This document shows, one piece after another, positions 1 through 46,303 of a stretch of 46,303 nt of DNA. The notes below the pieces were generated by a model, which saw only the letters and a list, made by a program, of their open reading frames with translations, did not search any database and was not told the origin of the DNA. The position numbers were made by a program, and so were the translations under genes. Origin of the DNA: Ignavibacteriae bacterium HGW-Ignavibacteriae-3 (GTDB lineage: Bacteria; Bacteroidota; Ignavibacteria; Ignavibacteriales; Melioribacteraceae); contig PGYS01000011.1 of assembly GCA_002839795.1 (NCBI GenBank), positions 1 to 46,303 of the forward strand, written 5' to 3'. Within the stretch, counting starts at the first letter, position 1; each line of letters starts with the position of its first letter.

Positions 1-2
1 AA

Positions 3-35
3 GGCAGGATTTTAGAAGCAGAAAAAGAAATGTAA
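3..35 (+). CDS. Possible C-terminal end of a gene entering from the left
   Basis: One plus-strand frame is open from the window edge and ends in GRILEAEKEM followed by TAA at 33-35. A strong hairpin terminator follows about 27 bases later, which fits the end of a rightward gene. Only ten residues are visible, so no family can be named and the reading frame itself is a guess. Confidence 0.3.
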   Translation, partial: GRILEAEKEM

Positions 36-61
36 TGGTTATATTCCAAATAATAGATGAC

Positions 62-92
62 AAAAAGAGGCGGCGTAGACCGCCTCTTTTTT
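62..92. terminator. Bidirectional rho-independent terminator
   Basis: AAGAGGCGG at 65-73 pairs with CCGCCTCTT at 80-88 around a six-base loop. Flanking A and T runs extend the stem to about 12 pairs and give a T-run on each strand. It sits between a possible rightward gene end and the leftward coaD gene, whose stop codon (91-93) lies in the T-run. It can therefore stop transcription from both sides. Confidence 0.85.
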
Positions 93-573
93 ATTTACGC
101 GGGAATTTTGTCTTTAATTTTTCAACAACAATCGAAGGAACGAATTCTGAAACATCCCCCTGGAACTGCGCCAGATTCCGGATAATCGTGGAATTGAGAT
201 AGGTATACCGTGCATGAGGCATCAGGAGGATAGTAGTAATATCTCCGGCGAGTTTCCTGTTCATTAACGCCATCTGAAATTCATATTCAAAATCGCTTAT
301 TGCCCTCAATCCGCGGATAATGCCTACTGCGCCGACATGTTTTGCATGATCCACGACCAATCCGTCGAAAGAGTCAACTACAACGCGACTGTAATTTTTA
401 AGACTTTCATTGAGCATCTCAACGCGTTCTTCCACGGAGAAGAGAGAAGTCTTTCCGGGATTTCTTGCCACTGTAATGTTTACCTGTTCGAATAACTCAA
501 CAGCGCGGCTCACAATATCTATATGCCCGTTAGTTACAGGATCGAATGTTCCGGGATAAATAACCTTTGCCAT
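91..573 (-). CDS. coaD: Phosphopantetheine adenylyltransferase
   Basis: This is the penultimate enzyme of coenzyme A synthesis, transferring AMP from ATP to 4'-phosphopantetheine to give dephospho-CoA in the cytosol. The 160-residue length matches the bacterial family. The N-terminus has YPGTFDPVTNGH, with the nucleotidyltransferase T/HxGH motif as TNGH at residues 14-17. IIRGLRAISDFEYE in the middle and LNSTIIRNLA near the end match the conserved phosphopantetheine- and ATP-binding segments. It is the last gene of a leftward series, 72 bases after rsmD. The rsmD-coaD pairing is common in bacteria. Confidence 0.96.
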   Translation of the reverse strand: MAKVIYPGTFDPVTNGHIDIVSRAVELFEQVNITVARNPGKTSLFSVEERVEMLNESLKNYSRVVVDSFDGLVVDHAKHVGAVGIIRGLRAISDFEYEFQMALMNRKLAGDITTILLMPHARYTYLNSTIIRNLAQFQGDVSEFVPSIVVEKLKTKFPRK

Positions 574-645
574 AATTACTCTTTTTTGTTAAACGATAAG
601 ATATAATACTTTGACTTAAATACAAAAATGCCGGACAGATAATAA

Positions 646-1209
646 TTATAATATTTCCTTATAATTTCCTTTGAAAAGATAGATCAAACTGTCCCCCAGC
701 CTTCTAAATGCCTCTTTTCCAAATGCCTCTTCATCTTTCTTTTTTGTTTGAACGGATCTTTCAACAAGAGCAATTCCATCCGGGCTTAAAAATTCCCTGT
801 CGAGAATATTTTTTACTGCACTATGGATATCATCCTTAAAAAAAGGTGGATCGGCAAGGATTAAATCATATTGTCCGTGATCGGCCAGTTTTGTGAATCT
901 GACGGCATCCATCCTGAAGACTTTGCATTCCTCATTAGCTCCGAGGGAGTTAATATTTTCCCCGAGCATTTTGGAAACGTGAAAATCTTTCTCGATAAAG
1001 TGGATTTCAGCGGCACCGCGGCTCAACGCTTCAAGACCAAGTGAACCGGAACCGGCATAAATATCTGCGACTTTCATTCCATCCAGATCAACGGAATGGA
1101 CCAGATAGTTGAATATCGCTTCTTTGTTTTTATCGGTTGTTGGGCGAACCAGCTTGGAATTTGGAAATTTAATAATACGTCCCTTGAATCTGCCGGCTAT
1201 GATTCTCAT
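646..1209 (-). CDS. rsmD: 16S rRNA (guanine(966)-N2)-methyltransferase RsmD
   Basis: This SAM-dependent enzyme methylates N2 of G966 in 16S rRNA during 30S assembly. Its 187 residues carry the family signature: RIIAGRFKGR at the N-terminus, VRPTTDKNKEAIFN, the SAM-binding loop DIYAGSGSLGLEALSRGA, and the catalytic motif IV as LADPPF. The start codon overlaps the stop of the upstream PilM-like gene by one base, so the two are probably translationally coupled. coaD follows downstream. Confidence 0.94.
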   Translation of the reverse strand: MRIIAGRFKGRIIKFPNSKLVRPTTDKNKEAIFNYLVHSVDLDGMKVADIYAGSGSLGLEALSRGAAEIHFIEKDFHVSKMLGENINSLGANEECKVFRMDAVRFTKLADHGQYDLILADPPFFKDDIHSAVKNILDREFLSPDGIALVERSVQTKKKDEEAFGKEAFRRLGDSLIYLFKGNYKEIL

Positions 1210-2132
1210 CAGACTATTCTTATCGCAATGCCTGTTGCGGCAGTGAAGGAATTGAACTTTAAACGGTACAAAGGATTATTAAGAATTACATCATCCGTCT
1301 TCAGCTGATCAAAAGGATTAACAATGCCTAATCCGGTTCCAAAAAAATCTTTCAGTTTATTCTCAAAATCGTCGGTCAGATCCTGTCCGTACAAAAGTAT
1401 TTTATTGAAATCACCCAGAGTAAGATTGAACTCATTTAATTTATTTACGGCGGTTGTAAGTTCTTCAAAAATCTTTTGAGAAGTGGAATCGAGTACTCTG
1501 AAATAAAAAGGGGAGGCTCCGTCCATCACAGAAATCGAAGAATACTTATGGTCGATATAAACACTTAATGAAATTTCATCCTGGTTTTTTTTCCCGTTCA
1601 AATTTAGAAATGCGTTGGAGGCAAGATGAGCATTATCGATATATTTAAGAACCAGAAAATTCTGTGTGCAAAATTTATTGATGGCGGCAACAAGGCTTTT
1701 ATCAACCGCAAAAACTATAGCGCTTTTTTCATGACGGACCTTGCTCTTATCAATTTCGATGTGCTGAATATAAAAATTATTGTGATCTGAGTCCGGGAAG
1801 AGAGTGGAGATTTCCCAGCGGAAATGCTCATGGAGATCTTTTTTGACGAGCGCATCATCATAAGGCACTTCAAATATTCTAAAAAAATTATTGGGGAGAG
1901 AGAAAGAAACGCTTTGCGCTTCGAGAGGTTTTTTTTTAATGATTTTATCGAATGAATACTGAAGTATGCTAATTAATTTACTTTCCGGAAAAGTTGAACT
2001 GAAATTTTCGGCATGTATCGTCTGATCCACATTTTCCAGATAAAATGAATCATCCTTAAAGCTGATTTCAATCAGTTGAAGTTTGGTTTCTGTTAAATTT
2101 ATGCCGGCATGATTTTTAAACACTATATACAA
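1209..2132 (-). CDS. PilM-like actin-fold protein (hypothetical)
   Basis: The 307-residue protein has no signal peptide or membrane segment. Its layout recalls the ASKHA/actin-like PilM (ComA) family of type IV pilus assembly. A SLPNNFFRIFEVPY segment is followed by an acidic helix containing HFRWEISTLFP, like the PilM 'SLP...wE...p' region. A later strand, SLSVYIDHKYSSISVMDG, resembles the second phosphate loop. Similarity is low, so the assignment is by fold pattern rather than clear homology. It lies directly after a ComEA-like gene, but no other pilus gene (pilN, pilO, pilQ) is present. A DUF3822-type actin-fold protein is an alternative. Confidence 0.5.
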   Translation of the reverse strand: MYIVFKNHAGINLTETKLQLIEISFKDDSFYLENVDQTIHAENFSSTFPESKLISILQYSFDKIIKKKPLEAQSVSFSLPNNFFRIFEVPYDDALVKKDLHEHFRWEISTLFPDSDHNNFYIQHIEIDKSKVRHEKSAIVFAVDKSLVAAINKFCTQNFLVLKYIDNAHLASNAFLNLNGKKNQDEISLSVYIDHKYSSISVMDGASPFYFRVLDSTSQKIFEELTTAVNKLNEFNLTLGDFNKILLYGQDLTDDFENKLKDFFGTGLGIVNPFDQLKTDDVILNNPLYRLKFNSFTAATGIAIRIV

Positions 2133-2147
2133 TATTCCTATTAATAA

Positions 2148-2657
2148 TCAATCCAAAGTAATAAGATTACGGATTTTATCAAGCTTCTTTATTCCAATCC
2201 CCTTGATATTCAATAATTCATTAATGGATTTAAATCCGCCTTTTTTGCTTCTATACTCAATGATAGCGGCGACACTTTTGGGTCCGAATCCCGGAAGCCG
2301 GTTTAATTCAGCGGCGCCGGCTTTATTTAAATTTATTTTCTTTAGTGAAGAGGAATTAATCTTTGATATTTTTCCGGAAAATTTCTCTTTTGTAAAATCC
2401 AAAAGTTCGGGTTGAGAAGCAATCTTTTTCTCTTGAAGATTACCGGTTGAATCTGCCATCCCCGGATCGCCCGAGGCGGCATTGAAGAGACTGTCTTCAA
2501 TTTTGTAGTTAAATTCGAGAAATGCCTTTTCATTTTTTTTGTCCTTTATGATATTTAGAGTTACGGCAATCACGCAGGCAAAAAGAATAAAGAAAACCAC
2601 ATTTGTTTCTGTGGCAGTAAAACCAAATTTTTTGGAGAATTTTTCAAGCGGGTTCAT
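2148..2657 (-). CDS. ComEA-like helix-hairpin-helix DNA-binding protein
   Basis: The 169-residue protein has one N-terminal membrane segment (about residues 17-37), a polar linker of about 60 residues, and a C-terminal pair of helix-hairpin-helix motifs. The motifs are recognisable as LNKAGAAELNRLPGFGPKSV and LLNIKGIGIKKLDKI. This is the ComEA architecture: a membrane-anchored periplasmic receptor that binds incoming double-stranded DNA during natural transformation. The same domain also occurs in proteins unrelated to competence. It starts 69 bases after dnaJ and is followed 15 bases later by the PilM-like gene. Confidence 0.8.
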   Translation of the reverse strand: MNPLEKFSKKFGFTATETNVVFFILFACVIAVTLNIIKDKKNEKAFLEFNYKIEDSLFNAASGDPGMADSTGNLQEKKIASQPELLDFTKEKFSGKISKINSSSLKKINLNKAGAAELNRLPGFGPKSVAAIIEYRSKKGGFKSINELLNIKGIGIKKLDKIRNLITLD

Positions 2658-2665
2658 CAGCCCCC

Positions 2666-2682
2666 CTATTAATTATTAATAG
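2666..2682. repeat. Short perfect inverted repeat between dnaJ and the comEA-like gene
   Basis: CTATTAA and TTAATAG flank three bases in the 69-base gap upstream of the comEA-like start, directly beside a run of six C. No T-run follows in either direction, so it is not a normal terminator. An operator for the downstream genes is possible. At this AT content, chance is also a real explanation. Confidence 0.3.
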
Positions 2683-2726
2683 ACTGAGATGACAAGAAAA
2701 ATCAAAAAAAGCAAGAACAAAGATTT

Positions 2727-3836
2727 TTAGTCAGAGACTTTCATATTGGGAAGTTTCTGAAGTTCCTTTAAAAGATCCTTTTCTTTAGAAGTAACATTTT
2801 TAGGTACATGAATATTAATCTTAACAAGTTGATCTCCGGCACCGTGACTGTTCAAGTGCTGAATACCCTTTTCACGCATTTTAAGAAATTTTCCGGATTG
2901 AGTGCCGGATTCAATTTTTAATTTTGCCCTTCCGTTCAAGGTCGGCACCTCAACCTCGGTGCCGAGCACCGCTTCGGGATAACTTATAAATAGCTCATAA
3001 ACAACATTATCTCCATCGCGAACGAAATATTGATGAGGAATCTCTTCAAAAAGTACAATTATATCTCCGGCTGTTCCGTTGTTCTTTCCGGCATTGCCTT
3101 CTCCGCGCAGAGTCATATAATTTCCGTCAAATACTCCGGCAGGAACATTAATCTTGATTGTTGTTTCATCATGAACGCGTCCATCGCCCGAACAATTGGA
3201 ACATGGTTCTGAGATTATTTTTCCGGTTCCGCTGCAGTTATTACAAGGGGCAATATTTACAAACTGTCCGAATATTGATTTTGAAACCTGCCGGATTTCA
3301 CCAGCGCCGTTACATATAGAACAGGTCTTGAATGCGGAGGAAGTCTTCGCGCCCGATCCGTTGCATGACGAACATTTACCATATTTTTTTATTTTGACTT
3401 TTTTTGTCGTTCCGGTTGCAATTTCCTCCAGAGTTAATTTCAGGGAAATTTTCAAATCAGTTCCCGGCTGACCGGTTGAGCGCTGTCTCGATCTCTGCTG
3501 CTGCGAACCTCCGAAGAAATCGTCAAAGATCGAAGATCCTCCGAATGATCCGCCGAAAATATCAGAGAAATGACTGAAAATATCATTCACATTTGTGAAT
3601 CCCGGATCGCCTTTTATGCCGCCGTGTCCGAAGCGATCATACTTTGCGCGTTTTTCATCATTATTAAGAACTTCATAGGCCTCTGCCGCTTCTTTAAAAT
3701 TATCCTCTGCCTGCTTATCGCCCGGATTTCTATCGGGATGAAACTGCATAGCCAGTTTTCTGTAGGCTTTTTTTATCTCATCTTTTGATGCAGTCTTACT
3801 AACGCCCAAAATTTCGTAATAATCTCTCTTTGTCAT
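2727..3836 (-). CDS. dnaJ: Chaperone DnaJ (Hsp40)
   Basis: This co-chaperone delivers substrates to DnaK and stimulates its ATPase. The 369 residues show the type I order: J domain with the HPD motif in [11 protein letters not shown], a Gly/Phe-rich stretch (about 70-120), four CxxCxGxG zinc repeats ([32 protein letters not shown]), then the C-terminal substrate-binding domain. It follows grpE by 12 bases in the hrcA-grpE-dnaJ arrangement. dnaK is not in the window. Confidence 0.97.
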
Positions 3837-3848
3837 TAAAACTTTCCC

Positions 3849-4502
3849 TTAATCCTTCTTCGTTGAATTTTCATTATTATTTTCAAAATCACTTTTACTA
3901 TCCGGGCTTTCCATCTCCTGACTTACAATGACTTTGGCATGGCGAATTACACGGTCTTTATACATATAACCGGTTTCCAGAACATCCAATACAGTATGCG
4001 GAGGCACTCCTTCAGCGGGCTGCTGCATTAGGGCTTCATGAAAATGAACATCGAAAGGTTTACCTTTGGCCTCAATTTTTTTAACACCCTGAGCATCAAG
4101 TATTTTTCCGAATTTTTCGTAAACGAGAATTAAACCTTTTGCGGTGGAATCCGAATTTGCGGCCTCATCAATATGCGAGAGCGAGCGTTCGAGATCATCA
4201 TAAACTGTTAGAATGCTTCTTATAAAAGATTCCGCGGCATACTTTAAAATATTCAACTGATCATTTTCAGTTCTTCGTTTATAATTTTCAAATTCAGCCG
4301 CCTTTCTCAATAGCGCATCTTTTAATTCAGCGTTCTGCTTTTCGAGCTCTCCGATTCTTTCGGTATTTAATTCAGATAAATTTATTTCCTGAGCTTCTGA
4401 CGGAACATCTTTAGGCTGTTTGAAATTTTCTTCTCTTTCAACAGGTATATTATTATCATCCTTTTCGGAACTGTTCTGTTTATTCAATTTTCCATCTTCC
4501 AT
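3849..4502 (-). CDS. grpE: Nucleotide exchange factor GrpE
   Basis: GrpE releases ADP from DnaK and acts as a thermosensor. The 217 residues have a charged low-complexity N-terminus, a long coiled-coil helix (about residues 45-95, with EKQNAELKDALLRKAAEFEN), and the beta-wing signature DVHFHEALMQQP followed by VLETGYMYKDRVIRHAKVIV. It is slightly longer than the usual 180-200 residues because of the acidic N- and C-terminal extensions. It lies 9 bases after hrcA and 12 bases before dnaJ. Confidence 0.95.
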   Translation of the reverse strand: MEDGKLNKQNSSEKDDNNIPVEREENFKQPKDVPSEAQEINLSELNTERIGELEKQNAELKDALLRKAAEFENYKRRTENDQLNILKYAAESFIRSILTVYDDLERSLSHIDEAANSDSTAKGLILVYEKFGKILDAQGVKKIEAKGKPFDVHFHEALMQQPAEGVPPHTVLDVLETGYMYKDRVIRHAKVIVSQEMESPDSKSDFENNNENSTKKD

Positions 4503-4511
4503 TGTTAATGA

Positions 4512-5558
4512 TCATCTTTGTTTAGTTAATTCCTGCGTAAGTTGCTCGGCAATATAAACCACAGCAGCAACAATTTTGGAGTAATCCATTCTTTTAGGTC
4601 CCATAATACCAAGAGTACCGTACTGATCGCCTATCTTGTATTCCTTTGAAATCATACTGTAATCTGAAAGTTTTTCCTCTTTGATCTCCTGACCTATAGA
4701 TATTGAAACATCATCTTCAACGGGTAATTTCTTTTCGTCAAGAATGTGAATGATAATATCTTTATTTTCAATTAACTCTATCACACTCTGGAAATTCGAC
4801 AGATCCTCGAATTCAGGCTGCTTCAATATATTTTTTGTACCGGAAATTATAACTTTCTCGCTGCTTGTATCAGTGAATATTTTATCAACCGAATCCAGAA
4901 ACACGCGGATAATCGGCTGATATTTTCCCGAATCAAAATCTTTAACTCTGTCCTCAAGCGAACTGCGAATCTCCGAAAAGCGAAGACCAGTCAGTTTTTC
5001 ATTTAAAAATTGCTGAACTGTGGCAATCTGATCTTCCTGTACTTCAGCGTCTATCTCCAATGTTATTGTTTTAACCAGTCCCGATTGAACACTCACTACA
5101 ACCATAATTCTTGTAGAGGATAGCTGAACAATCTGGATTTTTTTAAGAACTGCCTGTTCAAATCTCGGATAAGTAACCAACGCCAACTGGTTGGTAAGAT
5201 CACTCAATATGCTTGAAGTGATTTTAAGCAGTTCTTCCGTCTGATTAAGTCCCGTCGCAAAATTTTCATCAATTATTTTTTTTGCGGATTTTTCCAGTTT
5301 AGGAGGATCCATTAATAAATCAACATAGAATCTGTATCCTTTATCCGTTGGAACTCTGCCCGCCGAGGTATGTGGATGATTCAAAAATCCCGACTCTTCA
5401 AGATCCGACATAATATTCCGTATCGAAGCCGGAGATAATCCGATATCGTACTTCTTCGAAATATTTCTGGAGCCTACCGGATTAGCTGTGAGAATAAATT
5501 GATGAATCACAAACCGCAGGATAGCTTTTTCCCTATCTTTTAACTGATATTCTAACAT
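4512..5558 (-). CDS. hrcA: Heat-inducible transcription repressor HrcA
   Basis: HrcA represses class I heat-shock genes and is kept folded by GroEL. The 348 residues contain the N-terminal winged helix with VGSRNISKKYDIGLSPASIR and IMSDLEESGFLNHPHTSAGR, which is diagnostic, then the GAF-like dimerisation domain, ending in GTLGIMGPKRMDYSKIVAAV. It is the first gene of the leftward heat-shock series. No canonical CIRCE operator is visible in the 172 bases upstream, and there is no clear Shine-Dalgarno before the ATG. Confidence 0.95.
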   Translation of the reverse strand: MLEYQLKDREKAILRFVIHQFILTANPVGSRNISKKYDIGLSPASIRNIMSDLEESGFLNHPHTSAGRVPTDKGYRFYVDLLMDPPKLEKSAKKIIDENFATGLNQTEELLKITSSILSDLTNQLALVTYPRFEQAVLKKIQIVQLSSTRIMVVVSVQSGLVKTITLEIDAEVQEDQIATVQQFLNEKLTGLRFSEIRSSLEDRVKDFDSGKYQPIIRVFLDSVDKIFTDTSSEKVIISGTKNILKQPEFEDLSNFQSVIELIENKDIIIHILDEKKLPVEDDVSISIGQEIKEEKLSDYSMISKEYKIGDQYGTLGIMGPKRMDYSKIVAAVVYIAEQLTQELTKQR

Positions 5559-5623
5559 GGCAGATCAAACATACTCATTTTTAGCGGGTTCAAAGTTATC
5601 AAAAAAATTGAAATTATTCACTG

Positions 5624-5640
5624 TAAGAATCATATTCTTA
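5624..5640. promoter_or_regulatory. Candidate operator in the hrcA-purM divergent region
   Basis: A perfect inverted repeat, TAAGAAT-CAT-ATTCTTA, lies 66-82 bases upstream of the hrcA start and about 90 bases upstream of the purM start. It does not match the CIRCE consensus (TTAGCACTC-N9-GAGTGCTAA). It may be an operator for either gene, or chance in AT-rich DNA. Confidence 0.3.
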
Positions 5641-5730
5641 ACATCCCTCTCCTTTATTGAGTTCACTGATAATTTTTCGCAAAAGATTTAAGTATATTTT
5701 GATTAGAAAAGCCTGAAAATTGGAGAAACT

Positions 5731-6716
5731 GTGTCGGAAAGTTATAAATCATCCGGTGTTAATATCCAGGCCGGAGACGAAACCGTTGAAAAGATTAAGT
5801 CACTTGCCAAATCTACTTTCAATAAAAATGTCCTGTCCGGCATCGGTCATTTCGGTGCATTTTACGGAATAGATCTGAATAGATGGAAAAATCCGGTCCT
5901 TGTCTCCAGTGTAGATGGAGTAGGCACTAAATTGAAAATCGCGTTCGCAATGGATAAGCACGATACTGTAGGACAGGATCTGGTAAATCACTGTGTTAAT
6001 GATATTGCGGTTTGCGGGGCGGAACCACAATATTTTATGGATTATCTTGCTTTCGGAAAACTTTTACCAGAGAAGGCCGAACAGATCATCAGGGGATTTT
6101 CGATTGCCTGCAGGGAAAATGGCGTTGCCCTGATCGGCGGTGAAACCGCCGAAATGAAAATGAGTATGATATGTCCGGAACGATTGTAGGCATTGTTGAA
6201 CGGGATAAAGTTATTGACGGAAAAAGTGTGAAAGCCGGTGATGTTCTTATTGGATTTAAATCTACCGGACTGCATACCAACGGTTACTCACTGGCGAGAA
6301 AAGTACTTCTTGAAAAATATTCCGTAAATGATAAACATGAATCGCTCTCCGGATCAATCGGTGATGAATTATTAAAAATTCATCTCTCCTATCTGAAATT
6401 GATCAAAGAACTAAAAGAAGAATTCAACATCCACGCCTTCTCTCATATTACAGGTGGTGGAATTATCGGAAATACAAAACGTGTTGTTCCGAAAAATCTT
6501 AAAATAAATATAGACTGGTCCAAATGGAGTGTCCCCGCAATTTTTAATCTGATCCGGGAAACCGGAAAAATTGATGAGGAAGAGATGAGAGAAGTTTTTA
6601 ATATGGGCATTGGACTAATAGCGATAATTGACAAGAATGATGCCGATGATATTCTGGGTTTTTGCGAAACTATTGGTAGTGACGGGATTGTTATAGGAGA
6701 TATATCAAATTTATAA
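5731..6716 (+). pseudogene. purM: Phosphoribosylformylglycinamidine cyclo-ligase, frame broken in the middle
   Basis: PurM closes the imidazole ring to form AIR in purine synthesis. The first part, from a GTG start after TTGGAG to the TAG at 6187-6189, has SSVDGVGTKLKIA, GQDLVNHCVNDI and GGETAEM. The second part, in another frame from about 6162 to 6716, continues with EYDMSGTIVGIVER and SHITGGGIIGN. In intact PurM, AEM is followed by about seven residues (PGMY...) before the DYD/EYD. Here only five bases (6157-6161) separate the two, so about 16 bases are missing and the frame shifts. Every other block is well preserved, so this is either a recent deletion or an assembly error in an otherwise functional gene. 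Confidence 0.9.
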
Positions 6717-6782
6717 ACGCTTTAATTATAATTTCAGCGTAATCATAAAAAGTTATTTTGAGCGTTTTCCAGAAAGGCATTT

Positions 6783-8141
6783 ATGTTTATCGACACACAC
6801 GCACACCTTTATTATCCGAACTTCAGCGGCGATGCAGATGAAGTGATTGAGCGAGCTAATTCAGCCGGTGTCGGTTTTATTATCGTCCCGGGTACGGATT
6901 TAGCAACATCCGTTCTGGCAATTGAATTAGCTGATAAGTATGAATGCATTTATGCCGCTGTCGGAGTTCACCCGCATGATTCAAAGGATTGGAACACTTC
7001 CATTATTGATGAGCTTGAAAAACTGGCGGCTCACAAAAAGGTCGTTGCTATCGGGGAGATAGGCCTTGATTATTATTATGATTTTTCTCCGAGGGACATT
7101 CAGATCAATGCTTTTGAGGATCAAATTCAATTGGCGCTTAAGCTTAATCTTCCTATAATCGTCCACAACCGCGAATCAAACGACGACATAATGAATTTCG
7201 CTCGTAAGTATAAAGACTCCGGGTTGAAAGCTCAATATCACTGTTTTGCAGGTTCAATTGAAGACGCGCGGGAACTGGTAGAAATGCATCACTACATTTC
7301 ATTTCCCGGAATTGTGACATTCAAGAATGCACAAAGCACTCGCAATGTTTTAAGCCGGATCGCAATTGAAAATTTACTTCTTGAAACAGATTCTCCTTTC
7401 ATGACGCCAATTCCTCATCGGGGCCAGCGCAATGAACCCTCTTACATAAATTTAGTCGCTGAAAAAATAGCAGAGGTTCATAACCTGACCGCGACAGATG
7501 TTGCAAGAGCAACTTCTTATAACGCATTTAAACTTTTTGGTATCGGTATGAAACCAGGGCTTAGCTTTACTTATCAAATCGGTCAATCGCTTTATATAAA
7601 TGTTACTAACAGATGCAACGCCGATTGTGTTTTCTGCGATCGTAAGGGAGAAGCGGTTATCAACGGCTACAGTTTAAAAATGTCTAAGTCTGAAGAACCG
7701 GATGCGGATATTTACATAAGTGAGATAGGTGATGCAAAACAATACAAGGAGATAGTTTTCTGCGGATACGGAGAACCGACTATCAGATGGGATGTTGTAA
7801 AACAGATTGCCAAATATGTTAAAGATAACGGCGGGCAGACACGCATGAATACAGACGGACACGGTAATTTCATCAATAAACGTGATATAACACCCGAACT
7901 GAAAGGACTTATTGATACTGTTTCGATCAGCCTTAACTCGACCGATCCGGAACAATATGGAAAGCTGATGCGCGTGGATCCCTCATTACACGGCGAGATG
8001 CTGGACTTTGCGAAAAAGGCGAAAGCTTATTCTCATGTTGTTCTTTCAATAGTCGGACTTAATGAAGTTGACTCCGAGACCGCTAAAAAATTTGTAACAA
8101 AAGAGGTAGGGGTTGATTTCCGCGAAAGAGAATATTTTTAA
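6783..8141 (+). CDS. TatD-family metal-dependent hydrolase fused to a radical SAM domain
   Basis: Residues 1 to about 255 form a TatD deoxyribonuclease-like TIM barrel: FIDTHAHLYYP with the metal-binding HxH, VGVHPHDS, AIGEIGLDYY, IVHNRES, YHCFAGS and LLETDSPFMTP. From about 265 to 452 the chain continues as a short radical SAM domain with VTNRCNADCVFC. The cluster cysteines are C278, C282 and C285 (CxxxCxxC), and FCGYGEPTIRW acts as the SAM-binding segment. The second half fits the 'TatD-associated radical SAM protein' family, usually a separate neighbouring gene. The substrate is unknown. The ATG lies 66 bases after purM. Both halves look intact. Confidence 0.88.
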   Translation: MFIDTHAHLYYPNFSGDADEVIERANSAGVGFIIVPGTDLATSVLAIELADKYECIYAAVGVHPHDSKDWNTSIIDELEKLAAHKKVVAIGEIGLDYYYDFSPRDIQINAFEDQIQLALKLNLPIIVHNRESNDDIMNFARKYKDSGLKAQYHCFAGSIEDARELVEMHHYISFPGIVTFKNAQSTRNVLSRIAIENLLLETDSPFMTPIPHRGQRNEPSYINLVAEKIAEVHNLTATDVARATSYNAFKLFGIGMKPGLSFTYQIGQSLYINVTNRCNADCVFCDRKGEAVINGYSLKMSKSEEPDADIYISEIGDAKQYKEIVFCGYGEPTIRWDVVKQIAKYVKDNGGQTRMNTDGHGNFINKRDITPELKGLIDTVSISLNSTDPEQYGKLMRVDPSLHGEMLDFAKKAKAYSHVVLSIVGLNEVDSETAKKFVTKEVGVDFREREYF

Positions 8142-8161
8142 CTCATATCTGGCATAAATTA

Positions 8162-9589
8162 ATGTTTAAAAAACTATTAATCATTGTTCCGTTTCTCCTT
8201 CTTTCTCAAGCGTGCTCAACTTTCCGTCAGGATGTTCATTTAAAACAGGATCCATTAGATACTTTACTTAATTCAGATCTTTTCAATTCCTCGCAAATTT
8301 CTCTTTCCGTTTTTGATCTGACGGACAACAAACCGGTATTAAGTAGAAATGAAAAGCTTTTGCTCCGGCCTGCAAGTAATCAAAAAATATTGACAACTGC
8401 CGCAGCTTATCTTTTTCTTGGAAATGAATTTAAATTCAAGACTTCTGTTTATCATTCGGGTGAGATTAAAGATTCTGTCTGCAGTGGAGATGTTTATATC
8501 ATCGGCGGTTTCGATCCCGACTTTACATCAGGAGACCTGGATTCCTTTATAAGAGGAATCAGACATTTTGGCATCAAAAAGATTGAGGGGAATCTCTATG
8601 CCGACGTATCAGCAATGGATTCCCTCATTTTCGGAAAAGGATGGATGTGGGATGATGATCCCGGGACTTACTCGCCATATCTCACACCGCTATGTATTAA
8701 TAAAAACAGCATTGGTATAGCCTATGAACCCGATATCCCCGGAAATCCGGCGAAGATAAAGCTGGTTCCGGAAACTGATTTTTTCCCTATTGAAAATTCT
8801 TCCGTTACAATTCAGAAGGGAAAGTCAAATTTTCTTCTTACAAGAGATTGGATTAACAGGAATAATACGCTCATTGTCAGCGGAAGCATATCAAAAAACG
8901 CTAAGAGAGACACCGTCTACGTTAATGTCTTCAATCCTACATTTTATTTTCTCAATCTGATGAAGGAGAGTCTGGCCAGGAACGGAATTGAATTCAGCGG
9001 AAAAATTGATACTCTGACTATGATTGGGGAAACAAAAGAAATATTTTCACTGAAAAGGGATCTCAATTCAGTAATTATTAATACAAATAAAGTAAGCGAC
9101 AATCTAAGTGCTGAAATGCTGCTTCGGACTCTCGCGTTTAATTCAACGGGTAAACATGCTTCAGCAGAAAGAGGGATTAAATTTGTTGATAGCCTGATTA
9201 CTCTTTCAGGGTTGAATCCTAAAAATTACAGAATAGTTGACGGTTCCGGCCTGTCTAATTATAATTTGTTATCTGCAGAACTTATAACCGAAGTATTGAA
9301 ATATTTTTACTACAAACAGCCATTACTGTTTACCAAACTCTATGAATCATTTCCCATTTCCGGATTTGACGGGACACTTAGCAGCAGAATGAACAATTCA
9401 GTCATTTACAAAAAAGTTCACGCAAAGACCGGCACTATAAGCGGCGTAAGCAGTTTATCAGGATACATTGAAAGCAGCAACAATCATCTTATTGCGTTTT
9501 CAATATTAATCCAGAATTTCACCGGAGGTGCCGGCAAGGCGAGAGCTGTCCAGGATGAGATATGCAGGATCATTTATGAAACTAACTAG
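8162..9589 (+). CDS. dacB: D-alanyl-D-alanine carboxypeptidase/endopeptidase, PBP4 (DacB) type
   Basis: This enzyme trims or cleaves D-Ala-containing peptide bonds in periplasmic peptidoglycan. The 475 residues begin with a lipoprotein-type signal (LLLSQAC, a probable lipidation cysteine). The serine acyl-enzyme motifs are visible: S72-NQ-K75 as SxxK, the SxN region in DGSGLSNYN, and KTG at 422-424 in HAKTGTISGVSS. The insert between SxxK and SxN is long, as in peptidase family S13. It starts 20 bases after the TatD-radical SAM gene and ends 14 bases before prmA. Confidence 0.93.
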   Translation: MFKKLLIIVPFLLLSQACSTFRQDVHLKQDPLDTLLNSDLFNSSQISLSVFDLTDNKPVLSRNEKLLLRPASNQKILTTAAAYLFLGNEFKFKTSVYHSGEIKDSVCSGDVYIIGGFDPDFTSGDLDSFIRGIRHFGIKKIEGNLYADVSAMDSLIFGKGWMWDDDPGTYSPYLTPLCINKNSIGIAYEPDIPGNPAKIKLVPETDFFPIENSSVTIQKGKSNFLLTRDWINRNNTLIVSGSISKNAKRDTVYVNVFNPTFYFLNLMKESLARNGIEFSGKIDTLTMIGETKEIFSLKRDLNSVIINTNKVSDNLSAEMLLRTLAFNSTGKHASAERGIKFVDSLITLSGLNPKNYRIVDGSGLSNYNLLSAELITEVLKYFYYKQPLLFTKLYESFPISGFDGTLSSRMNNSVIYKKVHAKTGTISGVSSLSGYIESSNNHLIAFSILIQNFTGGAGKARAVQDEICRIIYETN

Positions 9590-9603
9590 AAGTACTGAGA
9601 ATT

Positions 9604-10452
9604 ATGAAAACTTACAGACAATTTAAAATTTTCACTAATCCCCTGCTGACAGACGAAGTAAGCGGATTACTTTGGCAACTCGATATCGACGGGATAAATG
9701 AAACGGATTCCGGATTAATAGTGTTCGCCGCTCAAAATAAAAATGTAAGCCGGAAAGAAATTGAAAATATTTTAAATCAACTCTTGAATGAAAAACAGAT
9801 ATCATCTTTTGCCATTGAGGAGGAGATACTTGAAGATAAGAACTGGAACGAGGAGTATGAAAAGAATGTCCGGGTTATTGAGGTTTCTGATAAAATAGTT
9901 ATTAAACCTTCGTTCAAAGAGTATTCCGGCAAACCCGGCCAGATGATAATTGAAATTGATCCCAAAATGTCTTTTGGAACGGGAGAACACGCCACAACAA
10001 AATTAGTGCTTCGTCTGATTGAAAAATATGTATGTGGCAATGAAAGAGTATTAGACGTTGGTTCGGGGACCGCCGTTCTCGGCATCGGAGCGGTGATGCT
10101 CGGTGCTGATTCGGCAATCTGCATCGATAATGACGAATGGTGCTCTCTCAACGGCAATGAAAACGTCAACGCAAACGGTCTGGAGAAAAAGGTTGAAATC
10201 AGGATGGCTGAGATTTCTCAGGTTCCGGAAAAAGATTTTGAACTAATCGTCGCCAACATTAACAGGCACATACTGCTTGATATTGCCGGAGATATCGCGG
10301 CAAGGATAAAGCAGACCGGAACCCTGATACTCTCCGGTCTTTTAATAGTAGATGAGAAAGATGTGGTAGAAAGATATTCTGAATTCGGATTTGGACTTAT
10401 AGAAAAAAACGAAATTGATGAATGGTGCGCACTCGTTTTTAAGCTAAAGTAA
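9604..10452 (+). CDS. prmA: Ribosomal protein L11 methyltransferase
   Basis: PrmA uses SAM to trimethylate lysines and the N-terminus of ribosomal protein L11. The 282 residues have the substrate-recognition N-terminal part (about 1-110), then the MTase domain with MSFGTGEHATTKL, the SAM loop VLDVGSGTAVLGIGAVMLGA, and IVANINRHILLDIA near the active site. It is the last plus-strand gene of this group and ends a few bases before the convergent MarR gene. Confidence 0.94.
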   Translation: MKTYRQFKIFTNPLLTDEVSGLLWQLDIDGINETDSGLIVFAAQNKNVSRKEIENILNQLLNEKQISSFAIEEEILEDKNWNEEYEKNVRVIEVSDKIVIKPSFKEYSGKPGQMIIEIDPKMSFGTGEHATTKLVLRLIEKYVCGNERVLDVGSGTAVLGIGAVMLGADSAICIDNDEWCSLNGNENVNANGLEKKVEIRMAEISQVPEKDFELIVANINRHILLDIAGDIAARIKQTGTLILSGLLIVDEKDVVERYSEFGFGLIEKNEIDEWCALVFKLK

Positions 10453-10455
10453 AAA

Positions 10456-10881
10456 TCAGTCCTGAAATTTACCAAGCAGTTTCGCTAATTCTTTTTGTTC
10501 ATGATCGTTCAAAACAGATGTTAAAGAAGCGATGTTATCGGCATACTTTGGCATGATCGAACCGATCTTTGCTCTACCGCTTGCCGTCAGATCTGCAAGA
10601 ATTACTCTCCTGTCCTCCTTGGAAAAAATTCTTTTTACAAATCCTTCTTTTTCAAGGTTGTCCATTACGCATGTGATGTTGGCGCCCGTAACCATCATTT
10701 CCTGGCTTAATCTTTTCAATGGAACCGGTCCGGTTTTATGGAGAATCTCAAGTACTCCAAATTGAGGGGCTGTCAGTTTTTCAGCAAACATCTGTTTTGC
10801 CTGTATCCTTTTGTACTTGTCGTAAGCTTTCGATAATCTCTCCCATAATTCCAAAGCCATTTGTTTTTTTTCACTAGCCAT
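10456..10881 (-). CDS. MarR-family transcriptional regulator
   Basis: A winged-helix dimer regulator of about 141 residues. The HTH has LTAPQFGVLEILHKTGPVPL, then LSQEMMVTGANITCVMDNLE, and the wing contains SKEDRRVILADLT. I chose the internal ATG at 10881 (MASEKK) over the one at 10899 because AAGAAGGA lies at ideal spacing before it. It faces prmA tail to tail and points away from the men operon, so the operon or its own gene are candidate targets. Its ligand cannot be told from the sequence. Confidence 0.9.
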   Translation of the reverse strand: MASEKKQMALELWERLSKAYDKYKRIQAKQMFAEKLTAPQFGVLEILHKTGPVPLKRLSQEMMVTGANITCVMDNLEKEGFVKRIFSKEDRRVILADLTASGRAKIGSIMPKYADNIASLTSVLNDHEQKELAKLLGKFQD

Positions 10882-11159
10882 AATATGTCCTTCTTTCATT
10901 TTGTTGATTAAAAATACAAATATGAAGAATTTTTCCGCCCCGAATCCTCACAAAAATTCATTTTATCGATAGAGTATATTCTCGTATGCAGTTAAGATAA
11001 ATTATATTTATAAAAAAGAAAAGCTATTTTCTTAATCCTATGTAAAAAAATCTTAAAATAGAGTATCTTTTTTCATCATTCGCACCATTATCATTTGAAA
11101 CGAGCAGTGGATAAATTATATTATCTGAGTAAATAACTAATTTTCATACATGGCTTCCA
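10882..11159. promoter_or_regulatory. Divergent promoter region between the marR gene and menF
   Basis: This 278-base, very AT-rich region holds no ORF of note. It must carry the start signals for the MarR gene (leftward) and the men operon (rightward). Imperfect palindromes such as GATAAATTATATTATC (about 11110-11125) could be MarR-type operators, but none is convincing. No Shine-Dalgarno is evident before menF. Confidence 0.45.
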
Positions 11160-12527
11160 ATGTTTGATAAACAAAAATTCTTGGATTTTGTGGGTAAAGA
11201 TGTACTGCCGGCGGGAAAAACCCGGCGACTTTTTTCATATTCGCAGAAAATCGCTTTAAGTGATTATTTATCTCTAAAATCCGGAATATTGAATGAGAAA
11301 AGTTTTTCTTTCTATTGGAATATTCCTGCCGATAATTACTCATTTATTGCAGCGGGCGCAATTTATTCTCTCAGAAGCAGTGAGTACAAAGATCTTTCAA
11401 CTCTTGGTGACGATTTAAAAAATTTACCATTCAACGTAGTTTCTAATAACACCAATTCGGACCTTCCATTTTTTATAGGGGGTGTTAAATTCCCGTCGAG
11501 TGAAAGCGGAGAAAAATGGAATGATTATGAATATTCGCAATGGACCATTCCGAATTTTTTGGTTTTGAAAAACGGCGGTAACACTTTTCTTATTATCAAT
11601 ACATTTGAAGAATTTATTCAAGAATCAATTGAACAGTTGGAATTTTACCAGGGTATAAATTCATACCCTTCCGAAAAAACAATTAATGTTCTTTCAAATA
11701 AGAACGGCAGCTTACTCCCGACATGGTGCAGACAAATTAATTCCGCTCTTGACCTGATTTCACAAAATCAAATTGAGAAAGTAGTTATTGCCCGGTATAA
11801 TGAACTTGAATTAAATGAAGAACCTGAAATGTCGGTTTTATTGGAACATCTTGAGACGGTATTTGAAAACTGCACCACCTTCGCATATAAATCGAAAAAT
11901 TCGGTGTTTTTTGGTTCCTCCCCCGAGAGACTTTTAAAAGCAGTTGGCGGAATTATTGAAACGGATGCGCTCGCCGGTTCGATCGGGAGAGGAATAAATG
12001 CGGAGAAGGACTGTAATTTAGAAGAGGAACTTCTTAATGATGAGAAGAATTTATCCGAACATAAAAGTGTATTGAATTTTATTCTTTCACAATTGGGGCC
12101 TTTCACAGAAAAAATACTTTTTGATTCTAAACCTCTTATTAAAAAATATCCTAATATTCAGCATCTATATTCGAAAATAAGTGCAAAGCTTAAAAAAGAT
12201 GTTTCGTTTTTTTCATTATTGGAAAAATTATTTCCAACACCCGCGGTGTGCGGAGTGCCGAAGAACAACGCGTTGTCGGCCATTCATGAGATCGAAAAAT
12301 TTGACCGGGGACTTTTTGCCGGATTCATCGGCTGGTTTAATTTGAATGGAGATGCAGACTTTTCTGTTGGAATACGCTCCGCTTTATTGAAGAACAATAT
12401 GATAACCGCCTATGCCGGTTGTGGAGTTGTATCGGGATCAGATCCGGTATCAGAATACAACGAAACCGAATTGAAACTAAAACCTATACTAAATTTATTC
12501 GCTCATGAAACTATCTGTAAATCGTAA
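11160..12527 (+). CDS. menF: Isochorismate synthase
   Basis: MenF converts chorismate to isochorismate, the entry step of classical menaquinone synthesis. The 455 residues carry the chorismate-binding fold: IEKVVIARYNELEL (the catalytic lysine region), ETDALAGSIGRG, LSEHKSVLNFIL, PTPAVCGVPKNNAL, and the C-terminal FDRGLFAGFIGW and AYAGCGVVSGSDP. Its end overlaps menD by 23 bases. Entry-type isochorismate synthases for siderophores share this fold, but the following men genes settle the role. Confidence 0.94.
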   Translation: MFDKQKFLDFVGKDVLPAGKTRRLFSYSQKIALSDYLSLKSGILNEKSFSFYWNIPADNYSFIAAGAIYSLRSSEYKDLSTLGDDLKNLPFNVVSNNTNSDLPFFIGGVKFPSSESGEKWNDYEYSQWTIPNFLVLKNGGNTFLIINTFEEFIQESIEQLEFYQGINSYPSEKTINVLSNKNGSLLPTWCRQINSALDLISQNQIEKVVIARYNELELNEEPEMSVLLEHLETVFENCTTFAYKSKNSVFFGSSPERLLKAVGGIIETDALAGSIGRGINAEKDCNLEEELLNDEKNLSEHKSVLNFILSQLGPFTEKILFDSKPLIKKYPNIQHLYSKISAKLKKDVSFFSLLEKLFPTPAVCGVPKNNALSAIHEIEKFDRGLFAGFIGWFNLNGDADFSVGIRSALLKNNMITAYAGCGVVSGSDPVSEYNETELKLKPILNLFAHETICKS

Positions 12528-14268
12528 TATCATATGGTGCGATCTTTTTGTTAACCGCCTCTCACAACTCGGCGTCCGGTATGCGTGCATTTCCCCCGGA
12601 TCCAGAAGCACCTCTCTTACACTAGCTTTCGCTTCAAATAAAATGATAAAGGTATTTCCCATCGTAGATGAACGCTCTTCAGCATTTTTTGCATTAGGTC
12701 TGGCAAAAAAATCCAACACCCCTGTTGCAGTTGTAACGACGTCGGGAACTGCCGTCGCTGAGCTGTACCCGGCTATAATAGAGGCATTTTATACAAGAGT
12801 ACCGTTAATAATCTGCACCGCAGACAGACCGGTGGAATTGAGAAATAGGGGCGCAAATCAGACAATAAACCAGCATAATATTTACAAAAATCATATCCGA
12901 TCCTTTATTGATGCGGGACTGCCTGAGCTAAATAAGCTTTCATCTATTAAAAAGATCGCTGAGGAGGCCATTCATGTTTCATGCTTTTCGGACAGAGGCC
13001 CGGTACATATAAATTTTCCTTTCAAAAAACCATTTGAACCGAAAAGTTATACTGACCAAATTAATCTTAATAAAATTGAAAAAGTGTTCACTCACTCGGC
13101 ATTCGAAATCAAACCTCCTGTCCAATCCGCAATAGACTATGAATCCTTATCGAGAAAAATAGCTGCAATCGAGCGTGGATTGATAATCGTCGGACACAAT
13201 AATTACGGAAAGGAATTTACCGATCAGGTGCTTAATCTTTCAAAAAAAACGGGCTACCCCATTTTTGCCGATGGTTCATCTTCTTTCAGGTTTATCGATC
13301 ATTCCAACAATAATTTGATTGACAATCTAACGGCAATGGTAGGGACTCCGGAGTTTCAGAGGCATTACGATCCAGGAATAATAATACAATTCGGGGGCGC
13401 ACCTACATCTAATATTATACTGGACTTCTTCAAGAGTTCTAAAGCAGAAAAATTTTTGGTTCATGAATTCGGGGATAGAAACGATCCGTCACTTACAGCC
13501 AAAGCCGTATTACGGACCGATCCGGTTCATTTCTGCTCGTCTATTCTTAACAATTTATTAATAGAAAACCGGGACAGCTGCTGGCTTATCGATCTTCAGG
13601 TAATGAATAGGTTTTCCGAAAAACTGAAGAAAAAATTAATCTTTGAATCCGGATTTCCGTTTGAGGGAAGAATAATAAATGAGATTATAAACGCCATGCC
13701 GGCAAAGTCGAATCTGACAATTTCAAATTCTCTGCCGATCCGCGATACCGATTTTTTCGCCTCAGGTAACAACAAATTAATTAAAATATTTACCAACAGG
13801 GGCGCAAGCGGCATCGACGGGGTTAATTCCACCGCATTGGGAATTGCCGCCGGATCAAAGGAGAAAAACTATCTGTTAATCGGAGACCTGGCATTTTATC
13901 ATGATTTAAATGGACTGCACAACGCATTTAAATATAGAATACCCTTAACTGTTATACTAATAAACAATGGCGGGGGAGGAATATTTGAGTCGCTTCCTAT
14001 CTCGGCATATGGAGATGTATACAGAAAAAATTTCTCAACACCACTCAATATAAATTTTAAAAATCTTGTAAAGGCATATGACGGAAATTATTATAAAATT
14101 AACAGCTGGAAAAGTTTAAGAGAAAAAGTAATTTTATCTTCAAGGAATCTAAAACTCAACGTCCTCGAGATACAAACCGACGCGAGAAAATCGAAACTGC
14201 AACGTCAAAAATACTGGAACACCGTTTCTAAAAGAATTGTTAGATTCATCAATGAAACTAAAAGCTGA
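12505..14268 (+). CDS. menD: SEPHCHC synthase (2-oxoglutarate decarboxylase, TPP-dependent)
   Basis: MenD adds a decarboxylated 2-oxoglutarate unit to isochorismate, giving 2-succinyl-5-enolpyruvyl-6-hydroxy-3-cyclohexene-1-carboxylate. The 587 residues show the N-terminal pyrimidine-binding domain (CISPGSRSTSLTLAF, TSGTAVAELYPAIIEA, CTADRPVELRNRGANQTI). The TPP-binding C-terminal domain has NRGASGIDGVNSTALGIAAG, then LIGDLAFYHDLNGL and ILINNGGGGIF. It begins inside menF and ends 17 bases past the menH start. Confidence 0.96.
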   Translation: MKLSVNRNIIWCDLFVNRLSQLGVRYACISPGSRSTSLTLAFASNKMIKVFPIVDERSSAFFALGLAKKSNTPVAVVTTSGTAVAELYPAIIEAFYTRVPLIICTADRPVELRNRGANQTINQHNIYKNHIRSFIDAGLPELNKLSSIKKIAEEAIHVSCFSDRGPVHINFPFKKPFEPKSYTDQINLNKIEKVFTHSAFEIKPPVQSAIDYESLSRKIAAIERGLIIVGHNNYGKEFTDQVLNLSKKTGYPIFADGSSSFRFIDHSNNNLIDNLTAMVGTPEFQRHYDPGIIIQFGGAPTSNIILDFFKSSKAEKFLVHEFGDRNDPSLTAKAVLRTDPVHFCSSILNNLLIENRDSCWLIDLQVMNRFSEKLKKKLIFESGFPFEGRIINEIINAMPAKSNLTISNSLPIRDTDFFASGNNKLIKIFTNRGASGIDGVNSTALGIAAGSKEKNYLLIGDLAFYHDLNGLHNAFKYRIPLTVILINNGGGGIFESLPISAYGDVYRKNFSTPLNINFKNLVKAYDGNYYKINSWKSLREKVILSSRNLKLNVLEIQTDARKSKLQRQKYWNTVSKRIVRFINETKS

Positions 14269-15079
14269 GGATATTGAATTCAATCTTCTCTTAAATGAAT
14301 CCGGTTATGAGAAATCCCGGACACCTGTTATTTTTCTTCATGGATTCACAGGAGATGCTACAGACTGGCAGTTTATATTAGATAAGTTCCCCAAAAAATT
14401 TTTTCCGGTAGCAATAGACCTGATAGGCCATGGCAGTACCTCCTCGCCGGTGGACCAAAATCATTATACATGTTCGGCAATTGTTCGCCAGCTTCATTCC
14501 ATTTTTAATCAGCTGAGTTTTGATAGAGTTATTCTTGTCGGATACTCAATGGGTGGCCGTGTTTCACTATCGTATGCCTTAACTTACCCCCACATGATGA
14601 AAGCGGCAGTTCTTGAAAGCTCTACTGCAGGCATAGAAGATATCCGCAGCAAGAAGGAACGAGTTGAGATCGATTATCTTTTCGCTGAAAAAATAAAAAA
14701 TGAAGGTGTGGAATCATTTATTAATTTCTGGTTTGATACACCTTTGTTCGAGTCCCTCAAAAATCTGCCTGATTTTGACCGGATCAAAAAAAACAGACTT
14801 AAAAATAGTTCTACCGGACTTGCAAATTCATTAATGAGTTTCAGTACAGGACTAATGATGAGTTATTGGGATAAAATAAGTTCCCTTTCCTTTCCGATAT
14901 TACTACTATCCGGCGAACTTGATCTGAAATACAGTGCGATTAACGCAAAAATGCAGTCAAAACTACAAAAGGCACAACATACCTCCGTCCAGAAATGCGG
15001 TCATAATGTTCACTTAGAAAAGCCGGAGGATTTTACTAAATTAGTCATGGAATTTCTGACAAATATTCAAGGATTATAA
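14252..15079 (+). CDS. menH: SHCHC synthase, alpha/beta hydrolase
   Basis: MenH eliminates pyruvate from SEPHCHC to give 2-succinyl-6-hydroxy-2,4-cyclohexadiene-1-carboxylate. The protein has about 275 residues with the alpha/beta-hydrolase triad: [12 protein letters not shown] (oxyanion region), nucleophile Ser in [16 protein letters not shown], Asp in SGELDLKY, and His in [15 protein letters not shown] start at the ATG at 14252 inside the menD end; an in-frame TTG at 14237 would add five residues. The TAATG junction with menB suggests translational coupling. Position between menD and menB supports MenH over a generic hydrolase. Confidence 0.9.
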
Positions 15080-15912
15080 TGGGTTTTAATTGGAAGAACG
15101 CCAAAGAATATAAAGATATTATTTATGAAAAAATGGATGGTATTGCGAAGATTACAATAAACCGTCCTGAAAAAAGAAACGCCTTCCGTCCGGAAACAAC
15201 GCTCGAACTTTACGATGCTTTCGCCGATGCCCGCGAAGATGCAAATGTAGGTGTCATTTTATTGACCGGGAAAGGTCCCGCCAAGGATGGTAAATATGCT
15301 TTTTGCTCTGGCGGAGATCAATCAATTCGCGGCAATAAAGGTTATGTTGGCAAAGACGGAGTCCCGAGGTTAAATATTCTTGATGTCCAAAAGCAGATCC
15401 GAAGTATCCCCAAGCCTGTAATTGCTCTTGTTGCTGGATACGCTATTGGCGGAGGACATGTTTTACACGTAGTATGTGATCTCACTATCGCCGCAGAAAA
15501 TGCGATTTTTGGCCAGACCGGTCCTAAAGTCGGGAGTTTTGACGGAGGATTCGGTGCAAGTTTCCTGGCACGTATTGTAGGACAGAAGAAGGCGCGCGAG
15601 ATCTGGTATCTATGCCGGCAATATAATGTGCAGGAGGCATTTGATATGGGTCTAATAAACAAGGTCGTCCCTGTCGATCAGCTTGAAGCCGAGGGCGTTC
15701 AGTGGGCTAACGAGATTTTGGAAATGAGCCCTCTCGCTATCAGATTATTAAAATCCGCCTTCAATGCTGAATTGGACGGACAAGCCGGCATCCAGGAACT
15801 TGCCGGGAATGCCACGCTTCTTTATTATATGAGCGAAGAAGCTCAAGAAGGAAAAAATGCTTACAATGAAAAACGAAAACCGGATTTTAAAAAATTTCCT
15901 CGTGTTCCGTAA
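15079..15912 (+). CDS. menB: 1,4-dihydroxy-2-naphthoyl-CoA synthase
   Basis: MenB is the crotonase-fold enzyme that cyclises o-succinylbenzoyl-CoA to DHNA-CoA. The 277 residues include [16 protein letters not shown], the oxyanion-hole segment [26 protein letters not shown], and [16 protein letters not shown] with the GSFDGG stretch typical of MenB. It overlaps the stop of menH by one base. The 75 bases to menA form the largest gap inside the operon. Confidence 0.97.
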
Positions 15913-15987
15913 ATTCATTTTCATACAATTTGCTTTCTTAAGTTTCTCTCACATTCAGGTCCTGTCAATTATTTAAGAAAAAAGAGA

Positions 15988-16887
15988 ATGATCTCAACAC
16001 AAACTAATACAATCTCAAAAACACAGGCATGGATTCTCGCCAGCCGTCCAAGAACATTGGCGGCAGCTTTAGTTCCTGTTCTTGTTGGGACTGCGATAGC
16101 GGTTCACGATTCAAAGTTTCAGCCGCTCGCAGCGTTAATAGCTCTAATCTGCGCGCTTTTAATTCAGATCGGAACAAATTTTGTAAATGATCTTTTTGAT
16201 TTTCTCCATGGGACAGACAAAAAAGACAGAGTAGGACCCCTCAGAGTAATTGCATCAGGATTAATTACCAAACGGGAGATGAAAATAGCGATATACGCGA
16301 CTTTCGGAATAAGTTTCTTATTTGGTTTATATCTTGTTCATTTAGGCGGAGTTTTTATTCTTTGCATAGGAATATTTTCCATCCTCGCCGGAATCGCTTA
16401 CACCGCCGGCCCGTTTCCTCTTGCCTACAATGGCCTCGGAGATATTGCTGTATTTATTTTCTTCGGATTTGTAGGTACGGTCGGGACATATTATGTTCAG
16501 GCAGCCGAAATTAGCGCAATGGCTTTTTGGTCTTCCGTTCCTGTCGGGGCATTAATAACAAATATACTTGTTGTAAATAATTATCGTGACCGGGAAGAGG
16601 ACCGTTCAAACGGGAAAAAAACTCTAATAGTAATATTTGGGGAACGTTTCGGCCGTTTACAATATCTTTTCTTTATGCTTGTTTCATATTTTATACCATT
16701 TGTTGTTTACTACACATTCAAAAAAGAATTATTTGTTTTTCTTCCCCTTTTAAGTTTACCTCTCGCAATAAAACTGATTAGAATGATTTACACGTTGCGC
16801 GGACGCGAATTGAATAAGACATTAGAACTCACCGCAAAATTATCGGCTCTGTATGGATTACTCTTTGCGGCCGGAATTCTTTTATGA
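15988..16887 (+). CDS. menA: 1,4-dihydroxy-2-naphthoate polyprenyltransferase
   Basis: MenA is a UbiA-superfamily membrane enzyme that attaches the polyprenyl chain to DHNA. The 299 residues are mostly hydrophobic, with about eight or nine membrane helices. Two Asp-rich motifs bind the prenyl diphosphate through magnesium: NDLFDFLHGTDKKDR after helix 2 and NNYRDREEDRSNGKKT after helix 6. The N-terminal WILASRPRTLAAALVPVLVG is typical of MenA. It overlaps menC by four bases. Confidence 0.95.
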   Translation: MISTQTNTISKTQAWILASRPRTLAAALVPVLVGTAIAVHDSKFQPLAALIALICALLIQIGTNFVNDLFDFLHGTDKKDRVGPLRVIASGLITKREMKIAIYATFGISFLFGLYLVHLGGVFILCIGIFSILAGIAYTAGPFPLAYNGLGDIAVFIFFGFVGTVGTYYVQAAEISAMAFWSSVPVGALITNILVVNNYRDREEDRSNGKKTLIVIFGERFGRLQYLFFMLVSYFIPFVVYYTFKKELFVFLPLLSLPLAIKLIRMIYTLRGRELNKTLELTAKLSALYGLLFAAGILL

Positions 16888-17951
16888 TAATAAACGGCTT
16901 CAAATACATTCCCTTCACTCTTAATTTCAATTCGCCGTTCAAGACTTCATCAAAGACAATTACAGCACGTAAGGGATATATACTTCAGTTGAAAGATGAA
17001 CTTGGGAACCTTTCGCTGGGCGAATGTTCTCCCCTTCCGGGATTCAGCACTGATAATATTGAAGAGGCAGGCAATTTATTGGCTAATCTGCAGAATCAAG
17101 TTTTAGGATTAAATGTTGAGCATAATTTTGAATCCATTCAGAATTCTCTCCGGCGATTCGATCTACTTCCATCACTCCAGTTCGCATTTGAACAGGCTGT
17201 AATAGATCTATTGCTGCATCGGGACAGGGGTTTTATAAATAATCTTATCGAGAAAAAAAAATTTCTTATCGGTGTAAATGCTGTAATAGGTTTCGCGAAG
17301 GAAGATGTGGTTCTTTTTAAGATCCGGGAAAAAATTAAACACGGATATGACACCTTTAAAATTAAAGTCGGGCGGGAAGATATAAATGAAGATTTTCTAT
17401 TGATAAAAAAAATACGGGATGAATTCGGCAGCGGAATCAATATACGATTAGACGTGAACAGGGCGTGGAGTTCAGACAAGACTCTGGAAAATATTTGTCT
17501 TTTTAAAGATTTTAATATTACTTACATCGAAGAACCCTGTGAGCTTGTTTGCGGCAATTTCAGATTAATTGATCAGTCGCCGGTCCCCATCGCGCTTGAT
17601 GAATCACTCGCTTCGTTTGAGAATGCAACGAAACTCATAAATGAATGTAATGCCAAATTTATCATATTGAAACCGATGATTCTGGGCGGAATTATTTCTT
17701 CTTATAAATTTATAAAGGAGGCAGGGAATAAAAACAAAAAAGTTATCATTTCGTCTTCATTTGGAAGCTCTATTGGACGGAGCGCACTGGTTCTGCTTGC
17801 AGCCGCGACAGGTAATCAAATGGCACACGGATTGGATACACCGGAATATTTTTCAAGCGACGTTTGCTCTGATCCTTATCCAACAACAAATGGAAAGATT
17901 TTATTTGAAGCAGTAAATTATCCGCCACAATTCGATTTTACATTTTTATGA
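16884..17951 (+). CDS. menC: o-Succinylbenzoate synthase
   Basis: MenC dehydrates SHCHC to o-succinylbenzoate in an enolase-superfamily active site. The 355 residues show the catalytic lysine in FKIKVGR, metal ligands in IRLDVNRAWS, YIEEPCE and IALDESLAS, and the second lysine region KFIILKPMILGG. The N-terminal capping domain has LGECSPLPGFS. Overlap with both neighbours is four bases (ATGA type). A promiscuous N-acylamino-acid racemase activity exists in some relatives, but the context is clear. Confidence 0.95.
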   Translation: MIINGFKYIPFTLNFNSPFKTSSKTITARKGYILQLKDELGNLSLGECSPLPGFSTDNIEEAGNLLANLQNQVLGLNVEHNFESIQNSLRRFDLLPSLQFAFEQAVIDLLLHRDRGFINNLIEKKKFLIGVNAVIGFAKEDVVLFKIREKIKHGYDTFKIKVGREDINEDFLLIKKIRDEFGSGINIRLDVNRAWSSDKTLENICLFKDFNITYIEEPCELVCGNFRLIDQSPVPIALDESLASFENATKLINECNAKFIILKPMILGGIISSYKFIKEAGNKNKKVIISSSFGSSIGRSALVLLAAATGNQMAHGLDTPEYFSSDVCSDPYPTTNGKILFEAVNYPPQFDFTFL

Positions 17952-19414
17952 TTTTTCTAAATAGTAAAACACATTGGCTCTCCGAACAAACTTCGAGGCA
18001 GCCTGATAAAACTGCTTTTATTACCTCGGAAAGAACTGTTTCCTATCGGGAATTTTACATGGAATGCTCGGCAGCCACAGATTTTTTATTTGATTTGGGA
18101 ATTCGTAATACTGAAAAGGTGGGACTATTATACGGGCATAATTATAATTTTTTTGCAGTTGTTAATGCTCTCTGGTTTATAGGTGCGGTCCCCGTTCCTC
18201 TGAACACGCGCCTTTTAACAGAAGAATTGAAAAAGCAGATAGATCTGGCAGACATAAAATTTCTATTAATCGATGCGAACTTAACGGAACAATTTTCACA
18301 CTTGAATTTTGAAAATAAAATTTATTTCCCTTCAAAATCATCCCGCAAGACATACGACAAGAATACCCAAATTCTAAATTCCACATTGCTCTGCGACTGC
18401 CTGTCCGGCGGGGAGGTTCTCAATTGCTCTTTAATAATGTTCACTTCCGGAAGCACGGGAAACTCAAAGGCGGTGGTTCATACATTCGAAAGTCTTTTTG
18501 AGAGCGTTAAAGCATTAGATTCGTGTTTTGGTTTATCCAATGAAGATGTCTGGCTGGCCTCTCTTCCCCTTTATCATATCGGAGGATTCATGATTCCGGT
18601 GCGTGCTTTAATTGCAGGTTCTGCCGTTGCCTTTCCTGATTCTCCCTCACATGAGGATATAAAATCAGGAATAAAGAAATTTATTCCGTCACATATTTCG
18701 TTAGTCCCTACAACTCTTTTTCGATTATTAAATGAAAATGTTTCTCCGGATGCAAATTTAAAGTATGCTTTTCTGGGAGGCGGGCCCTCGGATAAAAAAT
18801 TAATATCCGATGCTGTTAGTATGAACTGGCCGATAATAAAAGTGTACGGTTCAACTGAAACCTGCTCAATGATAACGGCACTGCTTCCCGGCGAAAGTAA
18901 AGAAAAATTGGACTCTTCGGGAAAAGTTTTAAGCGATGTCAAAATTACAGTCCAAGAAACTGATGAGATACTTGTTGCGTCGAAAACCTTATTTAAGGAA
19001 TATTACAATGATCCGCTGAGCACCAGATCTGTATTTAAAGACGGATGGTATCGCACCGGCGATATAGGCCGAATTGACACAGATGGTTATCTCTTTCTGG
19101 ATTCAAGACGTGAGGACGTCATTATTTCAGGAGGCGAAAATGTCAGCTCGGGGGAAGTTGAAAACGTTTTAAAATCTCATCCGTCAATTTCCGACGCATT
19201 CGTATTTTCGCTTGACGACAAGACATGGGGACAGATAGTATGCTCGGTTTTGGTAACCGATAATTTTAATGAAGCTGAAATTTCAGATTTTCTACGAACT
19301 AAACTCGCGGGATATAAAATCCCTAAGCGGTTTTTTCTATTGAAGAAAATTCCCAGAAATGAATTGGGCAAAGTTTCACGCCAGACAATCCTGAAAGAAC
19401 TTAGTTTAGATTAG
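17948..19414 (+). CDS. menE: o-Succinylbenzoate-CoA ligase
   Basis: MenE activates o-succinylbenzoate through an acyl-adenylate to its CoA thioester. It is an ANL-superfamily protein of 488 residues. The P-loop is IMFTSGSTGNSKAVVHT, followed by LPLYHIGG, VYGSTETCSM (A5 motif), and the hinge and C-terminal core RREDVIISGGENVSSGEVE and RNELGKVSR with the adenylation lysine. It closes the men operon, and its last 14 bases overlap the convergent thioesterase gene. Confidence 0.95.
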   Translation: MIFLNSKTHWLSEQTSRQPDKTAFITSERTVSYREFYMECSAATDFLFDLGIRNTEKVGLLYGHNYNFFAVVNALWFIGAVPVPLNTRLLTEELKKQIDLADIKFLLIDANLTEQFSHLNFENKIYFPSKSSRKTYDKNTQILNSTLLCDCLSGGEVLNCSLIMFTSGSTGNSKAVVHTFESLFESVKALDSCFGLSNEDVWLASLPLYHIGGFMIPVRALIAGSAVAFPDSPSHEDIKSGIKKFIPSHISLVPTTLFRLLNENVSPDANLKYAFLGGGPSDKKLISDAVSMNWPIIKVYGSTETCSMITALLPGESKEKLDSSGKVLSDVKITVQETDEILVASKTLFKEYYNDPLSTRSVFKDGWYRTGDIGRIDTDGYLFLDSRREDVIISGGENVSSGEVENVLKSHPSISDAFVFSLDDKTWGQIVCSVLVTDNFNEAEISDFLRTKLAGYKIPKRFFLLKKIPRNELGKVSRQTILKELSLD

Positions 19415-19802
19415 TCTTCATTTTTTCATAAAACTCCACCGGCAATTCTATTTTTTTAAACTCTTGCTTAAGAACACAGACATGCACAGTTTTGGCGATT
19501 GCAGTAAATTGCCCGTCGGCTTTATAAAATTTGTAGCTTAATTCAAAAGAGGAATTTTTGAGGAGACTTACCACGACATCAACCCGGAGTTCATCGCCAA
19601 CTTTTATTGGCCTGACATAATCAGCCTCAGCATGTATTATGGGAAGAATAAAATCTTTATCAAAGAAATAATCTCTTGCAGTATGAAGACTGCGCAAATA
19701 ATCTTCATAAGCGGCGTGTACGAATTTGAACAAACTGGCATAAAAAATAATACCTGCGGGGTCAGCGTCGTAAAAATAAACCTTTACTTTAGTTGTAAAC
19801 AT
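19401..19802 (-). CDS. 4HBT-family acyl-CoA thioesterase, possibly DHNA-CoA hydrolase
   Basis: A 133-residue hotdog-fold protein. The active-site segment VYFYDADPAGIIFYASLFKF matches the 4-hydroxybenzoyl-CoA thioesterase/YbgC group with its conserved Asp. Classical menaquinone synthesis needs hydrolysis of DHNA-CoA between MenB and MenA, and no other thioesterase is present here. Location at the end of the men operon makes that role likely, although it is transcribed from the opposite strand. A general YbgC-like housekeeping thioesterase is the alternative. Confidence 0.8.
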   Translation of the reverse strand: MFTTKVKVYFYDADPAGIIFYASLFKFVHAAYEDYLRSLHTARDYFFDKDFILPIIHAEADYVRPIKVGDELRVDVVVSLLKNSSFELSYKFYKADGQFTAIAKTVHVCVLKQEFKKIELPVEFYEKMKTNLN

Positions 19803-19902
19803 AAACTTTCTCCATTTCCGGGTACTAATTTAATCAACTCTTCTACATTTCACATTAACTATTTTGTGTTTAATTTCGCAATGAATAAAACGTGAATAAA
19901 TC

Positions 19903-21183
19903 TTGAGAATAAAAAACAATCATATCCTCTTAGCATTATTGATGCTGATATCACTAAGCACGGCAATCGCTCAGCAGGCGGAGAATAAAAAAGTATATTA
20001 CCCGAACGGCAAACTTAAATCAGAGGGGAATTATGTCAACGGCGTCCGCGATGGTATTTATAAAGAATATTATGAAGGCGGCGATCTATGGAAGGTTTGG
20101 AATTTTTCGGACGGGAAAGAGGAAGGGATTTCAACCTGGTATTTTGAAGACGGGACTATAAGTATGATCTGGAATTACATCAACGGAAAACTTGAGGGCA
20201 AATCCAGATGGTATTATGAAAGCGGTGAACTATGGGCAGAGCCGGTTTATATAAATGATATTCAGGAGGGACCCAGCCAGACATACTACAGAAGCGGAAA
20301 ACTTCAGGCAATATGGAATTATACCGGCGGAGAGCTGAACGGCATTTCAAAAATATTCTTTGAGAATGGAAATGTTGAGGTTGAACGCAATTATGTAAAT
20401 GATAAACTCGAAGGTATAAGTAAAGTCTACACGGATTTCGGAACTCTGGCGCTTGAGGCAAATTATAGAAACGACCTTCTTGATGGCATATCTTACTTCT
20501 ATTATCCCGATGGAAAGATCAGCGTTATAGACACTTACGAAAAGGGCCAGATCATTAAACGTGAACGATTCGATTATGGCTCTAAAGTGAGCAAGATAGA
20601 AGAAAATTTTGATGAGTATTATGACGAAGGGACATTGAAACGGCAAGTAAATTTCCGCGACGGAAAACTCGATGGCACTATTAAGGAATTTTATAACAGC
20701 GGTTTCATAAAAAGTGAAATAAATTATAAAGGCGGCATCAAAGAGGGCGAAGGTAAATTTTATTATGATGGGGGAATTCTGCAAGAACTTGCAAATTATA
20801 ATTCCGGGATGAAGAATGGTCCCTCCATAAAATTCAGCAAAGAAGGCATCAAAACAGCGGAACAGAATTACAGCAGCGATCAGTTAGACGGTGCCGCAAG
20901 AACTTTTTATTCAACAGGAGAAATTGAATCTGCACAGAATTACCGTAATGGAAAACTTTTCGGTAATGTGAAGCATTTTTTTAAGAATGGTATTCTAAGT
21001 GCAGAAATAAGCTACCGGGATGGATTGAAGGAGGGAATCGCAAAATATTATTTTCCGGAAGGAGTACTCTCAGATTTCATTGTCTTTAAAAATAATTTGC
21101 TAGACGGGCTCTGTTATTCCTATGACAGGGATGGAAAAGTTGTCATCGACCATGAGTACAAAGAGGGAGAGTTAATCAAATAA
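19903..21183 (+). CDS. Secreted MORN-variant repeat protein
   Basis: The 426-residue protein begins with a Sec signal (basic MRIKNNH, then a hydrophobic stretch to about residue 24, AIAQQ). The rest is about 16 tandem repeats of 24 residues built around 'YYxxGxLxxxxNYxNGxLxGxxxx', the YwqK-like MORN variant. The eighth repeat is irregular and longer (GQIIKRERFDYGSKVSKIEE). The TTG start at 19903 is chosen because upstream ATG and GTG codons in other frames hit stops at once. Such proteins are outer-surface or periplasmic with mostly unknown roles. The annotation 'toxin-antitoxin YwqK antitoxin' often given to this family is not supported here, since no toxin gene is near. Confidence 0.85.
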   Translation: MRIKNNHILLALLMLISLSTAIAQQAENKKVYYPNGKLKSEGNYVNGVRDGIYKEYYEGGDLWKVWNFSDGKEEGISTWYFEDGTISMIWNYINGKLEGKSRWYYESGELWAEPVYINDIQEGPSQTYYRSGKLQAIWNYTGGELNGISKIFFENGNVEVERNYVNDKLEGISKVYTDFGTLALEANYRNDLLDGISYFYYPDGKISVIDTYEKGQIIKRERFDYGSKVSKIEENFDEYYDEGTLKRQVNFRDGKLDGTIKEFYNSGFIKSEINYKGGIKEGEGKFYYDGGILQELANYNSGMKNGPSIKFSKEGIKTAEQNYSSDQLDGAARTFYSTGEIESAQNYRNGKLFGNVKHFFKNGILSAEISYRDGLKEGIAKYYFPEGVLSDFIVFKNNLLDGLCYSYDRDGKVVIDHEYKEGELIK

Positions 21184-21225
21184 TTTTCCGCTTTTAACCG
21201 CCTGCCCCGGTTTAATGATAAGCTC

Positions 21226-22284
21226 TCAAAGAACTTTTCTTATAGTAAACAGATCAAGAAATTCGCTCCCGAATGCAAGAGAAGGGGTATAAGTTCCGGG
21301 CTTGATTTCGTTATTTAGTATTCTCATGGCACAAATTGCCGCTCCCTCCGCGGTTAAAGTGTAACCTTCTTTTACCTGATAAATTTCCTCTATCATATCA
21401 CCCTCTGCGTATTCAACCCGGCCCCATATGAAGGTCTCTGCTGAATCACGCTCCGCTTTTGTAGGACCGGTCATGTTTTTCTTAATGTATTCGGCAACAA
21501 TATTTTTGATAAATTTGAACTTGAGCAATTTCAACAAAAACAGAATAACCGATTTAAACATCATAACGAAACCGCTTACCGCCAGATATACTTCTGCATT
21601 TTCAATTCCGGTGGAATGATATGAAGAATAAACATCTCCCCACGGAATTGAAATTCCCCTGAATGAGAACCCCTCTTTCTCGAAATCAATCGTGAACTCG
21701 CCGATTTTTGAATTAATTACTTTACCGTTGCGCCTGATTTTTCCGCTCTCCCCCAGAAATTCCAGAGTTGTCAGCATAGTTCCGCGGGAGATTTTTCCTC
21801 CTTTATTTATAAGACACAATTTCAAATGAGTTGCGTCCGGCATCTTTTCACTTAATCTTTTTGCGAGGCAGTCCGTGAGGATAATATCAAAACCGGCGCT
21901 TGGAAGAAAAACAATCCCCTTCTCCCTGGCTTTGCGCTCCAAGGAAAAAGCAAGATGCATCACCGGCATCTCTCCGGTTATATCTATATAATTAGTCTTG
22001 GAAATCAGACATGCTTCCATTAAATCTTTTGCGGTATGTAAAAAAGGTCCGGCACAATTCAAAACAGTGTGAACGTCTTCGATTGATGCAACAACTGTGG
22101 ATTCATCATTAAGATCGAAACTTCTGTATTCACATTTGTATAGTTGAGATAATTGTTTCAGATCTGTTTCACTCCTTCCGGCAAGAATCGGCCGAATACC
22201 TTTCGAAATGAGTTCCTCTATTATCAGTTTTGCTGAATATCCGTTTGCGCCGTATATCATTAACAGTGGCTGTTCGGTTTCCAT
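21226..22284 (-). CDS. Saccharopine dehydrogenase-like NAD(P)-binding protein (enoyl reductase type)
   Basis: The 352-residue protein has an N-terminal Rossmann fold with MIYGANGYSAKLIIEELISKG and AGRSETDL, then NCAGPFLHTAKDLMEACL and NYIDITGE. These are typical of the saccharopine dehydrogenase/trans-acting enoyl reductase family. A hydrophobic helix pair near residues 240-265 (FVMMFKSVILFLLKLLKF) fits the membrane-associated subset. The exact substrate is unknown. It stands alone, convergent to the MORN gene (42 bases apart) and divergent from the sugar cluster, sharing a 196-base intergenic region. Confidence 0.85.
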   Translation of the reverse strand: METEQPLLMIYGANGYSAKLIIEELISKGIRPILAGRSETDLKQLSQLYKCEYRSFDLNDESTVVASIEDVHTVLNCAGPFLHTAKDLMEACLISKTNYIDITGEMPVMHLAFSLERKAREKGIVFLPSAGFDIILTDCLAKRLSEKMPDATHLKLCLINKGGKISRGTMLTTLEFLGESGKIRRNGKVINSKIGEFTIDFEKEGFSFRGISIPWGDVYSSYHSTGIENAEVYLAVSGFVMMFKSVILFLLKLLKFKFIKNIVAEYIKKNMTGPTKAERDSAETFIWGRVEYAEGDMIEEIYQVKEGYTLTAEGAAICAMRILNNEIKPGTYTPSLAFGSEFLDLFTIRKVL

Positions 22285-22480
22285 ATTTATTTTTTCCTAA
22301 AAATTACTCTTTGTTATTATAACTATAACCGGTAATTCTTACAAACCGTTCATTTAAGATCAGAAATAATTAAGTTTGTATTCCAACAAAGCTTTATTTA
22401 GCAACAATTTAATATTTGAACACTATTTTTAATGATAATTATTCTGAATATTACTTATACCTAAGTACAATGTATTTCAT
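22285..22480. promoter_or_regulatory. Divergent AT-rich leader upstream of the nonulosonate-like cluster
   Basis: These 196 bases have no ORF and separate the leftward oxidoreductase from the rightward GT-B/NeuB cluster. They are very AT-rich, with short runs such as ATTTTTAATGATAATTATT. I cannot pick out a defined promoter, hairpin or riboswitch. It is the only sizeable gap before a cluster that then runs about 8 kb with short spacings, so the operon promoter is expected here. Confidence 0.4.
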
Positions 22481-23488
22481 ATGAGCAAAAAAATCCTTTT
22501 TATATGCGGTTCGCTTAACCAGACAACTATGATGCATTCCATATCACAGCATTTTAAGGAATATGATTGTTTCTTTACGCCGTATTACGGCGACAGCTGG
22601 ATTAAATATGGTGTAAGCAAAGGTTATGGAAAATTTTCCATTTTAAATGGACCTTTTCGAATACGTACCGAAGAATATCTTCGGGAACAGAATTTAACTA
22701 TGGATTACAGGGGCGAAAAACATGATTATGATTTGGTTTATACTTGCGCGGATCTAATCATGCCCAAAAACATCCGCGATAAAAAAGTTATTCTTGTTCA
22801 GGAAGGAATGACCGATCCCGAAAACCTTATGTTCTATCTTGTAAAATATTTGAAGCTTTACCGGTGGCTGGCAAGCACATCCACCATGGGTATTTCAAAC
22901 CAGTATACTTTTTTTTGTGTGGCTTCACAGGGTTATAGGGATTTTTTTATACGCAAAGGAGCCAAAGCGGAAAAAATAATTGTTACGGGAATTCCGAACT
23001 TTGATAATTTAAAGCAGTATGCCAAAAATGATTTTCCCCATAAAAATTTTGTTCTTGTTGCAACATCCGATGCAAGGGAAACTTACAAGCTGGAAAACAG
23101 AAAAAAACTGATCAAAGATTGTGTTCGCATAGCTAATGGCCGGCAGTTAATTTTCAAATTGCATCCGAATGAAAATATTGAGCGCGCCACAGTCGAAATA
23201 AATAAGTACGCTCCGGGAGCACTGGTTTATTCCGACGGGAATATTAACCAGATGATTGCCAGCAGCGATGCCCTGATTACAAAATTTTCTTCAACAGTCT
23301 ATGTCGGAATTTTCTTCGGCAAGGAAGTTTATTCCTATTATGATATAAACGATCTCAAAAAACTTCTGCCGATTCAGAATAATGGGACCTCCGCCGGAAG
23401 AATTGCAGGTCTTGGCAGACATCTGATGGATTTTCCTGATGCTTCCAATGAAGAGATCCATGCTTTATTTGATTCCGGGCAAAATTAA
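22481..23488 (+). CDS. GT-B-fold glycosyl/glycerophosphotransferase-like protein
   Basis: A soluble 335-residue protein with a two-Rossmann-domain outline: N-terminal KKILFICGSLNQTTMM and a C-terminal half with IFKLHPNENIERATVEI and ASSDALITKFSSTVYVG. That C-terminal pattern is shared by CDP-glycerol glycerophosphotransferases and UDP-GlcNAc 2-epimerase-type GT-B proteins. The middle linker VTGIPNFDNL is typical of the hinge. As the first gene of the cluster, one base from the cytidylyltransferase, it may transfer the CMP-sugar made by its neighbours; this is inference. A sugar epimerase role is less likely because the usual epimerase catalytic residues are not evident. Confidence 0.65.
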   Translation: MSKKILFICGSLNQTTMMHSISQHFKEYDCFFTPYYGDSWIKYGVSKGYGKFSILNGPFRIRTEEYLREQNLTMDYRGEKHDYDLVYTCADLIMPKNIRDKKVILVQEGMTDPENLMFYLVKYLKLYRWLASTSTMGISNQYTFFCVASQGYRDFFIRKGAKAEKIIVTGIPNFDNLKQYAKNDFPHKNFVLVATSDARETYKLENRKKLIKDCVRIANGRQLIFKLHPNENIERATVEINKYAPGALVYSDGNINQMIASSDALITKFSSTVYVGIFFGKEVYSYYDINDLKKLLPIQNNGTSAGRIAGLGRHLMDFPDASNEEIHALFDSGQN

Positions 23489-23489
23489 A

Positions 23490-24293
23490 ATGAAAATAGT
23501 AACTGTAATACAAGCCCGCATGACATCAACAAGACTGCCGGGAAAAGTTATGCTGCCTATTCTTGGCAAGCCTCTTCTGATTAGAATGATTGAAAGGGTA
23601 GCTGCATCAGATCTTGCGGGAGAAATTGTTGTTGCCGCATCAAAGAACAATGAAGACGATTGTATAGAAAAATTGTGTGTGCAGGAAAAAATAAAATGCT
23701 TCAGGGGAAGCTTGACCGATCTTCTTGACAGACATTATCAGGCCGGTAAAATAACCGGCGCTGAAGCAGTTGTTAAAATCCCATCAGACTGTCCTCTGAT
23801 TGATCCCCGTGTAATAGACAGAGTCTTGAGGTATTACACTGACAACTATGATAAATTTGATTTCGTAAGCAACCTCCACCCGGCAACTTATCCTGACGGT
23901 AATGATGTGGAAGTAATTTCATTTGAAGCCCTGGAGCGGGCATGGAATGAAGCCGAGAGGAATTTTGAACGGGAACACACTACGCCTTATATCTGGGAGA
24001 ATCCCGATAAATTCCGGATCGCCAACATTGAATGGGAGTCCGGCCTTGATTATTCTGCCTCCCATCGCTGGACGATAGATTTTGAAGAAGATTATCTGCT
24101 GATTAAAAGTATTTACGAAGAACTTTATTCAAACAATTCTACTTTTAGTCTCAACGAAATATTAGATTTACTAAAGCGAAAACCTGAATTAACCGCCATT
24201 AATAAGAAATATCTGGGCAAATACTGGTATGAAAATCATCTGAATGAGCTCAAGCATATTGACGAATATAAAAACAAAACTTCACTAAAATGA
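23490..24293 (+). CDS. Cytidylyltransferase, SpsF/NeuA-like
   Basis: The 267-residue protein has the CMP-sugar synthetase fold: VIQARMTSTRLPGKVMLPI (nucleotide-binding loop), VKIPSDCPLIDPRVIDRVL, and YPDGNDVEVISFEALERA. This is the SpsF type, related to CMP-acylneuraminate cytidylyltransferase. It would activate a 3-deoxy-2-ketoacid sugar with CTP. I start at the ATG at 23490, just after the stop of the preceding gene, because it gives the exact family N-terminus. A longer in-frame start at 23439 would overlap that gene. The ATGA junction with the transketolase gene suggests coupling. Confidence 0.88.
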   Translation: MKIVTVIQARMTSTRLPGKVMLPILGKPLLIRMIERVAASDLAGEIVVAASKNNEDDCIEKLCVQEKIKCFRGSLTDLLDRHYQAGKITGAEAVVKIPSDCPLIDPRVIDRVLRYYTDNYDKFDFVSNLHPATYPDGNDVEVISFEALERAWNEAERNFEREHTTPYIWENPDKFRIANIEWESGLDYSASHRWTIDFEEDYLLIKSIYEELYSNNSTFSLNEILDLLKRKPELTAINKKYLGKYWYENHLNELKHIDEYKNKTSLK

Positions 24294-25147
24294 AAAAACA
24301 AAATTTACTCGAATTGAAACAGACTTCTATGCGTGTTCGGGAGCATATTATAAGGCTGAGCGGGAACGGCGGATGTTTTATCGGCGCGTCTCTCTCGTGC
24401 GCAGATCTGATTGTCTATCTCTACAAAGAGTTTCTAAATGTTTCAAAAGAAACCCTGAATGATCCGGAACGTGACTACTTTTTCCTCTCGAAGGGACATG
24501 ACGTGCCTGCCCTTTACGGCACTTTTGTAGAACTTGGCTGGCTTGAAAAAGATCGTTTAAATAATCATCTAAAGACAAATGATTTTATCTACTGGCATCC
24601 GAACATTAATATTCCGGGCATAGAATTTCATTCCGGCTCGCTTGGTCATAATCTTTCCGTGGCAATGGGTGTTGCTATGGACTGCAAACTGAGGAAACAA
24701 AAAAACAGGATTGTGGTTGTAGTAGGTGACGGCGAACTTAATGAAGGATCGATGTGGGAAGCCCTGCTTGTGGCTTCGGCTTATAAATTGGATAATCTTC
24801 TGGTTGTGGTTGACCGCAATCAGTTTCAGGCGAACATGAAAACTGAAGATTTGATACCGTTAAAACCTCTCGCAAAAAAGTTTGAGGCGTTCGGATGCAA
24901 GGCAAAAAAAGTAAATGGACACAATTTCGAAAAAATGGATGAGCTGTTCGAAACTTTCCCGTTTGAAAAAGGCAAAGTATCGGTCGTGATTGCTGAAACG
25001 GTAAGAGGTAAAGGATTGCCAAGTATAGAAAAACGTGCCGACCGCTGGTTTGTTAATTTCAAGGAAGAAGAAATTAATCAGCTTTTAAAAGAATTGCATG
25101 GAGCTAAAAAGACTAAGTTAACATCAGAAACCATTGTGGCGAGATGA
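24290..25147 (+). CDS. Transketolase, N-terminal (TPP-binding) subunit
   Basis: The 285 residues correspond to the first third of a transketolase: SKGHDVPALYGTFVELGWL, HSGSLGHNLSVAMGVAM, and the TPP/Mg motif starting at GDG (146-148) with GELNEGSMWEAL and ending in VVVDRN. The C-terminal part is in the next gene, overlapping by four bases, so the two form a split enzyme. Transketolases move two-carbon ketol units between sugar phosphates. Location between a cytidylyltransferase and an aminotransferase points to a dedicated sugar-building role rather than the pentose phosphate pathway. Confidence 0.92.
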   Translation: MKKQNLLELKQTSMRVREHIIRLSGNGGCFIGASLSCADLIVYLYKEFLNVSKETLNDPERDYFFLSKGHDVPALYGTFVELGWLEKDRLNNHLKTNDFIYWHPNINIPGIEFHSGSLGHNLSVAMGVAMDCKLRKQKNRIVVVVGDGELNEGSMWEALLVASAYKLDNLLVVVDRNQFQANMKTEDLIPLKPLAKKFEAFGCKAKKVNGHNFEKMDELFETFPFEKGKVSVVIAETVRGKGLPSIEKRADRWFVNFKEEEINQLLKELHGAKKTKLTSETIVAR

Positions 25148-26055
25148 AGATGACATACTCAGATATTGTACTCGAGCTGATAAATAATGACGACCGCTAT
25201 ATAATTATGACATCCGAAAACAGGGCGGCATTCAGAAGTCTTCCGCCGCTGATAAAGAATAATTTTGTAGATACAGGAATTACAGAGCAGACGATGATCG
25301 GCATGGCTGCCGGTCTTGCTCTGCGCGGAAGGACGCCTATTGTCCACGCGCTGGCTACATTTCTGACGATGAGAGCGTTCGAGTTTATACGCACGGATGT
25401 CGGCATAGCAAATCTTCCTGTAAAAATTGTCGGCGCAGTACCGGGATTCTTATCTGACGGAAACGGTCCTACTCATCAGGCAATAGAGGATGTTTCAATT
25501 ATGAGAGGAATACCCAATGTAAATGTTTTCTGCCCGGCCGATGAGGATGATATGATAACAGGATTGAAAACAGTTTTTACCTGTCCATCCCCGTTTTACA
25601 TTAGATATAATACTGCTAAAGCAGTTGTAGAGCACGGTAAATTTGAAATCGGGAAAGCGGAGGTTTTTGGGAACGGAACTGATGTTGCGATACTGGTTTA
25701 CGGATTCTTATTCGGCGAGAGCTTCAAAGCAAAGCAGATTCTTGAATCTAAAGGAGTATCGGTCCGGTTGATAAATATCAGAACACCAAAACCGGTTGAT
25801 GAAGAAACCATTTTGAGATCCGTTGATGAATGCAGGCTGATCGTTACGATAGAAGATCATTTTATAACAGGAGGGCTTTATTCAATTCTTGCGGAAGTTC
25901 TTCTGCGGAACAGAAAAACAGCTGCTGTTCTCCCCTTTGCTCTTATGGACAAATGGTTCAAGCCCGGAATGCTCAATGATGTATTAAATTTTGAAGGATT
26001 TACTGCAGAACAGATTGCGGTCAAAATTATTAATCAAATATCAATTGATCACTGA
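25144..26055 (+). CDS. Transketolase, C-terminal subunit
   Basis: The 303 residues hold the pyrimidine-binding domain of transketolase (DTGITEQTMIGMAAGLAL, FLTMRAFEFIRTDVGIANL and DGNGPTHQAIEDVSIMRG), including the catalytic Glu in ITEQ. The C-terminal domain follows (GVSVRLINIRTPKPVDEE, IVTIEDHFITGGL). It overlaps the N-terminal subunit gene by ATGA. DXP synthase is excluded because that enzyme is a single longer chain with a different domain order, though the folds are related. Confidence 0.92.
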   Translation: MKMTYSDIVLELINNDDRYIIMTSENRAAFRSLPPLIKNNFVDTGITEQTMIGMAAGLALRGRTPIVHALATFLTMRAFEFIRTDVGIANLPVKIVGAVPGFLSDGNGPTHQAIEDVSIMRGIPNVNVFCPADEDDMITGLKTVFTCPSPFYIRYNTAKAVVEHGKFEIGKAEVFGNGTDVAILVYGFLFGESFKAKQILESKGVSVRLINIRTPKPVDEETILRSVDECRLIVTIEDHFITGGLYSILAEVLLRNRKTAAVLPFALMDKWFKPGMLNDVLNFEGFTAEQIAVKIINQISIDH

Positions 26056-26130
26056 TTTTCATGATTGTTATGATGATCACAAGGCATCATAAACGATATT
26101 AGTAATCCGCGTTCCATTAACGAGGTTATA

Positions 26131-27465
26131 ATGGCTAATAAAATTAGTTTAAAGAACGGATTCCCTAAAATTTCCAAATCCGACGAATTATATAATCGCG
26201 CACTGGGACTGATCCCCTCCGTTACGCAAACTTTGGCAAAAGGGCCCGGCCAATGGGTAAAGGGAATTGCCCCGAAGTATCTGGTTAAAGGAAAAGGTTC
26301 TCATGTGTGGGATGTTGACGGGAACGAATATATAGATTATATGATGGGCGTTGGCCCCCTTTCACTCGGCTATGCATATCCTAAAGTTGATGATGCAATA
26401 AAAAGACAGCTTCAAGACGGTATAACTTTTTCGATGATGCATCCCCTCGAAGTAGAAGTCGCGGAAATGATAAGACAGATCATCCCGAATGCCGAAGCCG
26501 TACGCTACAGTAAAACCGGAGCGGATGTGACGAGCGCCGCGGTGAGACTTGCAAGAGCGTATACAGGAAAAAATAAAATTCTTTGCTGCGGTTATCACGG
26601 CTGGCATGATTGGTACATTGCGGTCACCGCGAGAAATAATGGAATTCCAAACGCTGTCCAGGCGATTTCTTTTACATTCAACTATAATGATCTTGATTCC
26701 GTTGTAAAATCTATTGACGATGACGTTGCGGCTCTAATTCTTGAACCTGTTGTCTTTACAGAACCGACGAATAATTTTTTGAACAGACTTGCCGATCTCT
26801 GCAAAGAAAAGAATATTGTATTAATATTTGATGAGATGTGGACGGGATTCAGAATGGCTATGGGAGGTGCCCAGGAATATTTCGGAATTACACCGGATCT
26901 GGCAACGTATTCAAAAGCGGTTGCCAACGGAATGCCCATATCAATTCTAACCGGCAGAAGAGAAATTATGGATCTTGCCGACGATGATATTTTCTTTTAT
27001 ACTACATTCGGCGGGGAAGCTCTTTCGCTGGCTGCCGCTAAAGCAACTATTGAAGAACTTCGGGATAAAAATGTTCCGCAATATTTAAATGATCAGGGCG
27101 CAAAATTAAAGGACGGATACAACGCAATAGTTCAGAAACTTGGACTTGATTACACGAAGGCGACCGGATACAACTGGCGTTCAATGGCAACTTTTGAAGA
27201 AAAAGCCGGAGATCCCCTGATTCAGAAATCCTTAATGCAGCAGGAAATGATCAAGCGCGGGGTTCTGTGGCAGGGCTTTCATAATATGTCGTTCTCACAT
27301 TCGGATGCGGACATTGATTTTACACTTCTCGCGTTGGAAGAGTCGCTCGTTGTTCTGAAAAATGCCGTTCATAAAAATATATTAAGAGAAAGTCTGTTGG
27401 GCGAGCCTGTTAAGCCCGTTTTCAGAAAAGTCGACAATTTCAACATGAAGCCTGTGAAAAAATAA
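26131..27465 (+). CDS. Class III PLP aminotransferase (glutamate-1-semialdehyde aminomutase-like)
   Basis: The 444-residue chain is a fold type I PLP enzyme. KYLVKGKGSHVWDVDGNEYI opens the family pattern, with RYSKTGADVTSAAVRLARAY, GYHGWHDWY, the PLP-binding Asp in LIFDEMWTGFR, and the Schiff-base lysine K262 in TYSKAVANGMP. It resembles HemL, but tetrapyrrole synthesis is unlikely in this setting. The cluster suggests it aminates a keto- or aldehydo-sugar intermediate. It begins 75 bases after the transketolase gene and ends 12 bases before the SDR. Confidence 0.88.
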   Translation: MANKISLKNGFPKISKSDELYNRALGLIPSVTQTLAKGPGQWVKGIAPKYLVKGKGSHVWDVDGNEYIDYMMGVGPLSLGYAYPKVDDAIKRQLQDGITFSMMHPLEVEVAEMIRQIIPNAEAVRYSKTGADVTSAAVRLARAYTGKNKILCCGYHGWHDWYIAVTARNNGIPNAVQAISFTFNYNDLDSVVKSIDDDVAALILEPVVFTEPTNNFLNRLADLCKEKNIVLIFDEMWTGFRMAMGGAQEYFGITPDLATYSKAVANGMPISILTGRREIMDLADDDIFFYTTFGGEALSLAAAKATIEELRDKNVPQYLNDQGAKLKDGYNAIVQKLGLDYTKATGYNWRSMATFEEKAGDPLIQKSLMQQEMIKRGVLWQGFHNMSFSHSDADIDFTLLALEESLVVLKNAVHKNILRESLLGEPVKPVFRKVDNFNMKPVKK

Positions 27466-27477
27466 TTTGAGCAGATT

Positions 27478-28281
27478 ATGAAAATTTTTAGTTTAGAGAA
27501 CAAAACTGCAATTGTTACCGGAGCGCTCGGATTGATTGGAAGGGAGCACTGCAGAGCGTTAAGTGAAGCCGGGGCAAATGTTGTCGTTACTGACACAGAT
27601 GAACACGGATGTTCCGAGTTTGCCTCAACACTTTCCTCCGCTTCAATAGGATTAAAACTTGATGTTACTAAACCGGATTCAATTAAAAAACTTCGTGATG
27701 ATATAATTGAAAAGTTCGGTCATATTGATATTCTGGTTAATAACGCTGCCATTAATGATATGTTTGAAGACCCAAAGGCCGCAAGCGAATTATCCAAATT
27801 TGAAAATTATCCTCTCGACCTATGGCAAAAATCTGTTGATGTAAATCTGACCGGTGTATTTTTGTGTTCACAAATTCTTGGTTCTGAAATGGCCAGGCAG
27901 AAATCGGGAAGTATTATTAATATTGCATCAACTTATGGATTAACAGCACCGGATCAAAAATTGTATATTAAGCAGGACGGAATGCAGACCTTCTTCAAAC
28001 CGCCGGCTTACTCCGCCACTAAAGGTGCTGTTATAATGTTCACTAAATACCTTGCTGCATATTGGGGAAAAGAAGGAGTACGCGTTAACACATTAACTCC
28101 CGGCGGAGTGGAGAATAATCAGGATGAATTTTTTGTTGAAAAATATTCGTCCAGAACTCCATTGGGAAGAATGGCGCATCCGTCAGATTACAAGGGCGCA
28201 TTAATCTTTCTTGCAAGCGATGCATCAGCATATATGACAGGCGCCAATCTCGTTGTAGACGGCGGCTGGACGTGTTGGTAG
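27478..28281 (+). CDS. PtmA-like short-chain dehydrogenase/reductase
   Basis: The 267-residue SDR has the cofactor loop VTGALGLIGREHC (TGxxxGxG), VNNAAIND, and the catalytic Ser in INIAST with Y178 and K182 in YSATK. Segments such as LDLWQKSVDVNLTGVFLCSQ, KPPAYSATKGAVIMFTKYLA and SDASAYMTGANLVVDGG resemble PtmA, the dehydrogenase of legionaminic/flagellin glycan loci. The exact reaction is unknown. It probably oxidises or reduces a hydroxyl or carbonyl of the sugar before or after the aminotransferase step. Confidence 0.87.
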   Translation: MKIFSLENKTAIVTGALGLIGREHCRALSEAGANVVVTDTDEHGCSEFASTLSSASIGLKLDVTKPDSIKKLRDDIIEKFGHIDILVNNAAINDMFEDPKAASELSKFENYPLDLWQKSVDVNLTGVFLCSQILGSEMARQKSGSIINIASTYGLTAPDQKLYIKQDGMQTFFKPPAYSATKGAVIMFTKYLAAYWGKEGVRVNTLTPGGVENNQDEFFVEKYSSRTPLGRMAHPSDYKGALIFLASDASAYMTGANLVVDGGWTCW

Positions 28282-28328
28282 AAAATGAATTATTTTACAA
28301 ATTATTGATTAACTGAGCGGCTTACTAT

Positions 28329-28859
28329 ATGAAAAAGAAACTGACCAAAAACCAGCTTTTAAATCGCGCTGCAAAGATTAAAATCCTTTTAACCGATGTG
28401 GATGGCGTCCTTACGGATGCAGGTGTGTATTACTCCTCGAACGGTGAACTTATGAAACGATTCTCAATTCGGGATGGAATGGGAGTCGAACTTTTACGAA
28501 AACAGGTTAATGTGGAAACCGGAATAATTACTCGCGAAGATACTTTAATTGTTAAAACCAGGGCGAATAGGTTAGGTATCAAAGAATTACACATGGGTAT
28601 CCTTGATAAATTAAAAACTCTTGAAGAAATTATTGCCAGAAAAAAAATAAAAGCAGAAGAGATTGCCTTTATCGGGGATGATGTCAACGACGTTGAGATT
28701 CTGAAAAGTGTTGGATTGTCGGCATGTCCTAACGACGCCACAAAAATTGTAAAGGGCGTAGCGGATATGATAGTAGAGAGTAAAGGTGGGCATGGGGCCT
28801 TCAGGGATCTTGCCGATTTCATAATCGAAGCAAAGACAGATAAGAAAGGGAAGCAATGA
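28329..28859 (+). CDS. KdsC-like HAD phosphatase
   Basis: The 176-residue protein is the capless HAD type of the KdsC family (3-deoxy-2-ketoacid-phosphate phosphatase). The nucleophile motif is TDVDGVLTDAGVYY with D23 and D25. GELMKRFSIRDGMG, ITREDTLIVKTRA and IGDDVNDVEIL follow. These enzymes dephosphorylate KDO-8-P or the 9-phosphates of neuraminate/KDN. It overlaps the NeuB-like gene by four bases. This implies that the NeuB-like enzyme makes a phosphorylated product, as in the KDN-9-phosphate route of Bacteroides. Confidence 0.92.
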   Translation: MKKKLTKNQLLNRAAKIKILLTDVDGVLTDAGVYYSSNGELMKRFSIRDGMGVELLRKQVNVETGIITREDTLIVKTRANRLGIKELHMGILDKLKTLEEIIARKKIKAEEIAFIGDDVNDVEILKSVGLSACPNDATKIVKGVADMIVESKGGHGAFRDLADFIIEAKTDKKGKQ

Positions 28860-29749
28860 ATTTAAATAAGGTAAAAGTTGGCAATAGATGGATAGGAGAC
28901 GGAGAGCCGGTATACATTATCGCCGAAATTGGGATCAACCATAACGGTTCTGTTGAGACCGCTAAAAAATTAATAGATGGCGCCGTATTTGCCGGCTGCG
29001 ATGCGGTAAAATTTCAAAAACGCACTCCTGAACTATGCGTTCCTAAAGATCAATGGGATATCGAGCGTGATACTCCGTGGGGCAGAATCTCTTACATAGA
29101 ATACCGGCGTAAAGTTGAATTCGGTTTCGAGGAATATTTGGAAATAGACGAATACTGCAAGCACAAAGGAATTGAATGGTTTGCATCTCCATGGGATGAG
29201 GAGGCATTGTTATTAATCGATAAATTTAAACCGGCACTTTTTAAAATTGCATCTGCCTCGTTAACTGACTGGAACCTATTGAAGAAAATAAGATCAACCG
29301 GAAGGCCTGTTATTCTCTCAACCGGAATGTCGACTCTGAGTGAAATAGAAGAAGCCGTGGAAATTTTGGATATCGATAATCTGATGATCGCACAATCAAC
29401 TTCTAACTATCCCTGTACTCTGGAAGAATTAAATCTTAGAACAATAATTTCATACAAAGACAAATTTCCCGGAATACCAATAGGATATTCAGGGCACGAG
29501 ACAGGTTTGGCTCCGACATTAGCAGCGGTGGCTCTCGGTGCATCATTTGTGGAACGCCATATTACGCTTGACCGCGCTATGTGGGGTACCGATCAGGCCG
29601 CTTCGATTGAAATTAACGGAATGATGAAACTTGTCCGGGATATCCGGGATATTGAAAAAGCTCTCGGTGACGGAGTCAAGAGAGTTTATGAAAGCGAGCA
29701 AACGAATTTAGCTAAACTCCGAATAGTCAAACCAAATCTAAAAGTATAA
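28856..29749 (+). CDS. NeuB-type 3-deoxy-2-ketoacid synthase, short form without SAF domain
   Basis: The enzyme is expected to condense PEP with an aldose or amino-aldose (TIM-barrel NeuB family). The 297 residues contain IAEIGINHNGSVETAKKLID, DAVKFQKRTPE, LFKIASASLTDWNLL, VILSTGMSTLSEIEEAV, QSTSNYPC, IGYSGHETGLAP and FVERHITLDRAMWGTDQAAS. Typical NeuB, PseI and LegI proteins have about 340-350 residues, ending in an antifreeze-like (SAF) domain. This one stops right after the barrel. In NeuB the SAF domain helps bind the N-acetyl group of ManNAc, so a different, perhaps non-acetylated, substrate is likely. Confidence 0.9.
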   Translation: MNLNKVKVGNRWIGDGEPVYIIAEIGINHNGSVETAKKLIDGAVFAGCDAVKFQKRTPELCVPKDQWDIERDTPWGRISYIEYRRKVEFGFEEYLEIDEYCKHKGIEWFASPWDEEALLLIDKFKPALFKIASASLTDWNLLKKIRSTGRPVILSTGMSTLSEIEEAVEILDIDNLMIAQSTSNYPCTLEELNLRTIISYKDKFPGIPIGYSGHETGLAPTLAAVALGASFVERHITLDRAMWGTDQAASIEINGMMKLVRDIRDIEKALGDGVKRVYESEQTNLAKLRIVKPNLKV

Positions 29750-29752
29750 ATC

Positions 29753-30555
29753 ATGGCAGATTTTTTTTAGCCGGATTTACACAGTACGAACTGATTGCTT
29801 ACACGGTTATTATCCTTGCAGCCGTTCTGTTCATTATTCTTGAGAGAATATTCCCATATAACCCGGGGCAAAGAATTCTGCGGGAGGGATTTTTTAATGA
29901 TTTAGCTCTATACACAGTTGCCCAAAGTTATATCCTGGGAATAATCATTTTCACAATTATTATTAAATCGATTGATGCAACCGCCAACTTTTCACGATTG
30001 CAGCTTTTTGCCGATGTACCGGTTTGGCTGCAGCTGGTTTTCTTCACGATAACTCATGATATTTACATTTACTGGATGCACAGGTGGCAGCACAGCAATA
30101 AATATTTATGGAGACTTCACGAAGCGCATCATTCTCCAAAAAAAGTAGATTGGCTCTCCGGCTCCCGTTCGCACGCATTCGAAATTTTGATCAACCAAAC
30201 AGTTGAATTTCTTCCGATCGTATTACTCGGTTCCCCTCCTGAAGTAATCGCATACAAAGGAGTCATCAGCGCGCTCTGGGGGATGTATATTCATTCCAAT
30301 TTGGGGATAAAGACCGGATGGCTTCAGAAAATATTTAATGGTCCTGAAATGCACAGAATTCATCATACCACTGGCAAAGGGCGAAACCGGAATTTTGCCA
30401 CTAAATTTGCAATGTGGGATTGGATTTTCGGGACAGGTTTTTTACCCGAAGAACGCGTATCGGAATACGGATTGAAAACTTTTTTCCCGGATAATTTTTT
30501 CAGTCAGTTTATTTTTGCATTCAGGAGTTTTAAAAAAAGGGGCTCAAGTTATTGA
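29753..30555 (+). CDS. Sterol desaturase/fatty acid hydroxylase family membrane protein, frame broken near the start
   Basis: The reading frame from 29770 to 30555 encodes two N-terminal membrane helices, then the di-iron His motifs of the family: HDIYIYWMHRWQH, LHEAHHS and MHRIHHTTGKG. The ATG at 29753, four bases after neuB, starts MADFF but meets TAG at 29768-29770 after a run of eight T (29761-29768). One extra T would join it to the main frame and give 267 residues (MADFFLAGFTQYELIAY...). Without it, the first usable start is the TTG at 29998, which drops about 80 residues. The substrate is unknown. Confidence 0.82.
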
Positions 30556-30565
30556 GCCCTATTTT
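30532..30565 (+). terminator. Rho-independent terminator after the nonulosonate-like cluster
   Basis: GGGCTCAA (30540-30547) pairs with TTGAGCCC (30552-30559) around a four-base loop GTTA, followed by TATTTT. The stem overlaps the stop codon of the hydroxylase-family gene. An A-run on the left side gives a T-run on the other strand, so it may also end transcription of the leftward DUF4139 gene. It marks the end of the cluster. Confidence 0.8.
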
Positions 30566-30581
30566 AAAATTGCGGTCATCA

Positions 30582-32180
30582 CTACAATCCCATGATCCTT
30601 TTATCTTTAGGATATTTAACAGAATAAATCAATTTCTTTACAACTGATTTGCCCCCGTCTGCATCAACAATCCACTTCACTGTACCGGTTTCAGCATCGT
30701 AAATGGCTCCTGAGGATTCGATCAATTTGACTGCTATATCCTCATGCCTGGAAACGGGGATCTGATCCTCAACCATAATTTTGGTCAATTGTTTCTTATT
30801 GTTTTTAACTATGATTTCAAACGCGAATATTCTTTCAACATTACTGCTTAGAAATTTATCCTCCGAAAAATCTTTTACGACTTCCCGGGAAACTGAAATA
30901 TTCTGATCCCGGCCCAGAGAAATTGTGAGCGTATCTTTTGTTGTAGCGGGATTGATACCAGACCGTCCGACATAGGAATTACCGAAATAAATATTTGCCT
31001 GTCCGGGGAGTAAATTATACTTATTCCAATCTGTTAACTTTGCGACAAGAAATGCGTTATTATCAAGTTTAGGGGCTGCATAGTATTCATAAATAGAGGG
31101 AACGGTATATACCTGGAGCGCCATCGTATGCGGCTTACTGTCAGACGGAATAGAATATTTTATTGAGGAAGTAAATTCAATTGAAAGCTGTGTCTCAAGA
31201 ACATCAATAAAATTTGCCATTGTTTCCGCCGGCGCTGCGGCATCCAAAACGGTTTGCATCACACCGCTCGATGCAAATTTTTCAGTGCCTGATTTCATTT
31301 CACGTAACAGTACCGGCCGCTCAAAATCCAGATACCATGGATTAAGTTCGGGCTTATTATTATTACTGCCGGGATTTCTTGTGGATAGAATTATCTGCGC
31401 GTCATTCCAGTCGAAGCCGCTGTTCTGCCATACATCAGCGTTATAATTTAATGATGCATAAGAATTAACATTATCGATCCGTATATCGTATGCAGGACGC
31501 CAGCCGGCATCGAAGATCAGATACGTTAGTTCAAGATCCAGGATTGTGCCGGTATTCGACGAAACAGTCACAACAATTTCATTCACCGGTTTGTTAAGTT
31601 GATTGTTTAACTCTTCAAGCTGATTTTGAATCCGGTCAATATTTTTTTTGATCTTTTTGGCGCTCAGAGACAATTCGAATATTTTACTTTTTATTTCGGT
31701 CAGCCGTTTCCTGTAGTATTCCCCCATCTTTTGAAGTTCTGATACGGATACTCCTATTTTTTCATTTCCGATATTTTTGTTAGCAAGGATTAAATCGATT
31801 TCAGACTTAAAGACATCGGTCTCATTTTGATTGAATGCCAGATTTCTGTTCTGGGAATCAAGCGAATCCTCAAGGTTTTTAATTTGGGGAGTTTTTTCAG
31901 GAATCCGCAGAAAATTGAATCTCTGTGCAACAGAGATTATTACAGCCTCGCCTTTAGCTGAAACGTTAATGCTGTTACGGTCTATATTTGAGGCCAATCC
32001 TGTGAATACTAAATCATTCAGTCCTCTTTCAAGTTGGGTTCTAACAGAATAATTCAGCTGCGCTCCTTTCAAAAAAACTTTTACACTTGCAGGAGCTGAT
32101 TTTAACAGGATTTCATTTGAGCCGTAACTTGCTGTGCAAAATGAAAACGCTAAAATGATTGATAATAGATTTTTCTTCAT
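30582..32180 (-). CDS. DUF4139 domain-containing secreted protein
   Basis: The 532-residue protein has a Sec signal (about 1-20, SIILAFSFCTASYGS) and an N-terminal DUF4140-type segment (SAPASVKVFLKGAQLNYSV). A coiled-coil region (about 95-195) and a long C-terminal DUF4139 beta-rich domain follow, starting near ELTYLIFDAGWRPAYDIRID. This is the family annotated as 'mucoidy inhibitor MuiA-like'. Its molecular function is unknown. It probably acts in the periplasm or at the outer membrane. It is a single gene, convergent to the sugar cluster. Confidence 0.86.
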   Translation of the reverse strand: MKKNLLSIILAFSFCTASYGSNEILLKSAPASVKVFLKGAQLNYSVRTQLERGLNDLVFTGLASNIDRNSINVSAKGEAVIISVAQRFNFLRIPEKTPQIKNLEDSLDSQNRNLAFNQNETDVFKSEIDLILANKNIGNEKIGVSVSELQKMGEYYRKRLTEIKSKIFELSLSAKKIKKNIDRIQNQLEELNNQLNKPVNEIVVTVSSNTGTILDLELTYLIFDAGWRPAYDIRIDNVNSYASLNYNADVWQNSGFDWNDAQIILSTRNPGSNNNKPELNPWYLDFERPVLLREMKSGTEKFASSGVMQTVLDAAAPAETMANFIDVLETQLSIEFTSSIKYSIPSDSKPHTMALQVYTVPSIYEYYAAPKLDNNAFLVAKLTDWNKYNLLPGQANIYFGNSYVGRSGINPATTKDTLTISLGRDQNISVSREVVKDFSEDKFLSSNVERIFAFEIIVKNNKKQLTKIMVEDQIPVSRHEDIAVKLIESSGAIYDAETGTVKWIVDADGGKSVVKKLIYSVKYPKDKRIMGL

Positions 32181-32255
32181 AGTACCACCCTGATGTTAGT
32201 TCAAATATAATCAAACTGCTGCTTATACCTGGATGCCCCGATAACGGTTCCACCA

Positions 32256-32272
32256 AATAATAAGGTATTATT
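32256..32272. promoter_or_regulatory. Candidate operator upstream of the sensor kinase
   Basis: A perfect 7-base inverted repeat, AATAATA-AGG-TATTATT, lies in the 184-base divergent region between the DUF4139 gene and the histidine kinase gene. It may bind a regulator of either gene. The low sequence complexity means chance cannot be excluded. Confidence 0.3.
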
Positions 32273-32364
32273 GTGTCTCTAATCGTCTTTCATTCCAGAG
32301 GAGCATTCTTTATTTTTCGGATCACATTAATAAGTAACTAAATCATTGTCTGGAATTATACTCC

Positions 32365-33864
32365 ATGAAAAAATTATTAATTGAGCTGCTGACCAGATAT
32401 TTTAAGAATATCAGCGAAAGCTGGTCTGCGAAGCTTATTCCGATTTTTGCCGGAAAGCTTTCTGATCCGCAAATTCGGACATTTGTGGATAGCAGTCTCA
32501 ATGTGTTTATAGATGTCATCGAAACCGGCGATTATAAAGCGGCCGATCAGTATCTAATAGAAACGTACACTCTTTTTTCACAGGCAAACCTTAATCTGCT
32601 TGAAGTAAGCCAGCTTTTCAGTCAGGGCAGATTTGCAGTTCTCAATTTTATTGAGAAAGATGCAATGAGCAATACAGATCCGGTAATTCTCCTCGGTTTT
32701 TTTGACGAGCTAATTGAACAAATCTATGCCCGCTACTGCGTTCTTCATCAGGACACACAAATGAAAGAACTGGCATTGGATCGTGACCGGTTAGCTTATA
32801 AGCTCGAACTTAACCAGCAATATCTGAAGAGCATACTTCATTCCTCAGATCAGGCAATTATGATGGTTGATCAGAATGAAAAATTTATAACATGGAATAA
32901 AGGCGCTGAAAAAATTTTCGGTTATACCGAGGATGAGGTTCTGGGAAAACCGTCGACTTTTTTGTTTCCCGAAGGTGATGAATACATTAAAGAATTAGAA
33001 CAAATTATACGGGATGCAAAGGAAATCGGATTTAAAAGTATTGTTGAAACACAGAGGAGAAAGAAGAATGGCGAGCTTATTGCCGTACGCCTGAGCGTTT
33101 CGCGATTACCGAACAACAATGGAGATTATGCAGGCAGATCGATAATCATTAAAGATTATTCAGAATTTAAGCGGCTGCAGGCACAGATCGATCAATCCGA
33201 AAAACTTGCTGTCATCGGACAGCTCGCTGCCGGCGTAGCTCATGAAATCGGAAACCCGCTCACTTCAATTTCATCTCTCGTTCAGATCCTGCAGAGAAGA
33301 AGTCAGGATAGCTTTATGAGTGAACAGCTGGTTAATATCAAAGAAAATATTGACCGTATAACAAAAATAGTTCGCGAGCTGGTGGATTTCTCCCGTCCGC
33401 CAAGTTATGAAACAGCAGTTCAGGATATCACTGATGTGATTAAAACCGCACTTGGTATTGTGAAGTATGATAAAAGAATCCGCAAAGTTAAATTCGAAAC
33501 AGATTTAAAAAATTCATTGCCAAGCACAAATGTTGCCGCTGACCAGCTTCTTCAGGTTTTCATTAATATCCTTATTAACGCGCTTGATGCTATTGAAGGT
33601 AACGGAACCATTCATCTGAAATCCGACTCAGATAAAAAAAATGTATATGTTGAGATAAAGGATGACGGTTTCGGAATGAATGAAGAAACTCTCGGGAAAA
33701 TTTTTGACCCATTCTTTACGACCAAAGAAGTGGGTAAAGGAACTGGATTGGGTCTATCGGTCAGTTACGGAATTATAAAACGCTTTAACGGTGAAATTAA
33801 AGTAGCCAGCAGATTAAATGAAGGAAGTTCATTCAGAATAAGTCTTCCTATAGTAAACAATTAG
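32365..33864 (+). CDS. PAS-domain sensor histidine kinase with RsbRD-like N-terminus
   Basis: The 499-residue protein has no membrane segment, so it senses in the cytoplasm. Residues 1 to about 135 are an all-helical globin-like/RsbRD-type domain. A PAS domain follows (about 155-265: [31 protein letters not shown]). HisKA carries the phosphorylated H293 in [14 protein letters not shown]. The HATPase domain has [20 protein letters not shown] and [12 protein letters not shown]. It is followed 12 bases later by its NtrC-type partner. The kinase domain resembles NtrB/AtoS-type kinases. Confidence 0.93.
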
Positions 33865-33876
33865 TTTGGAGAGAAA

Positions 33877-35250
33877 ATGCCCGCAAAAATTTTAATTGTT
33901 GACGATGAGAAACCGATCCGTGATTCTCTTAAAATGGTTTTAGCTGATGAGGGCTTTATTACTGATACTGCCGGCGACGGTGAAGAAGCTCTTTTAAAGA
34001 TAGAGGACAATTCTTACGACGTTGTAATCTCCGATATAAAAATGCCTAAAATGGACGGGATGCAGCTCCTCGAGTCTTCATCCAAAATTTCGCCTGAAAC
34101 TTTTTTTATTATTATGACAGCTTTCGCATCTGTTAAAACAGCGATAGAGGCATTGCGCTGCGGAGCGTACGACTATCTCATTAAACCTGTTGAATTTGAA
34201 GATGTCATTATACGCGTTAAACGGCTTATTGACTATAAAATGCTGGCCGCCGAAAATAAATCACTCAGACAGAGAATTTCTTCCGATGCAGGATTCACGA
34301 ATTTGATCGGAAAGAGTCAGCCCATGAAAAAAGTATTCGATATAATATCGCAGGTGGCCCCAACCAACAGTAACGTGCTTATTTACGGAAAAAGCGGAAC
34401 CGGAAAAGAGCTTGTCGCAAAAGCCATTCACAATAACAGCAGCCGCAAGGAGAAAATTTTTCTTCCTATCAACTGTGGCGCTATTTCAGAAAATTTGATT
34501 GAGAGCGAACTGTTCGGTCATAAAAAAGGCTCTTTTACCGGCGCAAGCGAAGATAAAACCGGTTTGTTCAAGGTCGCAGATGGCGGAACGCTTTTTCTGG
34601 ATGAAATCGGTGAACTTCCCCTTAACCTTCAGGTGAAACTTCTACGGGCAATTGAGGACCGCGAGTTTATACCGGTCGGCGGAGTGAAATCTGTTAGCAC
34701 CGATGTAAGAATTATTGCCGCAACCAACCAGGATCTGTTTGAAAAAACCAAGGCTAATGAATTCCGTGAGGACCTTTATTACCGGTTGAATGTGATTGAA
34801 GTAAAGTTGCCGTCGCTGAATGAACGCACCGAAGATATACCGCTTCTTGTGAATCATTTCATAGAAAAATTCACCAAAGAAATGGGTAAAAAAATAATTG
34901 GAATCGATAATGAGACAATGAAAATTCTGCTTACACACGACTGGCGGGGCGGTGTTCGTGAATTGGAAAATGTTATCGAGCGGGCTATTATTTTTGCGTC
35001 GAAGGAAAATATTACAATTGCTGATCTGGCAGATCATATGCGGGGAAGAAATATTCAGGGAGGATATCCCGACGCGCTAAAAGAGGCAATAAAGGATTTT
35101 GAAAAAGAACATATTTTAAAAACAATCCGAAAATTTGATTACAATAAGGAAGAAGCCGCTAAAGCATTGGAAATCGGTCTTTCTTCTCTCTACAGAAAAA
35201 TGGATGACCTCGGAATACCGACCAGAACATCAAAAGAGGATGCTCTTTAA
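33877..35250 (+). CDS. NtrC-family sigma-54-dependent response regulator
   Basis: The 457 residues are arranged as a receiver (1-120, phosphoacceptor D53 in VISDIKMPKMDG), an AAA+ domain (about 140-370; Walker A GKSGTGKE at 171-178, GSFTGA loop for sigma-54 contact, Walker B GGTLFLDEIGELP, LYYRLNVIEVKLP), and a C-terminal Fis-type HTH (EEAAKALEIGLSSLYRKM). The GAFTGA loop reads GSFTGA, a common functional variant. It should activate sigma-54 promoters when phosphorylated by the upstream kinase. No clear -24/-12 promoter is visible in the window, so its targets probably lie elsewhere. Confidence 0.95.
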   Translation: MPAKILIVDDEKPIRDSLKMVLADEGFITDTAGDGEEALLKIEDNSYDVVISDIKMPKMDGMQLLESSSKISPETFFIIMTAFASVKTAIEALRCGAYDYLIKPVEFEDVIIRVKRLIDYKMLAAENKSLRQRISSDAGFTNLIGKSQPMKKVFDIISQVAPTNSNVLIYGKSGTGKELVAKAIHNNSSRKEKIFLPINCGAISENLIESELFGHKKGSFTGASEDKTGLFKVADGGTLFLDEIGELPLNLQVKLLRAIEDREFIPVGGVKSVSTDVRIIAATNQDLFEKTKANEFREDLYYRLNVIEVKLPSLNERTEDIPLLVNHFIEKFTKEMGKKIIGIDNETMKILLTHDWRGGVRELENVIERAIIFASKENITIADLADHMRGRNIQGGYPDALKEAIKDFEKEHILKTIRKFDYNKEEAAKALEIGLSSLYRKMDDLGIPTRTSKEDAL

Positions 35251-37526
35251 AATTCTATGCTTATTCCGATGGACGGCAGTAAACCGATTGATGATCGATC
35301 ATCGATTTCACCCTTACGGTAATCCCAGCGGATAGAATTTCTGTTCTTGTTATTGTAAATATTCTGAATATCTATATATGTAATCATTGCCCAGCCGTCA
35401 AAATCCCAGCGTCGATCTACTCGAAGGTCCAGCGAATGAACCGGCTTAAAGCGTTGAGTATTATATTTTACCACACTCTGAGTTCCGTCATTGTTAAATG
35501 GAGTGTAAGGATTTCCCGTGGCGAATCTGAATTTAAAGGAAGCTTCCCACTTTTTGCTGAATATATAACCCCCGGTTAAATTTACTATCCATTTCTGGCT
35601 GTAACTGCCGGGACGTTCTATCCCGTCAAGCCCTTTAAAAAATGATTCGCTCCACGTTACACTTAGTATTCCATAATTCGGCGTGTCTGATGATTTTTTC
35701 TGAATGGAAAATTCTACACCATGCACATCACCTGTACCCGCGCTTACAAGCGGTTCCAGACCAAATGACGCAAAGTTCTCATCACCGCCGCCAAAACCGG
35801 CTCCGGTATTTGCCAGAACAATATAGGGACGCAATATACTCGTTGGATAATTTGAATAGTTTTTATAAAACCCCTCTACTTTCATTCGTAGATCATCCTC
35901 AAGTCTCCGTTCATAACCAAGTACATACTGATTCACCCGGACCGCTTTTAAATTTTTATTTGATTCATCCGCGATCAGCCATATATATGAAGGACTCTGG
36001 TGATAAATGCCGGCACTAAAATTAATAGAGGATATTTCGTTCAGCATGTAAGAAACAGAAATTCTCGGACTGAAATAAAAAGATGTATTTATTCCGCTGA
36101 AATAATCTCCTCTTGCGCCAATACTTAATGAATAACGATCAAACATAGTATTTGAATACTGGGTGTAGAATCCAAATTTCGTAAAATTCCTCTGAGATTT
36201 TAAAGAGGTAATATTAAGTTTTTCTCCGAATGATGTAATGAAATTTGGAAGTTTAATATCTGCTGAGAATTTTATCAGTTTGGCGGAGACACCCAAATTT
36301 AGTTCCGAGGACTTGGAAAGTTTATAAATAATATCCCCTTTAAACTCATTCTCTCCTTCCCTCGATTTATTAAGAAAGATGGGATTGAGAAGAGTGTCTC
36401 TCTGTGACGAATCAAAGTCTGTAAAATTTCTGCTCACAGTAAGATTAATAAATCCTTTGTCAAAGAGATGCCGGAATGATAAACCTGTCACATAGGTATT
36501 CTGATCAGATCCGAGAATTCTGGAGTTTTCATACAAGTCCTCCGAATCTTTATTATTAAACTTCACCTTATCGAATGCGCCTATAAACAGATAGGATAAT
36601 CTGTTGCGGGAATCAAGATCATACGTAAACTTACTCATAAGATCATAATACTCGGGTACAAAATTGAATCCCGCCGCATTAAAAATAAAATCGAGGTAAC
36701 TGCGTCTTGCTGAAAAAACAAAATTCCCGCTTTTGCCGAGAGGACCTTCCAGATTCAACCCGAACTGAGATGCAGAGATTGTACCTTTCCCTCCAAGGTG
36801 ATCTTTTCTTCCCTCTCTCAAGTCTATAGTCAGAACGGAGGAAAGTTTATCTCCGTATAATGAGGAAAATCCCCCGCTTGAAAAACTGGTCTCGCGTACA
36901 AAATCCAGATTAATAAAGCTGAGAGGTCCGCCGGTTGCCCCCTGGCTTCCAAAGTGATTAATATTCGGCACTACAAATCCATCTACAAGATAAAGGTTTT
37001 CAGATGGAGCTCCTCCCCGAACCACAAGATCGTTTCTGCCTGCACTCGCCTGCGCGACTCCCGGTAAAACTGATAAGGCTCGTACCACGTCTTCAAAACC
37101 TCCCGGCGCTCTTCTAATCTCCTCATAGCTTAAATTTGCTACGCTGCCTGATTCGCTCGGATCCATTTCGAAGTAACCCGTGCGGACAGTGACGCCTTCC
37201 AATTCAATTAAGCTGCTTATCATTTTAAATAATAAATCGGTCGGCCTTGTAGTGTTTACCACAATGTCGGACTTATTAATAGCACCATATCCAAGGGCGG
37301 AAACACGGACCTGATAAATTCCTGCTTCCAAGTTGGGAATTACAAATTCTCCATTTAGATCCGTTGCAGCACCTCTGTCAGTTCCAACAATAACTACATT
37401 GGCTCCGGGGACAGGTTCATTAGTAACTCCCTCCACAACTTTACCGGAGATTATTCCTTTCAAATTCTGGCCTTGTAATATTCCGGCTGCGAAGATTACG
37501 GCAAGTAGGACATAAAAGTATTTCAT
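35247..37526 (-). CDS. TonB-dependent receptor with carboxypeptidase-like N-terminal domain
   Basis: An outer-membrane gated transporter or receptor of 759 residues. It has a signal peptide (MKYFYVLLAVIFAAGILQGQ), a carboxypeptidase regulatory-like beta domain (about 25-105, GKVVEGVTNEPVPGANVVI), a plug (IRRAPGGFEDVVRALSVLPG, DLVVRGGAPSENLYLVDGF), and a beta barrel ending in IGISIEF with the terminal Phe needed for OMP assembly. I start at the ATG at 37526 because AAGGATG precedes it; a start at 37565 would add 13 residues. It overlaps the end of the regulator by four bases. Substrate unknown. No SusD-like partner is nearby. Confidence 0.92.
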   Translation of the reverse strand: MKYFYVLLAVIFAAGILQGQNLKGIISGKVVEGVTNEPVPGANVVIVGTDRGAATDLNGEFVIPNLEAGIYQVRVSALGYGAINKSDIVVNTTRPTDLLFKMISSLIELEGVTVRTGYFEMDPSESGSVANLSYEEIRRAPGGFEDVVRALSVLPGVAQASAGRNDLVVRGGAPSENLYLVDGFVVPNINHFGSQGATGGPLSFINLDFVRETSFSSGGFSSLYGDKLSSVLTIDLREGRKDHLGGKGTISASQFGLNLEGPLGKSGNFVFSARRSYLDFIFNAAGFNFVPEYYDLMSKFTYDLDSRNRLSYLFIGAFDKVKFNNKDSEDLYENSRILGSDQNTYVTGLSFRHLFDKGFINLTVSRNFTDFDSSQRDTLLNPIFLNKSREGENEFKGDIIYKLSKSSELNLGVSAKLIKFSADIKLPNFITSFGEKLNITSLKSQRNFTKFGFYTQYSNTMFDRYSLSIGARGDYFSGINTSFYFSPRISVSYMLNEISSINFSAGIYHQSPSYIWLIADESNKNLKAVRVNQYVLGYERRLEDDLRMKVEGFYKNYSNYPTSILRPYIVLANTGAGFGGGDENFASFGLEPLVSAGTGDVHGVEFSIQKKSSDTPNYGILSVTWSESFFKGLDGIERPGSYSQKWIVNLTGGYIFSKKWEASFKFRFATGNPYTPFNNDGTQSVVKYNTQRFKPVHSLDLRVDRRWDFDGWAMITYIDIQNIYNNKNRNSIRWDYRKGEIDDRSSIGLLPSIGISIEF

Positions 37527-37657
37527 TTCATCCTTTTTTTTCAAACTTAACACTTTATGAAACAAAAATGGTTCCCTTTAATTTCAAAAAGCAGCATATG
37601 ATGTATTAAAAATTATTTTATTATATTTGACTCAGTTCTCACCGGATATTGAAGGGC

Positions 37658-39148
37658 ATGGAAAAAGAAAAAATCAGCTTAGAACTTTTAAAAGATTTGC
37701 ATAGCGGATTTAATAATATTTTTTTCTCAATAAGGTTTTACGACGGGGCGGTCGAAAATTTTGTTTCGGACTCTGTTGAGCAGATTACAGGTTATACCCC
37801 CTCAGAGATTTTATCACTTCCAGAAATTCATTATTCATTAATATTTGAAGACGATTTAGCTGCCGTTAAAAAAAGTATTGCTGAATTTGAAAAAGACTTG
37901 GACAAAAAGACTCTCGAACTAAGTTACAGAATTAATTCCAAAGCCGGCATTCCCATCTGGGTAAGGGAATTTTTAAGACTCGAACGCGGTGGAAACGGAT
38001 ATTCCATAACAAGCAAAAAGAGCGCGGTTATTAATATTGATGAATTAAAAAGTAGTGAAACTGAACTTTACGAAGCTTTAGAAGTGCTTAAAGACCTGAA
38101 TCTGTCAAAAGATAAGTTTATTTCGATAGTATCCCACGACCTCCGGGCACCGTTTACAACTTTACTGGGATTTTCGGAAATCCTTCTCAATGAACGCGAT
38201 ATTTCAGAGGATGAAAGAAACGAATATCTTCAATATATTTATGAAGCTTCTAAGACACAGCTCAATCTCATTAATTGTCTGCTCGACTGGTCGCGTCTTC
38301 AGACGGGAAGAATCAAAGTTGATCCGGTCCGCCTGAATGTTAAAACACTTATCTCCACGGCAATAACACCGCTTACAGGCGACGCAGTAAGAAAAAACAT
38401 CAATGTAAAAATTGATATTCCGGTTGATCTGTACGTGAATGCTGATGAACGGCTTATGAGCCAGGCCGTCGTAAACCTTACAACCAATGCTATTAAATTC
38501 ACGCCTGAAGGAAAAGAGGTACATCTTTCCGCAAGCAGATTTAAAGAAGGCATGGTTGAAATAGTTGTTAAAGACGAAGGACTTGGCATCAGCGAAGAGA
38601 ATCAGACAAAACTTTTTAAAATTGATCAGAAATTTTCTCTCGTAGGTACAAACGGAGAAAAAGGGAGCGGGCTCGGATTAACTCTTGTGAAAGAGATAAT
38701 TGAAAAGCATGGCGGACAAGTATGGTTCTACTCTCAGATAAGCGAAGGAAGCGAGTTTCATTTTACAGCTCCGGAAGCCAAAAACAGAATTCTGCTGGTT
38801 GAAGATGATCTGAGCGTCCAAAAACTTTATAAAAGAATAATCGAACATGCCCTTCCTAATTTTGAGGTTCAAATCGCGCAAAACGGCTATGAGGCGATTG
38901 GAATGTACCGTGATCTTCTCCCGACTATAATAATTACAGACCATGATATGCCGTTGATGAACGGAATTCAGCTTGTGGAAGCTATTCAGAATAAAGAATC
39001 CAATAGAACCGTACCTATTGTGGTCCTTTCTGCTAAATTAAACGACGAACTCATAAAAAAATATTCACGTCTTGGCGTTGATAAGATTATCTCCAAACCT
39101 GTAGAGCCCGAAATATTGATACAGCAGATTGAAGATTGTTTATATTAA
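37658..39148 (+). CDS. Hybrid sensor kinase with C-terminal receiver domain
   Basis: The protein has about 496 residues and no membrane segment. A PAS-like domain (about 10-125, VEQITGYTPSEILSLPEIHY) is followed by HisKA with H160 in SIVSHDLRAPFTTLLGFSE. The HATPase has TNAIKFTPEGKE, KDEGLGISEEN and GSGLGLTLVKEI. The receiver at about 370-496 has ILLVEDDLSVQ and the phosphoacceptor D428 in IIITDHDMPLMNG. Having kinase before receiver marks a hybrid kinase. A relay partner is not in the window. The ATG at 37658 is preferred to the in-frame TTG at 37649. The UpxY-like gene follows after 46 bases. Confidence 0.92.
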   Translation: MEKEKISLELLKDLHSGFNNIFFSIRFYDGAVENFVSDSVEQITGYTPSEILSLPEIHYSLIFEDDLAAVKKSIAEFEKDLDKKTLELSYRINSKAGIPIWVREFLRLERGGNGYSITSKKSAVINIDELKSSETELYEALEVLKDLNLSKDKFISIVSHDLRAPFTTLLGFSEILLNERDISEDERNEYLQYIYEASKTQLNLINCLLDWSRLQTGRIKVDPVRLNVKTLISTAITPLTGDAVRKNINVKIDIPVDLYVNADERLMSQAVVNLTTNAIKFTPEGKEVHLSASRFKEGMVEIVVKDEGLGISEENQTKLFKIDQKFSLVGTNGEKGSGLGLTLVKEIIEKHGGQVWFYSQISEGSEFHFTAPEAKNRILLVEDDLSVQKLYKRIIEHALPNFEVQIAQNGYEAIGMYRDLLPTIIITDHDMPLMNGIQLVEAIQNKESNRTVPIVVLSAKLNDELIKKYSRLGVDKIISKPVEPEILIQQIEDCLY

Positions 39149-39194
39149 AGAATATTAATTATTCTCATTCCGGATTAAAAAACAGAAAACAGCA

Positions 39195-39704
39195 GTGAAT
39201 GAAATCCGTTCCAAAAATTGGTACGCTCTGTACACAAAGCCGCGGCAGGAGTTTAAAGCAGCTTTGCAGCTCGAGAGCATCTCAGTAGAATACTACCTTC
39301 CTACTCTGACAACTACAAAAAAATGGAGTGACAGGAAAAAAAAGATTACCGAGCCCTTATTCAGGGGATATATTTTTATCAGGGCAGATGACAAAGAAAG
39401 AATATTGGCTGTTTCTTCGGAGGCTGTTGTCAGGACAATTTTCTTTAACGGGAAACCCTCGGTAATTCCGGATTGGCAGATTGAAAATATCAAAAAAATT
39501 CTGAGCGAATCACCGGACATTTTCGTCTCAAATAAAATAGAAATCGGTGCCAGGGTAAAAATTATTGACGGACCGTTCAAGGACGTGATTGGTGTTGTAA
39601 CGGGCTCGCAGGAAGAGAAATGGCTGGCGGTTTCAATTGATTTGTTGAGATGTTCCGTTATGGTCAGACTTCCGAAGGAGTGCGTAGTGGACACTCTAAA
39701 TTAA
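39195..39704 (+). CDS. UpxY-family NusG-like transcription antiterminator
   Basis: The 169-residue protein starts at GTG. It has a NusG N-terminal domain (NWYALYTKPRQEFKAALQLE, EPLFRGYIFIRADDKE) and a C-terminal KOW domain (GARVKIIDGPFKDVIGVVTG). It lacks the conserved sequences of housekeeping NusG and fits the specialised UpxY/LoaP/RfaH group, which lets RNA polymerase read through terminators in long operons, often for capsule or O-antigen. Here it is followed by a TRAP operon, not by glycan genes, so its target cannot be deduced from position. Confidence 0.88.
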   Translation: MNEIRSKNWYALYTKPRQEFKAALQLESISVEYYLPTLTTTKKWSDRKKKITEPLFRGYIFIRADDKERILAVSSEAVVRTIFFNGKPSVIPDWQIENIKKILSESPDIFVSNKIEIGARVKIIDGPFKDVIGVVTGSQEEKWLAVSIDLLRCSVMVRLPKECVVDTLN

Positions 39705-39725
39705 ACAAATCTTAATATTAATAAA

Positions 39726-39753
39726 TTGTTTTTTTTATTATTTATTGTATATT
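39726..39753 (+). promoter_or_regulatory. Candidate promoter of the TRAP operon
   Basis: In the 107-base gap before tatT, TTGTTT (39726-39731) and TATATT (39748-39753) are 16 bases apart and lie about 60 bases upstream of the start codon. AAGAGGAAGAAAATG supplies a good Shine-Dalgarno. The match to a sigma-70 promoter is only moderate, and related phyla use a different -10/-35 pattern. Confidence 0.3.
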
Positions 39754-39811
39754 AATTCGGTCGTAAATAGAATTCTGATTTTATAATTAACCGGCTTCTA
39801 AGAGGAAGAAA

Positions 39812-40702
39812 ATGAAAAGATCAAGCGTACAAAAAATAATTCTTTTTGCAATTACAATATCTTCTTTTTACTTCACTTCCTGCTCGGGTAGAAGAGCAGT
39901 TTTTTTAGAGTCTCAGGAAATCCCAAAATCAAACGAAGTTGTAACTGAAGTAAAATTGAATATCCGGGCCGCTGCTGATTCTTTGTGGGAATTACGCGGG
40001 ACACCGGAAAAAGCATTAGAAATGCTGAAAGCTTATGTTACTGCTTCCGAAACCAATCCAACAGATATAAATTTATTGGCTCGTTTATCACGGGCTTATT
40101 ATTTGGTTGGAAACTACGTCGAATCCGATCCGGACAAGAAAGATGAATTATTTACTAAGGGATTGGAGACCGGTGAAAGAGCATTAGGGTTAATTCCCTC
40201 ATTCAGAAAAAGCTACACTGAAAATGAAGATGTAAAAATAGCCATTAAGGAAGTCGGGATAGAAGGTATAGAGGCGATTTACTGGACAGGCGCTAATTAC
40301 GGGAAATGGGCTGCGGAAAAGAATTTGCTGGTAAGATTAGGCAATAAGTCAAAAATTGAAGCTTATAATCAAAGAGTTTTCGACTTAGATCGAAATTTTT
40401 TCTACGGTGCGGCTGACAGATTTTTCGGAGCGCTGCCCACAAGAGTCCCGGGCGGGGATTTAAATCTTTCTAAATTCCATTTTGAAAAATCAATTGAACT
40501 TGCACCAAATTATTTTGGAACAAGAACCCTATTCGCGGAATATTATGCGACTAAGGCACAGGATAAGGACACGTTTGTGAAACAGCTGGAATATGTAATC
40601 AACACTCCTTACGATCTTGTACCTGAAATTATACCTGAAAACAAATATGAACAAGAGTATGCAAAAAAATTATTGGAGCGAATTGATGAATTTTTTAAAT
40701 AG
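39812..40702 (+). CDS. TRAP transporter TatT component (TPR lipoprotein)
   Basis: The 296-residue protein has a lipoprotein signal (IILFAITISSFYFTSCSG; lipidation cysteine in TSC). The rest is helical TPR-like sequence with the TatT-type segments EVGIEGIEAIYWTGANYGKWA and FHFEKSIELAPNYFGTRTLF. TatT proteins, known from Treponema (TP0956), form a TPR scaffold that pairs with the periplasmic DctP/TatP protein. The adjacent dctP gene overlaps it by 17 bases, in agreement. It is probably lipid-anchored in the periplasm and may hold the ligand receptor near the membrane components. Confidence 0.88.
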   Translation: MKRSSVQKIILFAITISSFYFTSCSGRRAVFLESQEIPKSNEVVTEVKLNIRAAADSLWELRGTPEKALEMLKAYVTASETNPTDINLLARLSRAYYLVGNYVESDPDKKDELFTKGLETGERALGLIPSFRKSYTENEDVKIAIKEVGIEGIEAIYWTGANYGKWAAEKNLLVRLGNKSKIEAYNQRVFDLDRNFFYGAADRFFGALPTRVPGGDLNLSKFHFEKSIELAPNYFGTRTLFAEYYATKAQDKDTFVKQLEYVINTPYDLVPEIIPENKYEQEYAKKLLERIDEFFK

Positions 40703-41717
40703 AAAATTTTCTACGTTTTTCATAATTGTATTCTTAATATTAACGGTTTACGGGAATAAACCGTTAGCGCAAGAAGTTTATGAAATCAGATTCGCAACTA
40801 TTGCCCCGGACGGTACCCCCTGGTCAGATCAGTTGAAAGAAATGAAAAAGAGGGTTGAGAAAGAGGGAAAGGGAAGAATAAAGCTGGTCATTTATACAAG
40901 CGGACAGTTGGGCGGAGAACTTGAAACTCTTCGTTCATTGCAGCGTGGCAGAATTCAGGCATGGGGAGGAAGTGTCGGGGCTGTATCGGCCTTAATACCC
41001 GAACTTCAGCTGCTCGAGTTACCTTACCTGTTTTTGAATGAAAAAGAAACTGATTACATTCTTGATGACGTTGTTTTCCAGCCTTTTTCCGACATATTAG
41101 CTAAGAAAGACTTCGTCTTGCACAGCTGGAATGAAAATGGATGGAGACATTTCGCCACTAAGAAAAAACCAGTTTTTAATCCATCCGATCTTAAGGGAAT
41201 GAAAATCAGATCGCAGGAAAGCCCGATTCATATTGAGATGTGGAAAGCTTTTGGTGCCTCCCCTGTTCCGATTTCCATTCCTGAAGTGATGAGTGCACTT
41301 CAAACCGGACTTGTGGAAGGATTTGATAATTCAACGTTATTTACTTCTGCTACCGGGTGGTACCAGGGAATAGATCATTTTGTTCAATCGGCTCATATGT
41401 ATCAACCCGGTATTATTATATACAATAAAAAATTCCTCGACTCACTCCCAAAGGATATACAAAAAATTCTGCTGGGAGATCCGAAGACCGAAGCCAGAAT
41501 CGGAAGAACTGGAGTCCGCGAGATAGAGCCTGAGATTATTAAAATTCTGGAAAAGGATGGTGTTAAAGTTCATAAAATGTCCACTGCGCAGAAGGCAGAA
41601 TTTGCGAAATTGGCAAAAACCATCCATCCTAAATTCAGAAATGTAGTCGGCGCGGCTTTATTTGATAAAGTCCAGAATGCTCTTCGGGATTTCAGGAATA
41701 AACCGGAAAATAAATGA
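40686..41717 (+). CDS. dctP: TRAP transporter solute-binding protein DctP
   Basis: The protein has about 343 residues with a signal peptide (IIVFLILTVYGNKPLAQ) and the DctP fold: IRFATIAPDGTPWSDQ, VIYTSGQLGGELETLRSL, and the ligand-binding segment SDLKGMKIRSQESP, with the Arg that normally salt-bridges a carboxylate. QTGLVEGFDNS follows. The ATG at 40686, inside the end of tatT and preceded by GGAGCG, gives the proper signal peptide; longer versions would overlap tatT more. Ligand unknown. TatT-linked DctP proteins often bind hydrophobic ligands. Confidence 0.93.
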   Translation: MNFLNRKFSTFFIIVFLILTVYGNKPLAQEVYEIRFATIAPDGTPWSDQLKEMKKRVEKEGKGRIKLVIYTSGQLGGELETLRSLQRGRIQAWGGSVGAVSALIPELQLLELPYLFLNEKETDYILDDVVFQPFSDILAKKDFVLHSWNENGWRHFATKKKPVFNPSDLKGMKIRSQESPIHIEMWKAFGASPVPISIPEVMSALQTGLVEGFDNSTLFTSATGWYQGIDHFVQSAHMYQPGIIIYNKKFLDSLPKDIQKILLGDPKTEARIGRTGVREIEPEIIKILEKDGVKVHKMSTAQKAEFAKLAKTIHPKFRNVVGAALFDKVQNALRDFRNKPENK

Positions 41718-42256
41718 TTCAATTTTTCGAAGCTATAGATAATTTTTTTGCAAAACTCGAAAAGATTTTTCTTGTAATCGGAGTCGTTGTAATGACTCTG
41801 GTAGTCTTTTTCGATCTTTTATTCAGAAATTTATTCGACGACGGATTTATTTGGGCCAAGGAGCTTGCAGCCTTTTTAATGATCTGGGTTGGCTTTATAG
41901 GAGCCTCTCTGGCCACAAAAGAAAATAAACATCTGGTAGTCGGGATTCCTGAAAAATTGTTTCCCTCAAAGACCCTTCCTTATGTATCCCTTTTAGTATG
42001 TTTAATTGTTTTTTCAGTGACAATTTTCATCGCTTATCTGGGATTTAATTATGTATCGGAAACGCGTGAATTCGGGGAGACTTCCCTTGTACTAAATATC
42101 CCTCTCTGGATTGTGCAGATAATTATCCCGATCTCTCTGGTGGCTATTGCATTCAGATTCATCGGAATCGGCATTAATATTTTTCAAGGAAAAATTTCCT
42201 CCATTGGCGCAGGCGGAAAGGAAGAACTAAAACAAAAAGGGCCGGTAAATGATTGA
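41714..42256 (+). CDS. dctQ: TRAP transporter small membrane subunit DctQ
   Basis: The 180-residue protein has four hydrophobic helices, including VIGVVVMTLVVFFDLLFRNL and LAAFLMIWVGFIGASLATKE (the conserved W and G of DctQ), and the LVVGIP segment. It pairs with DctM to form the inner-membrane part of the transporter. The ATGA overlap with dctP and the 8-base overlap with dctM show an operon. Confidence 0.94.
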   Translation: MIQFFEAIDNFFAKLEKIFLVIGVVVMTLVVFFDLLFRNLFDDGFIWAKELAAFLMIWVGFIGASLATKENKHLVVGIPEKLFPSKTLPYVSLLVCLIVFSVTIFIAYLGFNYVSETREFGETSLVLNIPLWIVQIIIPISLVAIAFRFIGIGINIFQGKISSIGAGGKEELKQKGPVND

Positions 42257-43541
42257 ATATCTCATAGTCTTTGTCGCCCTTGTCTGCATGGTAATTGGAA
42301 CTCCGCTGTTTATAATTCTTGCCATTATAACACTTTGCTGTGTTCAATTCCTTGGTGACGGAATGCTTGCCGAGATGATTGCCGATATGTTTAATGCCGT
42401 GAATAAAGATGTTCTGTTGGCCATTCCGTTCTTCTTGATCGCCGGTCAGATTATGACGCACGGAACAATTGCCAAAAGGCTGATTGATTTTGCCAAATCA
42501 ATAGTCGGATGGTTGCCCGGGGGACTTGCTGTTACCACAATATTTGCATGTCTTTTCTTTGCCGCAATATCAGGGTCTTCCCCCGTTACCGTCATCGCGA
42601 TCGGGACAATGATGTATCCTGCTTTAATTAAAGAAAATTACAAAGAGGATTTTTCGATTGGACTTCTAACTTCTGCCGGATCATTGGGAATCTTAATTCC
42701 TCCAAGCATTCCTATGATTATTTATGCAATAGTAGTTTCAACGTCTGCAAATATTATTTCTGTAGCTGATCTTTTTATTGCCGGGGTAGTTCCGGGATTA
42801 TTAATCGGGTTACTATTGATGATTTACTCTGTGATTACTCAGAAAGGACACACAACCGAAACAACAAGCAAATTCTCTTTCGATCAATTTAAAAATTCTT
42901 TTAAAGAAGGTATCCTGGCACTGATTCTGCCCATAATTATTCTTGGGGGCATTTACAGCGGATTTTTTACTCCAACCGAAGCTGCGGCCGTCGCGGTTGT
43001 TTATACTTTTATTGTTGAGGTCTTCATTCATAAAGACATAAAAATCAAGAAGATTCCGGAAATAATTATTCAAAGCACTTCAATGATGGGAACATTATTC
43101 TTGATTATAGTGATTGCTATAAGTTTTAATCAGTTCCTCGCTTTGGAAAGAATTCCATACCAGGCCGCCTTATGGATGAAAAGTTTTGTTCATTCTTCCA
43201 TTATGTTTCTGATAGTAGTGAACATCTTTCTCTTAATTCTCGGGTGTTTCATGGATATTATGTCAGCGATACTTATCGTTGGTCCTCTTTTAGGCCCCAT
43301 GGCAATTGAATTCGGGATCGATCCGGTTCATTTCGCGATTATTTTTATTGTCAACATGGAGATCGGTTATCTCACCCCGCCTATGGGTATAAATCTTTTT
43401 GTGTCTTCAAGTATTTTCGAAAAGAAAATCGGATATGTTATTAAGTCCACAATTCCCTTTACTCTCATACTTCTTTTTGCATTGATCTTAATCTCCTACA
43501 TCCCCGGCATTAGTATGTTTTTGGTTGAGATGTTTAGATAG
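42249..43541 (+). CDS. dctM: TRAP transporter large membrane subunit DctM
   Basis: The 430-residue protein has about 11-12 membrane helices. It carries the DctM signatures AIPFFLIAGQIMTHGTIAKR, AAISGSSPVTVIAIGTMMYP and GSLGILIPPSIPMIIYAI, and near the end YLTPPMGINLFVSSSIF. DctM forms the sodium-driven translocation channel of the TRAP system. It is the last gene of tatT-dctP-dctQ-dctM. The following 168 bases hold no clear terminator hairpin. Confidence 0.96.
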   Translation: MIEYLIVFVALVCMVIGTPLFIILAIITLCCVQFLGDGMLAEMIADMFNAVNKDVLLAIPFFLIAGQIMTHGTIAKRLIDFAKSIVGWLPGGLAVTTIFACLFFAAISGSSPVTVIAIGTMMYPALIKENYKEDFSIGLLTSAGSLGILIPPSIPMIIYAIVVSTSANIISVADLFIAGVVPGLLIGLLLMIYSVITQKGHTTETTSKFSFDQFKNSFKEGILALILPIIILGGIYSGFFTPTEAAAVAVVYTFIVEVFIHKDIKIKKIPEIIIQSTSMMGTLFLIIVIAISFNQFLALERIPYQAALWMKSFVHSSIMFLIVVNIFLLILGCFMDIMSAILIVGPLLGPMAIEFGIDPVHFAIIFIVNMEIGYLTPPMGINLFVSSSIFEKKIGYVIKSTIPFTLILLFALILISYIPGISMFLVEMFR

Positions 43542-43709
43542 TCGACCCGTCTGAATAAGCTTATAAAATGTTAGCTGATTCTAATCAACGTCATTTATGC
43601 TGAAGCGATGTTAAACTCTAATTATGTACTTAAGTCTGAAGAAGTAATTTTTCTCATCTAATTATTTTTTTAGTAAATTGGAACACAACAAAAGATACTT
43701 TTGCAAATC

Positions 43710-44687
43710 ATGTTAGACCAAAAACCACTCAGTGAATTTTCAGTTGGCGATGAAATATTGATGTTCCTCATCGTAAGCAAATGTGAAACGAAGACTGCCA
43801 AAAACGGAAAACTGTTTCTTAATCTGGAACTCAGGGATAAATCCGCATCGCTTCCCTCAAAAGTCTGGGATAATGCCGAAGAATACGCAAAGAAGTTGAA
43901 GGAAGGTACTGTTGTTAAAGTTGCCGGATTAATTGAAGATTTTAACGGCGCACCTCAAATCAAGATTGAAAAAATCCGCCCTGCTCTTGAAAATGATAAT
44001 GTAATTCCAGAAGATTTTCTGCCGCGCAGCAGCCGTCCATTCGATGAAATGATGAATGAATTAAATATTATTATCGAATCGATCAGCGATCCGTTTCTTA
44101 GCCGGCTTACGAAGACGATATTATCGGGAGACTCGCTGGATAAATATACCCGCACACCGGCCGGTAAAGGATGGCACCACGCTTATATTCACGGTCTGCT
44201 TGAACATACACTTGAGATTGTCCGCATTTGCGAATTGATGTGCTCCATGCATTCGGGTATAAGAAGAGATCTGCTTTTATGCGGTGCCCTTCTTCATGAT
44301 TTCGGCAAGACGGAAGAACTCACTTACGATTCGGTTTTCGATTATTCCGATAAAGGAAAGCTTCTTGGTCATATAACAATTGGCGCTATGACAGTAGACA
44401 GAACTGCAGCATCAATCCCTGATTTTCCCGAAGATCTAAAAATCCATTTGATCCATCTTATCCTAAGTCATCAGGGTAAGCTGGAATATGCTTCTCCGGT
44501 CGAGCCTAAAACTCTTGAGGCAATTGTACTCTATCAGGCTGATGAACTGAGCGCGAAGACAAATGCCTACAAATACGCCATTGAAGCCGATAAATTAAAA
44601 GGAGGCCGGTGGACAAGATTCCTGCCCCTCGCGGAAACATCTTTATTTATTCCGGATGATAATTCAACAGAACGGGATTCAAAATAA
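43710..44687 (+). CDS. YhaM-like 3'-5' exoribonuclease (OB-fold + HD domain)
   Basis: The protein has about 325 residues. An N-terminal OB-fold nucleic-acid-binding domain (about 10-95: VGDEILMFLIVSKCETKTAK, LNLELRDKSASLPSKVWD) precedes an HD-superfamily metal-dependent phosphohydrolase domain: KGWHHAYIHGLLEHTLEIV, then the HD pair in LCGALLHDFGKTEELTY, and HLILSHQGKLEY. This matches YhaM-type exoribonucleases. The start at 43710 (MLDQKPL) is chosen over an in-frame TTG at 43701. Confidence 0.88.
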   Translation: MLDQKPLSEFSVGDEILMFLIVSKCETKTAKNGKLFLNLELRDKSASLPSKVWDNAEEYAKKLKEGTVVKVAGLIEDFNGAPQIKIEKIRPALENDNVIPEDFLPRSSRPFDEMMNELNIIIESISDPFLSRLTKTILSGDSLDKYTRTPAGKGWHHAYIHGLLEHTLEIVRICELMCSMHSGIRRDLLLCGALLHDFGKTEELTYDSVFDYSDKGKLLGHITIGAMTVDRTAASIPDFPEDLKIHLIHLILSHQGKLEYASPVEPKTLEAIVLYQADELSAKTNAYKYAIEADKLKGGRWTRFLPLAETSLFIPDDNSTERDSK

Positions 44688-44718
44688 AACATTAAACCAA
44701 CCAAACGAGAATTGTATT

Positions 44719-45504
44719 ATGGAAAGAACAACCAGATCTCTCTTTTTACTTTTCATCTTCATCGCAGCATCCCTGTTAAAAGTAAACGCTCAATCGCTCG
44801 ACGCTCTTATGGAGGAGGGAGAAAAATATTACAGACAATTCGACAATGAGAAAACTCTGGAAGCTTTTAAGAAAGCTGAAAAGATAAATGCCAATAATTT
44901 TGAAACGCTCTGGAAATTATCCCGGACCTATGTTGATATTGCAGACCGGATGCCTGCGAGTACGGATGAACAGGAAAAGGCTCAACTTGCAATATATCAG
45001 AAGGCGCTTGAATACGCAGATCAGGCTATAAAGCAAAAGCCAAATCAATCGGTCGGGTATTTACAGCGCGCAATTGCGAACGGTAAAATTGCTTTATTTA
45101 AAGGAGTCTTTTCTGTTGCCGGTGTTGTAAACAGTGTTAAAGCCGATGCGGAGAAAGCAATTTTACTGGATAACGGAGGGAATTTTAATCAGGGAGTAGC
45201 CCACTATGTTTTAGCAAGGACACACGCTAAAATAAGTGAAAAATGGAAACCCGCAAGAATGGTGCTCGGACTCGGCTGGGCAGATAATGAAATAGCTGTT
45301 AAAGAGTACAAGAAAGCCATAGATCTTTATCCCGGCTATGTAATGTTTTACGTCGATTTCGCTCTCTCACTTATCCGGCAGGATGAATATAAAACTGCCA
45401 GAGAGATGCTCAACAAAGCTATCGCGTGCCAGTTTCAGCATCAGGATGATGAAAAAAGATTGGCAGAGGCAAAAAATATTCTGGTTGAAATTAAAGATGA
45501 ATAG
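44719..45504 (+). CDS. Secreted TPR protein
   Basis: The protein has about 261 residues with a signal peptide (LFLLFIFIAASLLKVNAQS). The rest is TPR-like helical repeats: ALMEEGEKYYRQFDNEKTLE, FKKAEKINANNFETLWKLSR, YADQAIKQKPNQSVGYLQRA, and EYKKAIDLYPGYVMFYVDFA. I start at the ATG at 44719 because only this version begins with a signal peptide. Some segments resemble RMD1-type TPR proteins. No partner is evident, though its organisation is similar to that of the TatT protein 5 kb upstream. Confidence 0.82.
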   Translation: MERTTRSLFLLFIFIAASLLKVNAQSLDALMEEGEKYYRQFDNEKTLEAFKKAEKINANNFETLWKLSRTYVDIADRMPASTDEQEKAQLAIYQKALEYADQAIKQKPNQSVGYLQRAIANGKIALFKGVFSVAGVVNSVKADAEKAILLDNGGNFNQGVAHYVLARTHAKISEKWKPARMVLGLGWADNEIAVKEYKKAIDLYPGYVMFYVDFALSLIRQDEYKTAREMLNKAIACQFQHQDDEKRLAEAKNILVEIKDE

Positions 45505-45611
45505 AATTTCTGCAGTTATTATTCCGAATCATCCGCTTCGCGCGGAGGGCAAAGAATCTGCAGATGTAATCTTCACTTCAACTTCGATTATTCAAAATAG
45601 AAAATGCCCAT

Positions 45612-46303
45612 ATGCAATTTAAATCTGAGTTTCTCGAAAAACTTTCGACCGCAAAAAAAATAGTTTTCTTTACCGGAGCAGGAATTTCCGCTGAGAGCGG
45701 TATTTCAACTTTCAGGGGGAAAGACGGCATATGGAATAAGATGAAGCCTGAGGAACTTGCCAGCTTCGACGCATTCATGAGGAATCCCGATCTGGTATGG
45801 GAGTGGTATCAGCATAGAAGAGATATAATACATAAAGCTCAACCTAATGCCGGACATCTCGCAATATCTGAACTTGAACATTATTTTGATGTTTCTGTTG
45901 TAACACAGAATATTGATAATCTTCACAGACGCGCAGGATCAAAAAAAGTATTTGAACTGCACGGCAATATTGAAAGAAATTTTTGCGTGAACTGTCATAC
46001 TTTTTACAATTCTCTTGAAATCGAAATAAAGAACAAAGCACCAAAATGCGGGAAGTGCGGCGGTCTTGTAAGACCGGACGTCGTCTGGTTCGGCGAGATG
46101 CTTCCACAGGACGAATTTACAGATGGAGAAAGAGCCGCAGAATGGAGCGATATTTGTTTTGTAGTGGGAACATCCGCTGTTGTTTACCCGGCTGCTTATA
46201 TTCCAATCAGTGCGAGGAATGCCGGATCTTATATCGTTGAGGTAAATCTGGAACCTACCGAAATGACGAGGTTTGCAGATTATTCTTTGTTCGGAGAGGC
46301 GGG
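45612..46303 (+). CDS. cobB: SIR2-family NAD-dependent protein deacylase (partial, runs off the window)
   Basis: At least 230 residues are visible from ATG at 45612. The NAD-binding motif is FTGAGISAESGISTFRG; then TQNIDNLH, the catalytic His in ELHGNIERNF, and a zinc site CVNC...CGKC. WYQHRRD supplies the Y-x-x-R pair that in CobB/SIRT5 binds succinyl or malonyl lysine, so a desuccinylase activity is likely in addition to deacetylation. The visible part ends close to the expected C-terminus; the stop lies beyond 46303. Confidence 0.93.
   Translation, partial: MQFKSEFLEKLSTAKKIVFFTGAGISAESGISTFRGKDGIWNKMKPEELASFDAFMRNPDLVWEWYQHRRDIIHKAQPNAGHLAISELEHYFDVSVVTQNIDNLHRRAGSKKVFELHGNIERNFCVNCHTFYNSLEIEIKNKAPKCGKCGGLVRPDVVWFGEMLPQDEFTDGERAAEWSDICFVVGTSAVVYPAAYIPISARNAGSYIVEVNLEPTEMTRFADYSLFGEA

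Follow-up and report, generated by a model that had tools for sequence, protein, structure and literature searches.

A split transketolase with replaced substrate contacts in a conserved CMP-sugar-type operon

The presence of a transketolase (TK) within a predicted sugar-nucleotide operon raises the question of what a two-carbon transfer could contribute to the synthesis of an activated sugar. An earlier note on this DNA regarded such a transfer as foreign to the established sialic-acid-type pathways, and this agrees with our search of the open-access literature, in which no description of such a TK-containing pathway was found. The window (the whole stretch of DNA analyzed, 46,303 nt of contig PGYS01000011.1 of Ignavibacteriae bacterium HGW-Ignavibacteriae-3) contains the following genes of interest:

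22481..23488, + strand: GT, CDP-glycerol glycerophosphotransferase-like/surface-carbohydrate protein, putative glycosyltransferase (PF04464, 1.9e-6; TIGR04396, 34.1 bits, under the cut-off of 125)
23490..24293, + strand: CMPtr, cytidylyltransferase (PF02348 CTP_transf_3, 1.2e-29)
24290..25147, + strand: TKN, 285 aa, thiamine-diphosphate-binding half of the split TK (PF00456 Transketolase_N, E 6.1e-25)
25144..26055, + strand: TKC, 303 aa, pyrimidine-binding and C-terminal half of the split TK (PF02779 Transket_pyr, 3e-26; PF02780 Transketolase_C, 4.2e-20)
26131..27465, + strand: AT, class III (glutamate-semialdehyde type) PLP aminotransferase (PF00202 Aminotran_3, 7.4e-51)
27478..28281, + strand: SDR, short-chain dehydrogenase, sugar-acid dehydrogenase-like (PF13561, 4.9e-51)
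28329..28859, + strand: KdsC, KdsC-type HAD phosphatase (TIGR01670, 148.1 bits vs a cut-off of 106.95)
28856..29749, + strand: NeuB, 297 aa, NeuB-family PEP-condensing synthase (PF03102, 1.8e-76)
29753..30555, + strand: FAH, accessory gene of the fatty-acid-hydroxylase superfamily (PF04116, 8.4e-32 on the open part)

The start of CMPtr was called at 23439, and the sequence suggests that it is probably located at 23490, right behind the preceding stop. The reading frame of FAH is broken near its 5′ end in this assembly. The PEP-condensing enzyme that sialic-acid-type (NulO) pathways require is represented by NeuB (PF03102), whose PDB relatives are 8h2c and 6ncs. This protein has no SAF domain (PF08666 at E 0.001; a like search does detect SAF in a Streptomyces NeuB considered below) and scores under the equivalog cut-offs of TIGR03569 (256.4 vs 399.65) and TIGR03586 (210.8 vs 340.25). 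The nearest NCBIfam model of KdsC, NF058599 (KDN-9-P phosphatase), reaches 161.2 bits, under its cut-off of 180, and the top model of SDR, PRK08213 (gluconate 5-dehydrogenase), misses its cut-off of 279 with 192.9 bits.

The two ORFs lying between the cytidylyltransferase and the aminotransferase, which had been interpreted as two parts of a TK, overlap by 4 nt, and all three of their domains score above the Pfam cut-offs of the TPP-dependent transketolase fold family. The AlphaFold model of TKN (pLDDT 83.0) matches the solved split transketolase 6yak with a TM of 0.88. The scores of NF004559 (NCBIfam transketolase; the halves reach 207.8 and 146.5 bits vs a cut-off of 488) are necessarily low for split halves, as are those of TIGR00204 (dxs; 165 bits for TKC and 39.4 for TKN, cut-off 465.95). 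The latter is the best model for TKC but falls far under the cut-off, and 1-deoxy-D-xylulose-5-phosphate synthase was tentatively set aside as the identity of the pair. The two ORFs encode one split thiamine-diphosphate-dependent enzyme of the transketolase fold.

The substrate site of this enzyme was examined at H26, H261, R358, S385, H461, D469 and R520 (E. coli numbering), which PMC4601599 gives as substrate-binding residues of TK. All seven of these contacts of the pentose-phosphate TK are replaced in every one of the 106 N halves and 102 readable C halves, with lower certainty at 358 (mostly gap) and 520 (alignment). H26 is substituted by F in 106/106 rows (F30 in the TKN of the window). 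H261 aligns with W in an 18-row alignment, and W253 and F254 are present in 106/106 and 105/106 rows, respectively. In all 102 C halves S385 is replaced by A, L, H, V or I, H461 by V, I or F, and D469 by N. Arginine is absent at 358 (71 gaps) and at 520 in 103 rows, 35 of which carry R one column off the latter position, where the alignment is uncertain. The cofactor site is kept: D147 and N177 (GDG...N) are found in 106/106 N halves, the catalytic E411 and H473 in 102/102 C halves, and F437 in 101 plus one X. H461 and D469 are also lost in four other split TKs (L167-L169 and L173), three of which lack R358 too, so that within the sample only the double-histidine loss is unique to the clade. 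Judged by these residues, the active site is no longer of the sugar-phosphate transketolase type, and the loss of the residues with which ordinary TKs grip their substrates suggests that the two-part enzyme probably helps to build an unfamiliar sugar. PMC5073344 describes an E. coli TK variant, S385Y/D469T/R520Q, that takes carboxylated benzaldehydes, and its S385Y change impedes phospho-sugars.

A second, full-length TK (a 677-aa frame on C189; PF00456, E 1.3e-135), the presence of which had been proposed as a check, was found in the same genome; the pair is therefore not the only TK available to it. In the tree the pair falls, as a separate clade, under a node with support of 100/100. Orthologs, taken at an identity of at least 59% out of a 1e-30 search, occur in 35/296 genomes of the phylum sample, and the next among the matches listed reach at most 39%. 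A housekeeping identity for the pair was rejected in view of the 677-aa enzyme and the replaced substrate contacts. Carriage by phages was also rejected: no close relative was found in 50,697 phage records (22 match, best 39.8%) or among viral contigs (five loci, 32-35%). In a scan of named genomes limited to the best 80 of 581 loci, many of them metagenome-assembled, isolate-type carriers were recognized in Mucilaginibacter, Hymenobacter, Chitinophaga and Taibaiella, which opens the pathway to testing.

The genes surrounding the pair form a cassette of conserved order, GT-CMPtr-TKN-TKC-AT-SDR-KdsC-NeuB. Among 86 non-redundant loci with sufficient flank, all located via TKN (21 of 107 were dropped for short flanks), TKC is present in 84, AT in 83, CMPtr in 82 and GT in 81, followed by FAH (69), an SMR-type transporter (36) and OlsF-like acyltransferases (7). 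FAH was not found at the two Anaerolineae loci nor in Methylomagnum, where acyltransferases come after the cassette copy. An apparent AT-SDR fusion (a 940-aa open frame in G082) was rejected, as the frame crosses a stretch of N. In the 296-genome phylum sample the gene sets are nested (TK 35, AT 44, SDR 46, NeuB 111): every genome with TK also has AT but not the reverse, and the AT-bearing genomes are in turn a strict subset of those bearing SDR and NeuB. Together with the synteny of the 86 loci, this nesting rules out a chance neighbourhood. Presence and absence were scored at E-value cuts of 1e-90 (TK and NeuB), 1e-120 (AT), 1e-130 (variant TK, see below), 1e-85 (SDR) and 1e-60 (CMPtr); this sample and the 156-genome sample used below are even draws rather than censuses.

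Related cassettes without the split pair are accompanied by a variant TK of 656-665 aa, which is unlinked to the cassette. Within the order (156 genomes sampled), AT occurs in 81 genomes, the split TK in 39, the variant TK in 40, and both TKs in none. AT and any special TK are found together in 73 genomes, AT only in 8, TK only in 6 and neither in 69 (Fisher p 1e-27, kinship ignored); counted by genus, these values are 37/1/1/28. In 79 AT loci that were read, the pair sits between CMPtr and AT in 35/35 split-TK genomes and is missing upstream of AT in 33/36 variant-TK genomes, i.e. in all of those with readable upstream sequence (L245, L247 and L251 have too little of it to judge). Five of the eight AT-positive genomes with no special TK are incomplete and have variant-bearing congeners, one (G397) is cut by a contig edge, and two, G371 (86% complete) and G019 (99%), are unexplained. 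The best AT tree, from which G321 and G334 were omitted (partial AT) and in which G397 was scored as split from a contig-edge piece of TKC, implies nine switches between the two kinds of TK, four to five of which are forced by well-supported branches; an independent-pair test of this exchange (4 pairs, median p 0.25) is underpowered. Thus, most cassette genomes of the order have one special TK, be it the split pair or the unlinked variant, and the two never occur together in the genomes sampled. Their mutual exclusion and repeated exchange indicate that the TK step belongs to the pathway. The variant is placed as sister to the split TK (support 94/90, with a long-branch warning); it keeps H26 and H261 and is unlinked, and the two TKs may for this reason differ in mechanism.

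The designation of the pair as a dedicated TK is strongly supported by the second TK, the separate clade, the synteny and the replaced substrate residues, as well as by the way in which one or the other special TK tracks the rest of the cassette. It is hence very improbable that the pair is a redundant pentose-phosphate TK that came into the operon by chance and only boosts the supply of erythrose-4-P or pentose-P: the fold and the cofactor site would be correct for this role, whereas a housekeeping TK is already present, the sugar-phosphate contacts are replaced throughout the clade, and linkage with AT, SDR, CMPtr and NeuB is strict. The earlier interpretation as a whole is partly supported; the replaced sugar-phosphate active site and the use of an unlinked TK by close cassettes go beyond it.

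We consider it almost an even call that the split TK carries out a step on the way to a CMP-activated amino-ulosonic acid, acting after PEP condensation and outside the pentose phosphate pathway. In this scheme, NeuB would condense PEP with an ordinary sugar phosphate, and KdsC, judging by its family, would take the phosphate off. SDR would then oxidise the free ulosonic acid at one of its hydroxyls. On this acid, which no longer bears a phosphate, the split TK would form or cleave a ketol (two-carbon) bond, and the carbonyl left behind would be the substrate aminated by the class III aminotransferase. Finally, CMPtr would activate the product for use by the GT encoded upstream, as their families suggest. 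This order of steps is favoured by the nesting of the gene sets, from NeuB as the widest through SDR and AT to TK, by the phylum genomes that have the NeuB but no SDR, AT or TK orthologs at the cut-offs used, by the tendency of TK-AT and KdsC-NeuB to part when cassettes break, and by the gene order NeuB-SDR-TK in a Streptomyces cluster. Two carbons could be either added (nine-carbon precursor to an undecaulosonic-type acid) or removed (to give a heptulosonic-type acid), which is compatible with the idea that the TK step sets the length of the carbon chain.

The TK could instead act before NeuB, making a ketose that AT and SDR convert into a 2-amino-aldose; NeuB would join this to PEP and so give a 5-amino-ulosonic acid by a route around UDP-GlcNAc. 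This order, which we regard as unlikely, would parallel the aminoshikimate pathway, in which a PEP-condensing enzyme receives its acceptor through the action of a TK. The rif pathway described in PMC8788734 has the same enzyme classes: oxidoreductase, aminotransferase, phosphatase, transketolase and an enzyme for PEP condensation. The order also fits the adjacency of TK and AT and the Pfam scan of ten operon and flanking proteins, in which no UDP-GlcNAc epimerase was found. However, the presence of a phosphatase suggests that the product of NeuB carries a phosphate, yet the TK has lost its phosphate contacts. Moreover, the same NeuB occurs in 65 genomes of the phylum sample without orthologs of SDR, AT and TK at the cut-offs used, with KdsC alongside in 5/6 such loci opened. 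The f24 NeuBs stand at 67.8% to the cassette NeuBs, which stand at 66.9% among themselves, and we assume that the NeuB product is the same in both groups of genomes. The KdsC of NeuB-only genomes is not borne out as a KDN-9-P phosphatase, as three tested proteins scored 138.9-145 bits against the curated model (cut-off 180).

A further argument against this order is that breaks in the cassette tend to part TK-AT from KdsC-NeuB; breaks elsewhere than at the AT/SDR junction fall after TKC (one locus), TKN (two) and SDR (one). The suggestion that the TK creates the ketone used by AT gains support indirectly, from the nesting of TK within AT genomes and from the fact that the two mostly stay together at break-up (they are apart in G125 and G133). 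The same two-module behaviour would also suit a quite improbable alternative, in which TK and AT supply a separate component, e.g. part of the lipid or acceptor of GT, and the ulosonic acid is untouched by the TK. The hydroxylase, the SMR-type transporter and the OlsF-like acyltransferases, as well as the acyltransferases following the Methylomagnum copy, hint at a lipid-linked product of this kind. On the other hand, AT never occurs outside the SDR- and NeuB-bearing genomes of the phylum sample, and a Streptomyces cluster joins NeuB-SDR-TK, in this gene order, and the part of it that was read lacks close homologues of the AT, KdsC and CMPtr of the operon (an aminotransferase candidate with only 40.8 bits was rejected). 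Related aminotransferases were also seen in other clusters, of haloarchaea and Shinella, contexts that give no hint of the substrate.

Returning to action after PEP condensation, a fuller version appears possible, if rather doubtful: a re-engineered TK would change the free ulosonic acid by two carbons after the condensation, AT would yield an amino-ulosonic acid with a chain length unfamiliar in bacterial glycans, and the unlinked TK would repeatedly have taken over this step in the order, its relative lying beside NeuB and SDR in the natural-product-like Streptomyces cluster. If this order of steps is right, bacteria can reach new acidic surface sugars through ketol transfer, and NeuB-centred gene rules would misread these sugars as sialic acid. 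It would also provide a natural TK already adapted to large aldehydes without a phosphate group, which biocatalysis groups have obtained by engineering, together with a plain example of a pathway enzyme repeatedly replaced by a distant relative.

In both sequence and fold, the nearest solved structure is the split-chain TK of Carboxydothermus hydrogenoformans (6yak, 6yaj), also encoded by two genes. 6yak (33% identity to TKN over the N half, TM 0.88) has His where F30 and W253 of the window align, and H, D and R of 6yaj line up with V, N and T of the window. The apulose-4-phosphate transketolase AptA/AptB (L176, names as annotated) is likewise a dedicated split TK outside the pentose phosphate pathway; it keeps H26, H261, R358, H461 and D469, positions 385 and 520 are occupied by T and K, respectively, and its role is catabolic. 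The engineered E. coli TK S385Y/D469T/R520Q (PDB 5hht) is changed at three positions that are also changed in the window, but this laboratory variant keeps H26 and H261, both of which the pair has lost.

Among NulO or sialic-acid-type systems, examples are the KDN-9-P synthase and phosphatase of Bacteroides. The operon shares NeuB, a KdsC-type phosphatase and a cytidylyltransferase with NulO cassettes, and differs from them in a NeuB without SAF and in the extra TK, class III aminotransferase and SDR. Neither a UDP-GlcNAc epimerase nor a DegT aminotransferase was found among the ten operon and flanking proteins scanned.

The nearest precedent that we know of is the aminoshikimate pathway, whose PEP-condensing enzyme, RifH, is a DAHP-synthase homologue; the PEP-condensing gene of the operon belongs to the NeuB family rather than to DAHP-synthase-type aminoDAHP synthases. 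A kinase domain, as expected of a kanosamine kinase, was not found in the ten operon and flanking proteins scanned. According to PMC8788734, on rifamycin AHBA formation, the TK of that pathway (orf15A/B) acts before PEP condensation, and, as in the window, it is coupled with an aminotransferase, an oxidoreductase, a phosphatase and a PEP-condensing enzyme. In this comparison of enzyme classes, the aminoshikimate acceptor is phosphorylated and an aromatic acid is formed, whereas the predicted product of the window is a CMP-sugar.

The split transketolase (TK) lies in a compact operon of nine genes on the + strand of the window, with 4-nt overlaps at three adjacent gene pairs. Domain assignments were made with Pfam and NCBIfam:

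22481-23488, +, putative glycosyltransferase (GT)
23490-24293, +, cytidylyltransferase (CMPtr); the called start, 23439, overlaps the GT gene
24290-25147, +, thiamine-diphosphate-binding half of TK (TKN)
25144-26055, +, pyrimidine and C-terminal half of TK (TKC)
26131-27465, +, class III aminotransferase (AT)
27478-28281, +, SDR
28329-28859, +, KdsC-type phosphatase (KdsC)
28856-29749, +, PEP-condensing synthase (NeuB)
29753-30555, +, fatty-acid-hydroxylase gene, directly after NeuB

The true start of CMPtr is more likely the in-frame ATG at 23490, directly after the GT stop. The hydroxylase frame is broken near its start at a run of eight T (29761-29768), either by a sequencing error or by a real frameshift; in its relatives the frame stays open for longer (a median of about 290 aa). 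Upstream (12505-19802) lies what we take, by the look of the sequences, to be a menaquinone-like cluster (MenD-, MenH-, MenB-, MenA-, MenC- and MenE-like).

TKN and TKC are two halves of one transketolase and sit between CMPtr and AT, as an earlier note had described. TKN was modelled with AlphaFold from an alignment of 15 sequences (pLDDT 83.0, weak in residues 96-107 and 115-117), and the predicted structure matched the split transketolase 6yak with a TM of 0.88 in a fold comparison. The note had further called the pair dedicated, unless it proved to be the only TK of the genome. This held: the window genome (3.36 Mb, 96% complete) encodes a separate TK of 677 aa (contig C189; 451.8 bits against PF00456), the pair belongs to a clade of its own, and the surrounding cassette is conserved. 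The remaining PF00456 matches of this genome were much weaker (frames of 895 aa on contig C121 and 653 aa on C185) and are, judging by length, presumably PDH E1 and DXS. In a tree built from 18 cassette pairs together with 13 further split TKs, 9 unlinked variant TKs and 2 full-length TKs, the phylogenetic placing that the note had called for, the cassette pairs were monophyletic with 100/100 support.

Orthologs of TKN (at least 59% identity) were present in 35/296 genomes of the phylum, the other listed matches being at or below 39%. The best 80 of 581 loci, many of them metagenome-assembled, included Melioribacter, Stygiobacter, Kapabacteria, Mucilaginibacter, Hymenobacter, Chitinophaga, Taibaiella, Saprospiraceae, Thermochlorobacter and two Anaerolineae. 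In the methanotroph Methylomagnum ishizawai, a relative with 60% identity is encoded on a plasmid.

Gene content was counted in the 86 of 107 non-redundant loci, all located via TKN, that had at least 2.2 kb of upstream and at least 6.8 kb of downstream sequence. The counts were TKC 84, AT 83, CMPtr 82, GT 81, SDR 77, NeuB 76, hydroxylase 69 and KdsC 58. The gene run ended directly after AT in five loci, after TKN in two, and after TKC and SDR in one each. Since the two Anaerolineae copies and Methylomagnum retain the eight genes from GT to NeuB/KdsC and lack the hydroxylase, the latter is accessory. In three of the five genomes of family f37 (G137, G079 and G288), TK and AT are no more than a few kb apart, with KdsC-NeuB or NeuB-hydroxylase placed elsewhere; in the other two (G125 and G133) TK and AT are on separate contigs.

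The region 3′ of NeuB (L036-L148) contains, besides the hydroxylase, an SMR-type small transporter (36/86) and OlsF-like acyltransferases, which are PlsC+GNAT fusions (7/86). In Methylomagnum the cassette is followed by genes annotated as LplT, a GNAT acyltransferase and a lysophospholipid acyltransferase. From the genes downstream of NeuB, the cassette product may be lipid-linked.

Of the 44 phylum-sample genomes with AT, nine contained a cassette without the TK pair (L198-L206). Eight of these encode elsewhere, with no cassette genes adjoining, a variant TK of 656-665 aa, two members of which (among L228-L235) score below the cut-off on NCBIfam transketolase models. An ordinary TK was also present in seven of the eight, the exception being G236 (a single contig, 99% complete), in which the PF00456 search revealed the variant TK only and no ordinary one. 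The ninth genome, G019, has a different split TK within an O-antigen-like cluster; there (L236:7388-8634) it adjoins genes that, named from sequence by eye, are alcohol dehydrogenase-like and HldE-type kinase-like. In the same scan, of 32 genomes, the nine cassette-free members of the order had one ordinary TK each, and five of them 890-900-aa frames.

Across 156 sampled genomes of the order, 81 had AT, 39 the split TK and 40 the variant TK, and none had both TKs. The AT genomes comprised 35 with the split, 38 with the variant and 8 with neither form; for the 75 genomes without AT the numbers were 4, 2 and 69, so that 38/40 variant-TK genomes carry AT. The association of AT with either special TK gave a Fisher p of 1e-27 (by genus 37/1/1/28), with kinship ignored. 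Among the eight AT genomes with neither TK, G397 has a fragment of TKC where its contig ends, five (G339, G352, G414, G416 and G418), of 71-92% completeness, belong to genera in which other genomes carry the variant TK, G371 is 86% complete, and G019, 99% complete, stands as an exception, though its congener G320 carries part of a variant TK. The AT loci could be read in 79/81 genomes: the pair lay between CMPtr and AT in all 35 split-TK genomes and was absent in 33/36 variant-TK genomes, the other three loci starting too near AT to tell. On the best (quick) AT tree there were 9 state changes; starred branches by themselves force 4 when the split label is followed and 5 when the variant label is. 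A pairwise independence test on these branches yielded only 4 pairs, never in the same direction (median p 0.25), too few for the test to carry weight. The variant TK was placed as the sister of the cassette clade (94/90 support, with a long-branch warning). We read the split and variant TKs as two enzymes for one step: the TK pair can be exchanged, yet seems to be required, in what is a new type of cassette for a CMP-ulosonic acid.

Several observations bear on the position of this step. At the cut-offs used, the phylum sample was strictly nested (TK 35 < AT 44 < SDR 46 < CMPtr 47), and all 46 SDR genomes fell within the 111 with a short NeuB. Of these 111, 65 had the short NeuB without SDR, AT or TK orthologs (one of them, G219, with a 44% SDR). 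When NeuB-only loci of family f24 were opened, KdsC adjoined NeuB in 5/6, and these NeuBs were as close to cassette NeuBs (mean identity 67.8%) as the latter are to one another (66.9%); the substrate of NeuB and KdsC thus seems independent of TK or AT. Two genomes of 95-96% completeness (G237 and G272) have kept SDR, CMPtr and NeuB and jointly lack AT and TK. Away from the cassette, two close relatives (G047:C176:12184-13047 and G035:C3:90815-91687) carry a second gene related to the short NeuB (72% identity), and in the window genome a 354-aa frame on contig C84 gives a second strong match to the NeuB family.

In a plasmid cluster of Streptomyces sp. NBC_01237 (L239:2939-15407), located with the variant TK as query (42%), NeuB (with SAF), SDR (42% identity to that of the window) and TK are consecutive. 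The neighbours, partly named by eye, look like hydroxyphenylglycine, NRPS/adenylation, P450 and lysine-aminotransferase genes, and the cluster possibly directs the synthesis of an unknown natural product that contains an ulosonic acid.

The main rival reading would place the step in a pre-NeuB route, by analogy with the aminoshikimate pathway (PMC8788734). The nesting, the NeuB-only loci, G237 and G272, the Streptomyces cluster and the lost phosphate contacts of TK together favour instead that NeuB, KdsC and SDR act, in this order, ahead of TK and AT. That a phosphatase follows NeuB implies that the NeuB product carries a phosphate. NeuB would act first, KdsC would remove the phosphate, SDR would follow, and TK and AT would come last, TK either extending an aldehyde by a ketol unit or removing such a unit from a terminal ketol. 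KDN-9-P enzymes, after one of which an NCBIfam family is named, are known from Bacteroides. Searches of an open-access library turned up no description of a TK in a nonulosonic-acid pathway.

A structural study (PMC4601599) assigns substrate binding and recognition in Lactobacillus salivarius TK to His28, His263, Ser384, Arg357, Arg520, His461 and Asp469, which we equated with H26, H261, S385, R358, R520, H461 and D469 of the E. coli enzyme. H26 is replaced by Phe in 106/106 cassette N halves, and H261 aligns with Trp-Phe, an invariant pair (Trp in the 18 tree rows; W253 in 106/106, F254 in 105/106). Among 103 C halves, the 102 readable at the S385, H461 and D469 columns had A (51), L (40), H (6), V (4) or I (1) at S385, V (58), I (36) or F (8) at H461, and N throughout at D469. 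No row had R at position 358, 71 rows being gapped because TKC begins late; none had R or K at 520, with R one column off in 35. HMMER alignment to the solved split TK placed F30 and W253 on its two His residues and, in the C chain, V/N/T of the window on H/D/R. The cofactor positions are intact (D147, N177, H70 and H103 in 106/106; E411 and H473 in 102/102).

Both histidines are kept in a set of 22 TK N halves from outside the clade, among them those of E. coli TktA, AptA and the 677-aa TK of the window genome, and in all nine variant TKs of the tree. The C halves of these nine, the Streptomyces relative included, have T/P for R358, D for S385, F/L for H461, P for D469 and I/S for R520. Other split TKs (L167-L169 and L173) likewise lack H461 and D469, and L167-L169 also R358; some of the C-half contact losses are therefore not unique to the cassette clade. 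Given the mechanism of transketolases, the loss of both histidines speaks weakly against cleavage of ordinary ketose donors. E. coli TK engineered at S385, D469 and R520 accepts benzaldehydes, two of three carboxylated, and S385 touches the phosphate groups of natural substrates, S385Y impeding phospho-sugars (both from PMC5073344). In fold and cofactor the cassette enzyme is a transketolase; its substrate site places it outside the sugar-phosphate transketolases.
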